Source of the DNA: an uncultured Planktomarina sp.
GTDB taxonomy: Bacteria; Pseudomonadota; Alphaproteobacteria; Rhodobacterales; Rhodobacteraceae
Assembly (NCBI GenBank): GCA_943788425.1
Contig: CALSQF010000001.1
Coordinates: forward strand, 186,001-250,000
Reading direction: 5' to 3'
Length of the DNA stretch: 64,000 nt
Shown here: in pieces, positions 1 to 64,000 of the stretch
How the letters are laid out: each line of letters starts with the position of its first letter
Numbering within the stretch: the first letter of the stretch is position 1
Translations under genes and position numbers: made by a program
The notes under the pieces: model-generated
Seen by the model: only the letters and a program-made list of their open reading frames with translations
Told to the model about the DNA's origin: nothing
Database searches by the model: none

Positions 1-111
1 ACGGACTTCTTAGGCTTTGAAATTCCAGATGAGTTTGTGGTAGGCTATGGTATTGATTTCGCCCAACGCAACCGCAACCTGCCCTTTATTGGAAAAGTTC
101 GTTTTACATGA
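1..111 (+). CDS. hpt: Hypoxanthine phosphoribosyltransferase, C-terminal end
   Basis: The window opens inside this gene; only the last 36 residues and the stop are present. They match the conserved C-terminus of Hpt: an [19 protein letters not shown] stretch followed by LPFIGKV. The enzyme salvages hypoxanthine or guanine to IMP or GMP in the cytoplasm using PRPP. The TGA stop overlaps the ATG of the next small gene (ATGA), which indicates translational coupling. The active site lies outside the window, so the call rests on the C-terminal signature alone. Confidence 0.85.
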
Positions 112-287
112 ATCCAAGATTTTTTCTAAAAATGGCGCGGATTGCGCGCCATCCACCCTCGAGAAAAACCATCCTCTTGTGGATTGCCGTTGTGGGGATC
201 GCTTTGGTCCTCTTTGGCATCGAGCGATTGATCGGCTGGCCAGATTGGTTGACGGTGAATTCGCATCGCGGCGGCATAGGGTTTTAA
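108..287 (+). CDS. Small single-pass membrane protein coupled to hpt
   Basis: This is a 59-residue ORF whose ATG overlaps the hpt stop by four bases. It has a basic N-terminus ([12 protein letters not shown]), one hydrophobic segment at about residues 21-38, and a short tail with a Trp-Pro-Asp-Trp motif. The predicted topology is a single-pass inner-membrane protein with the N-terminus inside. I recognise no domain. The ATGA overlap and uninterrupted frame support a real gene. It converges on lipA, which ends 14 bases away on the other strand. Function is unknown. Confidence 0.6.
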
Positions 288-301
288 CGCAGCCTTTGGC
301 C

Positions 302-1250
302 CTAACCCTGCGCCGCCTGCCGTGCCTTTTGCATTTTCGCAAAATCATCACCCGCGTGATAAGAACTGCGGGTTAAGGGGGTCGCTGAGACCATCAAGAA
401 TCCCTTCCCTTTGGCCGCTTTCTCATAGCTGGCAAATTCCTCTGGCGTGACAAATCGGTCAACCCGGTGATGTTTGAGCGTCGGTTGGAGATATTGGCCG
501 ATGGTGATAAAATCTACATTGGCCGCGCGCATATCATCCATGACCTGATGCACCGCTTGGCGATCCTCGCCCTAAACCGACCATGATGCCCGATTTGGTA
601 AACATCGTGGGATCGAGCTCCTTGACCCGTTGCAGCAGCCGCAGTGAGTGAAAATACCGCGCGCCGGGGCGCACTTCGGGATAGAGACCCGGGACGGTTT
701 CTAGATTGTGGTTAAACACATCGGGTTTCGCCGCCACAACCTCTTCCAAGGCTTCAGGGGCGCAACGAATTAAATCGGGTGTCAGGATCTCAATGGTTGT
801 GTTGGGCGATTGCTTGCGAATCGCGCGAATGGTTTGGGCGAAATGCGCCGCACCGCCATCTTCGATATCGTCGCGATCCACTGAGGTGACGACAACGTGG
901 TTGAGCCCCAATTTTTTTACGGCATCGGCCACCCGGCCCGGCTCGAACACATCTAAATCTTCTGGCGGTTTTCCGGTGGCAATATTGCAAAAGGTACAGG
1001 CCCTCGTGCAGACCTCCCCCATGATCATCATTGTGGCATGGCCTTGATTCCAGCATTCCCCCACATTGGGGCAGCCGGCCTCTTCACAGACAGTCACGAG
1101 CTTATTGTCACGCATGATTTTGCGTGTCTCTTGGTAGCCTTGCCCGACAGGGGCTTTCACACGAATCCAAGCCGGCTTTTTCGGCTGCGGATTGTCCGGC
1201 CGTTTCGCTTTTTCAGGATGGCGTTGCTCGGGAATTTTTAAATTGCGCAT
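302..1250 (-). pseudogene. lipA: Lipoyl synthase, one frameshift
   Basis: This is a radical-SAM lipoyl synthase, which inserts two sulfurs into protein-bound octanoate. The auxiliary-cluster cysteines (C55, C60, C66) and the radical-SAM CxxxCxxC motif (C81, C85, C88) are present, as is the C-terminal RSSYHAG motif. I chose the ATG at 1250 (MRNLKIPEQ) because it follows a GAGG and matches family N-termini. Frame is lost after the GIMVGLG motif at a CCC run on the plus strand (570-572). Removing one base restores a normal protein of about 316 residues. All catalytic motifs are intact on either side. LipA is normally needed for 2-oxoacid dehydrogenases, so this is either a sequencing error or a very recent mutation. 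Confidence 0.85.
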
Positions 1251-1556
1251 GTCAGTAGTCCTCAGTTGTTTTAAACTAACACAACCCGCGTAAACAGCCA
1301 CCCCCAAGGTTGGGAATATCCGTTATGCACTGAGGCGTTAGCCGACCAAGGCTTCAGCCGCTTGCGTGTCTTGGTAATGGCGCGCCAGCCTTTGCAGTCG
1401 GGACCGCTTTTCCAAAATGGCACCCCACTAAGATTTTGATAATAAAAACCTTATTAGGGTTCGGTCGCATCCCCAGCGCGCCACATCCGATATTTTATTG
1501 CCACATTGGCAGAATACAGCAGTCTTAAAAAGACCTAAGGACCAAAGGCCAATGCC
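1251..1556. other. Intergenic region between lipA and the mttB-like gene
   Basis: This 306-bp gap holds the lipA promoter region and the downstream flank of the mttB-like gene. A short open stretch on the minus strand (about 1337-1427) reads like protein but has no start codon and is cut by an upstream stop. I see no convincing terminator, only a weak inverted repeat around AGTCTTAAAAAGACCT near 1520. Confidence 0.5.
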
Positions 1557-3099
1557 CTAAACAAAAGCGTCGGGCATCGCAGCTTTTTTGTCAGCCACAT
1601 ATTTCTCAAGCGCCGCCAAAATCTCAGGATCGAGCGGCGGTTGCTGATAACTGGCCAATTGATGGGCCACGCGGTCTACGGCCAAGCTATACGTGTCACG
1701 CGCGCCCTCTTCGTACCAGGTCTCAAAGGGCTTATAGTCAAACAGATTTGACCGCCAAAAAGCAGATTTGAAGTTCCTTTGCGTGTGGTCACAGCCAAGA
1801 TAATGGCCGCTTGGTCCGACCTCTCGGATGGCATCCATCGCTTGGCCGTTTTCATCGGCTGAGACCCCAAGGCCCATTTTCTGCAAAGTGCCTAGGTGGT
1901 CGGCATCCATAATGAATTTCTCAAAGGACGCCACCAGCCCGCCCTCCAGCCAGCCGCAGGAGTGCAGCATGAAGTTCACCCCACCCAAGAGCGCAGCGTT
2001 GAGCGTATTGGCGGACTCGTAAGCGGCCTGCGCGTCGGGCAGTTTCGAGCCGCAAAGGCCACCGCCTGAGCGAAACGGCAAGTTCATCCGGCGGGCCAAT
2101 TGCCCGGCTCCGTAGAGAATTTGGCTGGCTTCTGGCGTGCCGAAAGTCGGCGCGCCAGAGTTCATATCAATGGAGGTCACAAATGTGCCAAAAATTACAG
2201 GTGCTCCCGGCTTGATGATTTGGCTATAGGCAATACCGGCCAAAACTTCCGCCAAAACCTGGGTCAATGTTCCCACAACCGACACAGGCGCCATCGCGCC
2301 CCCCACGATGAAGGGCGAAATAATGCTGGCTTGATTGTTGGAGGCAAAAACCTCTAAAGCGCCCATCATGATGCTGTCAAACGTGAGCGGGCTGTTGATA
2401 TTGATCAGCGAGGTCATCACGGTGTTGTTTTGGACGAAGTCTTTGCCAAACAAAATTTCGCACATATCGACGGAATCCTGCGCGCGGCTTGGTTCGGTCA
2501 CAGATCCCATGAACGGCTTGTCGCTATAGACCATATGCGCCAAAAGCATGTCCAAATGGCGCTTGTTGACAGGCACATCTGTTGGCTCGCAGACGGTCCC
2601 ACCAGAATGATGCAAATATTTCGACATGTAGCCCAATTTAACAAATTTTTTAAAATCAGCCAAAGTTGCGTACCGGCGACCGCCATCTCGGTCGCGCACG
2701 AAGGGCGGACCATAGACCGGCGCAGTCACAAGGGATTTGCCACCAATTTCGACACTCCGCTCAGGGTTGCGCGCGTGTTGCACAAACTTAGATGGCGCCG
2801 TTTTGCACAGCTCTCTAGCAAGGCCGCGTGGGATCCTTACACGCTCGCCCTCAATATTCGCGCCCAACCGAGCGCCAACGTTCTAAGGCTACCGGACTGT
2901 CCACGAAGTTCACGCCGATTTCCTCGAGTAAGGTTTCCGCATTATACTCGATTATTTCGAGTGTCGCCTCGTCCAAGAATTCGTACAGAGGAATATTACG
3001 CTCAATATAGCGCTCTGTTTCGACGCTCACCGCTGTGCGTTCGGCTCGGCGGGCGGCGCCACCGCCGCTGCGGGATCTACGCGCGCGTGTCTCGGACAT
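1557..3099 (-). pseudogene. MttB-family (non-pyrrolysine) methylamine:corrinoid methyltransferase, one frameshift
   Basis: About 513 residues of the trimethylamine methyltransferase (MttB) superfamily, which moves a methyl group from a quaternary amine or similar donor to a corrinoid protein. The start at 3099 (MSETRARRSRSGGG) has a TTGAGG ribosome site. There is no in-frame UAG, so this belongs to the non-pyrrolysine branch. Characterised members of that branch act on substrates such as glycine betaine; the substrate here is unknown. Frame is lost after WRSVG at a CCC run (2863-2865, plus strand), and the downstream frame starts GANIEGERV. Dropping one base restores the protein. The two sarcosine/DMG dehydrogenase-like genes further on fit a methylated-amine theme, but no cognate corrinoid protein is adjacent. 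Confidence 0.8.
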
Positions 3100-3254
3100 T
3101 TTGAAACCTCAAATTTAAGTGTCATGACGCTTCTAAGCATTTCTTCGGCCACAAGACGTTAATTTCCGCCACTTCGGACGGGAAAACGACATAAGGCGTA
3201 AAATCTTCTCTTTCCTTGGGTTGAACCTTTTTAACGGTCAGAATATCGGGGACT

Positions 3255-4811
3255 ATGGAAAATATGCATCAAAAATTACTTATCATCGACTTTGGCAGTC
3301 AGGTTACGCAACTCATCGCACGGCGTTTGCGCGAGCTTAATGTCTATTGCGAAATTCATCCGTTTCAGAATGTAACAGAAGATTTTTTGACGCAGTTTGC
3401 GCCGAAGGCTGTGATCTTGTCGGGCGGGCCTGCCTCAGTGATTGACGAAGGCTCTCCGCGCCCTCCAATGGCTGTATTTGAGATGAGTATTCCAGTTTTA
3501 GGAATTTGTTATGGCCAACAGGTGATGATGCAATGCCTGGGCGGCAAAGTGGAGCGCGGACATGGTACAGCCGAATTTGGTCGCGCCTATGTGAGCCCAA
3601 AAGCCCCATTGGGCCTGCTGGACGGTTGGTTTGAAGACGGCGATGAGCAGGTCTGGATGAGCCATGGCGATCATGTCAGCGCCATTGCGGCGGGGTTCGA
3701 GGTTTACGGAACCTCGCCCAATGCGCCATTCGCGGTCACAGCAGACCCGGCCCGCGAATTTTACGCTGTTCAATTCCATCCAGAAGTACATCACACCCCC
3801 AAAGGGGCGCAACTCTATGAAAATTTCATTCGTCGAGCCGGATTTGTTAGGGATTGGACCATGGGAGCTTATCGCGAGCAGGCATTACAGGCGATCCGCG
3901 ATCAAGTTAGGAATCAAAAAGTGATTTGCGGCCTTTCAGGTGGCGTTGACAGCTCTGTTGCGGCGGTTTTGATCCACGAGGCGATTGGCGACCAGCTGAC
4001 ATGTGTTTTTGTCGACCATGGCTTGCTGCGCGAAGGTGAGGCCGATGAGGTCATCGGTATGTTCCGCGATCACTATAATATACCATTCATCCATGCGGAT
4101 GAAAAAGAGCTCTTTCTTGGCGCTCTTGATGGTCAATCCGATCCGGAAACCAAGCGAAAGATCATCGGTAAGCTGTTTATCGACGTGTTCCAAAAACATG
4201 CCTCGGATGTTGGAGGCGCCAAATTCCTGGCTCAGGGCACCCTATACCCTGATGTCATTGAGAGTGTTAGCTTCTCAGGCGGACCGTCGGTGACCATCAA
4301 GTCACATCACAATGTCGGCGGATTGCCTGAAAAAATGGGCTTGAGCTTGGTTGAACCTCTTCGTGAGCTGTTCAAAGATGAAGTGCGGGCCTTGGGTCGC
4401 GAGTTGGGCCTACCCGCGTCTTTCATCGGTCGCCATCCCTTTCCTGGCCCCGGCCTTGCAATCCGCTGCCCGGGAGAAATTACCCGCGAGAAACTCGAAA
4501 TTTTGCGCCGCGCCGATGCGATTTATATCGATCAAATTCGTAAGCACGGTCTCTACGACGAGATCTGGCAAGCTTTCGTCGCGATCCTGCCTGTTCGCAC
4601 CGTCGGCGTTATGGGCGACAGCCGAACTTATGACTTTGCCTGTGCACTGCGGGCTGTCACGTCTGTCGACGGGATGACCGCAGACTATTATCCGTTTTCC
4701 CATGAATTCCTTGGCGAAACCGCCACGCGCATTATTAACGAAGTGCAAGGCATCAACCGAGTGACCTATGACATCACTTCCAAGCCTCCGGGTACGATTG
4801 AGTGGGAGTAG
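3255..4811 (+). CDS. guaA: GMP synthase (glutamine-hydrolysing)
   Basis: 518 residues, normal length. It converts XMP to GMP using ATP and glutamine in the cytoplasm. The N-terminal class I amidotransferase domain has its nucleophile in LGICYGQQ (C85) and its His/Glu pair in FHPEVH (H175, E177). The ATP-pyrophosphatase P-loop SGGVDSS is at about 228-234, and the C-terminal dimerisation domain ends PPGTIEWE, as is typical. ATG at 3255 follows a GGGGA site. The gene is divergent from the mttB-like gene over a 155-bp gap. Its 3' end is a known integration target for genomic islands, and an integrase remnant lies just downstream. Confidence 0.97.
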
Positions 4812-4821
4812 TTATTTAATT

Positions 4822-4855
4822 ATAAGTCATTGATTTAATTTATTTAGTGACTTAT
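4822..4855 (+). terminator. Weak stem-loop after guaA
   Basis: Inverted repeat ATAAGTCA / TGACTTAT (8 bp) with an 18-nt AT-rich loop, 10 bases after the guaA stop, followed by ACTTTTGTTT. It could act as a terminator. The AT-only character and long loop make this weak. Confidence 0.3.
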
Positions 4856-4972
4856 ACTTTTGTTTCACATAAAAAATCAGTCGTTGATTTAATTGAGGTT
4901 TTCGCGTTCAGTTACACAGAATGTTGCACAAACGTGTGACTACTGAAAATCATAGTAACTCTGCGAGCAAAC

Positions 4973-5194
4973 TTGGCACTGAAGAAACAGCAATTCGCAG
5001 AAGGCGAAATAGCCATATTTGACGAGGCTTGTATCTACAAGCGAGCTGAGTATTGGCAGTTTCGTATATGGTTGCCAAAAGAAAAAAAGTACGCACGTAA
5101 AAGCCTACGCACACGCAGTGAAGCGAGTGTTACGTGGGTACGTTGGCTATATGTGCAGTATGACGGCGACAGAGCGTCACACACAACTTTGTAA
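4973..5194 (+). pseudogene. Truncated phage-type tyrosine integrase, N-terminal remnant
   Basis: From a TTG start the reading frame gives ALKKQQFAEGEIAIFDEA, then IYKRAEYWQFRIWLPKEKKYARKS, cut here into motifs. This resembles the N-terminal arm-binding region of phage integrases found in marine alphaproteobacteria. Similarity stops near 5127 (after SLRTRS). No core-binding or catalytic domain follows, and the frame ends at 5194. It lies 160 bp past the guaA stop in the same direction, the usual place for an integrase of a guaA-targeting island. I infer that it is the scar of an excised or degraded island. A second open frame reaching 5267 is not recognisable. Confidence 0.6.
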
Positions 5195-5275
5195 AGAATT
5201 TGGGTTCACCGCCGGAATGTTGCAAGGCGTATTGGCCAAGGGCCGCAATCGCGCCCCCAAAACCTAAAGTACTTC

Positions 5276-5302
5276 ATAAGGCGGAGATTTTCTCCGCCTT
5301 AT
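5276..5302. terminator. Strong 12-bp perfect hairpin
   Basis: ATAAGGCGGAGA, a TTT loop, then TCTCCGCCTTAT: a perfect 12-bp stem in the stretch between the integrase remnant and the DMT transporter gene. There is no U-tract on the plus side, so it may be a terminator lacking a tail or an mRNA-stabilising hairpin. Confidence 0.5.
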
Positions 5303-5399
5303 GCTGTCTGAGGCTACGGAACGGCCCAACTTCGTTTTGTGGCTTGCGTAGGGCGGATTTATGTCATTGGGTTGGCCAAGATTGTAAGAGGCTTGCAAA

Positions 5400-6248
5400 A
5401 TGAACAACCGCCGTGCCGCGCTGTGGATGATTGGTGCTATTTTCTCTTTTACATCAATGGCCATCGCTGGCCGGGCAATATCCGGGCAACTCGATACGTT
5501 CGAGATTATGTTCTATCGTTCCATTATGGGCTTTTTAATCGTTCTCGGCGTGGCGAAATCTGTGGGCACGCTAGGCGAAATAGACCTCAAGTATTTTCGC
5601 CTTCACCTTCTGCGCAACATATTTCATTTCATCGGGCAAAATCTTTGGTTCTTCGCCTTACCGTTAATTCCATTGGCGCAATTATTCGCGCTTGAATTTA
5701 CCTCACCCATCTGGGTTTTACTACTAGGCCCGTTAATTTTAGGCGAAAGTTTAACGCTTCGCAAATTGGCGATTGCGGCCTTGGGGTTCATCGGCGTTTT
5801 AATCGTCGCTCAACCGGAAATAGGTGCGGTGAACATCGGAATATTAGCCGCCGGCTCTGCCGCCATTGGCTTTGCAGGCGCGGCAATTTTGACTCGCAAG
5901 CTTACGGAACAAAACTCATTGACCAAAATCTTGTTTTTTCTCACTGGGTTACAAATTCTCTTTGGGTTGCTTTGCGCCGGTTACGACGGGGATATCGCCC
6001 TGCCCCAGCTAGCCACGGTGCCTTGGCTTATCGTGATTGGCGCCACCGGGCTGGCCGCACATTTTTGCATGACGAAATCTCTATCTTTGGCTCCGGCGAG
6101 TCTGGTGATGCCTGTCGATTTTGCACGCCTGCCATTGATAGCGGTCATCGGCGTTGTGTTTTATGAAGAGAGCCTAGATCTCTACCTGGTTCTTGGTGCT
6201 GTATTGATTTTGGTGGCCAATTACCTAAATCTTAAACGCCAAGCCTAG
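5400..6248 (+). CDS. DMT-superfamily (EamA) transporter
   Basis: 282 residues, almost entirely hydrophobic, with the two tandem EamA repeats of about five helices each that define drug/metabolite transporters. It acts in the inner membrane as an exporter or importer of a small metabolite that cannot be named from sequence. The start ATG follows AAGAGG at a good distance. The C-terminus ends in the usual short basic tail (NLKRQA). It is probably transcribed on its own or with the P-loop gene 64 bp downstream. Confidence 0.88.
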   Translation: MNNRRAALWMIGAIFSFTSMAIAGRAISGQLDTFEIMFYRSIMGFLIVLGVAKSVGTLGEIDLKYFRLHLLRNIFHFIGQNLWFFALPLIPLAQLFALEFTSPIWVLLLGPLILGESLTLRKLAIAALGFIGVLIVAQPEIGAVNIGILAAGSAAIGFAGAAILTRKLTEQNSLTKILFFLTGLQILFGLLCAGYDGDIALPQLATVPWLIVIGATGLAAHFCMTKSLSLAPASLVMPVDFARLPLIAVIGVVFYEESLDLYLVLGAVLILVANYLNLKRQA

Positions 6249-6312
6249 CGCAAGGTCTTTTCCAATCGACCATATTGGCCTATGATAAAATTGAAGCTTG
6301 GGATTATAAGCC

Positions 6313-7203
6313 ATGATTTATGAAAACGGCGCACAATGGGCCGGTGCCAAACAGAAAAAAGCCCTGCTGTTTGCAATGTCGGGTCTGGGAAAAACCCATA
6401 TATCTTCCATACTGCGCCACCGAGGGAATTGGTTTCATTACTCGATAGATTATCGCATCGGCACGCGCTATATGGGCGAGCATATTGTTGATAACTTCAA
6501 GAAAGCCGCCATGGCTGTGCCTTTTTTGGCTGAGTTATTGCGCTCAGACTCTATTTCTATGTCCTCGAATATTACCTTTGAGAACCTTGCGCCGCTATCC
6601 ACATATTTGGGAAAACCGGGCGATGTGTCAAAGGCCGGCATTCCATTTGATGATTATTGCAACCGCCAAGCGCAACATCACGCTGCCGAGCGCGCCGCGC
6701 TTTTGGATACGCCTCACTTCATTGAGCGGGCCAGTGATCTTTATGGTTATGACAACTTTATCTGCGACAGTGGAGGCTCGATTTGTGAAGTTGTCGATCC
6801 TTGGGATGCGGCCGATCCGATTTTAACCGCCCTATCGGATAACCTGCTGATGATCTGGATTGCCGGCAGTGAGGATCACACGGCCGAATTGGTGCGGCGC
6901 TTTGATTTGGCGCCAAAACCTATGTGCTATCAGCCGGAATTTCTCATGACCTGTTGGTCGGACTATAAGCGCGAAACAGGCGCTCAGCCCGATAAGGTGA
7001 ATCCCGATGATTTCATCCGCTGGACCTATGCGCGCGCCATGGCCCATCGCCAGCCACGGTATGCGCAGATGGCCAAATGGGGCATTACGCTTCAAGCCAA
7101 TGATGTGCAAAATTTAAAGACGCCTCAGGATTTCGAAGCTCTGGTGGCCGAAACCCTAGACCACCACGCCGCAGCATCGCGATCCAATGGCGGCAAGGAC
7201 TGA
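6313..7203 (+). CDS. P-loop ATPase/kinase-like protein upstream of metA
   Basis: 296 residues with an N-terminal Walker A-like [11 protein letters not shown] at about residues 21-31, a possible Walker B-type [11 protein letters not shown] near residue 150, and no membrane segments. It resembles conserved Rhodobacteraceae proteins annotated only as ATPase. Its stop lies 5 bases before the metA ATG, so the two are almost certainly co-transcribed and perhaps coupled. A role tied to methionine or homoserine metabolism is suggested only by this linkage. I cannot assign a substrate. Confidence 0.75.
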
Positions 7204-7208
7204 ACTTT

Positions 7209-8126
7209 ATGCCAATTAAGATTCCCGCAAATCTGCCCGCCCACGATGTTCTGAGCGCCGAAGGTGTGATGGTCATGGACCCCAGCCAGGCAGACCGCCA
7301 AGACATCCGTCCACTCCGCATCGCATTGCTCAACCTCATGCCGCTCAAAATTCAGACGGAAAATCAATTTGCCCGCCTCATTGGGGCAACCCCGTTGCAG
7401 ATTGAACTCACCCTCTTGCGGATGACGAGCCACCAAACAAAAAACACCTCCTCCGATCATATGGAGCAATTTTATAAAGCCTTCAGCGCGGTTCGGAATG
7501 AAAAATTTGATGGGTTGATCATCACCGGTGCGCCGATTGAGCATTTGGATTTCCAAGACGTCACCTATTGGCCAGAAATGGTGGAGGTGATGAAATGGAC
7601 TCAAAGCCATGTGCATGCCACCTTGGGGGTCTGCTGGGGCGGCATGGCGATGATCAATCACCTGCATGGGGTAAAAAAACATGATTTGCCGCAGAAGGCT
7701 TTTGGCTGTTTTCGACACCAAAACTTAGACCCCTCCTCGCCTTATTTGCGTGGGTTTTCAGATGATTTCGTGGTGCCCGTCAGCCGCTGGACAGAGATGA
7801 AGCAGGATGAAATTGCCGCTGTGCCGGGTCTCAAAACCCTGCTTGGGTCGAGCGAGACTGGTCCTTGTTTGGTAGAGGATTCGGCCCATCGCGCGCTGTA
7901 TCTCTTCAATCATTTTGAATATGATAGCAATACGCTCAAACAAGAATATGACCGCGACACTGCCAATGGCACCCCCATCAATATACCGGGTCATTATTAT
8001 CCCGGGGATGATCCCAGACAAACGCCCCTCAACCGCTGGCGCTCGCATGCGCATCTTTTCTATGGCAATTGGATCAATGAAATCTACCAAACGACGCCTT
8101 TTGATCGCAACGAAATAGGCCGCTAA
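7209..8126 (+). CDS. metA: Homoserine O-acyltransferase (MetA family)
   Basis: 305 residues, full length. It acylates homoserine with succinyl- or acetyl-CoA as the first committed step of methionine synthesis. The catalytic Cys142 (GVCWGGM) and the His235/Glu237 pair (FNHFEY) fall at exactly the positions known for the family. Which acyl donor is used cannot be decided by eye. An AAGGA lies upstream of the ATG. I looked for a SAM-II riboswitch ahead of metA or of the upstream P-loop gene and saw none I could support. Confidence 0.95.
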
Positions 8127-8176
8127 ATTTTCTGGACTGCAACCCTGCCTTTGGGCGAAGGTGGATTGGATCCACG

Positions 8177-8791
8177 ATGCAAATACGCAGATATCATCAC
8201 GGCAACTTGCGTCAAGCTTTGGTGGACGCCGCGCTTTTGTTGATTGAAACCAAAGGCCCAACCGGCTTTACCCTATCGGAAGCGGCCAAGAATTCCGGCG
8301 TAACACTAGCCGCCGTCTATCGCCATTTCGAGGGCCGCGAGGATCTGATTGCTGAGGCCGCATTGCAGCGCTTTGCCATTTTTGCCGAGTGCATGGAAAC
8401 CGCCTATAACGGTCGACACCCCAACGCACTTAGTGCCTTCGAGGCGACCGGCCAGGCTTATTTGAATTTTGTCCGCACGCACCGCGGCCCTTACGTCGCC
8501 ATGTTTGAAAGTGGCCTACCGCGTCAACCCAGCCCCGAGCTCAATCACGCCGCGATGGAGGCGCAAAAGGTTCTGCAAGCCGCGGCAGTGGAGCTGAGCA
8601 AGCATATCCCAGCGGAAAAACGCCCACCACCGCAGATGTTCGCTGCCCATATCTGAGCACTCAGCCACGGGGTGGTCGAGCTGTTTGCCCGCGGCGTACC
8701 CGGCGGGCGCAGCCCTATTCCGGCCGAGCAACTGCTTGAAAGCGGCATGGGCATCTATCTGCGCGGCTTGGGTCTCATTGCTCCGGATTGA
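8177..8791 (+). pseudogene. TetR-family regulator interrupted by a nonsense codon
   Basis: The first 159 residues give a TetR helix-turn-helix (GFTLSEAAKNSGVTLAAVYRHF, in two parts) and most of a WHG-type C-terminal domain. A TGA at 8654-8656 stops translation after FAAHI. Reading through gives ALSHGVVELFARG and a natural end at 8791, so one TGG-to-TGA change (Trp to stop) explains the break. The truncated product keeps the DNA-binding domain but lacks about 45 residues of the dimerisation/ligand domain. The neighbouring MAPEG gene converges with it. Confidence 0.75.
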
Positions 8792-8800
8792 TCGAATGCG

Positions 8801-9187
8801 CTAAAGCGCCACGATCAGCAAGCTGACAGAAATATTGATCAAAGCCAAAAGCGTCAACACCATACCGCCAAAGCGAAGCGGCATGTTAAACTCCATAAAG
8901 CCAAAGCAAACCCCATGCATGACCCGCCCCAGTAATAGCAAGGCACCGGTGATGTGAAGCCGCAGCGGCGAGAGTTCTGCAGCTTCTGCCAAATACATCA
9001 TCAGCAAGACCATTGGGACATATTCAATAAAATTTCCGTGCGCGCGCACGGAGCGTTCTAATGCCTGCGCTCCAAAGTTGTTAAAGGCCAGCCATTTTAA
9101 CAGGGTGACGCCTCGGAGCGCCAAAACGCGGAAGGTCAAAATGGTGAAAAACAAGCCCAAAAGCGAAGCGTAAAATGCAGTGATCAT
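8801..9187 (-). CDS. MAPEG-family membrane protein
   Basis: 128 residues with four predicted transmembrane helices. The MAPEG core is visible (FNNFGAQALERSVRAHGNFIEYVPMV, read in two parts) with the conserved R-x-H-x-N-x-x-E pattern. MAPEG proteins are inner-membrane, often glutathione-dependent, proteins; the bacterial substrates are mostly unknown. It has its own promoter region, shared with the divergent SDR gene (about 160 bp gap). The product length is normal for the bacterial branch. Confidence 0.88.
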   Translation of the reverse strand: MITAFYASLLGLFFTILTFRVLALRGVTLLKWLAFNNFGAQALERSVRAHGNFIEYVPMVLLMMYLAEAAELSPLRLHITGALLLLGRVMHGVCFGFMEFNMPLRFGGMVLTLLALINISVSLLIVAL

Positions 9188-9350
9188 AGCGTGATTTCCT
9201 CGTGTAAGCTGTGATGGGCTAACCGTTTATATAGTGCCAAGCAACACCTTTCTGGGCCAGCTGCAAAATGATCTGTAAGCCCGCAGGAAGTCATTGCATA
9301 AACGCCAGCAAGCGGACATGGTATCAGTCCAAGCCACAAAAGAGACCGAA

Positions 9351-10109
9351 ATGACCTCAAGATTTGCCAATTACCCCAGCCTGCGCGGCAAAACCGTCTT
9401 TATAACAGGAGGCGCGTCGGGTATCGGCGCTGAGCTGGTCAATACCTTTGCCGAACAGGGGGCACAGGTGGGATTCGTTGATATGGACATCACAGGATCA
9501 GAGGCGCTTTTAGCCAAGCTAGACGGCACGCATAGCTTCGCACCCTGTGATCTACGCGACATTGAGGCGCTCAAAACCGCTTTCGCCGATTTGGAAAAAA
9601 AGCTGGGGCCAGCGCAGGTTTTGGTCAACAATGCTGCAAGAGATGATCGGCATGATTGGCGCAGCGTGACCCCAGAGTATTGGGATGAGCGGCAAAACAA
9701 CAATCTGCGCCATATGTTTTTTGCCATTCAAGCAGTGGCCGATGACATGATCGCGGCTGGCGGTGGCTCTATTATAAACATGGGGTCGAACTCATGGTGG
9801 GAAGCCGGTGGCGGCTTTCCAGCCTATACCACTGCCAAGGCAGCGGTGCACGGGCTGACCCGAACCATGGCGCGCGACCTGGGCGATCATCGTATTCGGG
9901 TCAACACAGTTGTGCCCGGTTGGATTATGACCGAGCGGCAAAAGGAGCTTTGGGTCACTCCCGAAGCACTCGCTAAGCAAATTGATCGCCAATGCCTTCC
10001 CGATGCTATCGATCCAGTATATGTAGCCCGAATGGTGCTGTTTCTCGCCTCCGACGATTCTGCTGCCTGTTCGGCGCAAAACTTTATGGTCGAAGGCGGA
10101 TCAATCTAG
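9351..10109 (+). CDS. Short-chain dehydrogenase/reductase
   Basis: 252 residues from the chosen ATG at 9351 (MTSRFANYPSLRG), which follows AGAGACC. Upstream in-frame ATGs at 9294 and 9318 would add a non-conserved tail. It has the classical SDR signatures: TGGASGIG for NAD(P) binding, NNAA, the catalytic Ser region and YTTAK (YxxxK), and it ends MVEGGSI. The closest functional type by eye is a sugar/aldose dehydrogenase of the fuconate-catabolism kind, but the substrate is not certain. It converges with the DMGDH-like gene, the stops being 2 bp apart. Confidence 0.88.
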   Translation: MTSRFANYPSLRGKTVFITGGASGIGAELVNTFAEQGAQVGFVDMDITGSEALLAKLDGTHSFAPCDLRDIEALKTAFADLEKKLGPAQVLVNNAARDDRHDWRSVTPEYWDERQNNNLRHMFFAIQAVADDMIAAGGGSIINMGSNSWWEAGGGFPAYTTAKAAVHGLTRTMARDLGDHRIRVNTVVPGWIMTERQKELWVTPEALAKQIDRQCLPDAIDPVYVARMVLFLASDDSAACSAQNFMVEGGSI

Positions 10110-10111
10110 AG

Positions 10112-12523
10112 CTAAGCCCGCAATTTCTCCCCCTTGGGATCAAAGGGGGCTTCGGGCAGAACAATCGCATGATGCCGTTTTCCCAAGATCATAACATCCA
10201 GCTCATCACCCGCGTTCACATTTCTCAGGTAACACAGCGCCAAGGACTTATTCACCCCATAGCCATTGGCGCCAGATGTCACCCGTCCAACACCTGCTCC
10301 AGCCTTGTCGAAAATGGGCTCACCGCCCGTGGCATCGGCATTATCTGGCGCCAGGATTTCAACGATGCAAAGCCGCTCGCGCGGGTCTTTATCTTTGATG
10401 GCCAGATAGGCCTCTTTATGCAGAAAATCCTTGTCTAGCTTGATCAATCCCGCGAGACCAACCTCCTGCGGCCAATATTCCGGGCTATATTCCCGCGACC
10501 AAGAGCCGTAGCCTTTTTCCACTCGAAGGCTCATTAATGCACGGGCCCCGACAGGGCCTGCATCAAAGTCTTTTGCGCAGTCCAGCAGGGCCTCATAGAG
10601 CCGCAACTGGTCTTCTGTTTTGCAATGTAGCTCCCAGCCCAAATCCCCTGTGAAAGAGACCCGCAGCGCGACGCAATCCACGCCGGCCAGCTCAATACGC
10701 TTGGATCGCATGAAAGGGAAATCCTCAGTGGCCAGCGACGTATTAGTCAGACGCTGCAGCAATGCGCGGGATTTTGGCCCCGCAACATTAAAGCCGCAAA
10801 GCGCTTCGGTCAGGCTTTCAAAGCTCACGCCTGCAGGCATCGGAACCATCTTCCAGAACCGCTGATGATAGCGTTCGGCCATGCCGGAGCCGATGATCAT
10901 AAATTCATCTTCAGCCAACCGCGTCACTGTGAAATCGCCAGCAATCCCCCCGCGCACACCGATCAAAGGCGTCAGGCAAGAGCGGCCCACCGCCTTGGGC
11001 ATCGTATTGGCGAAGACGGCGTTAAGCCACTCCTCCGCCTGCCCGCCACAGACGCGATATTTGGCAAAATTCGAAATATCTATGATCCCAGCCGTATTGC
11101 GCAGCATGCGGCATTCGCGGCCCACAGGCTCGAACCAATTTTGCCGGGTGAAGCCATTTGTGTCCTTTGCGCCGGGGTGATCGGCAAACCACTGCACATG
11201 CTCCCAGCCGTAGTTCAGCCCAAACACGCCGCCAAGGGCCGTTTGCAAAGCATGAGCGGGACGGGTGCGGAGAGGCCGGCCAGCGTCGCGCTCTTCATTG
11301 GGAAAATGGATCGCAAAACGCTTGGCATATTGGTCGCCCACCCGCGCCTTGGTAAAGGCCTTATCGGCCCAGTCGCCAAAACGCGCGACATCCCAAGCGA
11401 ACATATCATATTGGCTTTCGCCTTCCACCATCCATTGCGCCGACATCAAACCCATACCGCCCGATTGGCTAAAACCAGGGATGATCCCATTACAGCAGAA
11501 ATAGTTTGTCAGATCGGGATGCGGGCCAAACAATACATTGCTGTCGGGTGACCAGATCATCGGCCCATTAATCACGCGTTTGATCCCAGCTGTGCCTACG
11601 GCGGGCACGCGATCAATGGCACGCATCATATTGTCTTCGATCCGGTCTAGGTCATCGGCAAAAAGTTCATGGGCGAAATCAAGCGGCGTGCCTTCTTCGG
11701 CCCAAAACCGCAGATCCTTTTCATAGGCGCCAATCAAAAGCCCCTGCCCCTCTTGGCGCAGATAATATTCGCCATCACGATCCGCAACCGACGGCAGGCG
11801 CTGGCTCATCGCGGCCACCTCTGGAATGGTTTCGGTCACGAAATATTGATGCTCTGTTGGCTGAAGCGGCAAGGTAATGCCGGCCATCGCGGCCACCTCT
11901 CGCCCCCAGAGACCGGCGGCATTCACCACCCATTGCGTGTGAATGTCGCCCTTCGGGGTGCGCACAATCCAGCTGCCATCGGCCTGGGCCTCTGTGCCCA
12001 TCACCGGGGTGAAACGATGAATTTCCGCACCCCGCGCCCGCGCGCCGGCCGCATAGGCATGGGTGACACCTGAGGGATCGACATTGCCGCCATCAGGTTC
12101 AAACATGATGCAGCGCACCCCGTCATAATTGACCAAAGGATGCAGCCGCTTCGCCTCCTCGCGGCTGACCTCGTGAAAGTTCATGCCGTAGAATTTGGCC
12201 TTAGCCGCCTGAAGACGCAGCTGATGTTCACGGTTTTCTGTTTGGGCCAGATATAGGCTTCCGGGCTGAAACACGCCGCAGCTTTGTCCGGTCTCGGCTT
12301 CCAGCTCATTGTAAAGGTTCATCGTGTAGTGTTGGATACGGCTGATATTGGTGCTGTCATGTAGCCCATGAATATTCGCCGCCGCATGCCATGTCGAACC
12401 GGACGTCAGCTCGTCGCGTTCCAAAAGAACCACATCACTCCAGCCCAATTTGGTCAGATGATAAAGTATAGAACAACCAATGACACCGCCACCGATTACA
12501 ACTGCTTGAGCATGGGTCCGCAT
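10112..12523 (-). CDS. FAD-dependent dimethylglycine/sarcosine dehydrogenase-like protein (DAO + GcvT)
   Basis: 803 residues. The N-terminal DAO domain has the dinucleotide motif VVIGGGVIGCSILYHL and the STWHAA segment. A middle FAO_M-type region and a C-terminal GcvT/aminomethyltransferase folate-binding domain follow. Family members oxidatively demethylate dimethylglycine, sarcosine or related N-methyl compounds and pass the one-carbon unit to tetrahydrofolate. I start at 12523 (MRTHAQAV); the frame runs open for 121 codons upstream but that part lies in the divergent promoter region. It is head-to-head with a paralogue at 12756. Confidence 0.88.
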   Translation of the reverse strand: MRTHAQAVVIGGGVIGCSILYHLTKLGWSDVVLLERDELTSGSTWHAAANIHGLHDSTNISRIQHYTMNLYNELEAETGQSCGVFQPGSLYLAQTENREHQLRLQAAKAKFYGMNFHEVSREEAKRLHPLVNYDGVRCIMFEPDGGNVDPSGVTHAYAAGARARGAEIHRFTPVMGTEAQADGSWIVRTPKGDIHTQWVVNAAGLWGREVAAMAGITLPLQPTEHQYFVTETIPEVAAMSQRLPSVADRDGEYYLRQEGQGLLIGAYEKDLRFWAEEGTPLDFAHELFADDLDRIEDNMMRAIDRVPAVGTAGIKRVINGPMIWSPDSNVLFGPHPDLTNYFCCNGIIPGFSQSGGMGLMSAQWMVEGESQYDMFAWDVARFGDWADKAFTKARVGDQYAKRFAIHFPNEERDAGRPLRTRPAHALQTALGGVFGLNYGWEHVQWFADHPGAKDTNGFTRQNWFEPVGRECRMLRNTAGIIDISNFAKYRVCGGQAEEWLNAVFANTMPKAVGRSCLTPLIGVRGGIAGDFTVTRLAEDEFMIIGSGMAERYHQRFWKMVPMPAGVSFESLTEALCGFNVAGPKSRALLQRLTNTSLATEDFPFMRSKRIELAGVDCVALRVSFTGDLGWELHCKTEDQLRLYEALLDCAKDFDAGPVGARALMSLRVEKGYGSWSREYSPEYWPQEVGLAGLIKLDKDFLHKEAYLAIKDKDPRERLCIVEILAPDNADATGGEPIFDKAGAGVGRVTSGANGYGVNKSLALCYLRNVNAGDELDVMILGKRHHAIVLPEAPFDPKGEKLRA

Positions 12524-12755
12524 TTTCGGCACTTTCTTAAATTCTCTCGCATAGAGTATCGGCAATGCCTCGGGATGACCATTGCCCCAAGGCGACATCC
12601 TATGTCTGATTTGAACCATCTGATCACTTCTCGGACAATTCAAACCGAGCTCCATGGCCGCCTCCGAAAATTTTGGCCGTTTTATGTCGGGAACTGCTAT
12701 TCTTTTACCCCTATCCCCGCCATAATCTTCCCAACACAGCAGCAGGAGACCTATC
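12524..12755. promoter_or_regulatory. Divergent promoter region between two DMGDH-like paralogues
   Basis: This 232-bp region separates the start codons of two divergent paralogues and must hold both promoters. AGCAGGAG precedes the ATG at 12756. I see no clear operator palindrome. The head-to-head layout suggests shared control. Confidence 0.45.
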
Positions 12756-15147
12756 ATGAAAACCACCACCCGAGTCGCAATTATCGGCGGAGGCGTCGTC
12801 GGATGTTCGGTTTTGTACCATCTGACCAAACTTGGCTGGTCTGATGTGATGCTGCTCGAACGCTCTGAGTTGACCTCGGGGTCCACCTGGCATGCGGCCG
12901 GCGGATTTCATACGCTCAATGGTGACACCAATATGGCGGCGCTACAGGGCTATACCATCAAGCTTTACAGGGAACTTGAGGCAATCACTGGCATGTCTTG
13001 TGGTCTGCATCATGTGGGCGGCGTGACGCTGGCAGACAATCAAGATCGGTTTGATATGCTGGTCGCAGAGCGGGCCAAACACCGCTATATGGGGCTAGAG
13101 ACAGAGATCATCGGCCCTGACGAGATCGCAAAAATAGCCCCGGTGACCAATATTGAGGGGATCATCGGCGGGCTTTATGATCCGCTTGATGGGCATCTCG
13201 ACCCATCGGGCACAACCCATGCCTATGCTAAGGCCGCCAGAATGGGCGGGGCGCATATTGAGACCCATTGCAAAGTCCTCTCCACCACGCAGCGCGCCGA
13301 TGGCACTTGGGATCTGGTGACAGATAAAGGCACTGTGCACGCAGAGCATATTGTGAATGCCGCCGGCCTTTGGGCGCGTGAGGTGGGCGCCATGGCGGGC
13401 GTCTATTTCCCACTTTTACCGATGGAGCATCAATATCTTGTCACTGAAGAGGTTCCCCAGATTGCAGATATGATTGACGCAGGCGGCGAGCATCCCCATG
13501 TGATGGATCCCGCAGGAGAAAGCTATCTGCGCCAAGAAGGTCGCGGCCTTTGCATCGGATTTTACGAACAGCCCTGCCGTCCTTGGGCTGTAAACGGCAC
13601 GCCTTGGGACTTTGGCCACGAGCTCTTGGCCAATGACTTTGACAAGATCGAAGACAGCATCGCCTTTGCCTATCGGCGGTTCCCAGCGCTTGAAAAGGCC
13701 GGGGTGAAATCCGTGATCCACGGCCCCTTCACCTTCGCCCCCGACGGCAACCCTCTGGTGGGGCCAGTGCCCGGGATGCGCAATTATTGGTCCGCCTGTG
13801 CTGTCATGGCGGGCTTCAGCCAAGGCGGCGGCGTTGGCCTGACGCTGGCGCAATGGATGGTGGAAGGCGAGCCGGAGCGCGATGTCTTCGCCATGGATTG
13901 CGCCCGCTTTGGCTCATGGATAACGCCGGGCTATACGGTGCCAAAGGTCGTTGAGAATTATCAACGGCGTTTCTCTGTCAGCTACCCCAATGAAGAGCTG
14001 CCCGCCGCCCGCGGCCTGCGCCGCACCCCGATGTATGACCATTTCAGCGCCATGGGCGCGGTCTGGGGCGCGCAATTTGGGCTCGAAGTGCCGAATTATT
14101 TTGCCCAAAATGGCGAGCCTGATTTTGAGACCCCTTCCTTCCGCAGGTCGAACGCTTGGGGCGCGGTGAAACGCGAGGTCAAGGCCGTGCGCCGCGGCGT
14201 TGGCATCAATGAAGTGCATAATTTCTCAAAATTCTTGGTCAGTGGCGCCCATGCACGCGCCTGGCTCGACCGGATCATGGCGGGGCGAATTCCGCAAGCC
14301 GGCCGCCTCTCGCTCACGCCCATGCTTTCGCCAAAGGGTAAGCTTATCGGTGATTTCACCGTTTCTTGTATCCGCGAAGGCCTGTTCCAACTGACCGCCA
14401 GCTACGGCAGTCAGGCCTATCACCAGCGCTGGTTCGAACAGAATATGGAGCCTGGCGTCACGCTGCAAAACATCTCCGATCAACGCACTGGCTTTCAAAT
14501 TGCCGGGCCGAAGGCGGCAGAGGTGCTGCAGGCCTGCACCACGGCCAATGTGGCCGATATTAAGTTCCTTGATGTCACAGAGCTGGTGGTCGGCGCCACA
14601 GCCTGTCTTGTGCAACAGGTGAGCTATACGGGCGATCATGGCTTTGAGCTCTATTGTGACCCCATGGCCCAAAGGGCGCTCTGGGACAGACTATGGGAAG
14701 CCGGGAAGCCGCATGGCATGACCCCTTTCGGCATGCGCGCGATGATGTCCCTGCGCTTGGATCGTTTCTTCGGCTCTTGGCTTTCGGAATTTTCACCCGA
14801 TTACACCGCCGCTGAAACCGGTCTTGATCGGTTCATAAGCCTTCCGCAAAAATGTGGATTTCATCGGACGTAGCGCTGCGGAAGCCGAACGTCTCACCCC
14901 GCCAGAGCGTCAATTGGTGATCTTCGAAGTGGACGCGCATGATGCGGACGCCGTGGCCTATGAGCCGGTGTTTATCAACGGAACGGTTCAGGGATTTTGC
15001 ACCTCCGGCGGCTATTCGCATCATGCCGAAAAATCCATCGCCTTTGCCTTGGTGCCCCGCGCTGAGGTGACGGATGACTTGCAGGCTGAAATTGAAATTC
15101 TAGGCCAATTGCGTCCTGCCAAACGTCTGTTGGAGCCCTTGTTATAA
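12756..15147 (+). pseudogene. Second DAO-GcvT dimethylglycine/sarcosine dehydrogenase-like gene, one frameshift
   Basis: A paralogue of the divergent neighbour: AIIGGGVVGCSVLYHLTKLG, then LTSGSTWHAAGG, then a C-terminal GcvT domain. Frame is lost after LDRFIS at 14840-14841, where an extra C (AGCCTTCC) diverts translation to a stop at 14873. The other frame continues FRKNVDFIGRSAAEAERL to the normal end LLEPLL at 15147. Correcting one base gives about 796 residues. The truncated 705-residue product would keep the FAD domain but lose the last 92 residues of the folate domain. Likely role: demethylation of a glycine-betaine breakdown product. Confidence 0.82.
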
Positions 15148-15179
15148 CTGTTGATGCCACCACTTTCGCGCCGCAGATC

Positions 15180-15761
15180 TTGATCTGTGCCGCTGGAGCC
15201 TCGCGGCGTATGGCGCCCGATGACAAGCTCATGTTGCCCCTGCACGGCCGCCCACTTTTGCGCCATATGGCCAAGCGTGTGCTAGAGGTCTCTGTGCCCA
15301 CGCTTGTGGCTCTGCCGCCAGAGCCGCACCCAAGATGGCAAGCCTTGAAAGACTTGCCTTTGCGCAAGATAAGCTACCCAGACAGCGCCGAAGGACTGTC
15401 CGGCACCCTGCGCGCGGCCGTGGCAGATCTCCCCCCGACGGTCACACATCTCTGCGTGGTTCTGGCAGATTTACCGGAGCTTGCCCCGGTAGATTTTGCG
15501 CAGCTCTTTGAACACAGACGGCAGTATTCTGACTGCTTGATCTGGCGCTCACTTAGCCCAAACGGAAAACCAGCGCATCCAACATTGTTTCACCGGGACA
15601 CGTTTCCCGCTTTTGCTCAGATCTCCGGGGATGTTGGCGCACAACCGGTGATCGCCAAGTTCAAATCAGCTTTACACGAATTTACCAGCTCTCGCCGAGC
15701 TGGATCTTATGATATTGATACGCCGCAGGACTATAAAACCTATCTGAAAAGCCAGGTGTAG
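15180..15761 (+). CDS. MobA/MocA-like nucleotidyltransferase
   Basis: 193 residues of the NTP-transferase fold. The signature ILICAAGASRRMAPDDKL, the ADLPEL metal-binding motif and GNAxx-type C-terminal positions (NGKPAHPT, DVGAQPV, DIDTPQDY) are visible. The group includes molybdenum cofactor cytidylyl/guanylyltransferases. The start is uncertain: TTG at 15180 is the only plausible codon I see, and the frame is open upstream to the DMGDH-like gene with no ATG or GTG. A role in maturing a molybdo- or tungsto-enzyme is suggested by the tungstate transporter 2 kb away. This is inference. Confidence 0.75.
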   Translation: MICAAGASRRMAPDDKLMLPLHGRPLLRHMAKRVLEVSVPTLVALPPEPHPRWQALKDLPLRKISYPDSAEGLSGTLRAAVADLPPTVTHLCVVLADLPELAPVDFAQLFEHRRQYSDCLIWRSLSPNGKPAHPTLFHRDTFPAFAQISGDVGAQPVIAKFKSALHEFTSSRRAGSYDIDTPQDYKTYLKSQV

Positions 15762-15770
15762 GCGCATCAC

Positions 15771-16676
15771 CTAGGCCGACGGCGGTGCAATTTTGCGCAG
15801 AATACCCGACGCAAGAAACACCCCCACCGCCACGAGGATCACCCCAAAAACCTTTAGAGGTGTGACGGTTTCCCCCAAAAACCACACACCTCCCATAAGT
15901 GCCATCAAAGGGGTCAACGCCCCAAAGGCAGAGGATTGCGCCGCGCCAAGCAGTTTCACCGCATAGCTAAATAAAACCATCGCCAATATTCCAATGATGA
16001 AACTTTGAATGATGATCATGATCCAAATATCCGGCCAAGGCACGCTGGAAAAACTGACGTTTCCGCTCAGAAATAGCACCGGTACCGCGGCCAAAGTGCC
16101 CCAAAACAGCCCGATCACCAAACCCTGCATCGGGCTCAGACCACTTTGGCGAAACACCACGGAATATATCGCCCAAAGGCCAGAGCCGCTCAGAAACATC
16201 AAATGCCCGCGCCAAGCGCCATCGCTGCCACCTTTGAGGATGGGCCAAAGACTGACGAGCAGCGCCCCCAGCAGGATCATCGCCAGGCCGGCCCGACGGC
16301 GCGGCCCCGGCACTTCGCCAGCCAAGGCATAGGCGGCCACAGCGGCCCAAAATGGCAACATCCCCGGCGCCAATGCCCCGCCGTCAGAGGCCGGCGCGAA
16401 GGCAAGGCCTTTGGAGACCACATAGGGGAAAACAGCACTGGCGCCGACCATCAGCATTGCCGCGCGGGGCCAAGCCATCTTTGGGGGCATGACGCCCAGC
16501 TTCCACATCCATGGCAGCATGACAATGGCGCCGGGCAACAGCCGCAACACCAAGAGCTCTTCTATCGTGAAATCGCTTTGCACCGCAAATCGGGTGATGA
16601 GCATAAATCCTGCCCAAATCGTGACCGTAGCCATGGCCGCGATCAGGCCAAACGCCCGTGTTTCCAAAATTGCCAT
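15771..16676 (-). CDS. EamA/DMT-family transporter
   Basis: 301 residues from the second Met (MAILETRAFG), about ten predicted helices and two EamA repeats. It is a multi-pass inner-membrane carrier with unknown substrate. It converges with the nucleotidyltransferase gene (9-bp gap) and follows the DedA-like gene with 20 bp between, so it may be the last gene of the tup transcription unit. Confidence 0.87.
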   Translation of the reverse strand: MAILETRAFGLIAAMATVTIWAGFMLITRFAVQSDFTIEELLVLRLLPGAIVMLPWMWKLGVMPPKMAWPRAAMLMVGASAVFPYVVSKGLAFAPASDGGALAPGMLPFWAAVAAYALAGEVPGPRRRAGLAMILLGALLVSLWPILKGGSDGAWRGHLMFLSGSGLWAIYSVVFRQSGLSPMQGLVIGLFWGTLAAVPVLFLSGNVSFSSVPWPDIWIMIIIQSFIIGILAMVLFSYAVKLLGAAQSSAFGALTPLMALMGGVWFLGETVTPLKVFGVILVAVGVFLASGILRKIAPPSA

Positions 16677-16696
16677 CACCACCTGCCCTTATCGTA

Positions 16697-17128
16697 TCAA
16701 AGCCACGGCACAGTCATCGCCGCCAAGACGATGTACCGACCACCCTTTGCCAATGTAACCAAAGCCACAAACGGCCAAAAACTTTCCCGCAGCGCGCCTG
16801 CCACCACCGTAATCGGATCGCCAACGATCGGCAGCCAGCTCGCCAGTAAAGACCACCTACCGTAGCGCAGATACCACCTCTGCGCGCGTTGCATTTGCTC
16901 TTGAGAAGCTGGAAACCAAGACCGCCCTTCAAAGCGGCGAAGTGCGCGTCCCAAACCCCAATTTATCACCGCCCCCAGTACATTGCCCAATGTGGCGATA
17001 ATGAGCAGATAGGCAACAGGTTTCTGACCGGCAACCAAAAGTCCGACCAAGACTGCCTCCGATTGCATCGGTAAAATAGTTGCGGCCATTAATGCCGAAA
17101 TGAACAATACCGTGTAAGAGGTCATCAC
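16697..17128 (-). CDS. DedA/YqaA-like inner-membrane protein
   Basis: 143 residues with three to four hydrophobic segments and the DedA-family features: GNVLGAVINWGLGR in the middle and the re-entrant-type RYGRWSLLASWLPIVGDP with G-x-R/P residues. DedA/YqaA proteins are SNARE-associated-like membrane proteins linked to lipid handling and membrane potential. The start lies 7 bases from the tupA stop, so it is co-transcribed with the tungstate transporter. Two adjacent ATGs (17128, 17125) are possible starts. Confidence 0.82.
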   Translation of the reverse strand: MMTSYTVLFISALMAATILPMQSEAVLVGLLVAGQKPVAYLLIIATLGNVLGAVINWGLGRALRRFEGRSWFPASQEQMQRAQRWYLRYGRWSLLASWLPIVGDPITVVAGALRESFWPFVALVTLAKGGRYIVLAAMTVPWL

Positions 17129-17134
17129 AGGGCC

Positions 17135-17932
17135 CTAAGGACGGGCATTGAATACAAACAGCGCTTCACCGCCAATTTCATAACCGTTGATGATCCTTTC
17201 GGCGCGCGGTGAGACCAACCAATTTTCCAAGGCCTGAGCCGCTTGCGCTTTGACATGCGCATGGCGTTCTGGGTTAACCGGCAGGTAAGAATATTGATTG
17301 AACAAGGCAGGATCACCGGCAAAGAGCAGGCTAAGATCGCCTTTATTGCCAAAGTTCAACCAACTGGCCCGATCTGCCAAAATATAGGCATTCATGGCTG
17401 AGGCGCTGTTCAGACTGGCCCCCATCCCCGCACCGACCTCCCTGTACCATGCGGCAAAATCTGCTGGGTCGTGATCTGCCGTAGCCCAGAGCGCCATCTC
17501 TTTTCGATGCGTGCCGCTGTCATCTCCGCGGCTGACAAAGGTCGCTTGAGCCGATGCAATGCTCTGAAGGGCCTCGATTGCCGATGTGGCCGCGCGCACC
17601 TGCGCGGGATCGCCCGATGGGCCAATCAGAACAAAGTCGTTATACATGATTTCGCGCCTGTGGCTGCCGTAACCCGCAGCCACAAAGGCCAGCTCGGCAG
17701 ATTTGGAATGTACGAGAATAGCATCCACATCGCCGGACTGCCCAAGCCGGATGGCCTGCCCGGTCCCCACCACCAAAAGCTGCACGTCCAGACCAATATC
17801 CTGTGCAATGGCCGGCAAAAGCACGTCCGATAGGCCGGAATTGTTGAAACTTGTCGTGGCGGCAAGCCGCAAAGTCTCGGCAGAAGCCGCCGTTCCCGCA
17901 ATGGTGAGAGCGATCAATATGGCGCGGATCAT
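17135..17932 (-). CDS. tupA: Tungstate ABC transporter, substrate-binding protein
   Basis: 265 residues with an N-terminal signal peptide (MIRAILIALTIAGTAASA). The TupA anion-binding signatures are there: TTSFNNSGL near the mature N-terminus and RGDDSGTHRKE around residue 140. It binds tungstate (or molybdate) in the periplasm. The ATG overlaps the tupC stop by four bases (ATGA). The binding protein is encoded last of the three, after permease and ATPase, whereas tupA usually comes first. Confidence 0.88.
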   Translation of the reverse strand: MIRAILIALTIAGTAASAETLRLAATTSFNNSGLSDVLLPAIAQDIGLDVQLLVVGTGQAIRLGQSGDVDAILVHSKSAELAFVAAGYGSHRREIMYNDFVLIGPSGDPAQVRAATSAIEALQSIASAQATFVSRGDDSGTHRKEMALWATADHDPADFAAWYREVGAGMGASLNSASAMNAYILADRASWLNFGNKGDLSLLFAGDPALFNQYSYLPVNPERHAHVKAQAAQALENWLVSPRAERIINGYEIGGEALFVFNARP

Positions 17933-18646
17933 TCTATGATATCCCCATTCAAAAAGGCGATAGCGCCGGGTGATTTGGGCGCAGCGAAAAAGCGATCAGC
18001 CGGCCCCTGCTCTTCCACCTGCCCCTTATTGAGAAATAAAACCCGATCCGCAAGGCGGCGGGCTTGGCCGAGGTCGTGGGTGGTCATGATGATCCGCGCG
18101 CCGGCCGCGCTTGCGTCGCATAAGATATCTTCAATCTCACGGGTCGAGCGCCCATCCAGATTGGAGCAGGGTTCATCGAGGAACACTGTATCTGGCCGGC
18201 GGATCAAGGCGCGTGCAAGGGCAAGTTTTTGTTGCTCGCCGCCGGACAAGCGCGGCGCCGGAACATCGAGCTCTGCGCTGAGCCCAATCCGCGCCGCCCA
18301 ATGCGCCACACGCGCGGAAATTTCCGCTTTCGGCAAGCCCAACAATTGCAAAGGATAGGCCAAATTCGCCCGAACCGAGCGCCGCAGCATAATTGGGCGT
18401 TGAAAGACATAGGCTTGACCCTGCCGCACCGTTTTGGCCGGTACAGTCCAGCTGACAGAGCCGCTGGTGAGCCGATCAACCCCATGCAAGACCTTGAGCA
18501 ACGTGGTCTTTCCCGCGCCATTCGGTCCCAGAACAATCGTGAAACCGCCGCCGGACAGATCAAGATCAAGCGGCCCCAGAACAGCCTTGCCGCGGCGTCT
18601 TCACCACCACGCCATGCAATTGAGCGTAAAGGTCTTGGCTCACCAT
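17929..18646 (-). pseudogene. tupC: Tungstate ABC transporter ATPase, one frameshift near the N-terminus
   Basis: It starts at the ATG at 18646, overlapping the tupB stop, and reads MVSQDLYAQLHGVVV before going out of frame. In the next frame RRRGKAVLGPLDLDLSGG runs into Walker A GPNGAGKTT, the Q-loop (VFQRP), signature LSGGEQQ, Walker B TVFLDEP and the H-loop TTHD, then a normal end at 17929. The shift is near 18600-18601, where one extra A on the coding strand would account for it. The ATPase core itself is intact. Internal re-initiation at a TTG would leave out Walker A, so without correction the transporter is probably dead. Confidence 0.78.
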
Positions 18647-19344
18647 CGGCCCTCCCGTTCTGTGCGCGACAGAGTATGAATGGCCAGATTGACACATAGG
18701 CTCAAAGCGATGAGCACGAAGCCCAGCCCGAGGGCCAGTGCGAAATCCCCCTTGCCCGTTTCCAAAGCAATGGCCGTGGTTAGGACCCGTGTGACGTGAT
18801 CGATATTGCCGCCCACAATCATAATGGCGCCCACTTCCCCAATGGCCCGGCCAAACCCGGCCAAGGCGGCGGTCATCAAGGCGCGCCGCCCATCCCAAAT
18901 GAGCGTTGCAATTCTTTGGCCATGCGTGGTGTTTAGGGAAATTAATAGATCATGATAGTCCGACCAAAGCTCGCGCATGGCTTGGTGAGTAATGGAGGCA
19001 ATCAGAGGCGTGATGATAATCACCTGTGCGATGATCATGGCGGCGGGTGTAAACAGCAGTCCCAACACACCAAATGGGCCCGCGCGCGACAAGAGCAAAT
19101 AGACAATCAACCCCACCACGACAGGCGGCAGGCCCATCAATGCATTCATAGTGGCAATAACAAAACGGCGGTGGCGGAACCGGCGAATGGCCAACCAAGT
19201 CCCCAAAGGCAAAGCCAAAGCGGAGGCGATCACCAATGCGCTCAAACTCACTTGCAAAGATCTTAGCGTGATATCGATAAGGTCCGCGTCGAGGGACCAT
19301 ATCAGCAGAAATGCCTCCGCCATTCCGGCCCATATTTCACTCAT
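18640..19344 (-). CDS. tupB: Tungstate ABC transporter permease
   Basis: 234 residues from the ATG at 19344 (MSEIWAGMAEAF). There are five to six membrane helices and the ABC EAA-type loop in the cytoplasmic region (AAL AGFGRAIGEVGAIMIVGGN), typical of the TupB/ModB group. Its stop overlaps the start of tupC by seven bases. The order tupB-tupC-tupA-yqaA-like on the minus strand with overlapping starts and stops makes one operon. An in-frame ATG at 19374 would add ten unconserved residues. Confidence 0.87.
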   Translation of the reverse strand: MSEIWAGMAEAFLLIWSLDADLIDITLRSLQVSLSALVIASALALPLGTWLAIRRFRHRRFVIATMNALMGLPPVVVGLIVYLLLSRAGPFGVLGLLFTPAAMIIAQVIIITPLIASITHQAMRELWSDYHDLLISLNTTHGQRIATLIWDGRRALMTAALAGFGRAIGEVGAIMIVGGNIDHVTRVLTTAIALETGKGDFALALGLGFVLIALSLCVNLAIHTLSRTEREGRW

Positions 19345-19637
19345 GTCAAAGCCGTCCCGGTCATTACGCCACACTCATGGATCGGGCCAAGACACGGTGT
19401 CGAACGCGCGGGTTTGGCATATGATCCCGGTTCGACTTAAAACCAGCTTCGCAACGACCGCAATGGGGCGCGCGGCAAATTGGCTGCAAAATTGAGATTT
19501 CAAGCTCGCAATAACCTTCCCCGACCTAGGCCGCCCACCGCCGTTGCACGATCAATTGCATTTTTCGGCTGAGTGCTTGAAGGTGCACCGCATGGGCGGC
19601 GCGCAGGCGCCCCTGCGAGCCAACGGGGATAAGATCC

Positions 19638-21384
19638 ATGTCAGAGACATCCGCCACTTTCGATTACGTCATCATTGGCGGCGGCACTGCCGGCTGCTTG
19701 CTGGCCAACCGCCTAAGCGCGGAGCCAAACCATCGGGTCTTATTGCTCGAAGCGGGCAAAACAGACAGCTACCCGTGGATTCACATCCCCGTCGGTTATC
19801 TATATTGTATTGGTAATCCGCGCACAGATTGGCTGTATCACACAGAACCCGACGCGGGCCTAAACCATCGTGACACAGCGCTATCCACGCGGCCGGGTAT
19901 TGGGCGGATGCTCCTCGATCAACGGCATGATCTATATGCGCGGCCAAGCGCGAGACTATGACGCTTGGGCGACATTGACGGACGATGACAGCTGGTCTTG
20001 GCACAACGCACTTGCCGATTTCAAAGCCCATGAGAATCACTACCGACTAGATCAAGGCGCCGATCCGATGACTGGGGACAACAGCCGATTTTCAGATATG
20101 CACGGCTCCGGCGGCGAATGGCGTATAGAAAAACAACGTCTACGCTGGGATGTGCTGGATAGTTTTGCCGATGCCGCCGAGCAGGCCGGGATTGAAAAAA
20201 TCGACGATTTCAACGCCGGTGACAATGCCGGTGTCGGTTATTTTGACGTCAATCAACGCTCCGGTTGGCGTTGGAGCAGCTCTAAGGCATTTTTGCGCCC
20301 AGCACGGTCACGACCCAATTTGACAATCTGGACCGAAGCACAGGCAAAAAAACTCACCTGGTGCAGCGGAGACGATGGCCAGCTGCGGTGTACAGGCCTA
20401 TGCGTGATGCGCGGGGGGCAACCTGTCCTTGTCACAGCAAAGCGCGAGGTGATCTTGTCTGCCGGCGCAATCAATTCGCCACAAATCCTACAACTCTCCG
20501 GAATTGGTCCAGCAGATTTGCTGCGATCCCATGGGGTTGAGGTGATCCACGATGCGCCGGTGGGGGAAAACCTGCAAGACCACCTACAAATCCGTGCGGT
20601 GTTCAAAGTCAATGGTACTCAAACACTCAACACTCTGGCCAATAGCCTATTTGGGAGGTTTAAAATCGGTGCGGAATACCTGCTGAACCGCTCAGGCCCG
20701 ATGAGCATGTCCCCCAGTCAATTGGGCGCCTTCACCCGCTCAGATCCCGCCCGACCCCACGCCAACCTCGAATACCATGTGCAGCCTTTGAGCTTAGAGG
20801 CCTTTGGCGAAGATCTCCATGATTTTCCCGCCATCACCGTCAGCGTCTGTAATCTCAACCCAACCAGCCGTGGCAAGGTGCACATCAGCTCCGCCAATTT
20901 CCGAGATCCGCCTAAAATTATGCCAAACTACCTCAGTACCGCTGAAGATCGACAAGTTGCGGCCGACAGCCTGCGTCAAGCGCGGCGCATTATGGCGCAA
21001 CCGGCAATGCAGAACTACGCGCCAGAAGAATTTAAACCGGGGGTGCAGCACCAAAGCGATGAAGATTTGGCACGGCTCGCAGGCGATATCGCCAATACAA
21101 TATTTCACCCGGTAGGTACTGTAAAAATGGGCCGTATGGACGACCCCTCAGCGGTTCTAGATCCGCAGCTGCGTGTTAAAGGCGTGCAAGGGCTGCGCGT
21201 GGTCGATGCCAGCGTCATGCCAACCATCACCAGCGGCAACACCAATGCCCCCACCCTGATGATCGCCGAAAAGGCCGCCGCCTGGATACGAGAGGGCCGT
21301 GTGAGCCGCGTCGCAAATTTGCCGCCGCGACCCGGTGGACAATCGGCGAAATTCTTGATTATCTCGACATCTCAGACAGTCTGA
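19638..21384 (+). pseudogene. GMC oxidoreductase (choline/alcohol dehydrogenase type), one frameshift
   Basis: GMC-family flavoenzyme. The N-terminal FAD motif DYVIIGGGTAGCLLANRL precedes the break. After it come RYPRGRVLGGCSSINGMIY (GMC signature 1), SAGAINSPQILQLSGIGP (signature 2) and the C-terminal catalytic His/Asn region FHPVGTVKMG and GNTNAPT. Frame is lost at about 19878, between NHRDT and RYPRG; removing one G restores it. The product would be about 580 residues. The substrate (choline, an alcohol or an aromatic) cannot be set. The last 30 residues run almost into the truncated tRNA, so the C-terminus may have been altered by the insertion. Confidence 0.8.
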
Positions 21385-21396
21385 ACTGTATGGTTT

Positions 21397-21467
21397 GGGG
21401 AGGTGCCGGAGTGGTCGAACGGGACGGATTCGAAATCCGTTGTACCTGCAAGGGTACCCAGGGTTCG
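21397..21467 (+). pseudogene. Truncated tRNA-Ser(CGA), left attachment site (attL)
   Basis: The first 71 nt of a tRNA-Ser gene: acceptor 5' strand, D arm, anticodon arm with CGA, long variable arm and the start of the T loop (GGGTTCG). After 21467 the sequence changes to CCGACTCAAAA and the T arm and acceptor 3' strand are missing. Bases 21400-21467 are identical to 29891-29958 in the complete tRNA-Ser. Position 3 differs (G here, A there). It cannot make a functional tRNA. Confidence 0.85.
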
Positions 21468-21530
21468 CCGACTCAAAAATCACCTAGTCGAACGGATTTT
21501 TGCTTTCTTCAATAGATTTGGAGACAGACA

Positions 21531-22373
21531 ATGACAAACATCACAAACTTTCTGAACAAGCATGCTGCCTACATTTGGGACACAACTGACCTGCACCATA
21601 AGGAAAGTACTGCAAAACTGAAGGTATTTTTAGATTTTGGTGACAATGCTGATAAACGGTTGGATGAAATCAGCGGGGCTGACATACTTGATTTCTGCCG
21701 CTGGCTAAAAGAGACACGAGGTATATCAGACAATACTATCAATCATTATCGTTCAGCCCTGAGCAGGTTCTTTAATTATGCCAAAGATTATTTGGACCTA
21801 CCAAAAATTCCAAACATCAAATTTGTTAAAGTTAAGAACCAGCGTGTGCGCTTTTATAGCCGCTCTGAAGTCAAACAAATCAGAGAATATCTGGCTGGCC
21901 ACAAACACGCATGGCTGCTGCCAATGTTTAACATCGGTATCAATACAGGAATGCGCCTCAGTGAGATATTGCGTGTTCGACAAAAGGACGTGGTGTTCAT
22001 AAATGATGTCCGTCATGTACGTTTAACTCACACGAAAAACGGAGACCGCCGAAACGTTCCACTTAGCGATGACGCTTTTAACGCATTTGAAGCGTTAAAC
22101 TGGAACGCAGAGACCATGTTTATTGAGGGTGCACATTATTATGCTTGGAAAAATATCAGGCTAAATATTTGTGATGGCGACAAGTCTGCTGTTTTCCATT
22201 GTACCCGCCATACCGCAGCTACCGTGATGGCTAACGAGATGAACATTAATCATCTGTTAATTGGCGCTATGCTTGGTCACAAAGACCCCTCGAGCACGAT
22301 GAAATATGTTCACACCAATCCAAATACGATGGGGACGATTGCTGCACGTCTTGCAGATATTATCAATTCTTGA
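21531..22373 (+). CDS. int: Tyrosine-type site-specific integrase
   Basis: 280 residues. The N-terminal SAM-like core-binding domain covers about residues 1-95. The catalytic domain has the first Arg in NTGMRLSEI, Lys in THTKNGDRR, H-x-x-R in FHCTRHTAAT, His in LGHKDPSS and the nucleophile in MKYVH. All catalytic residues are present, so it may still be active. GAGAC precedes the ATG. It is transcribed away from the truncated tRNA at the left end and is the obvious agent of the insertion. Codon use is AT-rich like the rest of the element. Confidence 0.93.
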   Translation: MTNITNFLNKHAAYIWDTTDLHHKESTAKLKVFLDFGDNADKRLDEISGADILDFCRWLKETRGISDNTINHYRSALSRFFNYAKDYLDLPKIPNIKFVKVKNQRVRFYSRSEVKQIREYLAGHKHAWLLPMFNIGINTGMRLSEILRVRQKDVVFINDVRHVRLTHTKNGDRRNVPLSDDAFNAFEALNWNAETMFIEGAHYYAWKNIRLNICDGDKSAVFHCTRHTAATVMANEMNINHLLIGAMLGHKDPSSTMKYVHTNPNTMGTIAARLADIINS

Positions 22374-22443
22374 ATGAGTTAAGCGAAAAACTTAAAGTAA
22401 AATAAAAAAGGGCCCTTCAGGCGTACTTTACAGGAAGATTAGG

Positions 22444-22503
22444 ATGGCAAAAGGCAAAGGAACTTAAGGTAAAAAAGTAGGTCATTTACCAAAGAAAAAA
22501 TGA
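22444..22503 (+). pseudogene. Possible 19-codon basic micro-ORF with an in-frame stop
   Basis: ATG GCA AAA GGC... gives MAKGKGT, then TAA, then GKKVGHLPKKK and TGA. A CAA-to-TAA change would explain the first stop. It is preceded by GGAAG. The very basic product recalls small phage or ribosome-associated peptides, but the ORF is tiny and I cannot prove that it was ever a gene. Confidence 0.25.
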
Positions 22504-22507
22504 GCAG

Positions 22508-22534
22508 TCTGGCGGGGGGTATCCCCCCACCAGA
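22508..22534. terminator. Rho-independent terminator after integrase (probably bidirectional)
   Basis: TCTGGCGGGGGG, loop TAT, CCCCCCACCAGA: an 11-pair stem with one mismatch, followed by TTTATTTA on the plus strand. It lies between the integrase (plus) and the convergent GYD pair (minus), so it can end both transcripts. Confidence 0.8.
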
Positions 22535-22563
22535 TTTATTTAGGCATGCGTCGCTTTATCGAT

Positions 22564-22872
22564 TTAAAGCCCAGACATTTGATCCACTACAGACCCTATA
22601 TTTTCATCAATTAATTGAGCGCCCTCTTCATGATTTCTTTTGCGTTCCTCCAGAACGGAAACACGCTCTTTTTTGAAATCAGCTTCATTTGCATAAGTCG
22701 TAACAGAACCATGATGATTATCGTCAACCTTGAATAAGACAGTATCCTCAGCAATCATATTTGGCTTGCGGCCGCGCAACCAATCTTGGACAAAAGCATC
22801 CTCAGGCACACCATCTTTCCAAAACCATTTACTATACACTACAAACTTGGCCATCGCATTAAAAGAAGGCAT
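22564..22872 (-). CDS. Hypothetical 102-aa protein paired with a GYD-domain gene
   Basis: 102 residues (or 96 from the second ATG at 22854, MAKFVVYSKWFW). The N-terminal half alternates strand- and helix-like stretches and the C-terminal half is a charged helix (KKERVSVLEERKRNHEEGA). It has no membrane segment and no signal peptide. It starts 10 bases after the GYD gene stop, so the two are surely co-transcribed. The size and beta-alpha pattern would suit a small ferredoxin-like dimeric barrel, like its partner. That is a guess. Function is unknown. Confidence 0.6.
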   Translation of the reverse strand: MPSFNAMAKFVVYSKWFWKDGVPEDAFVQDWLRGRKPNMIAEDTVLFKVDDNHHGSVTTYANEADFKKERVSVLEERKRNHEEGAQLIDENIGSVVDQMSGL

Positions 22873-22881
22873 ATCGTTTTG

Positions 22882-23205
22882 TTAAGCATTAGCTGGCACG
22901 TATGCCTTCATAATACGCTGCGCCGCTGCTACTACTGGCCCGTTATCGATACACTCATGAACTTCTAAACTTGCAAAAGTACCAGATGCGTGAGCTGCAG
23001 CCATAACACCCATCGCTGTCGCAGCATCAGGGACATTAAAATCAACAATAATGTCCATTCTACCACGCATAAAACTTGCAAAATTAACGCTACCACCAGC
23101 GGCTTCAGCAACCGTTTTGACTGCAGCCATCCGGTCAGAGCCACCAATTATACCCTTAGCGCCCTCTGCGTTATAAGAACCCATCATTATGCATCGAATT
23201 GACAT
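22882..23205 (-). CDS. GYD-domain protein
   Basis: 107 residues from the ATG at 23205 (MSIRCIMMGSYNAEG), chosen because a strong AGGGAGG site lies just upstream; an ATG ten codons earlier lacks one. The sequence follows the GYD pattern: a first strand, then NAEGAKGIIGGSDRMAAVK, GGSVNFASFMRGRMDII and a final strand. GYD proteins are small ferredoxin-fold proteins of unknown role. This is the first gene of a two-gene cargo unit on the element. The composition is less AT-rich than its flanks, which may mean a recent bacterial origin. Confidence 0.72.
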   Translation of the reverse strand: MSIRCIMMGSYNAEGAKGIIGGSDRMAAVKTVAEAAGGSVNFASFMRGRMDIIVDFNVPDAATAMGVMAAAHASGTFASLEVHECIDNGPVVAAAQRIMKAYVPANA

Positions 23206-23370
23206 CTCTTTTTCCTCCCTAATTTCTATATTCACATTTTTTCACTCTCAAAATTGTGCATAAGATAAACTCAAAAACTACACTAAATTATAAATCAGTT
23301 TTTCTTCTATTACTTTCATATACTTGTTATAACTGACCAACTCCAAACCATATTAAACAACCATCTTTCA

Positions 23371-23583
23371 TTTGAATATAAGTGGGGTCACGCACCGAAT
23401 GTTCCCGTGACGAAACTGATGGAACGCTATGGCAAAGAGATAACGGTCAAGGAAGTCATAAAGAAAGCCAGATGCTCCAACTATGGACAAAAAAACAGCT
23501 TCGAATTTCGAATTATCTATATTGGCGGCAGTTATAACGCGATGCTGGGCGGAACTACCAAGCCCAAAAAACCTAATTCGTAA
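23371..23583 (+). pseudogene. C-terminal remnant of a conserved phage/island protein
   Basis: The open frame has no start codon but reads WGHAPNVPVTKLMERYG, KEITVKEVIKKARCSNYG and FEFRIIYIGGSYNAML before a TAA at 23583. I recognise the VPVTKLMERYG...VKELIKRARC pattern from small zinc-binding proteins common in alphaproteobacterial mobile regions. The N-terminus, with the first CxxC, is missing, and the expected second CxxC is CSNY, with one cysteine lost. It overlaps the end of the convergent secreted-protein gene by 11 bases. Probably a dead fragment. Confidence 0.5.
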
Positions 23584-23875
23584 CCGATCTCGATTTTACA
23601 CAATAAATGTCGCTATTATCACCGCTGCGATAATCAATATGACGACACATATAAATCAGATCGTCAAAAGTCACTATAAATTTCACCACAGTTACATACC
23701 TATCAGTGCGATTATCATCTAGTTGCGTACTAAGTATTTTGCCCTGCGCTAAAACTATTTCTGGATTGGGGTGAAAGGGTTCGTTTGCTGTGCGAGGCCA
23801 TATCAATGTTTCGTTCGCCATCGCAGATGTAGCCAAAATTAAGCAAACAAAAATTGAACCAATAATCCTTTTCAT
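23573..23875 (-). CDS. Secreted/periplasmic hypothetical protein
   Basis: 100 residues. A signal peptide is clear: MKRIIGSIFVCLILATSAMA, with cleavage after AMA. The mature part has about 80 residues with two cysteines (MCRHID, IYCVKS) that could form a disulfide. A very strong AGGAGG precedes the ATG. No family is recognised. It lies between the remnant at 23371 and the terS-like gene and is oriented against the phage genes, so it looks like a cargo gene with its own promoter. Confidence 0.65.
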   Translation of the reverse strand: MKRIIGSIFVCLILATSAMANETLIWPRTANEPFHPNPEIVLAQGKILSTQLDDNRTDRYVTVVKFIVTFDDLIYMCRHIDYRSGDNSDIYCVKSRSVTN

Positions 23876-24019
23876 TGTAACCTCCTCCTCTGGTCAGATT
23901 TCATGCCTCTTTAGGCAGACGGACTAAGTAACGAAAACATAGGCCACATGCGTGTGACAACCCCTGAGAGTAGGAACAACGGTCATTTCCCCTTATCAAC
24001 ACAATTTTGTAATAATAAA

Positions 24020-24094
24020 ATGACCAACTTAACAGCGTCCCACTTTGGTGTAGTTAGTGGCGCGGCGGCTAAAGTTGAACAAACAAAGAGATGA
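24020..24094 (+). CDS. 24-codon ORF coupled to terS
   Basis: A 24-residue ORF, MTNLTASHFGVVSGAAAKVE and four more residues. Its TGA overlaps the terS ATG (ATGA at 24091-24094), typical of translational coupling. No ribosome site is evident before its own ATG. It could be a leader peptide or a decayed upstream gene. Confidence 0.35.
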   Translation: MTNLTASHFGVVSGAAAKVEQTKR

Positions 24095-24309
24095 TGGCTT
24101 CGCTGCATAAAACGCTAGCAGAGAACCTACCACTTCGCATCAAAGACCCAGAGGCTAAATCATCAGACCTGAATGTCACCCGTCAGTTTCTGAAAGACAA
24201 CGGTATAGACGCCGTACCTGTCGAGGGGTCGCCTCTGAGTGACCTAGTACGCACCCTGCCCGACTTTAGCGATGCTGATTTCGACGTTAATGAGTTAATG
24301 GTAAATTAA
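24091..24309 (+). CDS. Phage terminase small subunit-like protein
   Basis: 72 residues. The pattern SLHKTLAENLPLRIKDPEAK, then SSDLNVTRQFLKDNGIDAV, then a short acidic tail resembles the small terminase (DNA maturase A) of T7-like phages, whose C-terminal half has the same DLNVARQFLKDNGI motif. The protein would recognise phage DNA for packaging. It sits upstream of the T7-type large terminase in the same direction, matching the T7 gene 18-19 order. At 72 residues it is shorter than usual, so the N-terminus may be lost. Confidence 0.6.
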   Translation: MMASLHKTLAENLPLRIKDPEAKSSDLNVTRQFLKDNGIDAVPVEGSPLSDLVRTLPDFSDADFDVNELMVN

Positions 24310-24313
24310 TTTA

Positions 24314-24484
24314 TCACTTAAATGTTTCCCAAAAACTCCAAACAACGACAGAAAATACGACACCACTAATTATCCAAGCAAACGCATAAAAGCGTTTCGA
24401 TTGTGACGAGTTTAGACTCCCGCAATTTAAACATTCCTTAGTATCAACGAATGAAAATTTCTTACACGAGTTACAGGTGGGCAA
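24314..24484 (-). CDS. Zinc-ribbon single-pass membrane protein
   Basis: 56 residues from a TTG at 24484 (PTCNSCKKFSF); a GGAGG lies 8 bases upstream, which decides this start over an earlier in-frame TTG at 24499. A two-knuckle zinc ribbon is visible (CNSC ... CLNC), followed by one membrane helix (about residues 34-50). It is an inner-membrane protein with a cytoplasmic zinc ribbon, function unknown. It is inserted antisense between the terminase small and large genes, where T7-like phages carry lysis genes. Confidence 0.6.
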   Translation of the reverse strand: MPTCNSCKKFSFVDTKECLNCGSLNSSQSKRFYAFAWIISGVVFSVVVWSFWETFK

Positions 24485-24529
24485 AACAGACGCCTCCAAT
24501 TAGAATAGCTATAACTAGAACAGGTAGAT

Positions 24530-26259
24530 ATGTTTAAAGCAACAACGTCGCTCGGTATTACGATAGCGAAAGACCCACTCTCAGATTTCAGAAAGTTTCT
24601 GTTCGTTATCTGGAAGCATCTTAACCTCCCCGACCCTACGCCAGTTCAGTATGATAAAGCTTATAACCTACAACACAGCGACAAGCGAATGATTATTCAA
24701 GCATTCAGAGGGGTGGGCAAATCTTGGATTACTTCAGCCTACGTCGTCTGGCTGCTCTACATGAACCCGCAGTTAAACATTTTGGTCGTCTCAGCGTCTA
24801 AATCTCGCTCTGATGACTTCACCACTTTACTCTAAGGCTCATCAGCGAGATGGACATCCTGGCACACCTGAGGCCAAAGACGGACCAGAGACAGTCGAAG
24901 ATTAGCTTTGATGTAGCCCCTGCTGCAGCGTCTCACGCACCCTCAGTGAAATCTGTGGGTATCTCAGGTCAATTGGCTGGCTCACGAGCAGATGTAATCG
25001 TCGCAGATAACATCGAAGTCCCAAACAACTCCATGACCCAAGGTATGAGAGATAAGCTCTCAGAGGCTGTGAAGGAGTTTGACGCTATTCTTAAACCAGA
25101 TGGGCGTATCATCTACCTTGGGACACCACAGAACCAAGAGAGTTTGTATAACAAGCTACCCGACCGTGGATACAAGGTCAGTATCTGGCCAGCACGATAC
25201 CCGAACGCTGACCAAACTGTTGGCTACGATTCAAAGTTAGCCCGTCTTATCTCAAATGCTATGGCAGCAAATGATTTACTTGTAGGTGAACCCACAGACC
25301 CTGCCCGTTTCTCCGAGTTTGACCTATTGGAACGTGAAGCATCCTACGGACGCTCAGGTTTTGCACTGCAGTTTATGCTCGATACGAGACTCTCTGATGC
25401 CGAAAGATACCCTCTCAAGGTGTCTAACCTAATCGTGATGGATATACCCCCTCAGGAGGCCCCTGAGAAGGTCTCATGGTCATCTGACAGCCAGTATATC
25501 GTAGAAGAATTGCCGAACGTGGCATTCAACGGAGACCACTACCATAAGCCTATGTTCATGAGTTCTGAGTTCGTAGAATACACTGGCTCGGTCATGAGTA
25601 TTGACCCCTCAGGACGCGGTAAGGATGAGACAGGCTACGCAGTCGTAAAGATGCTCAATGGTTATCTATACGTCCGTAGATGCGGTGGCATCGCTGTTGG
25701 CTATTCAGAGGAAGCACTCAAGAAACTTGCAGTCATCGCCAAGGAAGAACAGGTCAACGAAATCATCGTCGAGAGTAACTTCGGTGATGGGATGTTTAAC
25801 CAGCTGTTTATGCCTGTGTTGAACAAGGTCCATCCTGTCACGACGAGTGAAGTTCGTCACAATAAGCAGAAAGAACGCCGCATCATCGATGTTCTTGAGC
25901 CTGTGATGAACCAGCATCGTCTGGTCATCGATAAGAAGGTCATCCAGAAGGACTTCGACAGCTGCCAACACCTACCCCCGGAGCAGGCTCTTCGTTACCA
26001 GTTGATGTACCAGCTGACCCGCCTGACGGCCGACAGAAGCGCTCTGACGAATGATGACAGACTGGATGCGCTTGCTATGGCCTGTCAGTATTGGGTCGAT
26101 GCAATGGCTCAGGATGCCGAGCAGCGCATAGGTGCACGTCGGGAAGAACTGATGAGTGTTGAGCTAGACCGACTGCGTGAGCAGGCGTCCTTAGGTTTCG
26201 CTTTAATTACGGGTCACCAGAGTGAGAAGACCAACACCACCACTAGCCTTAGATGGTAG
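24530..26259 (+). pseudogene. T7-type phage terminase large subunit, one frameshift
   Basis: Large terminase (DNA maturase B) of podoviruses. The ATPase N-terminus has Walker [10 protein letters not shown] at about residue 60 and [14 protein letters not shown], where frame is lost (about 24828, one base missing). The other frame resumes [15 protein letters not shown] and carries on with VIVADNIEVPNNSMTQ (Walker B region), the nuclease motif SIDPSGRGKDETGYAV and a DDRLDALAMA metal site. Corrected length is about 576 residues. Packaging without a capsid gene makes no sense for a stand-alone phage, so the gene is a relic or once served a satellite. Confidence 0.82.
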
Positions 26260-26473
26260 GCAACTTAATCTCTGCTAGCAGCTCATCTGATGGCAAACAA
26301 TTCGTTATAATCTCAGCTAGAAGCTCACCTGACGGCAATAGTTTGTTCGTTTCATCGATAAACTGCATTTTACGTCCATATTTTATTGCCTCGCACAGTG
26401 TGCCTGATGGTACCCGTGTTTCACAATGCGCTATTACTGCTTCAAAGTTCAAAAACTCTTGGTGTATGGTCAT
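26249..26473 (-). CDS. Small protein with an internal repeat
   Basis: 74 residues. An AAGGAG ribosome site precedes the ATG. The C-terminal half holds a tandem repeat, LLPSGELLAEI then CLPSDELLAEI, and the first part has the related VPSGTLCEAI, so three copies of a short PSxELLAEI helix unit. Its 3' end overlaps the terL end by 11 bases on the opposite strand. It is one of three leftward genes preceded by the ACTATAGGT box. No family is recognised. Confidence 0.5.
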   Translation of the reverse strand: MTIHQEFLNFEAVIAHCETRVPSGTLCEAIKYGRKMQFIDETNKLLPSGELLAEIITNCLPSDELLAEIKLPTI

Positions 26474-26551
26474 TGGAATTGCTCCTTTGACTAGTATTAC
26501 GGGGAAGTACTAAAATTAGATTACTTCTATGCTGCGACATTTGAGACCATC

Positions 26552-26590
26552 CTGAGTGATGACTATAGGTCGACCTATAGGTCTGGTGCC
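26552..26590. promoter_or_regulatory. ACTATAGGT box, copy 1, with 18-bp perfect palindrome
   Basis: It contains CTATAGGTCGACCTATAG (26563-26580), a perfect 18-bp palindrome, within a 40-bp box shared with 27223 and 29199. It is 79 bp upstream of the start of the leftward 74-aa gene. The symmetry suits a dimeric repressor. The core CTATAGG also recalls T7-type phage promoters. Confidence 0.55.
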
Positions 26591-26771
26591 TCTCATGTAA
26601 AAACCCTTATAAATAAGACCAATTTCAATTGTTGCACTTAAAGATAAGCGGAGGGGGAACATATACCTATAGTTTTCCCTAAAGCTATCCCCAGAAATGT
26701 AGATAAAGGTATGACATCGACAGCATCAATCCATAGATGAACTATTAGTAGAACTTTAGTTTAACCTGTAG
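26552..26771. repeat. Diverged direct repeat, copy A
   Basis: A 220-bp segment repeated at 27223-27440 with clear similarity over its full length. Shared blocks include ACTATAGGT, ATAAATAAGACCAATTT, ACCTATAGTT, CCCTAAAGCTATCC, CTATTAGTAGA and AACCTGTAG. It lies upstream of the leftward gene at 26473. No coding frame is convincing in it. The ACTATAGGT and its inverted partner ACCTATAGT are 103 bp apart in both copies. Confidence 0.85.
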
Positions 26772-26807
26772 CCCCACCAAAAAAAGACCAGCCACAGACT
26801 CGTAAGT

Positions 26808-27122
26808 TTAGCCTAGTTCGGCTTTTGCCTGCTGACGACGTTCTCTTTCTTCGAAGCTCAAAGCCACGGATGTGCGGATGCCTTTACCCACAAAGTCCAT
26901 CATGCCGGAGACAACACGCTCATTGGAGTCAATCCCTGCGCAAGACAGAACTTCGCAGCCATCACGAGAGCGCGCCCATCGAGCGATTTTCTCGGGGCCA
27001 TTGCCATATTCCTTTTCATCCTCAACCGCGTCATCTAATGCGGCCAGTACGACTGCTGAAAATAATTTACGGGCGCGTTTACCCTGCTCGTGGATAAACT
27101 GCCCGTCGTCGAAATCATTCAT
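26808..27122 (-). CDS. Conserved hypothetical protein (DUF6280-like)
   Basis: 104 residues from the ATG at 27122 (MNDFDDGQFIHEQGKR), chosen for its AAAGGA site; an upstream ATG at 27152 lacks support. Conserved features are ARKLFSAVVLAALDDAV, GNGPEKIARWARSRDG, LSCAGIDSNERVVSGMM and a charged tail. I recall near-identical Rhodobacteraceae proteins under DUF6280; the number is from memory and uncertain. No catalytic motif is evident; it looks helical and cytoplasmic. It lies between repeats A and B and is the second gene behind the ACTATAGGT box. Confidence 0.65.
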   Translation of the reverse strand: MNDFDDGQFIHEQGKRARKLFSAVVLAALDDAVEDEKEYGNGPEKIARWARSRDGCEVLSCAGIDSNERVVSGMMDFVGKGIRTSVALSFEERERRQQAKAELG

Positions 27123-27222
27123 CTCAAATCCTTTTAGTTCACGGTGTAGCAATTCTAGCGCGCATCATCGCCAATGGAGGTAGATGGCTGAAGGTTCAAC
27201 CTAAAAGTTTTGGCGTAAAAAT

Positions 27223-27262
27223 CTGAGGTGGTAACTATAGGTTGACTTATAGGACTGGTGCC
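27223..27262. promoter_or_regulatory. ACTATAGGT box, copy 2
   Basis: CTGAGGTGGTAACTATAGGT followed by TGACTTATAGG and ACTGGTGCC. It is an imperfect version of the palindrome in copy 1, located upstream of the DUF6280-like gene. Confidence 0.5.
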
Positions 27263-27440
27263 GCTGTTGTAAAAACCTCTATAAATAAGACCAATTTTGA
27301 AGGTTTCCCTATAGGTTAAACGGTGGGGGAACTTATACCTATAGTTCTCCCTAAAGCTATCCTCATAAATGTGGATAAAATGGCAAGGGAGGGCCAAATC
27401 CATAGTAGAGCTATTAGTAGACCTTTAGTTCAACCTGTAG
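27223..27440. repeat. Diverged direct repeat, copy B
   Basis: Second copy of the 220-bp repeat, 101 bp upstream of the leftward gene at 27122. It has one extra CCCTATAGGTTAAAC not seen in copy A. The many substitutions but near-constant length suggest an old duplication kept by selection on its sites. Confidence 0.85.
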
Positions 27441-28297
27441 AGATAGGGGCGGATGACTAACAAGCTGCGGTCACCCACAGTTGCTATTCATCCAACGATG
27501 TGCGCTTGCCGCAAAACAAACACCAATCTCCCCCGGAGAAGAAAATAGCTATGAGCCATTTCCGAGTTAGATAGTGGTTCGACTTTTGGTGATTTCAAGG
27601 AAAAAAACGCCAGCCACTCATTTAGAGAAAGCTGGCCAGTACACCCTGTAATTGACCCTGGGAATGGGGTTACTGGGTGATACCTCGAGGGGTACGTTTA
27701 AGTTTTGAATATGGTTTAAATATGAGGCAAAACAATTGCTGGCAATGCGCCAATCAAAAAGGCAAACTATGGATAATTGCGCAGCCCTTAAGCAGTTTAA
27801 AGTATATCGCCATTAATTTAGGCGAAAAAATGTGAGGGGGTTACGTGTAATGGTCTCTGGCAAAAATCCCCCATGCTCCGCTCGGGCTGGAAGACGCGGT
27901 GTATCGACCAAATAATTGGGGCCAAAATACAATCCCATCGCTATTACAAAACAATATGCCCCAGCCAAAATGTCAAAATTAGTATTATCATAAATAATGA
28001 CACAAATTTGTTATAAACAATATGGGATTTTCGACGCTCATCCAAAATTTTTTTGGTCTTTACAGCTCCTCTATCATTTTAGAACCTACAGTAATGCGCT
28101 AGTTTCCTACTATGCTACCTCTACAGACCAAAAGATGGCTTATCGTCAGCGCATTGCTAATCTTAACGCTTGGTCTTGCCCTGCTCTTAAAAATGTACGG
28201 GATACTCATGCCCAGCGTCGTCATATAATTGGGTGTTTTAAACAAAAAATAACACCAAAGTCATTAACCCAACTACAAACTTATCTGATGACTACTT
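27441..28297. other. AT-rich region without a recognisable complete gene
   Basis: An 857-bp stretch. The only protein-like piece is a minus-strand frame at 27813-27938. A 115-codon plus-strand frame (27997-28344) has no family resemblance and poor composition. A 6-bp stem, GCCAGC/GCTGGC, lies near 27610. I see no tRNA or CRISPR array. Confidence 0.5.
27813..27938 (-). pseudogene. Possible C-terminal gene fragment
   Basis: 41 residues from an internal ATG, with GLYFGPNYLVDTPRLPARAE then GGFLPETITRNPLTFFRLN. The frame is open about 40 further codons upstream without a start. The composition is more protein-like than its surroundings. It has no ribosome site and no recognised family, so it may be a scar of a deleted gene. 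Confidence 0.25.
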
Positions 28298-28381
28298 TTA
28301 TATTAATTCCAAGATTTTTGAGACGAAGTCACTGGGTAAAATAGCAACGAAAAGAACGATGCAAGCTAACATGAGTTTCAT
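28298..28381 (-). CDS. 27-aa hydrophobic microprotein
   Basis: MKLMLACIVLFVAILPSDFV and seven more residues. One hydrophobic helix follows a single Lys, like a tiny membrane peptide or a signal peptide with no mature part. AGGGGG precedes the ATG at a good distance. It sits just downstream of the AsnC-type gene (30-bp gap) on the same strand. The resemblance to toxin-like membrane peptides is superficial. Confidence 0.35.
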   Translation of the reverse strand: MKLMLACIVLFVAILPSDFVSKILELI

Positions 28382-28411
28382 TGGAATCGCCCCCTAAATA
28401 CATTGTGTTAA

Positions 28412-28648
28412 TCAGAACGCTTTAAAAGTTTGGATCGTGTAAGTGCGCTCGATTCCATCAATATTGAGCAAATTGTCATTTATAAACATACCAATATCCT
28501 CGCCATTTGGCACATAAAGCTTCATCATCAAATCAAAATCGCCACTGGTGGAATAAAGCTCTGAATGAATTTCGCGCATGACGATTTGCGCCGCGACTTC
28601 ATAGGCAGTGCCGGGCCGACAACGTATTTGTACAAAAAGACAAGTCAT
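28412..28648 (-). CDS. Stand-alone Lrp/AsnC ligand-binding (RAM) domain protein
   Basis: 78 residues covering only the effector-binding domain of Lrp/AsnC regulators, with the pattern REIHSELYSTSGDFDLMMKL and IDGIERTYT. There is no helix-turn-helix. Such stand-alone RAM proteins are common in Rhodobacteraceae and probably bind amino acids and modulate full-length partners. It looks like a bacterial rather than phage gene although it lies inside the tRNA repeats. The ATG at 28648 has AAAGGTAA upstream at a long distance. Confidence 0.8.
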   Translation of the reverse strand: MTCLFVQIRCRPGTAYEVAAQIVMREIHSELYSTSGDFDLMMKLYVPNGEDIGMFINDNLLNIDGIERTYTIQTFKAF

Positions 28649-28828
28649 CGTAAATCCATTACCTTTAAGGTTCTAATTAAAAAACCACACTCATTTTACC
28701 AAACAGTACATGCAGCTGATTTTGCTAATCGCTCGCGGTGATAGCAGACGTCCAAAATGTATAAACTGAGCTTAGCATATGCCATCAAGTTTTAAACAGG
28801 GCTATTTTTAGCTTAATATACGGAATAA

Positions 28829-29029
28829 TCAGCCCTCTTTTTCAGCTTTTTTACGCGCGAGTTTACGTTGACGGCTAAGTCCTTCTTTTGCCTGACGAGC
28901 CTTTTTCTCAGATGGTTTTTCGAAATGCTGCTTGAGCTTCATTTCACGATACACACCTTCCCGTTGCAGCTTTTTTTTCAAGGCCCTAAGAGCTTGGTCA
29001 ACATTATTATCACGAACACTTACTTGCAT
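28829..29029 (-). CDS. rpsU: 30S ribosomal protein S21
   Basis: 66 residues from the ATG at 29029 ([19 protein letters not shown]), the family start; the frame is open upstream. It is a typical alphaproteobacterial bS21, with [11 protein letters not shown] and a basic tail ending KKAEKEG. It binds the 30S platform near the anti-Shine-Dalgarno region and affects mRNA selection. The ribosome site is weak (GGTGGTAAG). It lies inside the integrated element with the ACTATAGGT box 170 bp upstream. Aquatic phages are known to carry bS21, so it may be cargo rather than the host copy. Confidence 0.93.
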
Positions 29030-29198
29030 TGTCTTACCACCATATTTGACAGTTGCCGCAAGCTTCATTGCATTAATTTTCAACCAAATCAAATCTAATA
29101 TGAACACTAGAGAAATTTTCAAACCTATAAGACAAATTGCGTGACCAGACGCCTTTAGGTTTTGCCGTTATTGGAGGCACCAGAAGAAGACAACTTAT

Positions 29199-29238
29199 CT
29201 TAGGTGCTAACTATAGGTTTAACTGTAAGTCTGAGTCC
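29199..29238. promoter_or_regulatory. ACTATAGGT box, copy 3, upstream of rpsU
   Basis: CTTAGGTGCTAACTATAGGT followed by TTAACTGTAAG and TCTGAGTCC. It matches copies 1 and 2 over 40 bp but the rest of the 220-bp repeat is absent. Confidence 0.5.
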
Positions 29239-29641
29239 GATTTAGGGGGATTAGGTATAACGGTATCGACCCCCTCAGGCTCTGCCCCTGCCCTGATTTG
29301 GCCCTCGGCGGCACTTTTACCATCTTTTACCCCCAAAACCATATACATAGGGGTTGCAGGGGGTATAAATAACCACTTCTAGACTGATGATTATATAGGG
29401 TACAGTAATTTAGATTAAGAATAACATTCTTATCTTCTCTATTGTTTTTTTGATATTTCTTTATCACAAAATCTATTCTGTTTTGAAAAATAAATTAACT
29501 TTCGAGAAAAGCATTTATACCTAAAAGTGGTCTAACAGTTGAATTTCAAATAAAAACAAGCTCTCTTTGTGATTGTATTAGTAACCATAGGCATAAACCG
29601 TGGTCCAGGACCTGATGCAAATTATTAGTCCACGCTCTACG
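29239..29641. other. Region without a supported gene
   Basis: A 403-bp stretch: first a C-rich piece with an open plus-strand frame that has no recognised similarity, then a very AT-rich tail (29400-29580). I see no gene or terminator that I can support. Confidence 0.5.
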
Positions 29642-29836
29642 TCATACTTGCTGCACACGGTTGGCATCAGCGGGCGCTGATTTAAGACCATTGTTGGATA
29701 GACGGGTCTTTTCATCCTCGAGATTACCAGACGGTATTGATATTTTACCCCAAGGCGCATCGATACTGCTGTCACCTGGCCAGCGTCTAAGCCAAGCCAC
29801 TACACGCGCACAAACCCTATGCTTTTTGCGTTGCAT
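29642..29836 (-). CDS. Hypothetical 64-aa protein next to the right attachment site
   Basis: 64 residues from the ATG at 29836, with CARVVAWLRRWPGDSSIDAP then GKISIPSGNLEDEKTRLS. Basic N-terminus, no membrane segment. The base composition is closer to the chromosome than to the element. Ribosome site is weak. It lies just inside the right repeat, so it may be the last gene of the element or a host fragment carried with it. Confidence 0.35.
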   Translation of the reverse strand: MQRKKHRVCARVVAWLRRWPGDSSIDAPWGKISIPSGNLEDEKTRLSNNGLKSAPADANRVQQV

Positions 29837-29887
29837 TTCAGAATCCGTTTGATATGAGAAAGTCACTTGAAGGCAAACTTCATGTGC

Positions 29888-29977
29888 GGAGAGGTGCCGG
29901 AGTGGTCGAACGGGACGGATTCGAAATCCGTTGTACCTGCAAGGGTACCCAGGGTTCGAATCCCTGTCTCTCTGCCA
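29888..29977 (+). tRNA. tRNA-Ser(CGA), complete; right attachment site (attR)
   Basis: 90 nt including CCA. Acceptor GGAGAGG pairs with TCTCTCT (G1-U72 and G7-U wobbles). Anticodon stem ACGGA/TCCGT with loop TTCGAAA gives CGA, reading UCG. It has a long serine-type variable arm (GTACC TGCAA GGGTAC) and T arm CAGGG TTCGAAT CCCTG. The first part (to 29958) is the element-borne copy of the repeat, so the tRNA is rebuilt with a 5' half and promoter supplied by the element. Confidence 0.95.
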
Positions 29978-30018
29978 AAACTTACTATATACCAATCATC
30001 TAACTGAAAAAATCTCTA

Positions 30019-30213
30019 TTAATGCTTTTCATTTCCAAGCGCGCCCCACATTTGACGAGCGAAAGCTGAGATTTGCTCTGACAACTTGTATAATTGAACA
30101 ATAGGCATCCAGGGTGACCTGCCCCCCGAGATTTCCTCCAGTTTGATGTAGAGTTCACTCAACCTCTTTAAGGAGAAGACAGGCGCTTCAATACTAAAAA
30201 GGTCATTAGCCAC
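30019..30213 (-). CDS. Hypothetical 64-aa protein
   Basis: 64 residues from a GTG at 30213, with FSLKRLSELYIKLEEISG and VQLYKLSEQISAFARQMWG, mostly helical. No ribosome site is clear. It lies downstream of rpsI beyond a terminator and converges on the tRNA. No family recognised; it could be non-coding. Confidence 0.35.
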   Translation of the reverse strand: MANDLFSIEAPVFSLKRLSELYIKLEEISGGRSPWMPIVQLYKLSEQISAFARQMWGALGNEKH

Positions 30214-30251
30214 AGAGTCGCCAGCAAACGAGTTTCAAGCGGGCTCAAAAA

Positions 30252-30279
30252 AATGGCTCGCAATTTCCTGCAAGCCATT
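30252..30279 (-). terminator. Rho-independent terminator of rplM-rpsI
   Basis: Stem AATGGCT/AGCCATT with extra GC pairs (TGC/GCG side) and a T-run on the minus strand (seven A at 30247-30253 on the plus strand). A T-run also follows on the plus side, so it may work in both directions. Confidence 0.8.
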
Positions 30280-30305
30280 GTTTTTTAAGTTCTGAAAATA
30301 CAGAA

Positions 30306-30794
30306 TTATCGTTTGGAGAACTGGAAGCTCCTACGGGCTTTGCGCTTACCGAATTTCTTACGTTCCACAACCCTGCTGTCGCGCGTCAGGAATCCGGCGG
30401 CTTTCAGGGCGCTGCGCAGGCTGGGTTCATAGAGCTGCAAGGCTTTCGAGATGCCGTGCTTTACGGCGCCTGCTTGGCCTGTCAAACCGCCGCCTTTGAC
30501 TGTGGCAACGACGTCAAATTCGCCTTCAACACCAGCCACCTGCATCGGTTGACGGAGGATCAGCTGCAACACAGGGCGCGCGAAATAGGCGTCTTGGTCT
30601 TTGCCGTTCACTGTCACCTTGCCGGATCCTGGTTTGATCCAAACACGGGCAACCGCATCTTTACGTTTGCCAGTAGCGTAGCTTCGGCCTAATTCGTCGC
30701 GAACAGGTTCCCGAGGTGCTGCGATTTCAACCACAGCAGAGGTGCCTTCGGCGACCGCTGCGAGGTCTTCGAGAGATGTAATTTGATCTGACAT
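30306..30794 (-). CDS. rpsI: 30S ribosomal protein S9
   Basis: 162 residues: an alphaproteobacterial-type N-terminal extension of about 35 residues, then the S9 core with [15 protein letters not shown] and [15 protein letters not shown]. It ends in the conserved C-terminal [13 protein letters not shown], whose tail reaches the P site. It begins 3 bases after the rplM stop, so the two form the standard L13-S9 operon, closed by the hairpin at 30252. Confidence 0.97.
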
Positions 30795-30797
30795 CGC

Positions 30798-31256
30798 TTA
30801 TACCCGTGTGTTTTTTGTGTTCATGACTTTTACATCCAATACGTCAGGCGACTGCGCCGCGTGTGGATGCTCGGCGCCTGCATAGACACGCAGATTGGTC
30901 ATAATCTGACGCGACAGGCGGTTACCTGGCAACATGCGTTTGACAGCTTGTGTCAAAACGCGCTCAGGATACTTGCCCTCCAGAATGGTGCCCGTGGTGC
31001 GGGATTTGATCCCACCTGGGTATCCGGTGTGCCAGTAGTTTTCTTTGTTGCGCTTGTTGCCTGTCAGCTGAACTTTTTCAGCATTGATCACAATCACATT
31101 GTCGCCCATGTCCATGTGCGGTGTGAAAGTGGCTTTGTGTTTGCCACGCAAGCGCATTGCGATAATCGAAGCCAAACGACCCAAAACCACGCCCTCAGCG
31201 TCGATCAGAATCCATTTTTTGTCGATATCTGCAGGTATTGCAGAGAAGGTTTTCAT
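30798..31256 (-). CDS. rplM: 50S ribosomal protein L13
   Basis: 152 residues, normal length. Core motifs are visible: [36 protein letters not shown] and GRLxxxVxxMLPGNRL-type ([14 protein letters not shown]). It is an early assembly protein of the large subunit and the first gene of the rplM-rpsI operon. The 112-bp gap upstream to the thioesterase gene must carry the promoter. Confidence 0.97.
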
Positions 31257-31368
31257 TTTTCTTACCCATTAAATTTGGTGGTGAGAGGTTTATAGAGATT
31301 GCTAAGGTGCAGTCAACACCAAAATATTGAATAAAATTAATTAAAATCAGCTATTTAAAAATAAGGTA

Positions 31369-31827
31369 TTATTTTACCCCAGTCCACCCCTTACTGTTCC
31401 CCCCCCACCCATCGCGCGGAATAGCATAGGTAAGATTGGCGCGGGCGACCGGTTGTGCTTGATCCGCCGAATAGATCAAACTTTGACATACAGCTAAGGA
31501 TCGACCGAGTTTGACCACCTCATTCTTGCACAGTAAGTCAAACTGGGCGCTGGGTTTGCGCATAAAATCAATTCCGCAATTCGTCGTTACAGCTAAGGCT
31601 TTCGGGCCGATGAACGCGAGAATATGCAGATAGGCGGCCACGTCAGCCAGAGCGAACATCGAAGGCCCAGAGACCGTGCCACCGGGACGCAGATGCTTAT
31701 CCTGTACGCGCAGCGCCACCTCAAGCCGCGTGGCGCTGAGCTCAACCATCTCAAATTCATCTGCCACCTGCGGAAATTCGAGCCGCAAAAAAACCGACAG
31801 TTCCGCAGCGTTCATTTTAAGTGCCAT
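31369..31827 (-). CDS. PaaI-family hotdog thioesterase
   Basis: 152 residues with the single hotdog fold. The signature HLRPGGTVSGPSMFALADVA holds the catalytic Asp of the PaaI group, and CGIDFMRKPSA follows. It hydrolyses acyl- or aryl-CoA thioesters in the cytoplasm. It is divergent from an enoyl-CoA hydratase gene, which fits acyl-CoA metabolism. The substrate is not fixed by sequence. Confidence 0.88.
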   Translation of the reverse strand: MALKMNAAELSVFLRLEFPQVADEFEMVELSATRLEVALRVQDKHLRPGGTVSGPSMFALADVAAYLHILAFIGPKALAVTTNCGIDFMRKPSAQFDLLCKNEVVKLGRSLAVCQSLIYSADQAQPVARANLTYAIPRDGWGGNSKGWTGVK

Positions 31828-31881
31828 TGTCGCGCTCCCTAGCTTTTGGCTATGGTGACGACGAAGTTAATGGAGAGCAAG

Positions 31882-32670
31882 ATGGCAATTTTGACACGTC
31901 GCGACGAAAACGCAGTCACCTACCTCACAATGAATGCGCCGGAACGGCTCAATGCGCTTTCAGATGAGATGCTGGCTATACTTCAAGAAACCTTGAACAC
32001 ACTGAAGTCAGATAAAATGATCCGTGCCGTTGTGCTGGCCGGAACCGGTAAAGCCTTCTGCGCTGGCCATGATCTCAAGCAAATGACGGCAGCGCGGCGA
32101 AATGCTGATGGTGGCGCGGCGGCCTTTAAAGATCTCTTTGATCGCTGTGCAAACTTCATGCAAACTGTGCAGGACATCCCCCAGCCTGTTATCGCCCAGG
32201 TGCACGGGATCGCCACCGCCGCCGGCTGTCAGTTGGTGGCAAGTTGTGATCTGGCCGTTGCGGCGGAGGGAACCAGATTCGGCGTCAATGGAGTAAACAT
32301 AGGCCTCTTTTGCTCAACACCTATGGTGGCCCTTTCCCGCAATATCGCCCGCAAGCGCGCATTTGAAATGTTGGTCACTGGCGAGTTTATGACAGCCGAT
32401 GAGGCCAAACAGGTCGGACTCATCAACCGTGTGGTGCCAGAAACAGAACTTGCCTCAAGCACCCGCGCTCTGGCAGAGCTCATCGCCTCCAAACTGGGCT
32501 CTGCGGTCAAAACCGGCAAAACGGCCTTCTATCAGCAAATTCAAATGCCACTGGATCAAGCCTATGCATACACGGGCAAAGTTATGGTGGATAATATGCT
32601 AAACCGGGATACGGAAGAAGGGATTGCCGCCTTTATCGAAAAACGTGATCCCAATTGGTCGCAAGACTGA
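31882..32670 (+). CDS. Enoyl-CoA hydratase/isomerase family protein
   Basis: 262 residues from the ATG at 31882 (MAILTRRDEN), which has GGAGAG upstream; an ATG at 31846 gives a non-conserved extension. Crotonase fold: oxyanion-hole parts AFCAGHDLKQM and GIATAAGCQLVASCDLAVA. The GLFCSTPMVALSRN segment is typical of the ECHDC3-like subgroup, in which the usual second catalytic Glu is not conserved, so the exact reaction is open. Confidence 0.88.
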   Translation: MAILTRRDENAVTYLTMNAPERLNALSDEMLAILQETLNTLKSDKMIRAVVLAGTGKAFCAGHDLKQMTAARRNADGGAAAFKDLFDRCANFMQTVQDIPQPVIAQVHGIATAAGCQLVASCDLAVAAEGTRFGVNGVNIGLFCSTPMVALSRNIARKRAFEMLVTGEFMTADEAKQVGLINRVVPETELASSTRALAELIASKLGSAVKTGKTAFYQQIQMPLDQAYAYTGKVMVDNMLNRDTEEGIAAFIEKRDPNWSQD

Positions 32671-32710
32671 TCCCTTTCCTTATGCCGCGCACGCCATTAC
32701 ATAGCCCGCC

Positions 32711-34048
32711 ATGACACAACGATTGAATATTATAGGCGGCGGCATGGCCGGCTGCGAAGCGGCATGGCAGGCAGCACAGCTTGGCGTTCCAGTGACGATT
32801 TACGAAATGCGTCCAAGGGTGAAGACCTTTGCCCATCAAACCGGTGATTTGGGTGAGATGGTGTGCTCCAATTCCTTCCGCTCGGATGATGATGAGCAAA
32901 ACGCTGTGGGTTTGGTGCATTGGGAGATGCGTGCCGCGCGCAGTCTCATTATGGACACTGCCGATAAACATCGCATTCCCGCAGGCGGTGCTTTAGCGGT
33001 GGATCGCGAACCCTATGCCAAAAGCATCACGGCGGCGATCCAAGCCCATCCCTTGATTAACGTCACCTATGAAGAGATCACCCATCTGCCCGATGAGGGG
33101 CAGTGGATCGTCGCCACTGGACCATTAACCTCAGGCGCATTGGCCGAGGCAATACAGGCAGAGACCGGCGCAGAGGCTCTGGCTTTTTTCGATGCGATTG
33201 CACCTATCATCTATGCGGACAGCATCGACATGAGCCGCGCCTGGATGCAGTCGCGCTATGATAAGGGCGAGACCGAGGAAGAACGCACAGCCTATCTCAA
33301 CTGTCCAATGAACAAAGACCAATATGAGGCCTTTATCGATGCGCTGCTGGAGGCGGAGAAAACCGAGTTCAAGCCGGGAGAAACGGCCGGATATTTCGAC
33401 GGTTGCCTTCCAGTTGAGGTCATGGCAGAACGTGGCCGCGAAACCCTGCGCTTCGGTCCAATGAAGCCAGTTGGGCTTTATAACGCCCATGATCCAGAAA
33501 CTAAACCTTACGCGGTGGTCCAACTGCGCCGGGACAATGCTTTGGGGACGCTCTTTAATATCGTTGGGTTTCAAACCAAGATGAAATATGGCGCACAAAC
33601 CCGAGTCTTTCGCATGATTCCAGGCCTTGAGGAGGCTGAGTTTGCCAGATTGGGCGGAATTCACCGCAATTCCTTCATCAACTCCCCGACCCTGCTGACC
33701 CCACAAATGCAGCTAAAAAGTAAGCCCAATATCCGTTTCGCTGGCCAAATCACCGGCGTTGAAGGATATGTCGAAAGCGCAGCCATGGGGATGGTCGCAG
33801 GCCGCATGGCGGCCGCGGAACTCTCTGGTCGCAGCTTGCCAGCGCCGGGGCCAGATACCGGTTGTGGTGCTTTGATTACCCATATTACCGGTGGCGCCGT
33901 GGCAAAGACCTTTCAACCGATGAATGTGAACTTCGGGCTGTTTCCCCCGGTTGACACTGTGAAAGGCGGACGCAAACGGCGCAAGGAGCGCTACAAAGCC
34001 TATACCGACCGTGCCAAAGAGACATTTTCAGCCTGGCTGGCGCGTTGA
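32711..34048 (+). CDS. trmFO: Methylenetetrahydrofolate-dependent tRNA (uracil-54-C5)-methyltransferase
   Basis: 445 residues. FAD-binding [15 protein letters not shown] at the N-terminus, [17 protein letters not shown]-like segment (here [17 protein letters not shown]) and the C-terminal INANFGLFPP-type motif ([10 protein letters not shown]). It uses methylene-THF and FADH2 to make ribothymidine at position 54 of tRNAs. It is followed 38 bp later by a methyltransferase and gluQ, which may be in one unit of tRNA-related genes. Confidence 0.96.
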
Positions 34049-34086
34049 TCTATTGCCAAAACGGCAACAAGCTCTAGGCTACTGCC

Positions 34087-34710
34087 ATGACACAGGACAG
34101 CAATTTATCCACCAAATTCCCGCTTTGGGTGCCGCGCCCCGTGGAGGAAACTTTGGAAATCTATGCGGATTGGGCCGCCCACTATGATGCGGATTTGGCC
34201 GAAGCCGGTTATAACACCCCGCACCGAATTGCCGCTGCCTTAAAACCCTATGTGCAACCGAGCGCACGCATTTTGGATTTCGGCTGCGGAACCGGCCTGT
34301 CTGGCCTCGCGCTCCAAAATGCCGGATTTACAAACATAGATGGATTGGACATCTCAGCACCGATGCTTGAAAAGGCCAAGGCGCGGGCTCTTTATGGCAA
34401 CCTTTGGCAAGGTCGCCCTGGTGAGATCACGGGTGTGACCGCTGGGCAATATTCGGTGATCGTCGCGGCGGGTGTTGTGTCGCTCGGCGCTGCGCCGCCT
34501 GAAACTTTGAGCCTGATCCTTGATCACCTCGCCCCGGGTGGCTTCATCGGCCTGTCCTTTAATGACCCAACTGTGGCCCATGGCAGTTATGACGCTGTTT
34601 TGGATGCCGAGATTGGCAGTGGCCGGGTAGAGCTGTTGTTTCGAGAAAACGGCTTGCACCTGCGAGAGCCTCCCATGGGCTCCGACGTTCTGATCCTGAG
34701 GCGCCTGTGA
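34087..34710 (+). CDS. Class I SAM-dependent methyltransferase
   Basis: 207 residues. Motif I ILDFGCGTGLSGLAL is at about residues 60-74, the acidic position is in IDGLDISAPML, and a post-motif region VIVAAGVVSLGAAPP follows. It is soluble. The target (small molecule or macromolecule) cannot be told. The TGA stop overlaps the GTG start of gluQ (GTGA), so translation is coupled. Confidence 0.85.
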   Translation: MTQDSNLSTKFPLWVPRPVEETLEIYADWAAHYDADLAEAGYNTPHRIAAALKPYVQPSARILDFGCGTGLSGLALQNAGFTNIDGLDISAPMLEKAKARALYGNLWQGRPGEITGVTAGQYSVIVAAGVVSLGAAPPETLSLILDHLAPGGFIGLSFNDPTVAHGSYDAVLDAEIGSGRVELLFRENGLHLREPPMGSDVLILRRL

Positions 34711-35576
34711 TCCGCACCCGCTTTGCGCCATCTCCAACGGGCCCGTTGCATCTTGGACATGCCTATTCCGCCATAATCGCGCATGATTTTGCGCGGCGGC
34801 AAGGCGGCGAATTTATACTGCGGATCGAAGATCTCGATCAAAGCCGGGCGCGGCCCGAATGGGAGGAACAGATTTTTGATGACTTGGCCTGGATCGGCCT
34901 GACTTGGGATAGGCCTGTGTTGCGGCAAGCCACACGCAGGGCGGCCTATGAGGCGGCACTCTGCTCTCTGTCAGACCGCGGGCTGCTCTATGGTTGTGCG
35001 TGCAGCCGCCGCGATATTGCTGAGGCCGCCTCTGCGCCGCAAGAAGGGGTGGAGCCTATTTGGGGACCCGACGGGCTGATCTATCCCGGCACCTGTCGCC
35101 CGCCAAAAAGCAACGCGACTGATGACCGGGCCGCACAGAGGCTCAATATGACGGCTGCGCTTTCTGGCCGCTCTAAGATTGCCTTTCAAGAGCTTGCCGC
35201 TGATTTGCAAACAGCCAAAAATCACATGACATTCGCATCTCATTTTATTGATAATATTGGAGATGTTGTATTGTCGCGCCGGAGCGGTGATGCAGCTTAT
35301 CATCTGGCCGTCGTGGTGGATGACGCAGCGCAAAACATCACCCATGTGGTGCGGGGCGCGGATCTTTTGAGCGCCACACCCATCCATGCCTTGCTCCAAC
35401 ATCTCCTGAATTATCCAACGCCGATATACCACCATCACGCTCTCATACGAGATACCGACGGCAAACGCCTCGCCAAAAGAGACGATGCCAAAGCCATTGC
35501 AAAATTTCGTGACGAAGGCGCAAGTCCGGATGACATCCGCGTAATGGTCGGACTCCCCCCGCGTTCCAAATTGTGA
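34707..35576 (+). CDS. gluQ: Glutamyl-Q tRNA(Asp) synthetase
   Basis: 289 residues with a GTG start. It is a truncated GluRS-type catalytic domain without anticodon-binding domain, which attaches glutamate to queuosine in tRNA-Asp. The HIGH motif is PLHLGHAYS, the KMSKS-like motif is KRLAKRD, and the zinc ligands are CACSRRD and YPGTCR. The full set of metal ligands and the length match the family. It converges with hisI (14-bp gap). Confidence 0.95.
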   Translation: MIRTRFAPSPTGPLHLGHAYSAIIAHDFARRQGGEFILRIEDLDQSRARPEWEEQIFDDLAWIGLTWDRPVLRQATRRAAYEAALCSLSDRGLLYGCACSRRDIAEAASAPQEGVEPIWGPDGLIYPGTCRPPKSNATDDRAAQRLNMTAALSGRSKIAFQELAADLQTAKNHMTFASHFIDNIGDVVLSRRSGDAAYHLAVVVDDAAQNITHVVRGADLLSATPIHALLQHLLNYPTPIYHHHALIRDTDGKRLAKRDDAKAIAKFRDEGASPDDIRVMVGLPPRSKL

Positions 35577-35590
35577 AAACTATCTCTAAT

Positions 35591-35947
35591 TCAAACTATT
35601 GGTTGACTTATTTCACGTGGCTCACTTGTCATAACCGATGTGTAAAAACAGCTGCGGCGATTGGTGTGGCAGGCGGGTCCCTCTTGAATTACGATCAGCA
35701 AGAGACAATCTTGATCGCAATCGTAGCGCATATCGACCAAAGTCTGCCGATGACCGCTGGTCTCCCCTTTCACCCAAAAACTTTGTCGTGATCGAGACCA
35801 ATAGGTCACGCGTCGACTGCTTAAGGTTTCAGACACCGCCTCAGCATTCATCCAAGCCAGCATTAGAACTTCACGCGTCTCCGCGCATTGTGCGATGACC
35901 GGCAACAATCCGTTGCTATCATATTTTAGCGTTTCCGGGTCAAACAT
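35591..35947 (-). CDS. hisI: Phosphoribosyl-AMP cyclohydrolase
   Basis: 118 residues from the ATG at 35947 (MFDPETLKYDS), which has GAGGAG at the right distance. Third step of histidine synthesis. Zinc and Mg sites are present: RYDCDQDCLLL and CHTNRRSCF. It is a stand-alone HisI with no HisE domain, as usual in alphaproteobacteria. It starts 67 bp from the divergent NifU-like gene. Confidence 0.95.
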   Translation of the reverse strand: MFDPETLKYDSNGLLPVIAQCAETREVLMLAWMNAEAVSETLSSRRVTYWSRSRQSFWVKGETSGHRQTLVDMRYDCDQDCLLLIVIQEGPACHTNRRSCFYTSVMTSEPREISQPIV

Positions 35948-36014
35948 GTTGGCGCTCCTCTTGCATTCCACGACTGAGACTTATCTATTGCTTGCAACAG
36001 GGAATGTCCAAACC

Positions 36015-36470
36015 ATGACTGAACAAATCGACTTGATCAAACTTTATTCCACTCGAATTCTCGCCCTCGCTGCGCAGATGCCGCATGTGGGTCGTCTCGC
36101 CAATCCAAGTGCCAGCGCATCGAAACGTTCACCGCTTTGTGGATCGAAGGTGACTGTTGATGTAACTATGAAAAAGGGTAAAATCACTGAATTTGCACAA
36201 AATGTTAAGGCCTGCGCCCTTGGGCAGGCGGCCGCAAGTTTAGCAGGGCAAAATATCATCGGTCGCACAGCTGACGAAGTGGCGCGTGCCCGCGATGAAC
36301 TGGCCGCAATGCTCAAATCCGGAGGACCGCCGCCTGGCCCGCCGTTTGACGGCTTTGAAGTGCTGGCGCCCGCCTGTGATTATAAAAACCGCCATGCAAG
36401 CATTCTTTTGTCCCTCGAAGCCATGGCGGAGGCTTGCGCCAGTATCACTTCTGAAAATGCACCGGAATAA
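36015..36470 (+). CDS. NifU/IscU-like iron-sulfur scaffold family protein
   Basis: 151 residues from the ATG at 36015 (MTEQIDLIKLYS); longer in-frame starts lie inside the hisI promoter. It has the NifU_N-type cysteines in LCGSKVTVDV, KACALGQAAAS and LAPACDYKNRHASILL, the pattern of the small cluster-scaffold proteins in Rhodobacteraceae. Expected role: Fe-S cluster assembly or transfer in the cytoplasm. The spacing differs from classical IscU, so its precise role is open. Confidence 0.8.
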   Translation: MTEQIDLIKLYSTRILALAAQMPHVGRLANPSASASKRSPLCGSKVTVDVTMKKGKITEFAQNVKACALGQAAASLAGQNIIGRTADEVARARDELAAMLKSGGPPPGPPFDGFEVLAPACDYKNRHASILLSLEAMAEACASITSENAPE

Positions 36471-36570
36471 CAAATGCTATTAACATAGAATTAACCATTT
36501 CTGGGAAGGATGACTGCAAATTTAATCAAATTTTTGATTAATCGTCCCTATTATCAAGAGCGCAGTCACA

Positions 36571-37598
36571 ATGCCCGACCATACCCTGCATGCTATCGAT
36601 GGTACCGCATCCAATGTTTTGGGCAGTGGATTCAGTTGGGGCAGCACTGGATCGTTCACCTATGACGAAGCAAACACACAGATCGACACCCTGGTCTTTA
36701 CCAACAATGATGCTCATCTGACATTCACCAATACCAGTTTAGAGCTTCTCAAATCAAAAAATGGTATCCTGCAAAACAGCAACGCGCGGGTCGGCGGTTC
36801 ATGGACGGTCACTGGCTCAGATGGATCAAGTTTTAAGGTTTGGCGAATGCTTGAACCGTCGCATCTTGTGGAAGGTTACCTGCTTTTCTCACAAGACCGG
36901 GCGGATGGGGTGACGTACAGCTTTTCGAATTTCGCCGTGGGCGATCCAATGCCCTATGCAGACATTGCCCAGCAAACCACGCCCTGTTTTACCGCAGGGA
37001 CTTGGATTGAAAACCCTTCGGAGCGAGGCGCGTGGAAACGCACCGTATCGGCGATCCGGTCAATACGCGACATCACGGTCCGCAAAGCATCCGTTGGATC
37101 GGAAAAAGTTCGATAAAACTCGCACCCAATTTTCCCGAAAATAAATTTAGGCCTATCCAAATCTCTGAGGGCGCTTTGGGACAGGGTCTGCCCTGCACGC
37201 CCTCGCGACTATCCCGCTAACATCGACTTTTAGTGTCATCCCCCATCAGTCAGCGCATGTTTGGAACGCAAGACTGCCTGATTGCTGCGATAAAGCTTAC
37301 AGATTTGTCCGGAATTGCGATCGACATTGATTGCGGTGACGTGACATATGTCCACCTATTGTTTGATCAACATGAAGTTATAACTGCCAATGGCGAGCCC
37401 TGCGAGAGCCTTCACACCGGTCCAGAGGCCATAAAATCGATCCCCGCAGCCGCCCGCTCAGAGCTATTTGCCATCTTTCCAGAGCTCAAGGCAAAGTCTT
37501 GCCCACACCCCCTAGCCGCGCTTTGCCCCGAAAATCGCCAACAGCGCCAGTTGGTCGCGCGGCATAAGAAGAATAAGAAACACCTTCTTTGCCTGTGA
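36571..37598 (+). pseudogene. Hint (hedgehog/intein)-domain protein, frameshift plus nonsense codon
   Basis: The N-terminal 135 residues are Ser/Thr-rich with short beta-type repeats. The Hint domain begins at CFTAGTWIE (nucleophile C139). Frame is lost near 37015-37018; the next frame gives GARRVETHRIGDPVNTRHHG and HGPQSIRWIGK. It is stopped by TAA at 37218-37220, where CAA (Gln) would let RLSR-Q-HRLLVSSPISQ continue to the end at 37598. Two lesions of different kind make a true pseudogene more likely than a sequencing slip. Roseobacters often carry several such proteins, perhaps autoprocessed surface or secreted proteins. Confidence 0.8.
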
Positions 37599-37649
37599 AA
37601 CGACGCACTTCATCCAGAGCCAAGCGGAGATATGCGTCTGCGCTCGGGC

Positions 37650-37793
37650 TTAGAGACTTGGAATAAACAGACCAATGTAGAGCATCGCGATAATTGCAAA
37701 TGCACCAATGGCATCCTTGATCGCCTCTTTCGTTTCCAAGCGGCGGGCTTCATCGGCATGCGATTTGCGGCTGTTTGCGAAAAAATTGTCCAT
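37650..37793 (-). CDS. 47-aa membrane protein behind an SOS box
   Basis: 47 residues, MDNFFANSRKSHADEARRLE then KEAIKDAIGAFAII and a hydrophobic end (AMLYIGLFIPSL). A charged, helical first half is followed by one membrane segment at the C-terminus. GGGAG precedes the ATG. A perfect GAAC-N7-GAAC SOS box lies 60 bp upstream. By analogy with Caulobacter SidA, a small SOS-induced membrane division inhibitor, it may act in the DNA-damage response. There is no sequence similarity to SidA that I can show. Confidence 0.6.
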   Translation of the reverse strand: MDNFFANSRKSHADEARRLETKEAIKDAIGAFAIIAMLYIGLFIPSL

Positions 37794-37852
37794 GTTCTGC
37801 TCCCAACGAATAGTGTTGCCACTTTGTTCTCACGAAACACGACGCAAGTAAA

Positions 37853-37867
37853 GAACATTTACAGAAC
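37853..37867 (-). promoter_or_regulatory. SOS (LexA) box
   Basis: GAACATTTACAGAAC, i.e. GAAC-N7-GAAC, the alphaproteobacterial LexA operator. A third GAAC follows 6 bases later (37874-37877). It lies between the recG stop and the 47-aa gene, so it most likely controls the latter. Confidence 0.7.
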
Positions 37868-37884
37868 ATTCGTGAACAAAATAT

Positions 37885-42224
<4,340 letters not shown>

Positions 42225-42335
42225 CTAAGATCTTACAAGGCTGCACCCAGATCTCACTGCGCGCAACGCCAGCTCGAGGCGAGCGATTGCCACGGCTATG
42301 ACCAGAATGCCGATTATGAGATATAATTTTGTCTG

Positions 42336-43049
42336 TTATGCCGAGATCGCCATATCCTGCACCACATCTTCCAGCTTGGGATCACGCAGCACATATCCGC
42401 GCGCCCAAACCGTTTCGATATGATTTTCACGGCCGGTGGCTTCGCTCAATTTCTTACGCAATTTACAAATGAAAACATCTAAAATTTTAAGCTCAGGTTC
42501 ATCCATACCACCGTAAAGATGGTTTAAGAACATTTCCTTGGTCAGCGTTGTTCCTTTGCGCATACTCAGTAATTCTAACATCTGATATTCTTTACCAGTC
42601 AGATGTACGGTATTCCCACGGTCTTCTACGGTTTTTCCGTCCAAATTCACCTCGATATCACCGGTCTTAATGATCGATTGGGAATGCCCTTTTGACCGGC
42701 GAATGATGGCGTGAATACGTGCAATCAACTCCTCCCGGTGGAACGGCTTGGTCAGATAATCATCAGCGCCAGAACCAAATCCGCGCATTTTATTTTCTGT
42801 ATCGGTCTCACCAGATAGAATTAAAATCGGCGTATCAATCCGCGCCACACGCAGCTGCCGCAGCACATCATGTCCGTTGATATCCGGCAGAACCAAGTCC
42901 AGCAAAATCAGATCGTAGTCATAGAGTTTGGCTAAATCGATGCCTTCCTCCCCTAGATCCGTCGTATAAACGTTGAAGTTTGCATGCCCTAGCATAAGTT
43001 CAATACTTTTAGACGTGGCAGGATCATCTTCGATCAAAAGTATCCGCAT
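42336..43049 (-). CDS. ctrA: Cell-cycle response regulator CtrA
   Basis: 237 residues from the ATG at 43049 ([15 protein letters not shown]). Receiver domain with acidic pocket EDD and phospho-acceptor D51 (LILLDLVLP), then a winged-helix OmpR/PhoB-type DNA-binding domain with the conserved CtrA recognition region ([23 protein letters not shown]). In Rhodobacteraceae CtrA governs motility, GTA and cell-cycle-linked genes. A near CtrA half-site pair lies at 43093-43107, suggesting autoregulation. sciP is directly upstream on the same strand. Confidence 0.97.
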
Positions 43050-43092
43050 AAAAATCCCCAATGACAACTAAATACATGTTGAAATAAACTGA

Positions 43093-43107
43093 TTAATTTA
43101 ATGTTAC
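43093..43107 (-). promoter_or_regulatory. CtrA-type binding site upstream of ctrA
   Basis: TTAA-N7-TTAC on the plus strand, one base off the CtrA consensus TTAA-N7-TTAA, about 45 bp upstream of the ctrA start. AT-rich surroundings make chance possible. Confidence 0.4.
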
Positions 43108-43129
43108 CCAAAAATTCTATTTGTGTAAA

Positions 43130-43414
43130 CTATTGATCAAATTGACGATACCTTTTTAAAGCGGTGGCGCGGAGGGCAGATTCGCCGTGCCGGGCCACTG
43201 CTGTTTGCCAACTGCTGTATTCATCTTGTGTCAAATCATAGAGGCTACAGGCCTCTTCCAATGAAATCAGGCCAAAACGCACCGCTTTCACAACAGCGGC
43301 CTTGTGTGAAGCGACCCAGCGCTTTGTGTTGGGCGGTGGCAGATCTCTGCGGCTTAAATACCCACCATCGGGCAACTGTGCTGTGCGCGGACCGCGAACC
43401 TTACGAATATGCAT
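43130..43414 (-). CDS. sciP: CtrA-inhibitor SciP (DUF1153)
   Basis: 94 residues from the ATG at 43414 (MHIRKVRGPRTAQLPDGG), with AAAGGAG upstream. The DUF1153 helix-turn-helix core is there: LPPPNTKRWVASHKAAVVKA, GLISLEEACSLYDL and WQTAVARHGESALR. SciP binds CtrA-bound promoters and blocks transcription. Adjacent to ctrA (80-bp gap). Confidence 0.92.
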   Translation of the reverse strand: MHIRKVRGPRTAQLPDGGYLSRRDLPPPNTKRWVASHKAAVVKAVRFGLISLEEACSLYDLTQDEYSSWQTAVARHGESALRATALKRYRQFDQ

Positions 43415-43526
43415 ACTGCGGGCTCCTTTCTCGCGGCCAAATGAGCGCAAAGCACTTAATGTGTTGTGAAGCGCGCGATTTTTGTTATTATAATTCCGCT
43501 AAATTCTGTAGGACTGAGCACCTCCC

Positions 43527-44663
43527 ATGCGCCACGACACCCCGTTAAATTCCCTTGGTTTTGCCAAGGCACCGGCAGACACGCGTGTGGTTGTTGCCAT
43601 GTCAGGCGGGGTAGACAGCTCGGTTGTTGCCGCAGAATTGGCTGCACAAGGCTATGATGTTGTTGGCATTACGCTCCAACTTTATGATCATGGAGCGGCA
43701 CTTGCCAAAAAGGGCGCTTGCTGTGCTGGCCGCGACATTCACGACGCGCGCCGCGTGGCAGAGGAGCTCAATTTTCCACACTATGTTCTGGACTATGAGA
43801 ACACGTTTCGCGAGGCTGTCATCGACGATTTTGCTGAAAGCTATCTTGCTGGGGCCACACCTGTCCCTTGTATTCGCTGCAATGAGCGTGTGAAGTTTAA
43901 AGATTTGCTGCAAACGGCGAAAGATCTTGATGCAGATTGTATGGCCACGGGCCATTACATCCAACGCAAAATAGGCCCGAAAGGTGCACAATTGCACATG
44001 GCCGCAGATCAAAATCGAGATCAAAGTTACTTTTTATTTTCGACCACCTCCAAGCAGCTCGACTATCTGAGATTTCCGCTCGGGCATTTGACCTCAAAGG
44101 CTGAAACCCGGGCTCTGGCGAGCAAATACGGTCTTGGCGTGGCCGATAAACCTGATAGCCAAGATATTTGCTTCGTGCCAGATGGTGACTATGCAGCGGT
44201 GATTGAAAAGCTGCATCCTGGCTCAGCAAAGCCGGGCGATATTGTCGATCAGAGCGGCAAAGTCCTGGGAACCCATGACGGCATTATCCATTACACTATT
44301 GGTCAGAGGCGCGGTCTTGGAATCGGCGGGTTGACCGATCCAATCTACGTGGTCCATTTGGACATCGAAAACCGGCAGGTGGTTGTCGGACCAAAAGAGA
44401 TGCTGGCGACACGGCAAGTGCGACTTAAGGAGGTCAATTGGCTTGGTGATAAGCCTCTGACCGCGCAGGCCGAATGGAGAATCGCCGCCAAAGTCAGATC
44501 CACCCGCCCGCCGCGCGACGCAGTGCTGCGCCCCTTGTCCGAGACTGAAGCGGTGGTGGAGCTCATGATAGCCGAAGAGGGTGTCGCGCCGGGCCAAGCC
44601 TGCGTTTTTTATGACCCCGAGGGCAGCCGAGTTTTGGGTGGGGGGTGGATCACCCGCGGCTAA
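43527..44663 (+). CDS. mnmA: tRNA-specific 2-thiouridylase
   Basis: 378 residues. PP-loop [13 protein letters not shown], first catalytic Cys in [11 protein letters not shown], second in [12 protein letters not shown], and the C-terminal beta-barrel. It adds sulfur to U34 of Lys, Glu and Gln tRNAs. It overlaps the convergent lpxB end by four bases. Divergent from sciP. Confidence 0.97.
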
Positions 44664-45820
44664 GCCCGTCCCAGCCCCGTAAGCACAGCCCGTGCCGCAC
44701 GATAGTGCAGGTCGGGATCTCCACGGCCTAGGCGTGTCATTGTCGCCTCGATGGCCTCCTGCTGCGCCGTGGGCGCCGTTAATATGTGCTGCAAAGCGGG
44801 TGCAATACGCTCGGCTTTACAGTTTTTACCGATGAACTCTGGAACAGCGCGGTTCTCTGACACTAGGTTAACCAACGTCACAGTATCAATTTTAAGCATA
44901 GAACCGATCACCAGCCGCGAGACAAGGCCCATGTCATAGGCAATCACCATCGGAGTGCCCGCTGCAGCCAGCTCAAGCGATACGGTGCCAGATGCCGCCA
45001 GAGCCGCTGTTGCGGCACTATAGGCCACCAGCCGCTCCTCAGCCGCGGCTTTCGCGCTGTGTCCGGAGCCTGTGATCAGCCGTTTTTCCTGCGGCAAAGC
45101 ACTGATTTCGGCCTGCAAGAGCGGCGCCAGATGTGGCAATGTTGGAAAAATGAGCTGAAACTTTCCAAAACACGGCTGCGATAAGACCTCGCAGAATACG
45201 GGCAACAGGCGCTTGATTTCTGAGGCTCGAGAGCCCGGTAAAATCACTAAGGACTTCAACGCTGTATCTAAGTTGAAATCAGCTTGAAATTGGGCAATTT
45301 GTTTGGAGGTGATTGGCGCTTGAGCTGCAATCGGATGGCCCACAAAATCGCAGGCCATGCCTTCCGCCTCCATATAGGACGGTTCAAATGGCAGGAGCGC
45401 CAGCACATGATCGATGTAGCTTGCCATTTTCTTGGCACGCCCGGCGCGCCACGCCCAAACGGAGGGCGCAACATAATGGCAAGTTCTGATCCTAGGGTCA
45501 GCACTCCGCACAGCCCGCGCCACCCGCAAACAAAAATCAGGACTGTCGATGGTGATCAAAATATCTGGCTTCCAAGCCAGGACTTCAGCCACGGTCTTAT
45601 GCAACCGACGCTTTAGGGCAAAATATTTTGGCAAAACCTCAGCCAACCCCATGACAGAAAGCTCTGACATGTCAAACAAGCTGTCCAAACCTTCGCTTTG
45701 CATCTCCGGCCCAGCGACCCCGCGGAAGCTCACATCGGAAACCAGATGGCGCAACCCGCGCATAAGATCCGCACCAAGACGATCGCCCGAGGCTTCACCC
45801 GCCACCACAAACACTTTCAC
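44660..45820 (-). CDS. lpxB: Lipid-A-disaccharide synthase
   Basis: 386 residues of glycosyltransferase family 19. N-terminal [17 protein letters not shown], central [18 protein letters not shown] and the C-terminal [20 protein letters not shown]-type donor site (here [17 protein letters not shown]). It condenses UDP-2,3-diacylglucosamine with lipid X. Its ATG overlaps the lpxI stop by four bases; last gene of the rseP-to-lpxB cluster. Confidence 0.96.
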
Positions 45821-46620
45821 GGCTCGGCCTCACAAACCCAAAGGAAAAGGCCCAACCGATCGGCCTCGGCAATGATTTTTGGTAAATCCAGCGCAACCAC
45901 GCCACCTTGCACAATCGCAACGCCCGCCAGCCCCGCCTGCGCGACCTGCTCCATCGTCTCAGGACCTATAGCCGGCAGGTCCACGCGCCGCTCTTGCCCC
46001 TCCTTGGGAGCTTTATAAAGCAACCCGCCCTCAGGCCAATCTGTAGGACGGTCAGATGAGAGGCTGGACAACATCCACCGAGTGCCACCAAACACCTCAA
46101 CGGCCAGCACATGACCAGAAGCCACCACGCAGCCCTGCCCCATATCCAAAGCTGAGAGTCCCGCAATCACTGAATGAGCCCGCGCCACATCGCGTCGCTC
46201 TTTTCCCATTGGCTGGCGGATGCTCAACACACCGCCCCGCGGCAAAAGCTCTGGGACGAGATGGGTAAACCCAACCACTTCAAACCCAGCCTGTTCGAAA
46301 ATATCAACAACGGCGCGTAAAGCGGCGTCATCGCCACCAGAAAGCGCCCCAGAGATTTGCGCCACCAAGGGCTGCGTGGCCGCATCAATTTGCTCGGGAT
46401 CGATCTTTGGACGCCTGATCGCACCAGCAAAACAAACCTGCAAGACACCGCGCTTTTTCAATGCCTTTAAGAATGTTCCGAGGGTTTCAAGCCGAAATGT
46501 CAAATCAACAGCAAGACCCTCAGGCGGAAATTGCTCAAGAGCCGCAATCACAGGCGCATGGGACAGGTTGCGAACAATCAGACCAGGCAAGGCGCCCTGC
46601 CCGCATATCAGCGCCAGCAT
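45817..46620 (-). CDS. lpxI: UDP-2,3-diacylglucosamine pyrophosphatase LpxI
   Basis: 267 residues of the DUF1009/LpxI family, which replaces LpxH in alphaproteobacteria. N-terminal LALICGQGALPGLIV, central GGDDAALRAVVDIFE and C-terminal DLPAIGPETMEQVAQAGL. It releases lipid X from UDP-diacylglucosamine. It sits between lpxA and lpxB, the expected pathway neighbours. Confidence 0.95.
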   Translation of the reverse strand: MLALICGQGALPGLIVRNLSHAPVIAALEQFPPEGLAVDLTFRLETLGTFLKALKKRGVLQVCFAGAIRRPKIDPEQIDAATQPLVAQISGALSGGDDAALRAVVDIFEQAGFEVVGFTHLVPELLPRGGVLSIRQPMGKERRDVARAHSVIAGLSALDMGQGCVVASGHVLAVEVFGGTRWMLSSLSSDRPTDWPEGGLLYKAPKEGQERRVDLPAIGPETMEQVAQAGLAGVAIVQGGVVALDLPKIIAEADRLGLFLWVCEAEP

Positions 46621-46624
46621 CTGT

Positions 46625-47422
46625 TCAACCCGGTGTCAAAAAGGAGCGACCGCTGTCGCCCAGAATAAAATCGACAATCTCCTGCACATAGGCACTGTCG
46701 GTTTCCTCACCCAGCCGTTTCGCCCGATCTTGAAACGCACCTTCCCCTTGGGCCAGCATCTGAAACGCAGCGCGCAGAGCCGTGATGTCCTTGCGATCCA
46801 CGCCACGGCGCTTGAGCCCAACCAAATTTAGGCCATCCAACTCGCCCCGTGACGCCTGCACCAAACCGAAGGGAATTACATCATTGGTCACCATGGTCAC
46901 AGCGCCAATAATCGCACCCCTTCCCAGGCGCACGAATTGATGCACGCCGCAAAGGCCGCCAACAATCACCTCGTCTTCGATGATCACATGGCCGGCAATG
47001 GCGGCAGAATTTACAATAATGACCCGATTTCCCAGATGCGCGTCATGGGCAATATGGCAGCCCGCCATCAGCAAACAATCATCGCCAATCGAGGTGACGC
47101 CGCCACCCCCTTGAGTGCCTAGATTGATGGTAACATGCTCTCGGATGGTGTTGCCTTGGCCGATCTTCAGTTGTGAGACTTCGCCTTTAAACTTCAAATC
47201 CTGCGGAATTTCCCCAATTACTGCAAATGAGAAGATACGCGTTTCAGAGCCGACTTTGGTTTGCCCGCGAATAACCACATGCGAGCTGCAAACAACATTC
47301 TCGCCGAGCTCCACATGCGGTCCGATCCAACAAAACGGACCAATTTCACAGCCCGCCCCGATGCGGGCCCCTGGCTCGACAACCGCTGAAGGATGAATCT
47401 GTGCAGTGCTGTCTATGCTCAC
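46625..47422 (-). CDS. lpxA: UDP-GlcNAc acyltransferase
   Basis: 265 residues. Left-handed beta-helix hexapeptides from [20 protein letters not shown] onward, and the catalytic His region [16 protein letters not shown]. First step of lipid A synthesis. Four-base overlap with fabZ and a short gap to lpxI. Full length. Confidence 0.97.
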
Positions 47423-47880
47423 TTGCCGGTCTCCGGCAAATCCATCATGGCGGTAAATTCGGCTTCTGCTGCCATCTCGCCGTTGACCAAACCACAGCCC
47501 TTAAATTTCCAGATTTTGGACCCGCCGCGGAGGGTCTCCACATGCAATTCCAAAACATCGCCGGGCACAACTTTACGACGGAATTTGCATTTATCAATGG
47601 CCATAAAATAGATCAACATATTCGTATCTGCCAGGTTATGTGTTACCCCGACCATAACCGCCGCGGTTTGCGCCAGAGCTTCAACAATTGTGACACCCGG
47701 CATTATGGGCGTGCCGGGAAAATGGCCTTGAAAATGAGGTTCATTCATCGTGACGTTTTTGATCCCACGCGCCGATTTCACCCCGTCGATACCTTCGACA
47801 CGATCTACCAAAAGGAAGGGATAGCGATGGGGGAGGATAGCTTGAATCAGTTGGATGTCAGCGCATGCGAGTTCGGTCAT
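47419..47880 (-). CDS. fabZ: 3-hydroxyacyl-ACP dehydratase
   Basis: 153 residues, hotdog fold with catalytic His in [16 protein letters not shown] and Glu in VEALAQ. It supplies unsaturated acyl-ACP for fatty acid synthesis and balances use of hydroxyacyl-ACP by LpxA. In many Gram-negatives lpxD lies just upstream, between ompH and fabZ; here there is only a 108-bp gap. Confidence 0.97.
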
Positions 47881-47988
47881 GTATATAATCCTTTATTTTA
47901 TTAAAGGTATCAAACCCTGGCGCGCCGTGCAACATTTGCCACAGCCGGCTTTCCAGCCCATACTCTAAGCGAAGGGGACAACGAAGGT

Positions 47989-48531
47989 TTAATTTTCGGC
48001 CAGATAGGCCTTATCAACCCGCTCGACCAAAAGTTCTGTGATGTCTATGCCCTCAATGCTGCGCAAAATTGAGCTTTTCTCCAAAATCACCGTCGCATTG
48101 AGTTGCTGCATAATCAGGTCAAAAAAGGGCTCAATACGTTTGAAAAATTGTGGCTTCAGCCCCTTAAATTGCTCGTCCACCTGTCGAATTTTTTCAAGCC
48201 TTGCACTGCGAATTTTCTGCACTTTCACGTCAAATGCAACGGCGGCGGCGGCGAATTCTTCAGCAGACAAAGTCGCACGATCCTCAGTCAGCTGCAGCTC
48301 TTCATCTTTCAAGGCATTAAGAATGAGCGTATTTTCCGCGGCCACGTCTTGGTTGTCTTTGCGAAACTGCTCGCGCATCGATTTGCCATAGATGGAAATT
48401 TCATAGGCCCGATCAAGATCCACCACTAATATAGATGTCCCCTGCGCCGCTAAAGGCGCTGCGAGGAGTGTCCAAAACATGATGAGCCGCAGAACAGAAA
48501 GCCGGACTGACCCGGCGCAGGCAGCCATCAA
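47989..48531 (-). CDS. OmpH/Skp-family periplasmic chaperone
   Basis: 180 residues. Signal peptide at about 1-30 (RLIMFWTLLAAPLAAQG), then a strand ILVVDLDRAYE and long helical arms (DNQDVAAENTLILNALKDEE), typical of OmpH/Skp. It holds outer-membrane proteins on the way to BamA. The start overlaps the bamA stop by four bases. Distinct from E. coli Skp in sequence, so the match is structural. Confidence 0.88.
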   Translation of the reverse strand: MMAACAGSVRLSVLRLIMFWTLLAAPLAAQGTSILVVDLDRAYEISIYGKSMREQFRKDNQDVAAENTLILNALKDEELQLTEDRATLSAEEFAAAAVAFDVKVQKIRSARLEKIRQVDEQFKGLKPQFFKRIEPFFDLIMQQLNATVILEKSSILRSIEGIDITELLVERVDKAYLAEN

Positions 48532-50876
48532 AAAGACGTCGAAACGGTGAGATCAAAATTCTGCTCAACGTCATATTCTGCAGTCTTAACCGCATCAGTA
48601 AAGTTAAAGCGCAGCGGACCAATTGGCGTGTTCCAGAAGATCGACACACCAGCCACCGCGCGCAGGGTGAATTCATCGTGGTAAATTGTATTGGCCGATG
48701 CTTGACTGGTCCCCGACCCCACATGGGCTGAGTTTAAGCCCCATACGGAGCCCGCATCTAAGAACGCGCCAAACTCAATGCCGTATTCCTCTGGCAGACC
48801 GATTGGAAATTGCGTTTCAAATCGCGCAACGGCGTAGTATTCTCCCCCCAGCGCGTCATTAATTGAGTTGCTGCTGTCTACTTCGCGCGGGCCGAGACCG
48901 CCGGGCGCGAAGCCACGAAACAGGCCAGCTCCGAGGAAAAAGCGATCCGTGACCTGGCTCGAGCTGCCACTCGCATAATTGAGTGCGCCACCTTGAAGCG
49001 TCGCTGTGACTTTAAAGTCTTCATTGCGCACATAGGTTTCAGCACCCAATTTCAGATTCGTGCGGACAAATCGCGCATCACCGGCCAGTCCAAAATCTTG
49101 GGACAAACGTAAGAATATTCCGGCCTTCGGATTTAGACCTGTCCGGCGGTTGTCAAGAGAGTAGCTATAGCCCAAGCCGAGGGTTTTGCGGTCGCCCTCT
49201 GCCGCTTCTCCGGTAATAACTGCTGAAGATGTGGTCACATCTGTCAGCTCTTCCTTTTCATAGAAGAATTTCGGTGTCATATATCCAGATTCGCTGACCG
49301 GAAAGGCCAAAGCTGCGTCAAATCCGAAGGCACCAGTATTATACCGCGCGTTGTTCTTGCTTGTGCCTTGGTAATCAAGCCCAAAACTCAAGCTCAAATC
49401 GCGGTTATATAGCGACGGTTCTTTGAAGCCAAAATTAAAATTGCGGGTGCTTGAGGTGGTATTAACGCCGAAACTGGTGGCTTGGCCCCGTCCCAAGAAA
49501 TTTGCTTCGCGAAAACTGGCCACCAACCCGACCCCATTGGCGGAGTTATAATTGGCACCGAATTTCAAGCTGCCGGTGGGCTTCTCAGTCACCTCAACTT
49601 TGACGATCCGTTGATTGGGCGCAGACCCCTCCTGGGCGGTTACATTAGACCGTGCAAAGAACCCCAGAGCCCTAATCCGTTCCGCGCTGGCGCGAATTTC
49701 ACGCGGGTTCAGCGCATCGCCCTCAACGATTTTGAACTGTCGCCGGATCACCCGATCCAGCGTGGTCGTATTGCCAGCAATATCAATCCGCTCAACAAAA
49801 ACGCGTGGGCCTCGAGATAGGATAAAATCAATATCCAAAGCCAAGCTTTCATTGTTACGGGTCACGCGCGGCTCAACACGTACGAAATCAAGCCCCAGCT
49901 CCAAAGCGCGGCGTTCCATACGGGCAATGGTACTTTCGACCAGGGCCGGAGAGTAGATATTCTCCTGCTCGACTTTGATCGCCTTGTCGAAATTGGCCGC
50001 GTCTACATCTTCGAGACTTGATGTCGTTGTAATTTTGCCAAAGGAGAATTGCTGCCCCTCTTGAACGCGGAAGGTGATAAAAAAGGAATCGCGGGTTTTG
50101 GAAAGCTCTGAGGTCACAGATTGGACTTGAAAATCGATGTAGCCGCGCGATTTATAAAAATCAGTCAGAACTTGTTTGTCGAATTCAACCCGGTCCTCGA
50201 CATAGGCATCGCGCTGAATGAATGCCCGCAGAAGGCCGGCTTGCTTGGTGTTCAAAACGCGGCGCAAACGCCGGTCCGAGAATTTTCGGTTGCCAACAAA
50301 AGAGAGTCGTTCGATCTCTACAACACCGCCCTCAACGATCTCGAAAACAACATCGACCCGGTTGTCCGACCGCCGGATGATACGCGGCTCAACTGAAGCG
50401 GATATACGGCCTTGATTGGCATAGGCCTCGGCAATTGCATTGGCGTCATCACGCACTTGGCTCACCGAATAGACCCGTCTTGATTGCGAGCGCACCAAAG
50501 CGCTTAGCTGATTGCTGCCAAGCCGGTCATTGCCTTCAAACACCACTTCATTGACCGTCGGAAATTCAACAACTGTGACCTTGAGACGGTTGCCCTGCAC
50601 CTCGGCCGATACGCTTTCAAACAGGTTTGAGGCACGCACGCGCTGCACCGCGTCATTGACCGCACCTGTGGTCAATGACGCGGGGGTTTCAATCTCTGTA
50701 TAGCTGCGAATCGTTGCCGTCTCGATCCGCCGGTTGCCATCCACGATTATTTCATTGATTTTAAAATCATTTGCTTGCGCCGACTGCACCAACCAGACGC
50801 AAGAGATCATCATGACACTAAAGGCGCGGACCAAAATATTCACCCTTGCCGTATTAGCTCCAAAAAGTTTCATCAC
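48528..50876 (-). CDS. bamA: Outer-membrane protein assembly factor BamA
   Basis: 782 residues. Signal peptide (about 1-35), five POTRA domains (about 36-430), and a C-terminal 16-strand barrel with the VRGF-type loop (FRGFAPGGLGPRE) and terminal Phe (LTVSTSF). Core of the BAM complex that inserts beta-barrel proteins. It is followed by the OmpH chaperone gene with overlapping codons and preceded by rseP with a 120-bp gap. Confidence 0.97.
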   Translation of the reverse strand: MMKLFGANTARVNILVRAFSVMMISCVWLVQSAQANDFKINEIIVDGNRRIETATIRSYTEIETPASLTTGAVNDAVQRVRASNLFESVSAEVQGNRLKVTVVEFPTVNEVVFEGNDRLGSNQLSALVRSQSRRVYSVSQVRDDANAIAEAYANQGRISASVEPRIIRRSDNRVDVVFEIVEGGVVEIERLSFVGNRKFSDRRLRRVLNTKQAGLLRAFIQRDAYVEDRVEFDKQVLTDFYKSRGYIDFQVQSVTSELSKTRDSFFITFRVQEGQQFSFGKITTTSSLEDVDAANFDKAIKVEQENIYSPALVESTIARMERRALELGLDFVRVEPRVTRNNESLALDIDFILSRGPRVFVERIDIAGNTTTLDRVIRRQFKIVEGDALNPREIRASAERIRALGFFARSNVTAQEGSAPNQRIVKVEVTEKPTGSLKFGANYNSANGVGLVASFREANFLGRGQATSFGVNTTSSTRNFNFGFKEPSLYNRDLSLSFGLDYQGTSKNNARYNTGAFGFDAALAFPVSESGYMTPKFFYEKEELTDVTTSSAVITGEAAEGDRKTLGLGYSYSLDNRRTGLNPKAGIFLRLSQDFGLAGDARFVRTNLKLGAETYVRNEDFKVTATLQGGALNYASGSSSQVTDRFFLGAGLFRGFAPGGLGPREVDSSNSINDALGGEYYAVARFETQFPIGLPEEYGIEFGAFLDAGSVWGLNSAHVGSGTSQASANTIYHDEFTLRAVAGVSIFWNTPIGPLRFNFTDAVKTAEYDVEQNFDLTVSTSF

Positions 50877-50996
50877 AATTGTCCCTGTTGATGACCTGAT
50901 TAATAATTCGTCAACTTATCGCCTCGCCGGCAGTGTGTCAAAACCAACTGCGCGCCAATTGCCGCATTTAGTGAGGTTTTCAGCCACTGGGCCGAG

Positions 50997-52328
50997 TTAC
51001 GGGCACATGAAATTCATGACCACTGCAAAGGCCGTCAGCGATAAAACCAAAAACAGCCCAATCGTCATCAAAACCCGTAAAGCGGAATCACTTGGTTTGC
51101 ACCCCGTGATTGCTTCATAGGCGCAAAATAGCAAATGTCCGCCATCTAGGACCGGAATGGGAAAGAGGTTCATCAAACCAACCGCGGCCGACAGCCCCGC
51201 AATCAGCGCAACAAAGGGCATCGCCCCTTGACGCGCCATCTGCCCAGCCGTCTCAGCAATCGCCACAGGTCCGGAAATATTACACGCGCTGATCGAGCCC
51301 AGAATCATCTGCTTCAAACCTGCCAGCGACAGGTTAATAATCGACCAAGTGCGCTCCGCCGCCGCAAGCAACGCCACGCCAATGGGCAATGGGTCCGTGC
51401 CCGGCTCAAAGAATGTACCACCAGAAATACCTACCAATCGCCGGTTCACAAAATCGCCATTGGCGCTGGGAATTGCAACTGATTTAGCAGTTAGGCGCAC
51501 ATCAAATTCTGTGCCCGTCCGCCAGACCGAAAACCCCATTTCATCCCCATCCGCCTTAGCCACGGCCTGTTGCAGCTGTGAAAACCCATTAATCGGCAGC
51601 CCATCAATCCGCAAAATAACGTCTCCGGCCTGCAACCCCGCCTCAATCGCAGCAGAGCGCGGCTGGACCTGCGCCACCAAAGCCGGGAACGGTACGGGCC
51701 CAACCACTGAGCGACGATTCCCATCGCGCAACACTGTATAGCGCACGGGTGCCTCAAGCGCCTGACCGATCGTCGCAAATTCTTCGTAACTGCGCACCTC
51801 CTGCCCCTCAACGGCTAGGATTTCATCTCCAATCTCGAGGCCCATTTCCCCAGGCACGGGGGTTAATTGGGCGATTTTCAAACTGCCATCATATTGGCCA
51901 TGCCACATGAAAAGTACGCAATATAGAATAATCGACAGGATAAAATTGAATACAGGCCCGGCCGCCGACGTCGCAGCCCGCGCCCAGATTGGCGCCCCAT
52001 GCATGGTTTTGCGCCGCTCCTGAGCACTCAGCTTCGGCAAAAGCGCCGCATCAGGCGCGCTGGCAGCACTGGCATCGCCTTTGAAACGCACAAACCCGCC
52101 GAACGGCAGCGCTGCAAATTGCCACCGCGTACCATGCCGGTCGACCCGCGAAAGCAGCACGGTGCCAAATCCCACCGAAAAAACCTCCGCATGGATGCCG
52201 CACCAACGCCCAACAATGTAATGGCCGTATTCGTGCACCGCCACGATGATCGATAAGGCGATCACAAAAAAGAAGAACATCCAAATAAATCCGCCAAAAG
52301 AGGCGGAGAGTGCAGCCATATCAAACAT
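50997..52328 (-). CDS. rseP: RIP metalloprotease RseP
   Basis: 443 residues. Zinc motif HEYGH (H32, E33, H36) in the first membrane helix, two PDZ domains in the periplasmic part (GDEILAVEGQEV, QAGDVILRIDGLPING), and the C-terminal LFPIPVLDGGHLL motif with the third zinc ligand. Site-2 protease of envelope stress signalling. It overlaps dxr by eight bases. Confidence 0.95.
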   Translation of the reverse strand: MFDMAALSASFGGFIWMFFFFVIALSIIVAVHEYGHYIVGRWCGIHAEVFSVGFGTVLLSRVDRHGTRWQFAALPFGGFVRFKGDASAASAPDAALLPKLSAQERRKTMHGAPIWARAATSAAGPVFNFILSIILYCVLFMWHGQYDGSLKIAQLTPVPGEMGLEIGDEILAVEGQEVRSYEEFATIGQALEAPVRYTVLRDGNRRSVVGPVPFPALVAQVQPRSAAIEAGLQAGDVILRIDGLPINGFSQLQQAVAKADGDEMGFSVWRTGTEFDVRLTAKSVAIPSANGDFVNRRLVGISGGTFFEPGTDPLPIGVALLAAAERTWSIINLSLAGLKQMILGSISACNISGPVAIAETAGQMARQGAMPFVALIAGLSAAVGLMNLFPIPVLDGGHLLFCAYEAITGCKPSDSALRVLMTIGLFLVLSLTAFAVVMNFMCP

Positions 52329-53484
52329 CTATTGTCCGGGCCCTTTCGCGCGTGGCTTGATCGGCTTGCAAAACATCTGGTAAATCACGCGGCGCCGTGC
52401 CCAAAAGCCCAGACCGGTCCATATCGTGCAAAGCTTTTTCGACTAATATAGCCATATCCAAAAATCCAATGTCACCAGCAATGAAGCGATCTAACGCCAC
52501 TTCTTTGGCCGCATTGAAAGCGGCGCCCCAAAGATGGCCCTGCCGCATAACCTCGCGCGCCAAACGAAGCGCAGGGTAACGCGCCTCATCGGCCGCATAG
52601 AAGCGAAATTGGCCAATCTGCGTGAGATCCAATCGCGCAACATCCAACGGTCGGCGCATAGGATAGTGAAGCGCAAAGCCAATGGCATGGCGCATATCCG
52701 GCGGTCCGACATGAGCCATCATCCCACCGTCTTGAAACCCAACCATTGCATGGATCAAACTTTCGGGGTGAATAATTGTCTCAATTTGCGCCTCACGAAC
52801 CCCAAAGAACTCTTTGGTTTCAATTAATTCCATGGCCTTGTTAAACATAGAGGCACTGTCAATGGTAATCCTTTGGCCCATGGACCAATTGGGATGGGTT
52901 TGGGCCTGCGCCGGGGTGGCCTTGGCCAAATCCGCTTGCGGCCAATCGCGAAACGCACCGCCGCTTGCCGTAATGATAATCCGCTCAACATTTGCAATGT
53001 CTTCGCCAATTAGGACCTGAAACACCGCGGAATGTTCGCTGTCTACCGGCAGAATTGTCGCCCCATGTCTCCGGGCCTCTTCCAGTAAGATTGGACCTGC
53101 GGCCACCAGCGACTCTTTGTTGGCAAGCGCCAAGGTCGCGCCTTGCCGCACGGCATGTAAACTGGGCGTCAGCCCCGCCACGCCCACTATGCATGACATG
53201 ATCCAATCCGCTGGCCGATCGGCCGCGCGCGCGATCGCCTGCGCGCCCGCCTCAACCGCCACACCAGATCCGGCCAGTGCCGCTTGCAACTCTGGCAAGA
53301 AATCTTCAAAGGCCGTGACAACCACTTCGGGGGAAAATTCAAGCGCGTCTTTGGCCAGCTGCGCAATATTGCGGCCGCCGCTCAAAGCCACCACGTGATA
53401 GGCCGCTGGGTCGCGCCGCAAAAGATCCAAAGTATTTTGCCCGATGGATCCTGTGGCGCCGAAGATTGAAACCCGGCGCGTCAC
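52321..53484 (-). CDS. dxr: 1-deoxy-D-xylulose 5-phosphate reductoisomerase
   Basis: 387 residues. NADPH-binding IFGATGSIGQNTLDLL, metal and substrate residues in LPVDSEHSAVFQ and ITASGGAFRDWP, and SMFNKAMELIETKEFF. Commits to isoprenoids by the MEP path. Four-base overlap with cdsA. Its product line leads to undecaprenyl phosphate via uppS in the same operon. Confidence 0.97.
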   Translation of the reverse strand: MTRRVSIFGATGSIGQNTLDLLRRDPAAYHVVALSGGRNIAQLAKDALEFSPEVVVTAFEDFLPELQAALAGSGVAVEAGAQAIARAADRPADWIMSCIVGVAGLTPSLHAVRQGATLALANKESLVAAGPILLEEARRHGATILPVDSEHSAVFQVLIGEDIANVERIIITASGGAFRDWPQADLAKATPAQAQTHPNWSMGQRITIDSASMFNKAMELIETKEFFGVREAQIETIIHPESLIHAMVGFQDGGMMAHVGPPDMRHAIGFALHYPMRRPLDVARLDLTQIGQFRFYAADEARYPALRLAREVMRQGHLWGAAFNAAKEVALDRFIAGDIGFLDMAILVEKALHDMDRSGLLGTAPRDLPDVLQADQATRERARTIDV

Positions 53485-54266
53485 GACAGAAACAGCGCCG
53501 TAATCAAGCCAAACGTCGCGGCCCCGCCAATGAAGCCATCAAGCCGATCTAAAAAACCGCCATGCCCTGGAATGAGTTGCGAGCTGTCTTTAACGCCCTG
53601 GCGGCGTTTTACCCAGCTCTCAGCGATATCCCCCATCTGCGCGCCGAAGGCCACGCATATAGCCACCGGAACGGGCCATATAGCGCCGATTTGTTGCGTC
53701 AGATACAGACCAAAAGTCCCTGCCAAAAGCCACCCTGCCACAGTGCCGCTCCAAGTTTTTTTGGGGCTTACAGCTGGCCAAAACTTCGCGCCGCCGATCC
53801 ATCGTCCAGCGATATAACCTCCAATATCCGAAAGAATGACCACAGTGGCCAAGACCGCGATGCCAAGCGCCCCAAACGTCAAGGCAAGATACCAATAGGA
53901 CAGCATACCAATCGTCAAGAGACCGCCATAACCGATGTACATCCTACGATTATGAGAGATGAACACCGCGCCCAGCATGATTGGAAGAAAGCCCGCTGCG
54001 GCTGCTAGGGTCAAATTCTGGGTCAAAACTGTTGGCAGCACGGCCATAGGCAACCATTCTATGCCGGCCACAGCCGCGACCGCCAGCAAGCGCCATCGAT
54101 TTAGGCCAAACATGCGTGCCAATTCCCATTGCATGGCGACCACAGCCACCACGCCAAGGACCAACACCCCGATACGTCCAAAATAGAGAGAGGCAGAAAA
54201 AATAAGTAGCAAGGCCACAGCAGAGGCCATGCGCAGCGGCAGATCTGCCCATCGGTCCTGTGTCAT
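53481..54266 (-). CDS. cdsA: Phosphatidate cytidylyltransferase
   Basis: 261 residues with seven to eight membrane helices and the CDP-DAG synthase signature near the C-terminus: SPKKTWSG, then KRRQGVKDSSQLIPGHGGFL with the DRLDG end. It makes CDP-diacylglycerol for phospholipids. Overlaps both dxr and uppS by four bases, so translation is tightly coupled. Confidence 0.96.
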   Translation of the reverse strand: MTQDRWADLPLRMASAVALLLIFSASLYFGRIGVLVLGVVAVVAMQWELARMFGLNRWRLLAVAAVAGIEWLPMAVLPTVLTQNLTLAAAAGFLPIMLGAVFISHNRRMYIGYGGLLTIGMLSYWYLALTFGALGIAVLATVVILSDIGGYIAGRWIGGAKFWPAVSPKKTWSGTVAGWLLAGTFGLYLTQQIGAIWPVPVAICVAFGAQMGDIAESWVKRRQGVKDSSQLIPGHGGFLDRLDGFIGGAATFGLITALFLS

Positions 54267-54970
54267 GCGTAGATCGCTCCAAATCGGCGCTCACGAGCCC
54301 CAAAATTGGACAGCAATTTGGTGAACTCATCAGCATTAAAATCAGGCCAAAGCGTATCGATAAACTCATATTCCGCATATGCGGATTGCCACAGAAGAAA
54401 GTTGGAGATGCGCGCCTCGCCGCTGGTGCGGATCACCAAATCCGGATCGGGCAATAAATGCGTGTCCAAATACCGCGCCAAGACTTCGGCTGTCACATCC
54501 TTTGCGGCCAACACGCCGCTTTCCACATCTCCAGCCATACGCTGCGCCGCGCGCGTCACCTCATCACGTCCCCCGTAATTGAGCGCGATCGTCAAATGCA
54601 CTTTTGAATTATGCGCCGTCAATGCCTCAAGCTCATCCATAAGTTTGATCAACGTTTTATCAAGCCGCAGACGATCCCCGATGAAGCGAACCCGCACGCC
54701 CTCACTTACCAAATCTCTGGCTTCGCTCAATATGTAACGCTTGAACAGTCGCATTAAACCACCAACTTCCGCCTGGGTGCGTTTCCAGTTTTCTGTTGAA
54801 AACGCGAATATCGTCAGATGCTTAACGCCAACATCCGGACAGGATTGAACGATTTCACGAATCCTTTTGGCCCCCTCGTGGTGGCCCGCTAACCGCGGCA
54901 GGCCGCGTTGCTGCGCCCAACGGCCATTTCCGTCCATGATAATCGCAACATGTTCCGCCGATTGTGCCAT
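54263..54970 (-). CDS. uppS: Undecaprenyl diphosphate synthase
   Basis: 235 residues of the cis-prenyltransferase family. Catalytic Asp in IIMDGNGRWAQQRG, then LPRLAGHHEGAKRIR, FAFSTENWKRT and the C-terminal LVIRTSGEARISNFLLWQ. It makes the C55 lipid carrier for cell wall and LPS. 14-bp gap to frr. Confidence 0.97.
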   Translation of the reverse strand: MAQSAEHVAIIMDGNGRWAQQRGLPRLAGHHEGAKRIREIVQSCPDVGVKHLTIFAFSTENWKRTQAEVGGLMRLFKRYILSEARDLVSEGVRVRFIGDRLRLDKTLIKLMDELEALTAHNSKVHLTIALNYGGRDEVTRAAQRMAGDVESGVLAAKDVTAEVLARYLDTHLLPDPDLVIRTSGEARISNFLLWQSAYAEYEFIDTLWPDFNADEFTKLLSNFGARERRFGAIYA

Positions 54971-54984
54971 TGAACCAGTCCGAT

Positions 54985-55551
54985 CTAAACCATCATAATT
55001 TCGGTTTGCTTGGTTTCTAAAGCGGTATCTATCAACTTAATTTGCGCATCGGTCAGGGACTGGACCTCTGTTTCCCAGAGCTTTTGGTCATCTTCCGGCA
55101 TACCGGCCGCCTTGGCCTTTTTGATCTGATCCATTCCGTCCCGGCGGATATTGCGCACCGACACCCGGCAGTGCTCTGCGTAGCCCGCCGCCACTTTTGT
55201 TAACTCCCGACGCCGCTCTTCGTTCAGTTCCGGGATAGGCAGCATGATGATTGTGCCGTTAGTTTGCGGGTTTATTCCCAGACCGCTTTCGCGAATGGCT
55301 TTTTCGACTTTGCCAACCAGTGTTTTGTCCCAAACATTAACCGTAACCATCCGCGATTCCGGGACATTGACTGTGCCAACTTGGTTTATGGGGGTCATCT
55401 GCCCGTAAGCGTCCACCATCACCGGATCAAGAATAGATCCACTGGCCCGTCCTGTGCGCAGCGAGGCAAATTCTGTTTTCAACGAGGCCATTGCACCGTT
55501 CATGCGACGTTGAAGGTCATCAATATCAATATCTAATGGATCATCGGACAT
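54985..55551 (-). CDS. frr: Ribosome recycling factor
   Basis: 188 residues, normal length. Core [32 protein letters not shown], and [12 protein letters not shown] near the C-terminus. It splits post-termination ribosomes together with EF-G. It follows pyrH by 21 bp, the common pyrH-frr-uppS order. Confidence 0.97.
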
Positions 55552-55572
55552 GCTATTTCTTTCTTAAGTTGG

Positions 55573-56304
55573 TTAACCGTGAACCTTGGTATAAGTTCCG
55601 TTGCCGGATAAAATTCCCTTAAACCCGCCAGGCTCATCGAGTGAGAACACAATGATCGGTAAATTATTATCACGCGCCAAAGCGATTGCTGAAGCATCCA
55701 TAACTTTTAAGCGCTTTTGTAAAACCTCATCATAGGTCACCGACGCGTAGCGTACCGCGTCTCTGTGTTTCTTGGGATCTTTATCATAAATACCATCAAC
55801 CTGTGTGCCTTTAAAAATTGCCTCGCAGGCCATTTCACTCGCCCTCAAGGTGGCCGCGGTATCGGTGGTGAAATAGGGATTGCCCGTCCCTGCTGCAAAA
55901 ATCACCACCCGCTTTTTCTCCAAATGGCGCACTGCGCGGCGGCGAATGTAAGGTTCACACACCTGATCCATTGGGATCGCAGAGACCACCCGGGTATGAA
56001 CGCCCTGCTCTTCTAATGAGCTTTGCATCGCAAGCGCGTTCATAACAGTTGCCAGCATACCCATGTAATCCGCCGTGGTGCGCTCCATACCCTGCGCAGA
56101 GCCCTGCAACCCTCGAAAGATGTTACCGCCACCGATGACCATGCAAATCTCGGCACCAACATCATGAACAGTTTTCACCTCAGTGGCGATCTGCTCCACG
56201 GTCGGTGGATGAAGACCGTATCCTTGATCTCCCATCAAGGCCTCACCAGAAATTTTCAATAGAACACGTTTGAATTGAACTTGGGAACTGGGAGTTTGGT
56301 GCAT
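55573..56304 (-). CDS. pyrH: UMP kinase
   Basis: 243 residues of the amino acid kinase fold. KISGEALMG near the N-terminus, [23 protein letters not shown] and [13 protein letters not shown]. It phosphorylates UMP to UDP. First gene of the pyrH-frr-uppS-cdsA-dxr-rseP run, divergent from miaA over 98 bp. Confidence 0.97.
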
Positions 56305-56402
56305 TGTGCCCTCATGTTATTTTTGCTTAAGATGTCTCAAAAATTGACCAAGAGCAACGGCGTGTGACAGAGCAAATGAAAAAAAGTGGAGAAATGCGAT
56401 AA

Positions 56403-57293
56403 ATGGTGCGAAATTCTTTGCTCTCAACGCTGGGGGAAACTCGCCCGGTTTTGATTGCTGGGGCAACCGCAAGTGGCAAATCCGCCCTTGCGCTAGATAT
56501 CGCGGCAAAATTGGGCGGCGTCATTGTCAATGCCGATGCGCTGCAAGTCTACAGCGGTTGGCGCCTTCTTACCGCACGCCCCTCAGATGAGGAAGAAAAC
56601 GGTGCACCGCATGCATTATATGGTCACGTGGCCAATCATGAAAGCTATTCAGTTGGCAATTGGCTGCGCGACATTGGCCCAATTCTGAGTGGAGACAAAC
56701 GTCCGATCATTGTGGGCGGCACCGGGCTTTACTTTCGAGCTTTGACGGAGGGGCTCGCAGATATCCCCGCCATTTCTGCCAATATTCGCGCCCAATCGGC
56801 GGATCTCCTGTCCCAGGGCGGTCTGCAGCAGATGTTAGATGATTTAGATGCGGAAACACGCGCGAGGATTGACGTGCAAAATCCGATGCGGGTTGCGCGG
56901 GCTTGGGAGGTTTTGCAGGGCACCGGGCAATCTATTGTAAGTTGGCAAGCAAAAACTCCGCCGCCTCTGTTACCCCTGGCAGCCTGTCACGCACTGCATT
57001 TGACTAGCACTGTTGATTGGCTAAATGACAGGCTCAAGCGGCGCTTTGATATCATGATCGCGCAAGGAGCTCTAGAAGAAGCCCGTAGCAATTTTGAGAC
57101 TTGGGACCCCGAGTGGCAGTCCTCACAAGCTATTGGCGCCCCTGAATTGATCGCGCATCTGTCTGGGCATTTGAGTTTAGAGGAAGCCACTGTCCTCGCC
57201 GTGACAGCCTCAAGTCAATTTGCCAAACGTCAAAGAACATGGTTTCGAAAACGTATGGCGTCTTGGCAGAGGTATAATGCTGACCAACTTTAA
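56403..57293 (+). CDS. miaA: tRNA dimethylallyltransferase
   Basis: 296 residues. Walker A LIAGATASGKSALAL, the DxxQxY motif in VNADALQVYSGWRLLTARPS, and IIVGGTGLYFRALTEG. It adds dimethylallyl to A37 of tRNAs reading U-starting codons. The C-terminal KRQRTWFRKRM motif is present. No terminator is evident in the 230 bp downstream. Confidence 0.96.
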   Translation: MVRNSLLSTLGETRPVLIAGATASGKSALALDIAAKLGGVIVNADALQVYSGWRLLTARPSDEEENGAPHALYGHVANHESYSVGNWLRDIGPILSGDKRPIIVGGTGLYFRALTEGLADIPAISANIRAQSADLLSQGGLQQMLDDLDAETRARIDVQNPMRVARAWEVLQGTGQSIVSWQAKTPPPLLPLAACHALHLTSTVDWLNDRLKRRFDIMIAQGALEEARSNFETWDPEWQSSQAIGAPELIAHLSGHLSLEEATVLAVTASSQFAKRQRTWFRKRMASWQRYNADQL

Positions 57294-57527
57294 AATGGCA
57301 TTGTTACATTATTAGGTAAGGCGGAGATATAGGCCCCGCTATTCATGGACATGTTGCAAACGATGACACCTGCCTAATTTTTAAGTCAGGCAGAGCGGCT
57401 GTACCGTTCTCGACTTGCGGGAACACCATTGCTAACCTAATATAAAAAATAAAAACTAAAGTTTTACCCCTCAAGCATGCGGCAAACACCGTCAATAACC
57501 AATCCGTATGCCCAAGGTTGTTGTAAA

Positions 57528-57836
57528 TTAGAGAGCCTGTTCCTTAATACACTCAAAAACAATGCGCACCTCTTTACGCTGGCGACCCCCAATTGGCGTC
57601 AATAGGTAGAACGCACGGCTTGGAGCTAGATCGATTGTAAATGGCTTGGTAAGTTGACCCTTCGCAACATCACCGCCCATTAACGGGAACACTCCTAGCG
57701 CCACACCCTGCCCGTCTTTTACCGCACGCTGAACCATGTTTAAATCCACTATCACAACTTCGCTTTTGGGATTGAGATTAGGGCAACCCGCCTGGGCAAA
57801 CTAGTTAATCCATTCACTACATCTTGAAATAACGCA
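57528..57836 (-). pseudogene. LysR-family (GcvA-like) regulator fragment
   Basis: The C-terminal end of a LysR effector domain: VDLNMVQRAVKDGQGVALG and a normal end (VFECIKEQAL). Upstream in frame come FAQAGCPNLNPKSEV, a TAG at 57801-57803 where family members have Trp (WIN-stop-FAQ), and a TAA at 57837. No helix-turn-helix domain remains anywhere upstream. It is divergent to the ABC importer and may once have regulated it. Confidence 0.72.
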
Positions 57837-58000
57837 TTATAGGTGACAAACGTCGTTTTTGGGTTGTTGCTAATATACTTTCACGTTGACCTGAGCTGAT
57901 TTTTAAGCATGAATAAGGTTCGAACAAGCTAAATGCAGAAGGCCAAATAAATAGCCAAAATTTTAGTTTTAATGACTTTCGGCGTCACAGGGAGAAAAAA

Positions 58001-59647
58001 ATGACCCAAAAAAAAATATCCATGCATCCAGCTGCAGAAATGTATGCTAACGAAGTAAAAGAGGGCAAGCTTGACCGTCGCGAATTTATGTCCCGTGCAA
58101 CAGCCCTCGGTGTAACAACCGTAGCGGCGTATGGCCTGTTAGGTATCAACACCCCGCTAAAAGCGGGCGGACACGCCAAACGAGGCGGTACAATTCGCAT
58201 GCAGATGGAAGTTCGCGCTTTAAAAGATCCTCGAACTTATGACTGGACTCAAATTGCTACGGTAACTGCGGGTTGGCTAGAGTATCTGGTTGAGTATAAT
58301 TCTGACGGTTCATTTGAGCCAATGTTGCTGGCCTCATGGTCCGCAAATGCAGACGCCACGCAATATACTTTGAAAGTTCGCGAGGGCGTTAAATGGAATA
58401 ATGGCGACGATTTCACCGCGGATGATGTAGCTAGGAATATTATCGGTTGGTGTGAAAAAGATGTTGAAGGGAACTCAATGGCCGGTCGGATGGCTTCGCT
58501 GATTGATCCAGATACGAATAAGGCCCGAGATGGAGCTATAGTTGTAGTGGATGCATCGACAGTGCAGTTGAATTTATTGGCACCGGACATCACAATTGTA
58601 CCTGGTTTCGCGGACTACCCTGCAGCAATTGTCCACAGCAGTCACAATCCTGACGATATGATCGGTACCGCAGTTGGGACTGGTTTTATGAGACCAGAAT
58701 CCTACGAGGTGGGTGTTAAAGCAGTCAATGTTCGTAATGACAGCCACGAATGGTGGGGATACGCTGCCGGCAAAGGCGGTTTCTTGGACCGGATTGAATA
58801 CATAGATTACGGGACAGACATGTCAGCAACTGTTGCGGCCTATGAATCAGAAGAAATTGACATGAACTGGGAATCAGTTGGTGAATTTTCTGATATATTC
58901 GACAGCATTGGACTCGTGAAATCAGCCGTTACTTCAGGATCCACTATCGTGGTTCGCACTAATCAAACGCATGAGCAGTATAAGGACAAACGGGTTCGGA
59001 AAGCCATTGCAATGGCTGTTGACAATAATGTACTTCTCGAGCTTGGGGTTAATGGTCAGGGTATCGCAGCAGACAATTGCCATGTTGGGCCGATACATCC
59101 AGAGCATGATCCGTCGGTCACTCGCATACCGCATGATCCTGCAGGAGCACTAGCTTTGATGAAAGAAGCTGGTATGGAGGACTATGAGCACGAGCTGATA
59201 TCTATAGATGACAATTGGAGAAAAGACACAACTGACGCTGTTGCAGCCCAACTTCGGGATGCAGGCATTAAGGTAAAGCGTACAATCCTTCCAGGATCAA
59301 CTTTCTGGAATGACTGGGCAAATTATCCATTTTCATCCACAAACTGGAACCACCGTCCATTAGGAACACAAGTTCTTGGCCTTGCATACCGTTCGGGAGA
59401 GGCTTGGAATGAATTTGGTTGGTCAAATCCTGATTTTGACGCATTGCTAGCAGAAGCCAATTCATTGGCAAACGCCGACGAGCGGCGAGTTGTAATGGGA
59501 AAAATGCAGGCTCTAGTAATTGAAGAGGGCGTAACTATCCAACCGTACTGGCGCCAGGTCGTTCGGCATCATACGGACAACTTAGTCGGCGTTGATATGC
59601 ACATAGCATATCTGCCACAAGTTTATAAGTGGGCCTTGAAAGCCTAA
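58001..59647 (+). CDS. ABC transporter substrate-binding protein (family 5, peptide/nickel type)
   Basis: 548 residues. Twin-arginine-type signal ([20 protein letters not shown]), so probably exported folded by Tat. SBP_bac_5 features follow: AHRGGTIRM-type start (KRGGTIRMQ), [20 protein letters not shown] and [10 protein letters not shown]. It binds a peptide, opine or similar solute in the periplasm. AGGGAG precedes the ATG. A strong hairpin follows the stop and probably raises its level over that of the permeases. Confidence 0.93.
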
Positions 59648-59656
59648 TTTCATAAT

Positions 59657-59686
59657 TGGGCCGCTTCAATTATTTGGGGCGGCCCA
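59657..59686 (+). terminator. Intercistronic hairpin after the binding-protein gene
   Basis: TGGGCCGC ... GCGGCCCA, a perfect 8-bp GC-rich stem with a 14-nt loop, ten bases after the stop and 50 bp before the permease. No U-tract directly follows, so it looks like an mRNA-protecting or attenuating stem. Confidence 0.65.
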
Positions 59687-59735
59687 TCATATAGATAAAT
59701 AAAAACTTTTATCAGTACCCTAAGGACCCCAAAAT

Positions 59736-60893
59736 ATGGGAATATTTTTAATCCGCCGCATATCATTAATGTTGCTCACAGCCCTATCTCTGACATTTAT
59801 TGTCTTTGTGATGACCAATTTACAACCAAACTTGGAAAAATTAGCCAAAACACAGGGCAATTTCCGTATGTCAGAAGCGGAAGTATCGAGTTATTTAAGG
59901 GACCGTGGTTTTGAACGCCCCGTTACACTTAAATACGGGGAGTGGCTAGGGGTAGTTCCAAGTTATCGTATCGAAGGGCGAGATGGTGAAACCCGTAGTC
60001 GGTGCTCTGCCCATGGGGTAATTCAATCAAATACACCTAGATATTGTGGCATCATTCAAGGCTATTGGGGGCAAAGTTGGGTATTCAAAGAACCTGTCGC
60101 TAATGTCATTGCGAAGCGGCTATCCGCAACCGGTGTTTTGATGTTGTGGGTATTTCTAGTAATGATCCCGAGCGCATTATTTTTAGGTGTGTTAGCCGGA
60201 ATGAAAGAGGGATCTCGATTAGATAGGACTTTGTCGACGGGCGCAATTGCAACGACTGCAACACCCGAGTACGTGTCAGGGGTAGTTTTCATTGCTCTTC
60301 TAGCATCATCAAAATTTGGCCTAAGCCCACTTTTTAGCTCTCTTGGTTGGTCAGATAAACGGATTTTATTCAAAGGATCTGCGACTTCGGCGGCCAAAGA
60401 AATACCAGCTGACTACGATGTATACTGGCTGCCAGATTTTTTAGAGGGTTTCTGGTGGAAAGTCGCAGAAGCCCCAACATTAGAAAATTTTATGTTACCG
60501 GTTCTTACAATTGCGCTTTATGGCATGGGGTACATTGCGAGAATGACAAGAGCTTCAATGGCGGAAGTAATGACAAGTCAATACATCCGAACAGCAAGGC
60601 TGAAAGGTGTTAATTTTAAAAATATTGTAATTAAACACGCGCTACGAAACGCTTTAATAGCCCCATTTACAGTGATTATGTTACAAATACCCTGGCTTCT
60701 CACAGGTGTTGTGATTGTTGAGACGCTTTTCAATTTTAAAGGGTTAGGCTTTGCACTAGTGCAAGCAGCGGGAAATAATGATATCGATTTACTTCTCGCT
60801 GTATCAGTTGTTTCTGTAATAGTGGTCCTAGTGACCCAACTGATATCAGATATCGGTTATGTCTTCTTAAACCCGCGCATAAGCATTTCATAG
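59736..60893 (+). CDS. ABC transporter permease (DppB type)
   Basis: 385 residues. First helix at the N-terminus (FLIRRISLMLLTALSLTF), a roughly 100-residue periplasmic loop, then five further helices. The EAA-loop RTARLKGVNFKNIVIKHALR holds the G that contacts the ATPase. The loop contains two cysteines (RCSAHG, RYCGI) that could pair. Second gene of the importer operon. Confidence 0.93.
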   Translation: MGIFLIRRISLMLLTALSLTFIVFVMTNLQPNLEKLAKTQGNFRMSEAEVSSYLRDRGFERPVTLKYGEWLGVVPSYRIEGRDGETRSRCSAHGVIQSNTPRYCGIIQGYWGQSWVFKEPVANVIAKRLSATGVLMLWVFLVMIPSALFLGVLAGMKEGSRLDRTLSTGAIATTATPEYVSGVVFIALLASSKFGLSPLFSSLGWSDKRILFKGSATSAAKEIPADYDVYWLPDFLEGFWWKVAEAPTLENFMLPVLTIALYGMGYIARMTRASMAEVMTSQYIRTARLKGVNFKNIVIKHALRNALIAPFTVIMLQIPWLLTGVVIVETLFNFKGLGFALVQAAGNNDIDLLLAVSVVSVIVVLVTQLISDIGYVFLNPRISIS

Positions 60894-60905
60894 GAGCTGT
60901 GAGCA

Positions 60906-62504
60906 ATGGAAGCTTTAACTTGGACAGGTAATGTTGGTGGTTTTTTAAACCCGATACTGGGTATATTTTTACTAATTTTATTAGTGGGATTTATGCTTCA
61001 GCTTATAAGCGGGTTGTTCATTCCCTCAGCACGAGGTTATGATGCTGATGGAAGCCTAATGGAACATCCCTTTACCGCAAAAATCAATCTAGCAGTCTCG
61101 ATTAGCTTTGGTTTGTTTGTTGGAGTTTCGTTACTTTACCTTGTTCTCGGAATGATTTTTGGTTTAGAGGGTGGCGGTATCGTCGGAGGTATTTCAAAAC
61201 AGCTCACCCCCGTATGGTTAACACTAATTTTAATTTTTGTTTTTTCAGTTGCATTTAAAAGAAAGCTCGGACTTTACGGCAAATTATTCGATAGCCCTGT
61301 AGGAATGGTTGGCCTCGGCCTGATTTTATTTTGGGTTCTCGTCGCTATTTTTGGTGGCATTTTTGATATGATCGTAACTCACAATGAACTTTCTCAAGTT
61401 TCTGGAATGAAAAATAAATTGCCTGGAACTCCCATGCGAGGCGCCGAAGGCACCGACTTTCAGTATTTTTTATTGGGAGGGGACGGCCTGGCAAGAGATG
61501 TATTCAGTCGAGCCGTCAAGGGTTCAGCAATTGTCATAGTTGTGGCACCGTTAGCGACGTTATTCGCGTTTATGGTTGGGATAACTTTAGGAATACCCGC
61601 TGGCTATTACTCAGACCCAATTTTAGAATTTGGCAATCGTGCCTTTCTAATAGCTTGCATTGTGGGCGCTCTTTTTATTTCGTTATTAACGTTTTTGGGC
61701 GCGGCTGTAGATATTATAATTTTATTAATTTTGATGGTGGTACTTATCCTTTGGCTTCTTGTTAAGTCCTCACTTGATACAGTTTTAAGTTTTTTAGCCA
61801 ATTTAATCCTCGCTTTTCCAGTTATTCTCCTTTTCTTTCTTCTTGTGACCCCAGAAATAGTGAAGACGGGACTGCCAAATTATATGGCATTAATTTTATT
61901 TTTCTTTCCTGTCGTATTTCTCACTGTTTTGTTGAACTCTAAATATCATACACGTCCGGATGTCCGTCTATGGATTGTCGGCGGAGTAACAGTGTTATCT
62001 ATGTGGGTCTATTTGTCCATGATATCCGAACCGGACACCGCAATTCATATTTTACCCATACCACTTGATTTTATATCTATGCCTCCTGAGATCCTGGTTG
62101 TTTTCGTATCAGTAGTATTTGTTAATTCCCCCACAGTATTTCGAATTGTCCGAGGCTTGACGCTGGATATTAAGTCTCGCGACTATGTCGCAGCGGCTCA
62201 AACACGCGGTGAAAGAGGATGGTACATTATGCTTTGGGAAATTTTACCAAATGTTCGTGGCCCACTAATCGTGGATTTTTGCCTAAGGATTGGCTACACA
62301 ACAATCCTCTTGGGAACGCTCGGTTTTTTTGGATTAGGTCTTGAATCTGAAAGTCCGGACTGGGGTACAACCATTAACGCAGGCAGGCGTCTCTTGTCTA
62401 TCGCACCGATACCAGCTCTGGTTCCAGCAATTGCACTCATGTCACTCGTGCTTGGCTTAAATTTACTTGCAGATGGTCTGCGCGAAGAAAGTTTGAGAGA
62501 TTGA
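60906..62504 (+). CDS. ABC transporter permease (DppC type) with large extra membrane insertions
   Basis: 532 residues, against about 300 for a usual DppC. The conserved parts are there: GGDGLARDVFSRAVKGSAI, IPAGYYSD, the EAA-loop YVAAAQTRGERGWYIMLWEI and the end LNLLADGLRE. Extra hydrophobic stretches lie at the N-terminus (about 1-110) and between IPAGYYSD and the EAA-loop (about 240-415). The 5' part is strikingly AT-rich in codon choice. The start is 12 bp after the DppB-type gene. Confidence 0.9.
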   Translation: MEALTWTGNVGGFLNPILGIFLLILLVGFMLQLISGLFIPSARGYDADGSLMEHPFTAKINLAVSISFGLFVGVSLLYLVLGMIFGLEGGGIVGGISKQLTPVWLTLILIFVFSVAFKRKLGLYGKLFDSPVGMVGLGLILFWVLVAIFGGIFDMIVTHNELSQVSGMKNKLPGTPMRGAEGTDFQYFLLGGDGLARDVFSRAVKGSAIVIVVAPLATLFAFMVGITLGIPAGYYSDPILEFGNRAFLIACIVGALFISLLTFLGAAVDIIILLILMVVLILWLLVKSSLDTVLSFLANLILAFPVILLFFLLVTPEIVKTGLPNYMALILFFFPVVFLTVLLNSKYHTRPDVRLWIVGGVTVLSMWVYLSMISEPDTAIHILPIPLDFISMPPEILVVFVSVVFVNSPTVFRIVRGLTLDIKSRDYVAAAQTRGERGWYIMLWEILPNVRGPLIVDFCLRIGYTTILLGTLGFFGLGLESESPDWGTTINAGRRLLSIAPIPALVPAIALMSLVLGLNLLADGLREESLRD

Positions 62505-62505
62505 A

Positions 62506-64000
62506 ATGAGCAAGAATGAAAATGAACCAATACTTGAAATTGAAGGACTATCAATTTCATTTTTTACGCGAATCCGGGAAATACCGGCCGTTATGGACTT
62601 CAGCTGTACAATCCAACCCGGCGAGGCGGTAGGACTGGTCGGCGAATCTGGATGCGGCAAATCCACTGTGGCACTTGGGGTCATGCAAGACCTGGGGGTT
62701 AATGGCCGTATTGTTGGTGGGTCAATAAAATTTAAAGGCCGCGACCTTAATCTCATGTCTGACGAGGAGCTTCGGGATATTCGTGGCTCCGAAATTGCGA
62801 TGATATACCAAGAACCCATGGCTTCGCTAAATCCTGCTATGAAAATTGGCAAACAATTGATGGAAGTGCCGATGATCCACGAGGGGGTCAGCAAAGAGGC
62901 TGCCTATGCCCGGGCTTTGGAAGTCGTTACGGATGTGAAATTGCCAGATCCAGAGCGGATCTTAAAATCCTTTCCTCACCAATTGTCCGGTGGCCAACAG
63001 CAGCGCATCGTTATCGCCATGGCGCTTATGTCGAAGCCAGGTCTTTTGATCCTTGACGAACCGACCACTGCTTTGGATGTTACTGTTGAAGCAGCAGTTG
63101 TCGAATTAGTGAAAGATTTGGGCAAAAAATACGGCACCTCAATGCTGTTCATTTCGCATAATCTTGGCTTGGTCTTGGAAACCTGCGACCGAATTTGCGT
63201 CATGTACTCCGGCGAAGCGGTTGAGACTGGGCGCATTGAGGATGTATTCGACAAAATGCAGCACCCATATACGCAGGCGTTGTTTCGTTCGATCCCGCTG
63301 CCCGGCGCTGATAAGAACGGTCGCCCACTTATTGCCATTCCGGGCAATTTTCCGCTGCCGCATGAACGGCCAAATGGATGTAACTTCGGGCCCCGCTGCG
63401 AATATTTTGAGGTGGACCGATGTGATCAGGGCTATATATCAATGGACATTGTGCCCCATGGGGAGCGGCACGGTTCCCGTTGCCTGCGCTGGGGTGAAAT
63501 TGATTGGGACGCCTCCCCTGAGCTGGCGGAAACCAAGGTCAAGACTGAGCCGGGTAAAGTTGTTCTTAAAATTGAAAATCTGAAAAAATATTATGAGGTG
63601 GCGGCCAATGCCCTCTTTGGAAGCGGCAACAAAAAAGTGGTAAAAGCCAATGAGACCTTAAGTTTCGAAGCCCGTGAATCCGAAACCCTAGCCATTGTCG
63701 GTGAATCTGGATGCGGAAAGTCCACTTTTGCCAAAGTTTTGATGGGCCTAGAGACGGCGACGGACGGAGATATACTTTTGGAGGGCAAAAACATCGAAAG
63801 TATCTCAGTTGAAAATCGTGACACCAAAACGGTGTCCGATGTGCAGATGGTCTTCCAAAATCCCTTTGACACGTTGAACCCCTCTATGACGGTCGGCAGC
63901 CAAATTGTCCGGGCATTGGAATTATTCAAAATTAGTGAGAATGCGGCTGCGCGCCACGAACGGATGCTGGAGCTTCTGGATTTGGTGAAATTGCCCCGCG
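62506..64000 (+). CDS. Fused ABC ATPase (DppD-DppF type), partial
   Basis: 498 codons are in the window and the frame is still open. First ATPase: Walker A GESGCGKST, signature LSGGQQQRIVIAMAL, Walker B LLILDEPTTALD, and the oligopeptide-type C-terminal cysteine region (CNFGPRCEYF) that ends this subfamily. A second, complete N-terminal half follows in the same frame with another GESGCGKST and QMVFQNPFDTLNPSMTV. So both ATPases of the importer are one polypeptide. It starts two bases after the permease stop. Confidence 0.92.
   Translation, partial: MSKNENEPILEIEGLSISFFTRIREIPAVMDFSCTIQPGEAVGLVGESGCGKSTVALGVMQDLGVNGRIVGGSIKFKGRDLNLMSDEELRDIRGSEIAMIYQEPMASLNPAMKIGKQLMEVPMIHEGVSKEAAYARALEVVTDVKLPDPERILKSFPHQLSGGQQQRIVIAMALMSKPGLLILDEPTTALDVTVEAAVVELVKDLGKKYGTSMLFISHNLGLVLETCDRICVMYSGEAVETGRIEDVFDKMQHPYTQALFRSIPLPGADKNGRPLIAIPGNFPLPHERPNGCNFGPRCEYFEVDRCDQGYISMDIVPHGERHGSRCLRWGEIDWDASPELAETKVKTEPGKVVLKIENLKKYYEVAANALFGSGNKKVVKANETLSFEARESETLAIVGESGCGKSTFAKVLMGLETATDGDILLEGKNIESISVENRDTKTVSDVQMVFQNPFDTLNPSMTVGSQIVRALELFKISENAAARHERMLELLDLVKLPR

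What the first reader, a model, noticed from the sequence alone, without database searches (positions are those of the whole stretch)
26552..29238. A shared 40-bp ACTATAGGT box stands before three leftward genes, one of them rpsU
Near-identical boxes lie at 26552-26590, 27223-27262 and 29199-29238. On the minus strand each is upstream of a start codon: 79 bp before the repeat-bearing 74-aa gene, 101 bp before the DUF6280-like gene and 170 bp before rpsU. The first contains the perfect 18-bp palindrome CTATAGGTCGACCTATAG. A fixed 9-mer is expected about once or less in 64 kb on both strands, yet ACTATAGGT (either strand) occurs five times within 2.7 kb. This looks like a small regulon on a mobile element that includes a ribosomal protein. 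I know of no description of it.
Basis: partly seen in the sequence, partly recalled or inferred. Interest (0 to 1): 0.72.

Follow-up and report, generated by a model that had tools for sequence, protein, structure and literature searches.

The report
Phage genome-end repeats, not a regulon
The shared boxes look like the edges of copied pieces of a T7-like virus's genome end, carried by a small virus-derived element that sits in a tRNA gene of a marine bacterium together with a spare ribosomal-protein gene.

Summary
In detail: three near-identical boxes; exact ACTATAGGT 5 times against 0.06 expected. The reading changes. Boxes 1 and 2 begin a ~220-bp direct repeat. A related region lies directly behind the terminase gene (terL) in 22 of the 79 other terL-bearing viral contigs held, though in none of six related phage isolates as a whole. 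All six isolates share its promoter-like motif and four its CTATAGG repeats. Further downstream many phages have a conserved site resembling the T7 terminal-repeat boundary; box 2 matches it. Everything sits in an ~8.5-kb element between a partial and the intact tRNA-Ser: integrase, terS/terL, bS21, DUF6280, Lrp-like and GYD genes, no recognised head, tail, polymerase or replication gene. Two congeners show the site empty, two carry the same reduced element, and a viral contig supplies a matching attP. I read it as a satellite-like derivative of a temperate Autographivirid. Whether it still moves is open: none of the three genomic copies has both integrase and terL intact.

The parts
21397..21467 (+). 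attL: 71-bp partial copy of tRNA-Ser(CGA), element boundary
   Evidence: 98.6% to 29888-29958; 68/68 core at 21400 and 29891
21531..22373 (+). tyrosine integrase (280 aa, open here)
   Evidence: PF00589 1e-18; 3 of 20 genus genomes; 88% relative beside a tRNA-Ser-type att in viral contig L314
22564..22872 (-). u102, unknown 102-aa protein
   Evidence: no Pfam, PHROG, PADLOC or NCBIfam hit; kept in G003 and G001
22882..23205 (-). GYD-domain protein
   Evidence: PF08734 8.2e-11; 0 nonsynonymous differences in three pairwise comparisons
23573..23875 (-). s100, unknown 100-aa protein
   Evidence: no Pfam or PHROG hit; 95% relative near a major head protein in contig L319
24091..24309 (+). terS, T7-type small terminase
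   Evidence: PF11123 2e-18
24314..24499 (-). u61, unknown small ORF
   Evidence: also in G003, L148, L105, L320; phrog_14275 of unknown function 1.8e-4
24530..26259 (+). terL, T7-type large terminase, split into two frames here
   Evidence: PF22530 1.6e-40; ORFs 24530-24835 and 24850-26259; intact in G003
26249..26473 (-). u74, repeat-bearing 74-aa gene
   Evidence: 92% relative at the same place in viral contig L314
   Evidence: HMM matches behind terL in viral contigs; this copy was one of the three HMM seeds
26808..27122 (-). DUF6280 cargo gene
   Evidence: PF19796 2.2e-40; another copy elsewhere in the genome
27216..27237 (+). site matching the conserved phage end site and the T7 terminal-repeat boundary; overlaps box 2 (27223-27262)
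   Evidence: TAAAAATCTGAGGTGGTAACTA
27221..27440 (+). module 2: second copy of the phage right-end region
   Evidence: this copy was one of the three HMM seeds
28412..28648 (-). Lrp/AsnC ligand-binding-domain protein
   Evidence: PF01037 2.4e-11
28829..29029 (-). rpsU (bS21), second copy
   Evidence: PF01165 4.6e-17, phrog_21469 5.7e-14; other copy at G000:C4:115579
29197..29238 (+). box 3: short relic of the start of a module
   Evidence: (E 0.021)
29888..29977 (+). attR / intact tRNA-Ser(CGA)
   Evidence: ARAGORN; empty sites in G011 and G002

Best explanation
The boxes are the left edges of duplicated copies of the right-end control region of a temperate T7-like (Autographiviridae) roseophage, carried by a reduced ~8.5-kb derivative of such a phage inserted in tRNA-Ser(CGA). 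In the phages the order is terL, short CTATAGG-type repeats with a probable phage-polymerase promoter (the place of T7 phiOR), then, often a few hundred bases on, a conserved site resembling the T7 terminal-repeat boundary, where terminase probably cuts. Shown: homology and position of the module, its promoter-like motif, the boundary-like site, the att / attP / empty-site set and the shared reduced layout. Inferred: terL 3'-end relics and the end site share the stretch AATCTGAGGTGGT, and unequal recombination there copied the module and left cargo genes (u74, DUF6280, bS21) each behind a copy. Inferred and less sure (about 0.4): a related infecting phage replicates and packages the element through these end modules. 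The stated confidence is for the identity of boxes and element, not for present mobility.
For: The intact G003 copy of TerL is 77.6-79.5% identical to six Roseobacter Autographiviridae isolates. CTATAGG lies from 20 bp before to 500 bp behind the terL stop in 52 of 62 distinct regions, 5.23/kb against 0.10/kb in the rest of the same loci; 50 of 60 without satellite-like L105 and L148; 4 of 6 isolates. The module HMM, seeded with both window copies and L107, hits 22 terL loci besides L148 (L107 itself, and satellite-like L105 and L164, among them), at -15 to +218 bp from the terL stop. TTAGGTTGCACCATAG (0-3 mismatches) recurs at five matching gene positions in three isolates, one of them behind terL; a core of it lies behind terL in 44 of 62 regions against 1 of 620 controls, 6 of 6 isolates. 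An AATCTGARKKG-type pattern lies downstream in 30 of 62 against 0 of 285 controls, 4 of 6 isolates, and resembles T7's AAAAATCTGAGTGACTA just before its 160-bp terminal repeat. In G006, module, DUF6280 and a phage-type end site follow each other. att set: window, G003, G001, contig L314; empty G011 and G002. Recent exchange: dS 0.04-0.05 (int) and 0.00-0.05 (s100) against 0.24-0.40 for host rpsI/rplM.
Against: The module HMM hits none of the six CRP isolates nor the T7 ends at E up to 1: whole-module homology rests on metagenomic contigs. CRP-113 and CRP-171 have no CTATAGG behind terL. The promoter motif is degenerate in both window modules. terL is split here, in L148, G001 and L320; G003 has intact terL but a stop in the integrase. 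No attP form of the element found in viral contigs (exact pattern only). dS of terL and Lrp against G003 (0.24) is host-like, and terL 0.68 and terS 1.09 against G001 exceed host values: the element is a mosaic. 7-mer spacing in phages is most often 10-11 bp and in T7 13, not the 12 bp of the boxes. The phages' physical ends are not mapped here; the boundary is by analogy. 32 of 62 regions lacked the end-site pattern; some records end before it could be reached.
Confidence: 0.8

Rival explanations
1. Inert remnant: a deleted T7-like prophage that no longer moves; the boxes are fossils of phage ends with no present function. This shares the identity of the boxes with the best explanation and competes only with the idea of present mobility.
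For: None of the three genomic copies has both integrase and terL intact. Window promoter motifs are degenerate. One incomplete prophage, in IMCC1909, was the only one reported in the host group (PMC10675870, passages). An older degraded copy stands beside the newer one in G001. No excised form found.
Against: The same reduced layout in three genomes with int and s100 dS far below host genes; tandem integration in G001; GYD and bS21 without amino-acid change between the three; promoter motif kept with 2 mismatches in one module each of G003 and G001.
Confidence: 0.45
2. Regulon: a host or element protein binds the palindromic box and controls u74, DUF6280 and rpsU together.
For: Boxes precede these genes at 79-170 bp here, and module matches precede u74-like or rpsU genes in G003, G001, L105 and L314.
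Against: The conserved unit is ~220 bp and follows terL in viral contigs where none of those genes was found. The palindrome is perfect only in box 1. No promoter excess. No regulator identified. In G006 DUF6280 has a phage end site and no box in front.
Confidence: 0.08
3. Iterons or a replication origin of an integrated plasmid-like element.
For: Short direct repeats in arrays.
Against: No replication gene recognised among 19 ORFs scanned in the element; arrays sit behind terL in phages.
Confidence: 0.03

Closest known systems
T7 right end: gene 19 - phiOR - short repeats - terminal-repeat boundary
   Same: Order behind terL; 7-mer repeats of CCTAAAG/CTATAGG type; AAAAATCTGAGTG at the boundary.
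   Different: Different promoter sequence and repeat spacing; module HMM does not hit T7; in the window the region is duplicated and separated by cargo genes.
Roseobacter Autographiviridae phages (CRP-113, -171, -114, -125, -227, -361; PMC11092137, passages)
   Same: TerL 77.6-79.5% identical to the G003 copy; integrase annotated in the four records read whole; promoter-like motif in 6 of 6, end-site pattern in 4 of 6.
   Different: Records of 38.9-40.4 kb described as complete genomes; the window element lacks recognisable RNA polymerase, replication, head and tail genes; the full module is not found in them.
PICMIs (PMC10803314, passages)
   Same: Small marine integrated element without recognised capsid genes; packaging as head-length concatemers would suit an 8.5-kb unit.
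   Different: PICMIs integrate next to fis in Vibrionaceae and encode three core excision/replication proteins; here terS/terL and phage end modules are kept and the origin is a T7-like phage. No transduction shown.
Tycheposons / VEIMEs (only named in the PMC10803314 passages; other details recalled)
   Same: Marine integrated islands with cargo, reported to be packaged.
   Different: No tycheposon- or VEIME-specific gene was tested; virion packaging not shown here.
Phage-encoded bS21 (PMC9723584, PMC6375957; search listings and abstract starts only)
   Same: An extra bS21 gene on a phage-related element.
   Different: Sits in a reduced integrated element in a genome that has another rpsU copy; close to the host protein.

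Membership tests
Autographiviridae (T7-like) prophage | T7-type terminase | tested here: met
   PF11123, PF22530; G003 TerL 77.6-79.5% to CRP phages
Autographiviridae (T7-like) prophage | single-subunit RNA polymerase | tested here: not met
   CRP-114 RNA polymerase finds nothing in G000 at E 0.001 (no positive control, genome 93% complete); none among 19 ORFs scanned
Autographiviridae (T7-like) prophage | head, tail and replication genes | tested here: not met
   none among 19 ORFs scanned between the att sites; not every small ORF was scanned
Phage satellite | integrase and att site | tested here: met
Phage satellite | lacks structural genes but keeps cis packaging sequences of a phage | tested here: inconclusive
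   no structural gene recognised; end-region module and boundary-like site present, their packaging role is inferred
Phage satellite | induced and transferred by a helper | not testable with these tools
   no virion data; no attP form of the element in viral contigs
PICMI | integration next to fis | tested here: not met
   site is tRNA-Ser(CGA)
Tycheposon | family-specific recombinase and gene set | not tested
   no reference model on hand
Regulon operator | site conserved with its target genes and not explained otherwise | tested here: not met
   region conserved behind terL in viral contigs where the genes were not found

The most novel reading that the evidence does not exclude
A family of small satellites of T7-like roseophages that move between Planktomarina species, in which copies of the helper's genome-end module (polymerase promoter, short repeats, terminase boundary) bracket swappable host-derived cargo such as bS21, DUF6280 or a PsiE-like protein, so that the packaging signal doubles as the recombination site for cargo exchange.
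Probability: 0.35. Interest if true: 0.72.

Novelty: new variant of a known kind. Interest (0 to 1): 0.5.

Why it matters
It gives a sequence-based picture of the genome-end region of a marine phage group (the description of its isolates, PMC11092137, has no occurrence of 'terminal repeat' or 'promoter') and a likely T7-phage-derived satellite in a bacterial group reported to have almost no prophages (PMC10675870, passages). It shows a ribosomal-protein gene riding on a phage-derived element. It warns that repeated boxes before unrelated genes can be copied phage ends rather than operators.

Tried and rejected
Regulon, iteron and simple phage-promoter readings were weighed. CTATAGG alone is not the promoter of CRP-113: 3 hits in its genome, none behind terL. 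A 12-bp spacing shared with T7 was expected and not found: most often 10-11 bp in phages and 13 in T7. The module HMM missed all six CRP isolates and T7. The box pattern with up to 3 mismatches was found in 26 of 61 relatives; outside G000, G001 and G003 the hits were few, nearly all with 3 mismatches, and about as frequent as or rarer than the reversed-pattern control in most genomes, so the box is not a general motif. DUF6280 and u74 have no match in the phage isolate collection, nor has the repeat DNA. No convincing defence family among nine proteins, best E 0.035. Search for an attP form of the element: none. The first comparison of the window with L063 mixed in other loci by a file-reading slip; it was redone properly and is not relied on. 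In one search the rows for L315 and L316 were read in the wrong orientation and gave nothing; L063, L064 and serve instead. Papers: ten searches listed no description of this element or these boxes; the library holds open-licence papers only and listings were capped.
Full report
What was claimed and what is there. The three boxes exist at the stated coordinates and are far above chance. Boxes 1 and 2 are only the first part of a longer direct repeat: 152 nt at 82% and 44 nt at 89%, together 26549-26771 and 27221-27440. Box 3 shares only about 40 bp.

The surroundings. Between an oxidoreductase-type gene (19870-21384; GMC family by my reading, not searched) and tRNA-Ser(CGA) at 29888-29977 lie a tyrosine integrase, a GYD protein, unknown ORFs, T7-type small and large terminase, u74, DUF6280, an Lrp/AsnC ligand-binding protein and bS21. 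Of 19 ORFs scanned in Pfam and PHROGs none is a head, tail, polymerase or replication gene. A 71-bp copy of the tRNA stands at 21397-21467. In G011 and G002 the oxidoreductase gene and the tRNA are neighbours about 14 bp apart, an empty site; of the 20 genus genomes G000, G003 and G001 are filled, and the other 15 gave no clear answer in these two searches. terL is found in 3 of 20 genus genomes, G000, G003 and G001, and the integrase in the same 3 of 20. G001 carries two elements in tandem, the second degraded. Viral contig L314 has a matching att site (64 of 68 core bases, with arms like both sides of the window element) between two integrases, followed by a T7-type RNA polymerase.

What the boxes are. 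The intact G003 TerL is 77.6-79.5% identical to six Roseobacter Autographiviridae isolates and up to 97% (best segment) to viral contigs (176 relatives, best 80 kept); the 97% contig, L148, is the same element. An HMM seeded with both window modules and L107 hits 22 of the 79 other viral contigs, at -15 to +218 bp from the terL stop. L107 matches by construction and L105 and L164 are satellite-like, which leaves 19. It hits none of the six CRP isolates and not T7. CTATAGG is present around and behind the terL stop (-20 to +500) in 52 of 62 distinct regions; density 5.23 against 0.10 per kb. Of 86 loci, 79 gave a stop position, and 62 remained after short and identical regions were dropped; L105, L148 and five of the CRP records are among them. 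In isolates taken alone, 4 of 6 have CTATAGG there. In L107 the box runs across the terL stop codon, and boxes 2 and 3 still read as a terL-like end (LRW-stop, LRC-stop; my reading).

Promoter and boundary. CRP-113, -114 and -125 share TTAGGTTGCACCATAG with 0-3 mismatches at matching places: before the RNA polymerase gene, behind it, behind lysozyme, at the end of the PhoH gene ahead of the head genes, and behind terL. At up to 4 mismatches these genomes have 15, 12 and 9 hits against 4.0, 3.4 and 2.2 in shuffles, the rest scattered. Its core lies behind terL in 44 of 62 regions against 1 of 620 controls and in 6 of 6 isolates. That is the place of T7 phiOR (record position 39229, gene 19 ending at 39130). 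The window has no rightward hit; one module each of G003 and G001 keeps the motif with 2 mismatches. Further downstream stands AAAAATCTGARGTGSTA; a pattern for it is found in 30 of 62 regions against 0 of 285 controls and in 4 of 6 isolates, the other two records ending 530-543 bp behind terL. T7 has AAAAATCTGAGTGACTA immediately before its 160-bp terminal repeat, whose identity at both record ends I checked. Window 27216-27237 matches this site and its upstream context resembles that of CRP-113. In G006 a DUF6280 gene stands between a module match and a phage-type end site, with no box in front. [quoted passage not shown]

How it probably works. Shown: an integrated reduced element with copies of a phage's end region. 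Inferred: unequal recombination between terL ends and the end site, which share AATCTGAGGTGGT, duplicated the module and left cargo between copies. The cargo differs: DUF6280 here, a weakly PsiE-like protein (far below NCBIfam cut-offs) and a second terL fragment in G003. Inferred, about 0.4: a related phage mobilises the element. For: int dS 0.04-0.05 and s100 0.00-0.05 in comparisons with the window, against 0.24-0.40 for rpsI/rplM; GYD and bS21 without amino-acid change. Against: terL split here, in L148, G001 and L320; integrase with a stop in G003; degenerate window promoters; terL and Lrp dS host-like against G003 (0.24), and terL 0.68 and terS 1.09 against G001; no attP form of the element in viral contigs. 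s100 has a 95% relative near a head gene in L319, so part of the element is plain phage material.

Literature. PMC10675870 (passages) reports no prophage in the host group except one incomplete prophage in IMCC1909, probably this element; its table was not seen. PMC11092137 (passages) describes the phages, integrases in nine of ten, with no occurrence of 'terminal repeat', 'promoter', 'attP' or 'satellite'. PMC10803314 (passages) describes PICMIs. Tycheposon and VEIME details beyond those passages are recalled.

Verdict. It is a new variant of a known kind: a phage-derived, satellite-like element with duplicated phage ends.

Noticed in passing
window 29850-29977: After integration the intact tRNA-Ser(CGA) has its 5' flank from the element, so the element must supply or tolerate a new promoter for this tRNA.
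   Followed up: no
L067 7719-9046 (G006): Module match, DUF6280 and a phage-type end site lie next to tRNA-His in another genome of the genus: a fragment of a T7-like right end.
   Followed up: partly
L103 7900-8760 (G011): Remnant cluster u74 - bS21 - 61-aa ORF in a single-contig genome whose tRNA-Ser site is empty; no tRNA-Ser found in the held stretch.
   Followed up: partly
L063 12010-12504 (G003): Weakly PsiE-like membrane protein in the place where the window has DUF6280; matches lie far below NCBIfam cut-offs.
   Followed up: partly
L314 4209-6300 and L106 6354-8539: Viral contigs with two different tyrosine integrases side by side before the RNA polymerase.
   Followed up: no
L317 5717-6967: tRNA-Tyr, integrase fragment, terL 3' end and module match in an Ascidiaceihabitans contig: perhaps another reduced element.
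   Followed up: no
L063 about 2500-9000: In IMCC1909 other genes (sulfatase- and EamA-like among them, by reading the ORFs) lie between rpsI and tRNA-Ser, perhaps a second island beside the element.
   Followed up: no
G006:C2:556717-577372 and G017:C3:250178-272348: The oxidoreductase gene and tRNA-Ser lie about 19-21 kb apart in these two genomes, so something else may sit at the site.
   Followed up: no
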